From a virus, in the IMG/VR virus record IMGVR_UViG_3300010885_032908, positions 1 to 21,176 of that record: a DNA stretch of 21,176 nucleotides. The stretch is one strand, 5' to 3'. Shown piece by piece: positions 1-21,176 of the stretch (position 1 is the first letter of the stretch; each line of letters begins with the position of its first letter). A model generated the notes under the pieces. That model searched no databases, was not told the origin of the DNA, and saw only the letters and a program-made list of their open reading frames with translations. Made by a program: the position numbers and the translations under genes.

Positions 1-3000
1 ATTTGTTAGTGTACCAATGCTTTCTACAGTAGTAGTTTCTGCACCAACAACGTTTCCAACGTTGTCGATCGCAGTTACTATATCCCCAACATGAACTTTG
101 TATCTTGTAAATGTTAAGTTTGGATTACTTGCAATATTCCACTGGAAACTGTTTGTCAATGTAACCATATTAGTGTTGTAGTTAATGTTGGCCACTAATG
201 TAGTTCCAGGAACTGAATTCCCCTGCCCGTCAGATCCAGTTACTGTATCCCCAACCCAGATGTCGTTGACATTGGTTAATATAATATTGGCACGGGTAGG
301 ATATGCATCTAACAATGCTGTTTTTGTATTTGTTTCGGTTAGAGTGGTTACTGTAAGAGTGCTGTTATTCCACACGTTACCTAGATACGTGGTGGCCAGT
401 GTAGAAGTATCGCTTATCGCTACATTTGGTTCATGGGTATATCCGCTACCACTATTAGTAACTCTTGTATATAATAATGTTGAGCTAACTTCGTCAATGT
501 CCACTGTGGCGCGAGACCCGCCATCGACTAATGGTAAGCTGAAAGTAGCTTCTGTTACATCATATAAGAACCCAGGATGAATAATTCTTAGGCCGGAGAT
601 CGATCCGCTAGACGAATTTTTTGCAGCCGCTAATATCAAACTGTTGTCTCTGCTGATCTTTAATGCGCTGCCGTAGCCTTCGTTAACTCGCCAATCTCCT
701 TGACGAACAGGAAGCACACGGTCAAATTGCCATCCATCAGTTTTTTCAAATACTGCCCAAACATTATTTGCGGTATCGTTGTCAACCCACACACGATCTT
801 TATTTCTCCAGCCGTGTAAGGGAACAGTTGATACTAACTCGTTAATACGGTTGTACCTAACTGATATCATGACCAACAGAACACCTAGTCCAGATATACT
901 TTGTTGTGCTCTTAATGTTGCTATGTTTTTATAACCTTGAACTACAAACGAGATAGCAGTTGGGGTAGATATGACTCTATAGAATCCATCAAATTGTCCA
1001 CCGGTGAAATTCTTAATAACAATTAAATCATCTACTACTAATCCATGAGGTATATCCACATTAATTGTAATTTGGCTGTCGAGCCCAATTTGTAATTCGT
1101 TAATTAATACGTTGGTTTCTGTTGCCCTATAGACATTCCAGGTTTTATTAAAATCCTTGGCTACCCAAAGTTTAAATCCTGCACCAATCTCTGAGACTAG
1201 GCTACTGTAGTCTTGGTAGTCTGACAGATCAAATATAGTGCTATCAACATCGTCAAGTCTTGGATATCCAGCTGTAACTGCATCTCCCACTCGAGGTTTG
1301 ATATCGGCTCGTGTTTGTATAGGGTCACGATTAAATTTATCTTCCGTAGTACGATATAATTCCAATGGTGTAACGTTTATCACTCCATCTGTTGAACTTT
1401 CTCCTCTATTGATCAGTACAACTGTCGATGGATCGTTGGTAAATTGAGTTTCATTCAATTGGAATTCAATTGATTGGTTGCTTCCTAATGCACCATAGTC
1501 ACCAACACGTAGTCCCCATTCTTCGTATAGCGTAATATCGCTGGTTAGGTTTTCAAAAGTCGCAGTAGTCAATGCATTAATTGCACTAATTGATCCTTTT
1601 TGTCTAATAAATCCTTGATAGAATTTAGCCTGAGATGTTACATCTAGTTTAAAGTCCTGGAAGTAAGATCGATCTCTGAATCCGGTTACACCTTGACTCA
1701 ATTGATTCAACTGTAGATCTACAGGACGATTGTCCTGATCGTAGATGTTGTTAAACTTCTCAGCATTATAAGCAAAGTTTGGTAACAGTCCTGTTTTGAT
1801 TCTAGACTTTTCAATTGGAGTCCAATAGGAAAAATCAAAGTCAATTGCGGCAGGTACATCACTAGAAGCATAATAGTAATTTTCTTTAAAATTAACTAAT
1901 GTGCCTTTTTTATAATTTGTTTGCATTACCCATGCATCAACTGTGTCAGTGTTGTATATAAATCCAGCTGGATTTAGTTGTCCGGTCCACGACCCGACTT
2001 TGTTGCCTACCAATCTCAAACGATACTGTCTGTTGTTTAATTCTGGTTGATACATAATATCATTGAACACTGTGGTATTATCTAATAATAAAACATGCTC
2101 GTACTGAACTAAGTTCAGATCAGCCAGGCCAATTGTTTGTCCAAACACAGATGTTAAAGAGAATGTGTTTTCATCTCTAAGCACAGTAAATTGACTATTT
2201 TTTATTTTAACAAAATTTTGGTCTAAGACTTTGCTTCCGTTTAGGTTGCCGTCAACCGAATCGATCACACCATTTTTATTGATAATTTTAATGGCATTGT
2301 ACACTGGACTTAGGATAATTAAGTTTCCGGCTTTCCATCCTTGTTGCGCCCAAGTTAAAAACTCGCGAGCACTTAGCGACCAATCTTGATTTGTTTCTAG
2401 ATCGTTACTAAAGGTATCAAATACCATGCCTTGACCAATTAGATATCGTCCATAACTGATTAAAAAGTCTACTACCTGTTGTCTTGATGAAAATTCAAAT
2501 CCATATGGCACCGTTAGTTTTACAGGTTGGAAATCTCTATAGACTATCGCAGTGTCATTTATAGATTTGATAGAGTAAAAATTACCATTTGGATCACTTG
2601 GTATAATTGTAAAATATGGATTGTCAAGGTTGTATCCAGACACACTAAACCCAGTGGTAGTGCGTTCAATGATTACCGCGCTGTATACTATACGTGATAG
2701 TGGTGCAGATTTATTCAAGAAAATTTTATAATTTTCCTGAGGGATTATTATATTACTACTGCCGCTCGACGGAGAACTTTGATCAGCTAATATTGTTAAA
2801 AGTTTACCATCACTGTACCCTGCCATTTTATAGCTAAGTTTCACTTCCAACGACTGGATTAACTTTTTAATTTTAGCAGTGCCATCAATTGATTTGCTAC
2901 TAAACCAGTCACGTACCCAATTAACATATCCTGCGGTGAACACCACGCTGCCAGAATTAACTCCGTCATCTGGTATAGAAAATGTATTTTTTCTTACTCG

Positions 3001-6000
3001 TTGATTAGTAGATGTTAACATCAATTGATCAACTGCCAGGTTACGTTTGTACGTTGATATATTAAAAAGTGTTCCAAAATAAAATGCTGGTCGACTTAGT
3101 GCTATTGCAATTTGCAGTGCGTATGGGTAAGAGCTACTTCTACGCCATGCTGATTCTGCAGGACCTGCATCTCCTATAGCCCAGCTACTGCTCAATCTTG
3201 TTGAGTCAAATGTTGACAACAGAACTCTCTCGGGACTTTTTAGCATTCCAAATTCATCAACTGGGATTACTTTGCTTAGTCCTGGACGTGCGAATCGTTG
3301 GTCAAAGCCTGTGCGAGGACCACCTGCAATAAACCCTAGTTCTAGATCGTCCCAGAGTACGGTGTTTGCTCCTGTATAAGGAGCAGGACCATAACTTTGT
3401 TCCCACCAACTTGGACGTTCACTAAACCCTAGCATCTCCCAGGGTGCAACATGAGGTTTATCTGTATCGTAAAAATATGTATAAATGCCTCTCCAGAATC
3501 CAGGCACAAATTCACCAGTGAAATCTTTAAGGTATTTGTAGTTCCAGGTCCATGCGTTGTTACTTTCAAACGTGGCATTGGTATTGTAATCTACTTTTCC
3601 TACACTGGCCCATCTTAGGAAATTTTTACTTAGCAACTGATTAAACTCAGATCTAGAATAGTTAACAGACCTAAATTTTCCTGGTATTGAATCAACTATA
3701 TCCAGCAAAGCAGTCTGATAATCGACCTTAATGTTGTTGTAGATTCTTAGTTCTAGTTCTAACAGCAACTGATCGCGGATATCGTTAAACGCCGGAGTGA
3801 TACTGCCGTCATGGCCTTGAATCACAAGGGTTGGTATTTGATAAGTGTCGTCAACGTATATACGTGGAATGTTTCGAGGATGCAATCCAAGTTTGGTCGG
3901 AGTTTCTGGAACATAACACCCAACCGTTGATGGTCTATCAACAATTCGTAATTTTTGTGTATATGTTAACGTTAGAGTTTCTGCAAGATCAATAGCTGAA
4001 AGGTTAGCATTAAAAGTAAAATCGATGCCTTTAATCAGCTGTTGTTTAACACGCGGATTAGTTGAATCTTCAAGATAAATTAAAACTGATCTTCTGCTCA
4101 ATACCGTGTCGTCAAATGCACTAGGCAATTGATAGCGGCGCATTCTAACGTCAACAATTGGAATATTCGTGATAACCGCCGCGGTACCGTAAGGTATCAT
4201 ATCGCTGTCGTACCACGGCATACTGGTATTTTTTCCTACATTAATTGCAGTCATTAATATATCAACTGCTGCAGGAATATCTCTAGGATCTATGTCTAAT
4301 TTAACTCCTTGATCAATAAATTTATTTTTAAATTTAGTATATTCTTTTTGCGCAAATTCAATTGCTTCAATGAATTCAAGTCCTTTGTCACCTAAGAATA
4401 CAGAACTGTATATTGCAGGGCTTGCATGTTGTACAATAGCACCTTGCCAGGGTTTAATATCTATGTCTCTAAGATTGTTTTTTCCTAGCACGGCACCGGA
4501 CATTCCATAATGGCTGGTACTCATGATCGTTAGGTGTTGTCTTAATTGTCCAAGAGTCAGAGAACTAAAATTTAAATTTTCTGCATTTTGATCATGGTTA
4601 GTTGGCAACTGATAATGTCCAATTGACGATGCTGATCCACTGTAGATCAGTATGTCAACTTTGCTTGCTGGATCAAACGACAATAAAGTTTGATCGATTA
4701 TAACTGCATATCTTCCGCCGTGCTTTGCAATTTCAAATTGAGTTGGATCAATTATCTCATTGTCAACATATACCTTGGTATACGGAATAGTCTTGCTTTC
4801 TGCGGGCAAGATATCGATTTCAAAATAATTAGTCAGTCCATCAAACTCATGAGTGATAATCTGATATTGTTTTGTTGGTTCTGCCAGCTTTGTCCAAATA
4901 TTTCTATAACGGAAGCCGCTGGAAACTTTTTGCCTTAGATACATTGTATTAGTATCTTTGCTGATTTCTAACTTGTTTGATAGATACTGGAATGTTTCTG
5001 TATCGTAATTATTAACAAATTCAATGTCTCCAACATTCTGGAAATTTTTATAACTCAGTGGAAATCCTAATTTAGGATCGATTGTTCCAGTTCCAATTTT
5101 GTATGAAAATAATTTTGTTCCAAAAAATTTGCTACCAACATATACTGACGTATCAGTAGCAGAATATCCGGCTAGATCAAAGACATCAAACAGTGGTGCC
5201 TGATTGTAACTTTCTTTTTGTTGTGCCGGTAACCAATTGGTTCCGTTAAACCAGTACTGGTTATAGGTATTCACTCCAACTTGTCGTTGTTTGATTGCAG
5301 ATTGACCAGTGGTCGGTAACGCAATTAATACAGTGTCATCCTCTTCATATGTGTCAGGAGTAGGATCATCTGTTATAGTCTGTACTACATTTAAACTTTC
5401 AATTTTTGCCAATGCCTTGGCGCTTAATGCAAAATTAGTCAACAGCCCCTGGAATACTGGTTGAACTTGATTTAGTTGTACAAAATATTCAAACGTTGCT
5501 GTACCTGTTTGTAATGTGCTTGTGCCAATCACTCTTGGCACAGTTGAGCCAGTTGTAACTCCGCTACCATCAATGCCATACTCGCTGGTTACTGTCATTC
5601 CGACCACAATGCCATCAAGACTATCAACTTGTACTGTATCGGTTCCAGTACTGGAAACAATTTTCTCGACACTCGGAATAGCTGGCTCAATTGTGATAAT
5701 AGGTGCCGATGTATATTCTGCACCACTGTCTTCTATTTGTATTTTTAGTATTTTTGCTGAAGATAAGTTTGCAGTAATCAATCCTTCCATGCTGAATGCC
5801 AATGGAATTCCAGCTACACTGTTTACTCTTTGTGATACTCTGATAGCCTGGTTAACAATATCCATTGATATCACACGTATACCGTCGGGTAAATTGCCTG
5901 CTAGGTCACGTACTCTCATACCATACTGAATACCTTCAATGGTGTTTAAAAATATTGTTGCACTATCTGTTATAGGAGTTCGAATCAAATAATTTGATTT

Positions 6001-9000
6001 AGTTTCCCCAATCGGATCGCTTGTGGCATAATACTCTTCTGTAAAAAATCTACTCTTAGCGGTAAAAAGTATTTTAGCTCCTGCAGGCAAACTAATAGGT
6101 TCGCCGTCTGCATCAAGAGAATTAATATCTCCATCTAGCGTAATTACATTTTCATCAATTGATTCAACTTTTAAAATCGTAGCGTTAGTTAATTCTACAT
6201 CCATATAGGTCATAAAATTATCTGGGTCGGGACCAGTTACGCCAGTACTCACATAAGGAACTCGACTAAAATCAGTGTATCGTATAGTTTGATTTTCTTC
6301 TAGTATCAGTAAAGCAATCCATCCTTGATTAATATAAGCAATATCAGCTGCTGATGCAAACGTCAGTGAACGACTTCCGTTTGCTGTGCTATCAGATATA
6401 GTAGCAGTCACAGTACTAACGATCGTAGATACTAAATTATTTCCAATTTGGTATCCGGCGCCAGGAGTTACTACTTTAAAGTATTCAAGTACATCATCGT
6501 TTAATACCGCAGTAGCAGTTGGAGCGGTACCGCTTGCATAGGTAAAAGACAAAGACGGTGGGGTTAGATAGCCCGATCCGTGCTCAGTTATGTTAATGGA
6601 ATATAACGATATTCCGTTACTAACTGGAGTAGCTGTTGCAGTTTTGCCAATAAATGCCAATGTAGTACCGGCTAATACACTTACTTCACTGCTTAGTTCT
6701 AGTTGTGTTTCGCTTAAGATTTTTCCTACGGTTATTCCATATTCAACAGTAAAGCCGGCTACATATCCTCCGCTGACATACGGAGTATAGTTTCGACCAT
6801 CTAGTGTATTTTGTAATTCTGAATCACTGTAGAGTATCAGGGTTACGGCATCAGTTGCTCCGACCCAGTATATACCGCCATTTAATTCAGAGTCGGTTGC
6901 TGTTAGTACTCCACGTATTACAATTTTATCTCCATCTAATAGATTATGTGCAGAAGCCGTGGTGATCACCACTGGGTTTCCTAATACTATTGAGCTTATG
7001 TTGATTGGAGCAACACCGCCAGTAACGTACATGTTCTGGCCAGCCATTGCCGTGGTATCAACTGTGATAATTTTATTAAATCTTGATGTTTCTGTTACTG
7101 TGACTGTGGTGGTACTTGAAGGTTTTATAACTAACGTTCTACCATTACGCAATACAGCAGAGTTGCTTAACTGAAGCGTAACTCCGTCTGTGTTGATGTC
7201 GGCCACTGTGGTATTGCGAGGAATACCTTCGCCGTACACATTCCATCCAATGCTTACACCAACGGTACCTTGGACTCGTACGTTACTGTCTGAAAAGATA
7301 ATAGTATTAGCATAAGTTTCTGTTAGTGTTATCCCGGTTGCGCCAGCTGGTTTAAAAACATATTTTGTACCATTAGAAAGATTGGCTGCATTTGATAGCA
7401 CAATCTTGTTGCTACCGCCTACGGTATTAATAGTTGTACCACCAGTGACTCCATCGGCATACACTAACAATCCATTGGTTAGCCCCGAGTTGCTTACTAG
7501 ATCAACTATGCTGTTGGTAAATGTTGCTGTGTTTGCATAAGTGGTAGTAGTTTCTAGGCTATTAGGACTAGAAATAGTTATCGTAGGCGCTGTTCCTACT
7601 GCTGACCCACCTTCGATTATGCGGACATAATCAACATATTTGTATCTTGAAAATATTGCATCAAATTGCGCAAGCTCAGTATAAACTGTTTCAATTTTAA
7701 CCGATGGGTCTGCAATGTAATTAAGTCCACTGTAATTTACCACTGCATTTGCTACAGTAGTCGGAGCCATTATTGCAGTACCAACTGCTGGTCTTGCACC
7801 GATGCTGGGCACCGGACTGGCAAAAGTAACCGTAGGAATAAAATTATAAACAGGTGATGTAGCATATCCTATACCACCTGATACCAAATTAAATTCACTG
7901 ATTATACCATCTGCTAAGGTAACATCAATTTGTGCGTTCGTGCCATTACCGCCGCCAACAAATGTAGCAGTAGGAAGACTTCTATATCCTGAACCAAAAC
8001 TATCAAAAACAATATCAGTAATTGTTCCTGTGACACTATCTACTGTTATATTTGCTCTAGCAGGTTCATCTGGATTGCCACCAACAAATACTACTTCAAC
8101 ATTTTCAACTAATTGTACTTCCGGTATCTGATAAGTTGGAAGTAACTCAGTGTTTTGAGACACCAGGTGAATCTGGGTTCGCTCTGCGATGGTAATAAAA
8201 TCTACCTTGAAAATTTTATTTTTAATCTCAGTATCTCGATCTCCGGCAAAAATTATTCTTGTACCAGCTGTTAACGGACGAGTAATGTTATTAGGCAAAT
8301 GTATAACATAACTTTCTTGTCCTTCAACTTGATTAAATGCGTCAGTCACTGTGTAATCTAATATATCCACAGGGGCCTTAGCCCGTTGCCCATAATTGTA
8401 AAGATACAGGTCAGGATCAAATTCTATAATTGGTCGTGATCCGCGAAGTGCAACTGTTTCCAGTATCATTGGATCATTGTTGTACTCTGCGGCCAAAGTT
8501 ATTAGTTCACTGTGGAACCAGCGGTTACTACGACTCCAGGCGTTTAGATCTTGGCTACCTCTGCTGACTGTTAGATAATCAGGAGTACCCAATTGATCCG
8601 CCAGTGCGTACTCTTCTGGCACTACTAGATTACCAATGCTCACCAAGCGTATGCTTCTGCCAACACCTTCGACAATATATACATTGTTTGTGTATGCAGT
8701 CGGAATCACTGTGTTATCAAATCTAATTTTCATTCCGTTGGTAAACTTAACACCGTTGGGACTGGTATAATTTTTCTTACCAATGATTTCAACGGTTACA
8801 TCAATCTGTGCAGAGTCTGGCTCGACTAATTTAAATGTTCCAGCAAACGCATTGTTTACGCCATCTTGATAGTATAGTTCAGTTAATGGAGCAGTAATTG
8901 GTTTAATAAGTTGCCAAAATCCTTCGGAATTTTTTAAGTATTCAACTCCAGCATTGGCTGTTCCGCCTTTAATGTAAACTTTTTTACCTATGCTGACTTC

Positions 9001-10083
9001 TTGTATTGGTTCAAATCTAATCAATGTGTCGTTAAGGATTCTAATTCTAAAAATTCCATATCGAGCATCGGGCGCCAACAAACTTCCGGCTTCAAAAGGA
9101 TATTGAGATTCGGGGTCCTGATCAAATTGATCAAAGTCAAATACACCTTTATCTGTCCAATCGTCGTGTTCGGTTGTTTGTTTTAAAAAAATCACTGTTC
9201 GACCATTGAGTGCAGTTGACGCGGCACCGTCTATTCCACCTGATTTTTTTACAATGGTTAATAGGTGATTTTGTACTTGTGCATATGTCAGCGTGGTAGC
9301 GTAGTCAACTTCTGCCACACGTTCAGCAAGACGTGCAGTATCTTGTGCAGTTGATGCTGGCACACTAAAAGTTATAGTACCAAAATCATCGCCGTTGTTA
9401 GATACTCCAAATACTGATCTTATTTGTACTTCGGCTTCTGTTGAGCGTGTGCCAGATGCTCCTGGTAAAGTTTGAATCCAGAATGGATATCCACCCTGGG
9501 TAGTTTTAAAAGTGTAAGTGGTACCTTTAACTAATGTAACAATTGGATTAACATCAGTTCCGTATCCAGTTATGGTGTATGCTTGACGTGTGCTGTCCCT
9601 AACAACAGTAAAATCTAATACATTGATATTGCTACTTGCGCTAACAACAACTTCAGGAGGGCCGTCTGGTAACCAATAGTACTGATTGAAGTTAACAAAT
9701 TTGTCAAAATCAAACATGCCATCAAAGTTGTAGCTTTCACCTTGAAACAAACGGCTGTGGTCGTTTGTTAGTCCACCGTAGTATTTGATTTTTTGTAATA
9801 GATCAACATAACTAGAATAAAATAATATTGACTTTGCAGCGTCGGTATCTTGTACAACTAAACTAGGTTCAAGTTGATAATTTTGTCTATCGGTAGTTGG
9901 TTCCTCAACGTACTTGTCGCCTGCACGATAGTTAGGAGCAAACTTTCGCCCAATGTATCCATCAATTCTTTTAAAGTCTGGTTCAGAAATCAGCTGATCG
10001 ACTGTCGCCGCCAGGAATTTTCTATTTGCGTCAGATTTAAAAATTTCTGGTAGGAAATTGATACTTTTTATTGCAGCGGCCAT
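1..10083 (-). CDS. Giant baseplate wedge / virion structural protein (gp7 position), C-terminus outside the window
   Basis: The frame starts at the ATG at 10083 (MAAAIKSINFLPEIFKSDAN) and stays open for 3,361 codons to the left edge; I checked every triplet for stops. The start follows gp6 after 46 nt, where T4 has gene 7 (1,032 residues), so a wedge role is inferred from position and from resemblance to giant cyanophage-type structural proteins. Visible parts: N-terminal segment with GYIGRKFAPNYRAGDKYVEE (about 41-60); FVNFNQYYWLPDG then a beta-sandwich region resembling a degenerate cupredoxin (about 128-245); SQDLNAWSRSNRWFH (about 509-523); G-x-G-Y modules near 697, 737, 1170, 1208 and 3212; two tandem repeats of 75-76 residues (about 846-995); a conserved-looking core with LVIQGHDGSITPAFNDIRDQ (about 2080) and PGFWRGIYTYFYDTD followed by PWEMLGF (about 2190-2215). 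No signal peptide or membrane segment was noticed. I find one Cys, near residue 2056. The ORF and family resemblance are firm; exact function is not. Confidence 0.85.
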   Translation of the reverse strand, partial: MAAAIKSINFLPEIFKSDANRKFLAATVDQLISEPDFKRIDGYIGRKFAPNYRAGDKYVEEPTTDRQNYQLEPSLVVQDTDAAKSILFYSSYVDLLQKIKYYGGLTNDHSRLFQGESYNFDGMFDFDKFVNFNQYYWLPDGPPEVVVSASSNINVLDFTVVRDSTRQAYTITGYGTDVNPIVTLVKGTTYTFKTTQGGYPFWIQTLPGASGTRSTEAEVQIRSVFGVSNNGDDFGTITFSVPASTAQDTARLAERVAEVDYATTLTYAQVQNHLLTIVKKSGGIDGAASTALNGRTVIFLKQTTEHDDWTDKGVFDFDQFDQDPESQYPFEAGSLLAPDARYGIFRIRILNDTLIRFEPIQEVSIGKKVYIKGGTANAGVEYLKNSEGFWQLIKPITAPLTELYYQDGVNNAFAGTFKLVEPDSAQIDVTVEIIGKKNYTSPNGVKFTNGMKIRFDNTVIPTAYTNNVYIVEGVGRSIRLVSIGNLVVPEEYALADQLGTPDYLTVSRGSQDLNAWSRSNRWFHSELITLAAEYNNDPMILETVALRGSRPIIEFDPDLYLYNYGQRAKAPVDILDYTVTDAFNQVEGQESYVIHLPNNITRPLTAGTRIIFAGDRDTEIKNKIFKVDFITIAERTQIHLVSQNTELLPTYQIPEVQLVENVEVVFVGGNPDEPARANITVDSVTGTITDIVFDSFGSGYRSLPTATFVGGGNGTNAQIDVTLADGIISEFNLVSGGIGYATSPVYNFIPTVTFASPVPSIGARPAVGTAIMAPTTVANAVVNYSGLNYIADPSVKIETVYTELAQFDAIFSRYKYVDYVRIIEGGSAVGTAPTITISSPNSLETTTTYANTATFTNSIVDLVSNSGLTNGLLVYADGVTGGTTINTVGGSNKIVLSNAANLSNGTKYVFKPAGATGITLTETYANTIIFSDSNVRVQGTVGVSIGWNVYGEGIPRNTTVADINTDGVTLQLSNSAVLRNGRTLVIKPSSTTTVTVTETSRFNKIITVDTTAMAGQNMYVTGGVAPINISSIVLGNPVVITTASAHNLLDGDKIVIRGVLTATDSELNGGIYWVGATDAVTLILYSDSELQNTLDGRNYTPYVSGGYVAGFTVEYGITVGKILSETQLELSSEVSVLAGTTLAFIGKTATATPVSNGISLYSINITEHGSGYLTPPSLSFTYASGTAPTATAVLNDDVLEYFKVVTPGAGYQIGNNLVSTIVSTVTATISDSTANGSRSLTFASAADIAYINQGWIALLILEENQTIRYTDFSRVPYVSTGVTGPDPDNFMTYMDVELTNATILKVESIDENVITLDGDINSLDADGEPISLPAGAKILFTAKSRFFTEEYYATSDPIGETKSNYLIRTPITDSATIFLNTIEGIQYGMRVRDLAGNLPDGIRVISMDIVNQAIRVSQRVNSVAGIPLAFSMEGLITANLSSAKILKIQIEDSGAEYTSAPIITIEPAIPSVEKIVSSTGTDTVQVDSLDGIVVGMTVTSEYGIDGSGVTTGSTVPRVIGTSTLQTGTATFEYFVQLNQVQPVFQGLLTNFALSAKALAKIESLNVVQTITDDPTPDTYEEDDTVLIALPTTGQSAIKQRQVGVNTYNQYWFNGTNWLPAQQKESYNQAPLFDVFDLAGYSATDTSVYVGSKFFGTKLFSYKIGTGTIDPKLGFPLSYKNFQNVGDIEFVNNYDTETFQYLSNKLEISKDTNTMYLRQKVSSGFRYRNIWTKLAEPTKQYQIITHEFDGLTNYFEIDILPAESKTIPYTKVYVDNEIIDPTQFEIAKHGGRYAVIIDQTLLSFDPASKVDILIYSGSASSIGHYQLPTNHDQNAENLNFSSLTLGQLRQHLTIMSTSHYGMSGAVLGKNNLRDIDIKPWQGAIVQHASPAIYSSVFLGDKGLEFIEAIEFAQKEYTKFKNKFIDQGVKLDIDPRDIPAAVDILMTAINVGKNTSMPWYDSDMIPYGTAAVITNIPIVDVRMRRYQLPSAFDDTVLSRRSVLIYLEDSTNPRVKQQLIKGIDFTFNANLSAIDLAETLTLTYTQKLRIVDRPSTVGCYVPETPTKLGLHPRNIPRIYVDDTYQIPTLVIQGHDGSITPAFNDIRDQLLLELELRIYNNIKVDYQTALLDIVDSIPGKFRSVNYSRSEFNQLLSKNFLRWASVGKVDYNTNATFESNNAWTWNYKYLKDFTGEFVPGFWRGIYTYFYDTDKPHVAPWEMLGFSERPSWWEQSYGPAPYTGANTVLWDDLELGFIAGGPRTGFDQRFARPGLSKVIPVDEFGMLKSPERVLLSTFDSTRLSSSWAIGDAGPAESAWRRSSSYPYALQIAIALSRPAFYFGTLFNISTYKRNLAVDQLMLTSTNQRVRKNTFSIPDDGVNSGSVVFTAGYVNWVRDWFSSKSIDGTAKIKKLIQSLEVKLSYKMAGYSDGKLLTILADQSSPSSGSSNIIIPQENYKIFLNKSAPLSRIVYSAVIIERTTTGFSVSGYNLDNPYFTIIPSDPNGNFYSIKSINDTAIVYRDFQPVKLTVPYGFEFSSRQQVVDFLISYGRYLIGQGMVFDTFSNDLETNQDWSLSAREFLTWAQQGWKAGNLIILSPVYNAIKIINKNGVIDSVDGNLNGSKVLDQNFVKIKNSQFTVLRDENTFSLTSVFGQTIGLADLNLVQYEHVLLLDNTTVFNDIMYQPELNNRQYRLRLVGNKVGSWTGQLNPAGFIYNTDTVDAWVMQTNYKKGTLVNFKENYYYASSDVPAAIDFDFSYWTPIEKSRIKTGLLPNFAYNAEKFNNIYDQDNRPVDLQLNQLSQGVTGFRDRSYFQDFKLDVTSQAKFYQGFIRQKGSISAINALTTATFENLTSDITLYEEWGLRVGDYGALGSNQSIEFQLNETQFTNDPSTVVLINRGESSTDGVINVTPLELYRTTEDKFNRDPIQTRADIKPRVGDAVTAGYPRLDDVDSTIFDLSDYQDYSSLVSEIGAGFKLWVAKDFNKTWNVYRATETNVLINELQIGLDSQITINVDIPHGLVVDDLIVIKNFTGGQFDGFYRVISTPTAISFVVQGYKNIATLRAQQSISGLGVLLVMISVRYNRINELVSTVPLHGWRNKDRVWVDNDTANNVWAVFEKTDGWQFDRVLPVRQGDWRVNEGYGSALKISRDNSLILAAAKNSSSGSISGLRIIHPGFLYDVTEATFSLPLVDGGSRATVDIDEVSSTLLYTRVTNSGSGYTHEPNVAISDTSTLATTYLGNVWNNSTLTVTTLTETNTKTALLDAYPTRANIILTNVNDIWVGDTVTGSDGQGNSVPGTTLVANINYNTNMVTLTNSFQWNIASNPNLTFTRYKVHVGDIVTAIDNVGNVVGAETTTVESIGTLTN
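7100..7548 (-). repeat. Two tandem protein repeats of 75-76 residues inside the giant gene
   Basis: Two adjacent copies align by eye. Copy A (about 7548-7325) has the landmarks LLVYADGV, then TTINTV, then VLSNAANLSNG and VFKP. Copy B (about 7320-7100) has WNVYGEGIPRNTTVADI, then LQLSNSAVLRNG and VIKP. Matching landmarks are 225 to 228 nt apart. Related single modules of the form V-x-G-x-x-V, GTT-x-V, V-x-L-S/T-N-S occur near 5640-5500 (IVVGMTVTSEYG) and near 290-130 (IWVGDTVTGSDG, LTNSFQW). They look like beta-rich structural modules. The repeat is seen at protein level; DNA identity is low, so the copies are old. Confidence 0.6.
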
Positions 10084-10098
10084 ATATGTTATTCTCTC

Positions 10099-10123
10099 AA
10101 GGTCTATCTATTATTTAAGGTCT
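10099..10123 (-). promoter_or_regulatory. Short intergenic region before the giant gene: direct repeat and AT-rich motif
   Basis: The 46-nt gap between gp6 and the giant gene holds, on the minus strand, AGACCTT twice, 18 nt apart (10123-10117 and 10105-10099), with TTAAATAA between them at 10118-10111. The AT motif is a weak match to a T4-type late promoter. A GAGAG at about 10 nt before the ATG is the only candidate ribosome-binding site. No stem-loop terminator is visible. Function is unproven and the short repeat could be chance. Confidence 0.25.
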
Positions 10124-10129
10124 TAAAAA

Positions 10130-13100
10130 TCACAGTAGTTGCGCAGCCGTGATAGCAGAAATTATTTCTACATTATCCACAGTGGCGGCGCTGGCAACGA
10201 TTTCGTCGGGTTCGGCATTAATCTGATACAGATTACCAAATGACAACCCGGTACTGGTTGGCACAATAATAATACTGGAGATCTTTGGTGTTAGTGCGCT
10301 GTGCAAGTATGCACTTAGTTCACTAAAGAAAAATGTTTCGCCAAAGTCCCAATTTGTAATATCAAAATATTTGTTGATAGCAGAAACAACTGCTACCTTG
10401 ATATCGTTATCGCTTATTACTACATTAGTATTTTTTACCACTTTAAATGTAGCACGAAGTACCGGATCGGCCTTGGCGCCAAACAATGGTTTAAATCTTG
10501 CGCTTGAGTATATCAGGCTATCGCTAATTGCTTTGTAGGATTCAAGTTCACTGAATTCTAATTGTAAATCTTCGGTTGTAGGTAACAACGGTTGAACAAT
10601 TTTTCCTGACGTATCTTGTATCCATGATTGGTAACTGGCTGCATATTGCTTTGTTAGCACAAATAAATCAATGATGTTATTAGGGCTAGGATCAATACGA
10701 CGATTTGCAGGACTGGTGTGTCTATATTGAAAATACAGGTCTTGGCGACCGGGCAACAGCAAATAAGTTTCGCCGTTTGCCGACGAAACCAATGTTCTAG
10801 TTTCTATGCCTTGTACTATTGCAACTACCAGCGTATAAAACAAGTTTTCCCCGTACGCATAAAATATCTGCCCATTGTCGTACTGATTATAAACGGCCAC
10901 AATGTCTGTCTGTGAAGCAAATGCTGTTTCAACTATGCCTTCGTTGATAATTGTATATTGAATATAATTGTTACTATTATAGCTTTTCTCAAAGAATATT
11001 TTTTTATTTTGAACATTTACATTAGGTGCTACAATTTCCTCAAACAGGTCAGGATTGTCTGGCACTCCGTCTCTGTTGCTGTCCGGAAATTGTAATAGTA
11101 TCTTGCTGGTGTTTTCAAACCCATCAGGGTCAATTATCATCTTGTAGATAAAATAAATTTTATCATCGTATATTGGACCGGTGCTGTCAGCAGATGAATT
11201 TGATCTTAAAATTTTAATTTGGTCGCTGATCACCTGTGCAGACTTTGGATCGTACACCCTAACCTTAGGATCAAAGTAGAATTTTGTTTCTCGTTTGCTT
11301 TCAAATATGTAATTTACTTGTCGATAATAAATTTTATAACCATATGGTCCGCTAACAAACGCAATTAACCAGCTACTGTCAAGGCTACTGGCTGTTATAT
11401 CCCCGGCGGTATTGCCGTTGTATTCTGAATTTACAATTCCATTGCCAAGCAATGTACTCAATGTCTGTGTTAGTTTCAAATTTTGTGGCTGTATCACGGC
11501 CCAGGTTTGCTTTAATTGGTCAAATCTAAGTCCAAAGTTTTTCCTGCCGTTTGTTAACGTAGCAGTCGTTCTGAGTACGTCAATTGGAATTACATTATAA
11601 AATTTAGGAATAATTTCTTCAATACATGCGCCATCAGGAATAAACGTGCTAAGGGTGATAGGACCCTCGACATTGTTTTTTATAATCCCGCCATTTGTAC
11701 CATCACCGGTTATCTTTACAACAGTTGCATAGATGTATAATCGGTCACCTGTTTTGTTAGGCGCACCTGTCTGGATGTCGTTGGCTTTGTCAAAGTACTT
11801 TGGATTTCCGAGGATCTCAGCCGCTGCTTTGAATTTTATGATTGCACCTTTTTGTATGAACCGCATTGCATTTGAAGATGCTTCTCCTGTTTTTAAAGGA
11901 GTTGCAAACGTTCCTGTCAAAGTTGCTGAATTATAGTTTGTGCTGGTTGCAAAAAATCCAGTAGACTGATTGGTACCAGTTGTTAGTTGAGTCCAGGCCG
12001 CATCAAAAATTGTTCCGTTAACTGTAGCGTCACGTGTGGTATATCGAGGCAACTTTTCGTAAATTAACTGACTAAACGGAACAAAGTTATCTACTAATAA
12101 AGAATTATTAATAACTTCATTAAGACTGCTCACCACGTCACCAGATGTTGGCGGAACATACTCCTGCGCTTCAATAGTCTCTTGTTTGTACAATACTCCG
12201 TCTTCACCAAATATATTAGTGCTAGAGTACTTGCCAGTAACGTCAATTGTGTCAAGGTATCTACTAACGCCACTGCTGTTACGATTGGTGGCTTTGATTT
12301 TTAAAATGTTGCTAAACTTAGTAAACGGCAGGATATTATAATCTTCGCCAGTTACCATACGGTTCTGAGTATAGTACTGCTGTGGTGCTTTGGTTTTAAT
12401 CTCTTCTAGTGTTTCTCTAGTGTTGGCATTGTTCACCGTATAATGAAGGCTTGCTTTGATAGTTAGAGTTTCAGCACGACCATTACGACTTACATAGGTT
12501 ACCGGAATAGATACATTTTGCATTTCCTCAGGATTAATTTTGTAATTAAACCCGTTACTGGTTCTATAAAACAATCTATAGGTACCAATTGGTATGTTTG
12601 CAAATGCGCCATCACCAAATACTAGATCAATTTGGTCGTTAGCTCTGGTATTCACTTGAAAAATATTTCTTTCAACTGATGTGTTATAGATAACATTAAA
12701 TCCAGCCACATTAGGAACTTCGGACCATTTGTCGCCAGGCGTGCCTGAACTGTTTAGTTTAAACAGCCAAATATCATTGTTATTGATGTTGTCTACGTTG
12801 ATAGACACAATGCGATTAGGAAGACTGTCAGTTATTGTAAAGTCAATTGTGTTGATGTCTCCTTGTTTGAAATAAACAAACCAGCCAGTGTTGTTGCTGT
12901 TATTTCCTAGGTTATCATTGCGATAGAGAAAATTAAATATTTTGCTAGGGTTAGGATCTTTTTCGTAGAGATACTCTTGGTCAACACTGGTAGCCGACAC
13001 TACCTCAAAATTCATTGCAGTTCCCTCAATGTTCTGCTGGAACTTAAAAGCTGGAATAATATTAGGCAACAGATTTGCACTGTACTCTTCAGTTCTTGCG

Positions 13101-13642
13101 CCTGCAATAGTTTTTGTGTTACCCGGCTTACCAACAACTTGACTATCTATCATTGCTGCATTTAAAATAATTGCAAATTGTTCTTGCCAGTTGTCGTTGC
13201 CTGGATCATTCCAAAAAACAGAAATGTTACTTAGATTTAACCCATTGGAATCAAAAACATTTTCACTCGTACTTACACTGTCAAATTTTAGAAGACCACT
13301 TGAACCAATATTTCGTTTTGGATTGTAACTGATCAGTCGAGCTAACTTTAGCACACTGTCTCTGCGCTCTGCTGTGTCTAAGAAATTCTCGCGGGCATTT
13401 AAATCTGTGCGGAAAGCCAGTGATTGCCCTAGAAATGCAATCAGGTCAATGAGTGCTACGTATTCACTGCTTTCTAAAAAATCATTAAAATCTTCTGGAT
13501 AGTATGTACGCAAGTAGTCAATCATGCTTTTACGCAAGGTTTCAAAGTCGTAGCTTTGAAAGTCAGCGTTTTGAAAGCTCTGATAGACTTTTTTCCAGTC
13601 CTGCTGGATCAGTAAATTTGTTTGTCTTGTGGTAGCGGCCAT
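10130..13642 (-). CDS. 6: Baseplate wedge protein gp6 (large form)
   Basis: This is a gp6-type wedge protein of 1,170 residues, compared with about 660 in T4. In T4, gp6 forms the ring that ties the wedges together and drives baseplate opening. The N-terminus (QQDWKKVYQSFQNADFQSYD, then YLRTYYPEDFNDFLESSEYV and the LNARENFLDTAERRDSVLKL segment, about residues 14-105) is the family's helical head. Residues about 420-470 (YYTQNRMVTGEDYN) and the C-terminus (about 1090-1170, with NWDFGETFFFSELSAYLH and VDNVEIISA) match the baseplate-J-like parts of gp6. The middle (about 480-1000) holds most of the extra length. It includes DSNRDGVPDNPD at 854-865, an acidic loop resembling calcium-binding DxNxDGxxD loops. 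The only Cys is residue 673. The start is the first ATG of the frame, 49 nt after gp25, with no clear Shine-Dalgarno sequence but with a late-promoter-like motif 22 nt upstream. Confidence 0.93.
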   Translation of the reverse strand: MAATTRQTNLLIQQDWKKVYQSFQNADFQSYDFETLRKSMIDYLRTYYPEDFNDFLESSEYVALIDLIAFLGQSLAFRTDLNARENFLDTAERRDSVLKLARLISYNPKRNIGSSGLLKFDSVSTSENVFDSNGLNLSNISVFWNDPGNDNWQEQFAIILNAAMIDSQVVGKPGNTKTIAGARTEEYSANLLPNIIPAFKFQQNIEGTAMNFEVVSATSVDQEYLYEKDPNPSKIFNFLYRNDNLGNNSNNTGWFVYFKQGDINTIDFTITDSLPNRIVSINVDNINNNDIWLFKLNSSGTPGDKWSEVPNVAGFNVIYNTSVERNIFQVNTRANDQIDLVFGDGAFANIPIGTYRLFYRTSNGFNYKINPEEMQNVSIPVTYVSRNGRAETLTIKASLHYTVNNANTRETLEEIKTKAPQQYYTQNRMVTGEDYNILPFTKFSNILKIKATNRNSSGVSRYLDTIDVTGKYSSTNIFGEDGVLYKQETIEAQEYVPPTSGDVVSSLNEVINNSLLVDNFVPFSQLIYEKLPRYTTRDATVNGTIFDAAWTQLTTGTNQSTGFFATSTNYNSATLTGTFATPLKTGEASSNAMRFIQKGAIIKFKAAAEILGNPKYFDKANDIQTGAPNKTGDRLYIYATVVKITGDGTNGGIIKNNVEGPITLSTFIPDGACIEEIIPKFYNVIPIDVLRTTATLTNGRKNFGLRFDQLKQTWAVIQPQNLKLTQTLSTLLGNGIVNSEYNGNTAGDITASSLDSSWLIAFVSGPYGYKIYYRQVNYIFESKRETKFYFDPKVRVYDPKSAQVISDQIKILRSNSSADSTGPIYDDKIYFIYKMIIDPDGFENTSKILLQFPDSNRDGVPDNPDLFEEIVAPNVNVQNKKIFFEKSYNSNNYIQYTIINEGIVETAFASQTDIVAVYNQYDNGQIFYAYGENLFYTLVVAIVQGIETRTLVSSANGETYLLLPGRQDLYFQYRHTSPANRRIDPSPNNIIDLFVLTKQYAASYQSWIQDTSGKIVQPLLPTTEDLQLEFSELESYKAISDSLIYSSARFKPLFGAKADPVLRATFKVVKNTNVVISDNDIKVAVVSAINKYFDITNWDFGETFFFSELSAYLHSALTPKISSIIIVPTSTGLSFGNLYQINAEPDEIVASAATVDNVEIISAITAAQLL

Positions 13643-13663
13643 ATGAATTTATCCATTTCAATG

Positions 13664-13671
13664 TATTTATT
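13664..13671 (-). promoter_or_regulatory. Late-promoter-like motif upstream of gp6
   Basis: On the minus strand the gap before gp6 reads GTGAATAAATACATTG. The AATAAATA core differs from the T4 late promoter TATAAATA at the first base. It ends 21 nt before the gp6 ATG, which leaves room for a short leader. The same GAATAAATA string occurs before gp25. T4-like late genes are known to use such a single-box promoter read by a phage sigma factor; use here is inferred from likeness only, and the region is AT-rich. Confidence 0.4.
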
Positions 13672-13691
13672 CACTGGCAAAATATGGTGTT

Positions 13692-14087
13692 TTAATTAGT
13701 GTTGACGCCAAACACGCCGCGTGACACCGTGCGGCTGTCGCGATCAAAATTGAATGAAAGCGTGGCAGTTTTATTTTCAACTAGATAGGTTAGAGTAATG
13801 GTAATTTGTATACCGGCGTTAAATTCATCAATTTGAATTGTATCAACCGCAACCCGGGGGTCGTATGTAACTATGCGTTTAATATCGTTTGTGATAGCTT
13901 TGCGCACTGAATCCGTAAAAGGTTCAAATAGCATACCCCATATAATGGTGCCAAAGTCTGGGTTCATCAACTTTTCACCTTTACGGATGTTAAAATGATT
14001 AAAAATATCTTGCTGAACTAACTCAAAGTCTGTAACTTTGAATTTTCTCAGTCTATTGTATGTGCTAAACCCTTTGTACATTGCCAT
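13692..14087 (-). CDS. 25: Baseplate wedge protein gp25
   Basis: The product has 131 residues, close to the 132 of T4 gp25, and belongs to the gp25/GPW family found in contractile tails, R-type pyocins and type VI secretion (TssE). In those machines it sits in the inner wedge core, bridges to gp6-like proteins and nucleates the sheath. The family block GEKLMNPDFGTIIWGMLFEP (residues 38-57) is clear, and the usual E-P-R motif appears as YDPRVAV, with Asp for Glu. The gene sits 17 nt after the lysozyme-like gene and 49 nt before gp6, a usual neighbourhood. No convincing Shine-Dalgarno lies before the ATG; the leader is AT-rich and contains AATAAATA. It contains no Cys. Confidence 0.95.
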   Translation of the reverse strand: MAMYKGFSTYNRLRKFKVTDFELVQQDIFNHFNIRKGEKLMNPDFGTIIWGMLFEPFTDSVRKAITNDIKRIVTYDPRVAVDTIQIDEFNAGIQITITLTYLVENKTATLSFNFDRDSRTVSRGVFGVNTN

Positions 14088-14094
14088 GATTAGT

Positions 14095-14102
14095 TATTTA
14101 TT
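14095..14102 (-). promoter_or_regulatory. Late-promoter-like motif just upstream of gp25
   Basis: The minus strand reads AACGAATAAATAACTAATC directly before the gp25 ATG. The AATAAATA core is the same as that before gp6. It ends only 7 nt from the start codon, so a transcript beginning about 6 nt downstream would be almost leaderless. That spacing makes a promoter for gp25 itself doubtful; the motif could instead be AT-rich spacer or serve gp6. It also lies within a few bases of the stop codon of the preceding gene. Confidence 0.2.
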
Positions 14103-14104
14103 CG

Positions 14105-14878
14105 TTATGATTTAGAGGCTAGGACGTCAATTGCATACCGTCCTAGTGCAAAAAAGTAAGTTCCAGTAAATCCGTTGACATTTTGGCCACCACCTGTTTC
14201 TCTCCAACGTTTAGCGCCAGGATTTTTTTCAGTACCAATACCCGGTCCTAGTATGTGTGCAACACATAACATCCCAGCAATGGTACAAAGATTGTCCAAA
14301 GTTTTGATAGATCCGTTATTGCTCATTGCTTCGTAATTTCGAGTTAACAACTTGTGCATGGCTTTTTCTTGGATTCCAGAACTAATGGTCCATGTTTGTA
14401 AACTTGTTACACCGTCGAGCCCAGTCCAGGCAGCAGTTTGTGTAACTGCGTCACGACCGTATAGAGCATAGTAGTCCGGTTTAATGTATCCTAGCGATGT
14501 TAAAAAATCTGCATCCAGTTGATATTTGCCAACCTGCTGAGCACCACTAACAAATGAGTAGCTAAATCCGCTCACTGCTTTGCCAATCACGGTCATTACT
14601 GCTTTTGTGCGTAGAAGATTTAGTCTTCCTACTCCGCCTGGTGGGCTTGGATTTTTCTCAGTAACCAGTAGACTTTTTGGTATGTCTTTACCAATATAAA
14701 GTCCCTGTGACCGCGCACTCTGTGGGCCTGGGTCCAATTTTTCATCGCCTGAAGTTTTATAACTTCCGTCAGCATTTTTTATCGGGCGGCCTGCACGATC
14801 ACGCACAACATTGCCAGGTACGCATTCTTCTTCTTCAAATTGCTGTACTATCTCAGCTTGCTGATTAACATTGGCCAT
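14105..14878 (-). CDS. Lysozyme/transglycosylase-fold-like baseplate-associated protein
   Basis: I choose the start at 14878 (MANVNQQAEIVQQF), giving 257 residues. GGAGGA lies 5 nt before this ATG and the upstream gp5-like gene stops 1 nt earlier. A longer frame from 14947 would add 23 residues overlapping that gene. Residues 1-85 are charged and Pro/Gly-rich, probably a linker. Residues about 90-257 resemble the lysozyme-like fold of phage muralytic proteins: VGKYQLDADFLTSLGYI (116-132), QEKAMHKLLTRNY (170-182), TIAGMLCVAHILGPG (199-213) and a C-terminal FALGRYAIDVL. In active relatives a Glu (often E-S-G) stands some 15 residues before GKYQ; here the matching place reads AVSGFSY (V102), so activity is doubtful. 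T4 gp5 carries a lysozyme domain whereas the neighbouring gp5-like spike seems to lack one, so this protein may take that place at the spike, perhaps only structurally. Enzyme function is inference. Confidence 0.6.
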   Translation of the reverse strand: MANVNQQAEIVQQFEEEECVPGNVVRDRAGRPIKNADGSYKTSGDEKLDPGPQSARSQGLYIGKDIPKSLLVTEKNPSPPGGVGRLNLLRTKAVMTVIGKAVSGFSYSFVSGAQQVGKYQLDADFLTSLGYIKPDYYALYGRDAVTQTAAWTGLDGVTSLQTWTISSGIQEKAMHKLLTRNYEAMSNNGSIKTLDNLCTIAGMLCVAHILGPGIGTEKNPGAKRWRETGGGQNVNGFTGTYFFALGRYAIDVLASKS

Positions 14879-14879
14879 T

Positions 14880-16331
14880 TTATCCTCCAACCGCAGAAGA
14901 CTCGCTTGTGCCACCTTCTCGCTTCCATGGCTCATGCGTTGGTGCAACTACAACAATGCTTGTTAGCTTGTCTGCTTGTATTTCCCACAACCCAGTACCA
15001 GAATTAAATGTAGTATCTGCATGAAGTAATTTTGGTATTTCATCTGGTTTAGCAACGGTAGGAGCAGGACTGGTATTTAAGTGTATCTTTCCTCCGCTGA
15101 ACTGCAATAGTTCTCCTGCTTTGAAACTACCAACGCCAGCAGCTGACAAATTCATTGTACTGGATGCGCCAATTTGCACAGTAGAAGCATATATCTTGGT
15201 CAAGTCTGAGCTCATCTGGTTAAACACCTTGGTGTTTATGTCAATTTGTTCGCCTGCATATATCTGTAGTTTTTTCTCAACATGTATGTTCATGTTAGTG
15301 TCAGTATGAAAATTTATGTCACCTTGACTACGAACATTAAATCCTTGAGCTGTAAAAATATGCATCTGCCCGTTACCAGCCAGTTCGATCCAGCACGTAC
15401 CTTCATTATTAATGATATGCATGTTGCTGTTGGTATCATCCATGAGTATCTGATGGCCTGTTGCTGTGCGGAATCGCATCAGCTGACTTTTACCATAAAA
15501 GTCTCCGTCATCCATAACCATATGGTGACCACCGCGGCGGCCTAGGTTAAACAAGTCTCCTTCTTTGATATCGCCGGAGTCTATTTTTCCTTTAAGTGTT
15601 TCGTTTTCAGCAGTATCATTTAAAAGTTTACGACCCGGGCTACTCCATCCGTATACTGCGCTTGGAAGATTGCGCTGTGCAGAACTTGTTACTGCACCAC
15701 GCTCTGGATCGCGGTCAACACCTTGTTTGATATATCGTCTGGCCTGCCATTCATGTGGCGGCTTTTTTACTGTCATGAATTCGCCGGAAACGTTTTCTCC
15801 ATCGTTTTCATTGAACTCACTTAGTGGCCAAACAGATTCATCGGTTAACGATTTTTCAAGGTCGGCAGCAAGAGTCTCAATATCCATCTTATCTTTTGTG
15901 CCACCAGCAATCGCCGGAATCATACCAAACCCAAGTTTGTTCATGGTGCATGCAAACCAATACCCACGCCCAGGATCACCTGCAATAAAAGTCACCAGCA
16001 CTACGTTTCCAATATCAGGTGGTACTGCAAAAAATCCATATGTATGTTGCACGTATGTAAAATTATTAAGTTTAACGCCTTTAAGATTGTCGGGCTGATA
16101 GGTCATACCTGCAAAAGGACTTGCATAGCTTACTGTATACCAGTTTGCAGGATCGTCTTGATCACCTGCGCCTAGTTCTGGAATCCATACCTGTAGACGT
16201 CCAGCACGAGTTGTATCTACCACGTTCTTGATCAGGGCTTCGTACGGACCTGGGTCAATATTGGCATTTGCGGCCGCACTTGGAGTTGCTCGTTTTGGAA
16301 CTTTACTACTGTATATTCTATCTTGTGCCAT
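14880..16331 (-). CDS. 5: gp5-like baseplate hub spike protein (OB fold plus beta-helix)
   Basis: The product has 483 residues and forms the trimeric membrane-piercing spike below the hub. The N-terminal OB fold of the gp5/VgrG/gpV type spans about residues 28-135: IKNVVDTTRAGRLQVWIPEL and later PPDIGNVVLVTFIAGDPGRG with YWF. A middle region (about 190-290) has SSAQRNLPSAVYGWSSPGRK and RRGGHHMVMDDGD, which I associate with gp5 of marine T4-like phages. From about 290 to 420 short repeating beta-strand units (for example GQMHIFTAQGFNVRSQGDIN) match the needle-like beta-helix. The C-terminus contains APTHEPWKREGG. T4 gp5 (575 residues) has a lysozyme domain between OB fold and helix; I see none here, and the next gene may replace it. 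The start has AAGGAC 4 nt upstream and follows the previous gene by 13 nt. Confidence 0.88.
   Translation of the reverse strand: MAQDRIYSSKVPKRATPSAAANANIDPGPYEALIKNVVDTTRAGRLQVWIPELGAGDQDDPANWYTVSYASPFAGMTYQPDNLKGVKLNNFTYVQHTYGFFAVPPDIGNVVLVTFIAGDPGRGYWFACTMNKLGFGMIPAIAGGTKDKMDIETLAADLEKSLTDESVWPLSEFNENDGENVSGEFMTVKKPPHEWQARRYIKQGVDRDPERGAVTSSAQRNLPSAVYGWSSPGRKLLNDTAENETLKGKIDSGDIKEGDLFNLGRRGGHHMVMDDGDFYGKSQLMRFRTATGHQILMDDTNSNMHIINNEGTCWIELAGNGQMHIFTAQGFNVRSQGDINFHTDTNMNIHVEKKLQIYAGEQIDINTKVFNQMSSDLTKIYASTVQIGASSTMNLSAAGVGSFKAGELLQFSGGKIHLNTSPAPTVAKPDEIPKLLHADTTFNSGTGLWEIQADKLTSIVVVAPTHEPWKREGGTSESSAVGG
14883..14888 (-). promoter_or_regulatory. Shine-Dalgarno GGAGGA that fixes the start of the lysozyme-like gene
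   Basis: GGAGGA forms the last two sense codons (Gly-Gly) of the gp5-like gene, followed by its TAA and then ATG one base later. The spacing is ideal for initiation at 14878, and the arrangement suggests translational coupling of the spike and lysozyme-like genes. Confidence 0.8.
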
Positions 16332-16335
16332 ATTG

Positions 16336-16341
16336 GTCCTT
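16336..16341 (-). promoter_or_regulatory. Ribosome-binding site of the gp5-like gene
   Basis: AAGGAC lies 4 nt before the ATG at 16331, inside the 13-nt gap after the hub-type gene. It supports the chosen start. Confidence 0.6.
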
Positions 16342-16344
16342 AAA

Positions 16345-19300
16345 TTAATTTCCTAACGCAATAGCCGCTTTGGCCGCGTCCGATGCTTGTTTTGCTGCCA
16401 ACAGTGGAGGAGTATTGTTTGCCAATGCTGCCTGATATACAGATGTATAGTTTGAATTTGATACTATTTGATCTATTGGAATATTAGCCTTAGAGGCTGC
16501 CGTGCTAATCACGTCAGGCACTTTGGTGCTGGCCGCAGATGTAACAAACGCTGTGGCTGCTTTATATGGTGGAATAACAGTTGTTGTAACTGGACCTGCT
16601 TCTGCCACTCCTTTACCAACAGTTGGACTGTCTGCAGGAATATCTTCAACTGACTGTATGGTCTCACCGTTGTTGACCACGTCCTGAAGTTTTTCTGCCT
16701 GAGGGTCAACCGCTTCGGTATCTTCATTGGCTTTTTCTATTTGGCCAGCATTTGAATTTTCGTCATTTGACTGAGGATCCTTAGGTGACATAAGTTCTGT
16801 CATTACTTTTGTTTTTTGTACTTCTACGGAATTAGCACCTTCGCTGTCAACTGCTTCAAATCCAGTGTCTGCATTAGACGCCGATATAGCTTGAGGTATA
16901 TCAGTTCTGATATCTGTGGAACTATTTCCGCTAGACCCAAAATCATTTGGTTGATCAGGTAATCGTATCAGTTCTAGAGTTTGTTCAAACTTGCCTTGTG
17001 CTAGAGTACTTTCAACAGATATAACTTTATAGATTCCACTGAATGCAGATGCACTGTACTTACCGTCAGATCGCATAAAACCAGTTTCTTCATCTATGTC
17101 AACTGGTGTCCTCCAGCTTAGTCTAACATGTATTTCACCGCCGTCTGTTGCAATGGAACCATCGGCTCCTCCGACGTTTCCGTCACCATATGCTTCTTCT
17201 CCTGAGTCAAATTGTCTAGCTGCTGGAGTATAGTATATATCGTCTTGTTTGATAAACTGTGGGTCACCCACAATTTTTAAACGCACAGACAATTGGTCTG
17301 CACTGCCGCCATTGTTCTGTTGATCTTGAAGGCTTGCGGCGGCCACGCTTTTACCATCTCTTTTAGCTTGACCACCTGCAGTGGCATTCGCTTGCTCGTT
17401 TACCAGTACTACTTTGGGAGGAGTAACTGGACTCTGTGTTGCATCCTTATTGCCTTTACCCGGTGCTTGCTCGTCAAGGTTTTCTTCCTCTGGACCCGGA
17501 GTGGTTGTAATACTTTGATTCTTTCCTCGGTCTATACTTACTGCGGTATAGAATGCGGTATCAAACTCAATTGAAAAATCAATAATGTCATCATTCTGTC
17601 CAGTATATAGGTACTGGTAGTCTTTGTGCCAGCCAGTGGGCATTGACTTAGGCGCATTAGGATGAGTCCTGTTGTTAACTGTGTAGGATATCACGTGATA
17701 GGTAATATCCATGAACCAGCGACTGGTTTTTGTGCAAAATTTTCTCATCTGTACTGAAGGAACTATTTTCCACCATAGCAAGTCTTTTCCTAGTTTTTCA
17801 GCGTTTTGTTCTACACCAATGGTTGGATCTATTAACTGTTTGCGAATGTAATTTGAATTTATCATCGCACTATTAATGATAGTGGTTATGCTATCGCCAC
17901 CGCGGATGTTCCATTTACTAACTTTAAAATCAGGCTGTCCTTTTGGTTTGCCGGCGTCAGCCTGTACAGTTTGTGCTCGTTCTTTTTGGTTCTTGGAATT
18001 TTTTTCAGCTACTTGAGTTTTCTGTTGTGCTTTTTCATATACGATCTTACCACCTTCGCCGTTGAATGCGTCAAGAATTTTTTTGTCAAACTTAACACTA
18101 ATAGTATTAAAGTCTGTAGCATGGTTATTTTTTACAGTTAACTCTTGCCAGGCATTGTATGCGGCCGGGAAACTTTGCACGGTGTATCCAGAGTCTTCTT
18201 TTTTCTCTGCATCAGTCTTGCCACTGGTTGCATCTTTCTTTTGTGTTGTTTCTCTGGTCTGTGCATCTTCGGCCTGAGCACTTTCGTTTTGTTGAGCTTT
18301 TGCATCACTTTCTTGTCGTTCGTTGAAGCTGGCCTTGGTTCTTGCATCCACTGTTGCATCGTCTTTAAAAAAGTCTTGCAAGGTACTGGCTACCACTTCA
18401 AAGTTTGCTGGCGCTGTTCCTACAGATTCTTGGAATCCACTGTGCGTGTAAGGAACTCCCGATATAGTGTACTCAGCACCTTTGATTCCAGCTTTGATTC
18501 CCATGGATATTAACTTGAGTGGAATATACTTGCGTTGATTCTCAATTTGTTGGCCCATTCCTTCATCATCGTATCCGTAAAAATTAATCACCAACAAATA
18601 GGGAATCTCAAGATAATTTTTTCCGTCAACTTCATTGACACACGCATCAATCATGCGATCTATTAGGGTAATCCCATATGGCTCAACTAAAGTAAAACTT
18701 ATATCAACAGCATTGGTTCCTGCGTTGCCAGCCTGACTACCAATGATAGAATTCATTTTAAAATTTTCAAAATAGAAATCATCTTGAAAGTTTATGTCGC
18801 GCTCAAATCCACTGCCTTCGCCACCGTATTTTCCAGCACTGGCCACAAGGGTATGCCCTGGCTTCCAGTCTCCATTGGGATCTTGCGCCATGGAATTGAA
18901 ATCCTCTTTGGTAAGCATATGCCAGGACAAGCCATAGGTATACGACGAATACGCATGCAACGGGTTAGGTACCACTTGAATTTCTGAAGAAGCGCCGGGA
19001 GTAATTTCCATGGTTCTATTCAGACGTGCAGTTTTAGCTGCACTTTCATTATCATCTGGTACCCCAATGGCTGCAAGTACACTTTTATTAGTTAAGTTAA
19101 CCGGATCCTCTCCACGAGACTCTTCAGTATCTGTGTTATCAGCGCCGTTAAGTCGGGCAGCTTCGTCGGCCGGCAACGGAGTTGTTTCTACTGTGCCTTG
19201 CGTTTCTTCAACTGCTCCAGCAGCGGTATCATTTTGTTGTTCAGCAGGTTGTGGGGGTGGAGCATTTTTAGCATCTTCGGCGGCTTTTTTCTCAGCTGCT

Positions 19301-19539
19301 ATAGCGGCATCGAGGTCGTATTTTAATGCTGTGAGTTTTTGATTTTCTGCGTTAAACGCCAACCTAGCATCATTTGCTGGGCCGCCAGCCTGTAATGTTA
19401 ACCGTTCAACTGCATCGGCGTTTTGATAAGCAGGAGAAGCCACAAGGGCTTTCATGGCAGCAACACGTTCGTCGTTCTTCTGCTTGACTACTAGATACTG
19501 TGCTTCCCATTGCGCATCTAACTCTTTTGCTGTTGCCAT
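16345..19539 (-). CDS. Large modular baseplate hub-type structural protein
   Basis: The product has 1,064 residues. The order of parts is: a helical, probably coiled-coil head (1-95), an acidic Pro/Ala/Glu linker (95-170), a folded module (about 175-395, with VPNPLHAYSSYTYGLSWHML and IPYLLVINFYGYDDEG), a Lys/Glu/Gln-rich linker (400-450), a short module (455-500), a charged stretch (500-535), a module (about 538-675), a linker (680-748), a module (about 750-862, with VRLKIVGDPQFIKQDDIYY and SGIYKVISVESTLAQGKFEQ), an acidic tail and an Ala-rich end (990-1064). The last module (G-x-Y-x-V-x-x-V-E ... F-x-Q-T-L-x-L-x-R) resembles the gp27/gpD hub fold, and the gene lies just before the gp5 spike, so a hub role is inferred. 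T4 gp27 is only 391 residues. It could instead be a linker-rich protein joining hub and wedge. Structural role likely; exact identity uncertain. Confidence 0.6.
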   Translation of the reverse strand: MATAKELDAQWEAQYLVVKQKNDERVAAMKALVASPAYQNADAVERLTLQAGGPANDARLAFNAENQKLTALKYDLDAAIAAEKKAAEDAKNAPPPQPAEQQNDTAAGAVEETQGTVETTPLPADEAARLNGADNTDTEESRGEDPVNLTNKSVLAAIGVPDDNESAAKTARLNRTMEITPGASSEIQVVPNPLHAYSSYTYGLSWHMLTKEDFNSMAQDPNGDWKPGHTLVASAGKYGGEGSGFERDINFQDDFYFENFKMNSIIGSQAGNAGTNAVDISFTLVEPYGITLIDRMIDACVNEVDGKNYLEIPYLLVINFYGYDDEGMGQQIENQRKYIPLKLISMGIKAGIKGAEYTISGVPYTHSGFQESVGTAPANFEVVASTLQDFFKDDATVDARTKASFNERQESDAKAQQNESAQAEDAQTRETTQKKDATSGKTDAEKKEDSGYTVQSFPAAYNAWQELTVKNNHATDFNTISVKFDKKILDAFNGEGGKIVYEKAQQKTQVAEKNSKNQKERAQTVQADAGKPKGQPDFKVSKWNIRGGDSITTIINSAMINSNYIRKQLIDPTIGVEQNAEKLGKDLLWWKIVPSVQMRKFCTKTSRWFMDITYHVISYTVNNRTHPNAPKSMPTGWHKDYQYLYTGQNDDIIDFSIEFDTAFYTAVSIDRGKNQSITTTPGPEEENLDEQAPGKGNKDATQSPVTPPKVVLVNEQANATAGGQAKRDGKSVAAASLQDQQNNGGSADQLSVRLKIVGDPQFIKQDDIYYTPAARQFDSGEEAYGDGNVGGADGSIATDGGEIHVRLSWRTPVDIDEETGFMRSDGKYSASAFSGIYKVISVESTLAQGKFEQTLELIRLPDQPNDFGSSGNSSTDIRTDIPQAISASNADTGFEAVDSEGANSVEVQKTKVMTELMSPKDPQSNDENSNAGQIEKANEDTEAVDPQAEKLQDVVNNGETIQSVEDIPADSPTVGKGVAEAGPVTTTVIPPYKAATAFVTSAASTKVPDVISTAASKANIPIDQIVSNSNYTSVYQAALANNTPPLLAAKQASDAAKAAIALGN

Positions 19540-19543
19540 TTGA

Positions 19544-19846
19544 TTAGAGTCCTAGTGCAGTAACAAGAGTTTCTTTTTTAGGAATGCTAATTGCCACGCC
19601 CGGAATAAAATCGCCAATTGGATTTTTTAATACGTTAGGATTCCGCGTAGCAAACACCCACCACAGATTTGCATCGCCGTATAAATCATATGCTAATAGG
19701 TCAGGGCGGTGTTTGTATACTCGGTCAATCGTGTACCTCACATCATCCTGTCTTGCCGGAAACGACCTAGTTTTAAGTACATCTAAAAAATTACTAAAAC
19801 GTTCAGTCCTGTAATATGGACTAGACTTAGAATATTCTACAGCCAT
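19544..19846 (-). CDS. 53: Baseplate wedge protein gp53 (short form)
   Basis: The product has 100 residues with the gp53 signature: DVRYTIDRVYKHRPDLLAYD (35-54), LYGDANLWWVFATRNPNVL and NPIGDFIPGVAISIPKK. In T4, gp53 (196 residues) clamps neighbouring wedges together to form the dome; only one compact unit remains here. The G-x-x-I-x-I-P end recalls LysM-like tail proteins, to which gp53 is thought to be related. The start overlaps the stop of the upstream gene by one base (TAATG), and AGGAGG lies 9 nt upstream within that gene. The stop is 4 nt before the hub-type gene, so it probably belongs to the same transcript. It contains no Cys. Confidence 0.9.
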   Translation of the reverse strand: MAVEYSKSSPYYRTERFSNFLDVLKTRSFPARQDDVRYTIDRVYKHRPDLLAYDLYGDANLWWVFATRNPNVLKNPIGDFIPGVAISIPKKETLVTALGL

Positions 19847-21150
19847 TATAAAAATCCTCCTGGGCCTTTTTTAGTCCCTAGTTGTATCGCCGACAAGTCT
19901 CCTTGTGCATAACTGCTGGTGCCATATGATTCGTGTATTCTTTTGCGACTATACACAGGCTGTAGCGTTACGCTTAGTGTGCTCATTGTGGGCACTCGTG
20001 TGCCAGCAAAAGTACCAACCAGTGGAATGTAGTCTACATCATTGGGCATGGTGTGCGTAAAGTTCGTAACAACACAACTCACATGTGGAAAGTAGTAGTC
20101 TCCGTACCCATCAAGAAACACAATAGTTGGAGGCTGTCCTGCATTGGTTTCTTGTCCAAAAAACATGCGAGTACATGCTCTTAAAAAATAAACAACAGAT
20201 AGCACGTATTCACCTTCGCGCTGATTTTGTGCTGTGAACTCTCCTGAGATAGTGATTGCCGAAACATCGGATCCTTCATAAAAATAACTTTTATAGTTAC
20301 TGTGTGTTAGTCCTTGTTCCTGATATCTAGCATTGTGTGAAACAGTAATTGCCGGAGTGTATGGAAATACTATTCCGTCGATATCGCTATTTGCAATTGG
20401 ACCCATCATGAAGCTAGAATTTTCTTTGTAAAAAAGGCTTGACCTTGGTGGTAGACTGATTCGTACTCGCCAGTCTTCGTCTGTGGGCACACCTGCTGTG
20501 CTACGAACTCCGCTTATGATAGTAGGCTCACTGTTCCAGGTCTTGGTGGAATTTGTTCCGCCACGATTTAATCCAGCATTGTTTATACGAGCATTGCTTG
20601 GATCTATATTTTCTTCATTTTCTTGAAGCATTGCATCTTCATTGACCATGCCCTGATTGTCTGCTGCTGTTTCTTGTGCAGGACCATCATTCACCGTGGT
20701 ATTATAGTCTGAGTTACCAGCCAACGATCCTTCAGCAGCTGGTGTTTCTGCCGGCTTTGTTTCTGGCAATACTTCTGGGTATTTCTTTTCTTCAACCGGT
20801 GGTTGTGTTTTTGGTACCGAGTCTGCGTTTATTTTATTATATTCAGCTAACTGTTCGGCACTTGGTTCTGTCTTTGTTGAAGTATAAAATTCGCCTTCTG
20901 AATTTACATATTTTGGATTTCCAGAGTTTGCATCCACTCCTGCGTATTTGTCAGTTGTGGGATTATTGGTTATAGCGGCTGCTTCTCTTCTGTAGTTTGC
21001 TTGTTGCTCCAGAAGAGCGCCACGCTCTTGACGTATTGCATCTTGCTTTGCAGGATCGCCATCTGCAGCCTGGACACGCTTGCGCCAGTCAACGAGCTTT
21101 GCATCAACTGCGGCTTTGTCAGCTTTTATTTCGTCTAATGAGCGTGCCAT
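19846..21150 (-). CDS. 48: Baseplate tail-tube cap protein, gp48-like
   Basis: The product has 434 residues (T4 gp48: 364). Residues 1-60 are charged and helical (MARSLDEIKADKAAVDAKLV), probably a coiled coil. Residues 65-215 are a Pro/Glu/Asn-rich linker. Residues about 225-405 form the folded part: DEDWRVRISLPPRSSLFY, IVFPYTPAITVSHNARYQ, ITISGEFTAQNQREGEYV, VVYFLRACTRMFFGQ, VFLDGYGDYYFPHVSCVVTN, MPNDVDYIPL and LSVTLQPVYSRKRIHE. This pattern is one I associate with the tube cap of marine T4-like phages, which sits on the hub and starts the tail tube. gp54 is the alternative. The start at 21150 is the only ATG in view; the frame is open for the remaining 26 bases to the window edge, with AGAGGGG about 11 nt upstream. 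The stop overlaps the gp53 start. Confidence 0.6.
   Translation of the reverse strand: MARSLDEIKADKAAVDAKLVDWRKRVQAADGDPAKQDAIRQERGALLEQQANYRREAAAITNNPTTDKYAGVDANSGNPKYVNSEGEFYTSTKTEPSAEQLAEYNKINADSVPKTQPPVEEKKYPEVLPETKPAETPAAEGSLAGNSDYNTTVNDGPAQETAADNQGMVNEDAMLQENEENIDPSNARINNAGLNRGGTNSTKTWNSEPTIISGVRSTAGVPTDEDWRVRISLPPRSSLFYKENSSFMMGPIANSDIDGIVFPYTPAITVSHNARYQEQGLTHSNYKSYFYEGSDVSAITISGEFTAQNQREGEYVLSVVYFLRACTRMFFGQETNAGQPPTIVFLDGYGDYYFPHVSCVVTNFTHTMPNDVDYIPLVGTFAGTRVPTMSTLSVTLQPVYSRKRIHESYGTSSYAQGDLSAIQLGTKKGPGGFL
19856..19861 (-). promoter_or_regulatory. Shine-Dalgarno AGGAGG for gp53 inside the tube-cap gene
   Basis: AGGAGG lies 9 nt before the gp53 ATG, within the Pro-Gly-Gly codons near the end of the tube-cap gene. 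With the TAATG stop-start overlap this is a textbook layout for translational coupling. Confidence 0.8.
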
Positions 21151-21176
21151 AAGTATGTAATCCCCTCTTGCTATTG

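Follow-up and report, generated by a model that had tools for sequence, protein, structure and literature searches.

A gp5-borne transglycosylase domain, split from the spike protein once and bereft of its catalytic glutamate, as a probable pseudo-enzyme in a jumbo-phage lineage

Tail-associated lysozymes are assumed to serve cutting. The collective evidence from the viral DNA analysed here (the window: all 21,176 nucleotides of IMG/VR record IMGVR_UViG_3300010885_032908, positions 1 to 21,176) makes it probable that a transglycosylase domain formerly borne by the spike protein gp5 was split off a single time, lost its catalytic Glu on the same branch and has been kept as a pseudo-enzyme on or near the spike. 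The domain is found in the window as a stand-alone, lytic-transglycosylase-like protein of 257 amino acids lacking the catalytic Glu (14105..14878, minus strand), characterised from its open reading frame, its match to phrog_27932, an AF2 model and its dN/dS.

Baseplate neighbourhood and coupling to gp5

The stand-alone gene belongs to a baseplate block that consists of a gp53-like gene, a large structural protein of the virion, lying upstream of gp5 and hub-like by position (16345..19539, minus strand; phrog_11190, E 5e-23), gp5 itself (14880..16331, minus strand), the stand-alone gene, a gp25-like baseplate wedge protein (13692..14087, minus strand; Pfam GPW_gp25, E 1.3e-10) and a gp6-like baseplate wedge protein (10130..13642, minus strand; phrog_10646, E 1.3e-289). 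Among phages, the best matches to gp5 and gp6 come from jumbo phages (PA5oct, SCTP-2, Phosso, Atu_ph07 and the RaK2/GAP32 types). The first-pass annotation had described a gp5-like spike that passes from OB fold to β-helix without a lysozyme, tightly coupled to the next gene, and both parts of this description are upheld. The gp5-like central spike of 483 amino acids has a Phage_base_V OB match in Pfam and aligns with the N-terminal 372 positions of the 887-position 'hub + tail lysozyme' PHROG, the lysozyme part being absent; the stand-alone frame opens with the ATG at 14878, 1 nt past the stop of gp5. Within the junction GGAGGATAAAATG (14876..14888, minus strand), the Shine-Dalgarno sequence GGAGGA of the stand-alone gene overlaps the end of gp5 and is followed by the gp5 stop and then the start codon. 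The protein is probably made by coupled re-initiation directly after gp5.

At the C-terminal end of the gp5 β-helix (window ~14935-14960), a THEPW/Y/F motif is kept across these phages, whatever comes next. Downstream of gp6, the window encodes a protein of >3361 amino acids (1-10083, minus strand) that has no Pfam match and continues beyond the window end; in a 355-kb relative, an ORF of 4590 codons starts at the same place.

Fold and family assignment

Placement of the protein among muralytic folds relies on the agreement of structure, collinear motifs and PHROG family, not on one score. phrog_27932 (baseplate hub and tail lysozyme) matches residues 102-249 of the window protein with an E-value of 1.5e-13, and its lysozyme part is matched in 31/31 members of the family, so the motif likeness is not due to chance. 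tblastn retrieves the tail-lysozyme region of Rhizobium phage gp5, with E down to 7e-9, Agrobacterium phage gp5 also, and more weakly proteins of N4-like phages. Among Pfam lysozyme models, SLT (PF01464) included, none matches any of the 31 members; Phage_lysozyme (PF00959) finds no match in the window protein, and the PDB sequence search returned none for this domain. TALE-repeat matches by phmmer in the PDB (E ~0.01) were dismissed as stemming from a low-information Leu-rich stretch. When alignment A5 was scanned against bacterial genome contigs, no match was obtained.

The AF2 model of the window protein, built from 31 sequences, has a pLDDT of 87.5 and a pTM of 0.85; in it, V102 falls at the C-terminal end of helix 88-103. 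Nearly all of its best 50 structural neighbours in the PDB (VIA-align/Foldseek) belong to the lytic transglycosylases or the g-type lysozymes (best Z 11.5), MltE superposing with a Z of 11.2 and an rmsd of 3.6 Å over 153 residues; a Z of ~11 is not decisive for helical proteins, and the Foldseek E-values are weak (best 0.022). The model of a fused relative, L041, gave much the same list of neighbours. In BFVD, another stand-alone viral protein of the same fold is present (A0A6J5LB36, 220 amino acids, 24% identity). The lysozyme-superfamily fold suspected from the first-pass reading is borne out by the structure prediction and its neighbours. The comparison with T4 gp5 lysozyme drawn in the same reading holds as regards a muralytic fold tied to the spike and is less apt as regards the family, the closest appearing to be GH23 rather than GH24. 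Judged from the model, the predicted fold resembles the lytic transglycosylases of GH23 more than the T4 gp5 lysozyme; T4 lysozyme is absent among the structural matches listed, from which exclusion of a GH24 fold does not follow. With E. coli MltE, Slt70 and goose-type lysozyme (GH23), the window protein shares the predicted fold (Z 9-11) and a set of collinear motifs, namely a Ser after the catalytic position, G-x-x-Q and an R-Y near the C-terminus. It differs from these enzymes, which have the catalytic Glu (MltE E64-S, Slt70 E478-S), in lacking the Glu and in having no Pfam or PDB sequence match.

Loss of the catalytic glutamate in a retained cleft

Residues 101-107 of the window protein read AVSGFSY. 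The catalytic segment of MltE, and also the Slt ES motif, align without gaps to VMTVIGKAVSGFSYSFVSGAQQVGKYQL of the window protein, which makes V102 (GTG codon, 14573..14575, minus strand) the counterpart of MltE E64; scores of hhalign against single sequences are weak (MltE E 0.06, Slt E 0.28), the register with MltE being clear from both ends. Column 102 is Glu in 43/43 distinct homologues that are not stand-alone. The 6/6 stand-alone copies with data show V (window, L007, L010), T (L038, L039) or A (L040) instead, each with the following Ser kept (V102-S103 in the window). The absence of a Glu before GKYQ, first read from the window protein, is confirmed by the homologue alignment, V102 sitting exactly where the homologues carry Glu.

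The surroundings of this position are largely retained. GKYQ (residues 117-120; 14519..14530, minus strand) is the counterpart of the GH23 GLMQ motif in the alignment with MltE and Slt. AGMLCVAHILG (14246..14278, minus strand), conserved in fused and stand-alone copies, appears to take the place of AYNxG as substrate-cleft motif; its AGMLCVAH at 201-208 fits AG-x-L-x-x-AH, so both motifs originally read into the protein are present. The correspondence of AHILG to AYNxG was drawn by eye, the profile alignment there being without significance. After AHILG, an insertion with an invariant GTE (E217; 14222..14245, minus strand) is common to the stand-alone copies and the fused, Glu-bearing L041 in the alignment, and R247-Y248-A249 (14132..14140, minus strand) is, by eye, the probable counterpart of the R-Y192 motif of MltE. 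S103, Y107, G117, Y119, Q120, G202, H208, G211, R247, Y248 and A249 are all kept in the stand-alone copies. Two further positions have changed: position 111, aligned with MltE S73, is N/E/D in 43/43 non-stand-alone homologues and S/G/T in the stand-alone ones, and at 122, near the cleft motif, a conserved Gly has given way to S/D/E.

Origin by a single gene fission

In >30 related viral sequences (L020, L021, L024, L041, L050 and many others), this domain forms the C-terminal part of a fused gp5, in the ancestral order OB fold, β-helix, transglycosylase; it occurs also in Rhizobium and N4-like phages. All aligned Glu-bearing copies of the gp5 lineage are fused except for four that are ended by a contig edge (L023, L048, L083, L084). 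In an IQ-TREE tree built without column 102, the stand-alone copies (n=6) form one clade (100/97), to which the fused, Glu-bearing L041 is sister (96/79). Fission and Glu loss each map as one change, both on the same branch. The split and the loss co-occur once, and their association is a single evolutionary event.

The N-terminal 80 residues of the window protein (14639..14878, minus strand), partly aligned with the L041 linker, come from the old linker between gp5 and the transglycosylase. The L041 linker NVVKDSNGNPVKSGSGGYVTSGEEKLDPGP corresponds to the N-terminal segment of the stand-alone proteins, and therefore the break lies just past the THEPW/Y that is conserved at the spike's end. 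Spacing and frame of the junction differ among members (TAAAATG, TAATG, TAAATG, TAATATG; the TAAATG of L038/L039 is in frame), so that the separation is genuine and not a conserved frameshift or readthrough. A programmed frameshift or readthrough to a fused product was accordingly discarded as a general mechanism, the frame relation at the junction being variable.

The proposed course of events is that the C-terminal transglycosylase domain of gp5 was cut off by gene fission once, in a jumbo-phage ancestor, and that the only acid/base catalyst, Glu102, was replaced by V, T or A on the fission branch; the fold and many residues of the glycan cleft would have been kept under strong purifying selection.

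Purifying selection on the stand-alone protein

The dN/dS (NG86) is 0.043 between the window and L007 (dS saturated, 2.6) and 0.047 between L038 and L039 (dS 0.99), in pairs that are 81% and 92% identical; for gp5, gp25 and gp6, window versus L007 gives 0.037-0.038. With a dN/dS of ~0.04, like that of the neighbouring baseplate genes, the stand-alone protein is subject to strong purifying selection and shows no decay. A pseudogene was dismissed on the same values. A remnant heading for loss might be read into related phages whose gp5 has neither the domain nor such a gene adjoining, as in PA5oct (478 amino acids) and SCTP-2 (476 amino acids); besides dN/dS, the complete stand-alone copies, all full length with intact frames, speak against such decay, which we regard as extremely improbable.

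Function of the Glu-less protein

In lytic transglycosylases a single residue acts as acid and then as base (PMC7083599), in MltE E64 (PMC5841429). Because one residue serves both roles, cutting should cease once the Glu is lost. PDB titles call the MltE E64Q variant inactive and record an E64Q structure with bound chitopentaose, and the E481A form of LtgA is not among the binding-defective ones (PMC7083599); a Glu-less cleft can, on these grounds, still hold glycan. We infer that the stand-alone protein is catalytically inactive, binds glycan and is present in the virion. It would be a maintained pseudo-enzyme situated at or close to the central spike or hub, most likely a non-cutting module that either binds peptidoglycan or has a structural part in the spike. 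The further step, according to which a tail-tip transglycosylase has turned into a separate, non-catalytic peptidoglycan lectin that anchors or guides the spike of these contractile-tailed jumbo phages at the wall, is put forward tentatively, as somewhat less than an even prospect. Were it true, the phages would get through the peptidoglycan with no cutting by the spike, or by means of an enzyme of a still unrecognised kind.

That the protein might still be an enzyme had been raised in the first-pass annotation, with D122 or D124 as the substitute acid. Acids occupy these positions in the window, L007 and L010; they are S and V/K/I in L038-L040, and the two residues were rejected as catalysts because they are not conserved among the stand-alone relatives. 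The columns acidic in every stand-alone copy (135, 155, 171, 195, 217, 251) have acids in most fused copies as well, and the alignment holds no acidic column gained on the stand-alone branch. E217 of the GTE insertion is the only reasonable substitute acid: it does not vary across the stand-alone clade and L041, it adjoins the AHILG cleft motif, and much of the cleft is conserved under purifying selection. Yet E217 already stands beside the normal Glu in L041 and is for that reason not a compensation, and the second active-site position, 111, has been lost as well. From the alignment, a role of E217 as catalyst appears unlikely, and continued enzymatic activity by E217 or by a repositioned E171 or D195 is improbable overall. 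A purely structural role, in which the domain would only help to assemble or cap the spike or hub and would not bind peptidoglycan, deserves more weight, although we still hold it to be unlikely. In its favour, relatives carry the domain fused to the spike, and the catalytic residue, the second active-site position and Gly 122 have all changed; against it, the surroundings of the substrate site (S103, Y107, GKYQ, H208, G211, R247, Y248) are selectively kept, residues that may also serve the fold. Of the earlier proposal that the fold had become purely structural, the non-catalytic part stands, and a purely structural protein is not separable from one still binding peptidoglycan. Lastly, the polypeptide is now separate and has a ribosome-binding site to itself, so it could be a free late protein off the virion that attaches to peptidoglycan or acts as an inhibitor of other transglycosylases inside the infected cell, as in wall protection or superinfection exclusion. 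However, the stand-alone gene lies inside the baseplate block, directly after gp5 and before gp25 where looked at, no signal peptide is seen by eye at the N-terminus, and the domain is covalently part of the spike in close relatives, which renders this assignment highly improbable.

Replacement enzymes and lysozyme-free relatives

The 355-kb relative has a single copy of the domain, namely the degenerate gene. A second, active copy was absent from records L007, L010, L011, L022, L039, L038, L041, L050 and L069, which are mostly fragments. PF00959, PF01464 and PF13539 had no match in nine related records, nor had PF01510, PF08291, PF01551 and PF05257 in six; a phmmer search of every ORF in the 355-kb relative, with VanY, GH24, MltE and Slt as queries, yielded none, and simple motif regexes there gave chance-like matches only. 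These empty hydrolase searches are absence of evidence only and leave room for an enzyme of an unrecognised kind. The gp5 proteins of PA5oct (L013) and SCTP-2 (L015) have no lysozyme part and no adjoining lysozyme gene; being of the same size as the window's, they indicate that a lysozyme-free spike is viable in related phages. The annotation of PA5oct gp5 reads 'baseplate hub subunit and tail lysozyme' despite the missing lysozyme part.

Relation to known systems

Tail lysozymes and pseudo-enzymes are each known kinds; in the literature searched we found no report of the combination, and searches there on inactive or pseudo-enzyme tail lysozymes turned up no precedent. The lineage seems to be a natural experiment in which an enzyme was freed from the spike, lost its catalyst on the same branch and was maintained about as strictly as the spike. 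A second job of such domains, in wall binding and positioning or in spike stabilisation, thereby becomes testable. There is also a caution, in that a 'tail lysozyme' match need not mean an active enzyme.

T4 gp5 likewise has a muralytic-fold domain associated with the central spike. Its active lysozyme domain (GH24; E184/D193/T199) is located between OB fold and β-helix (PMC3004832), whereas the domain is a separate gene in the window and follows the β-helix, C-terminally, in the fused relatives. In gp5 of phrog_27932 (Rhizobium and Agrobacterium phages, Pootjesviridae), a homologous domain with 25-32% identity to the window protein is situated inside a gp5 of ~850 amino acids and has the Glu (HESSNDY). 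The fused gp5 of uncultured relatives (L041, L020, L021, L050 and others) shares the gene neighbourhood and a transglycosylase domain 35-53% identical to the window protein, but is one chain with the Glu intact, to which some add a VanY-like peptidase. The nearest hint to the window's combination is the hub of Anabaena phage A-1(L), whose lysozyme-fold domain is without reported activity while two neighbouring domains are described as active ('dual'; PMC10966104); the domain there is part of the hub protein and not a separate gene, and is likened to the window protein by its description.

Other arrangements of the domain were encountered among the phages compared. In Atu_ph07 gp5 (L016:3705-6302), a C-terminal trypsin-like serine protease (Trypsin_2, E 6e-17) comes after the lysozyme-like stretch; Phosso gp5 (L014:2088-5222) has the same look by eye, with a very long Gly/Ser linker and no Pfam protease match. 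An apparent VanY-like (M15-type) peptidase lies C-terminal to the transglycosylase in gp5 of L025, L046, L057, L059, L070, L079 and L087, as called by motif or by length and the visible C-terminus, Pfam being silent for L025; there would therefore be two wall enzymes on one spike chain. In L121 (2491-5154), the same transglycosylase family stands directly after Gp5_OB, a T4-like position, together with a weak match to M15 peptidase towards the C-terminal end. The Glu-bearing domain is also situated N-terminally in a giant protein of the N4-like phage pYD6-A (L005:3917-8321), which RefSeq names virion RNA polymerase, and C-terminally in a large protein of PJNS034 (L004).
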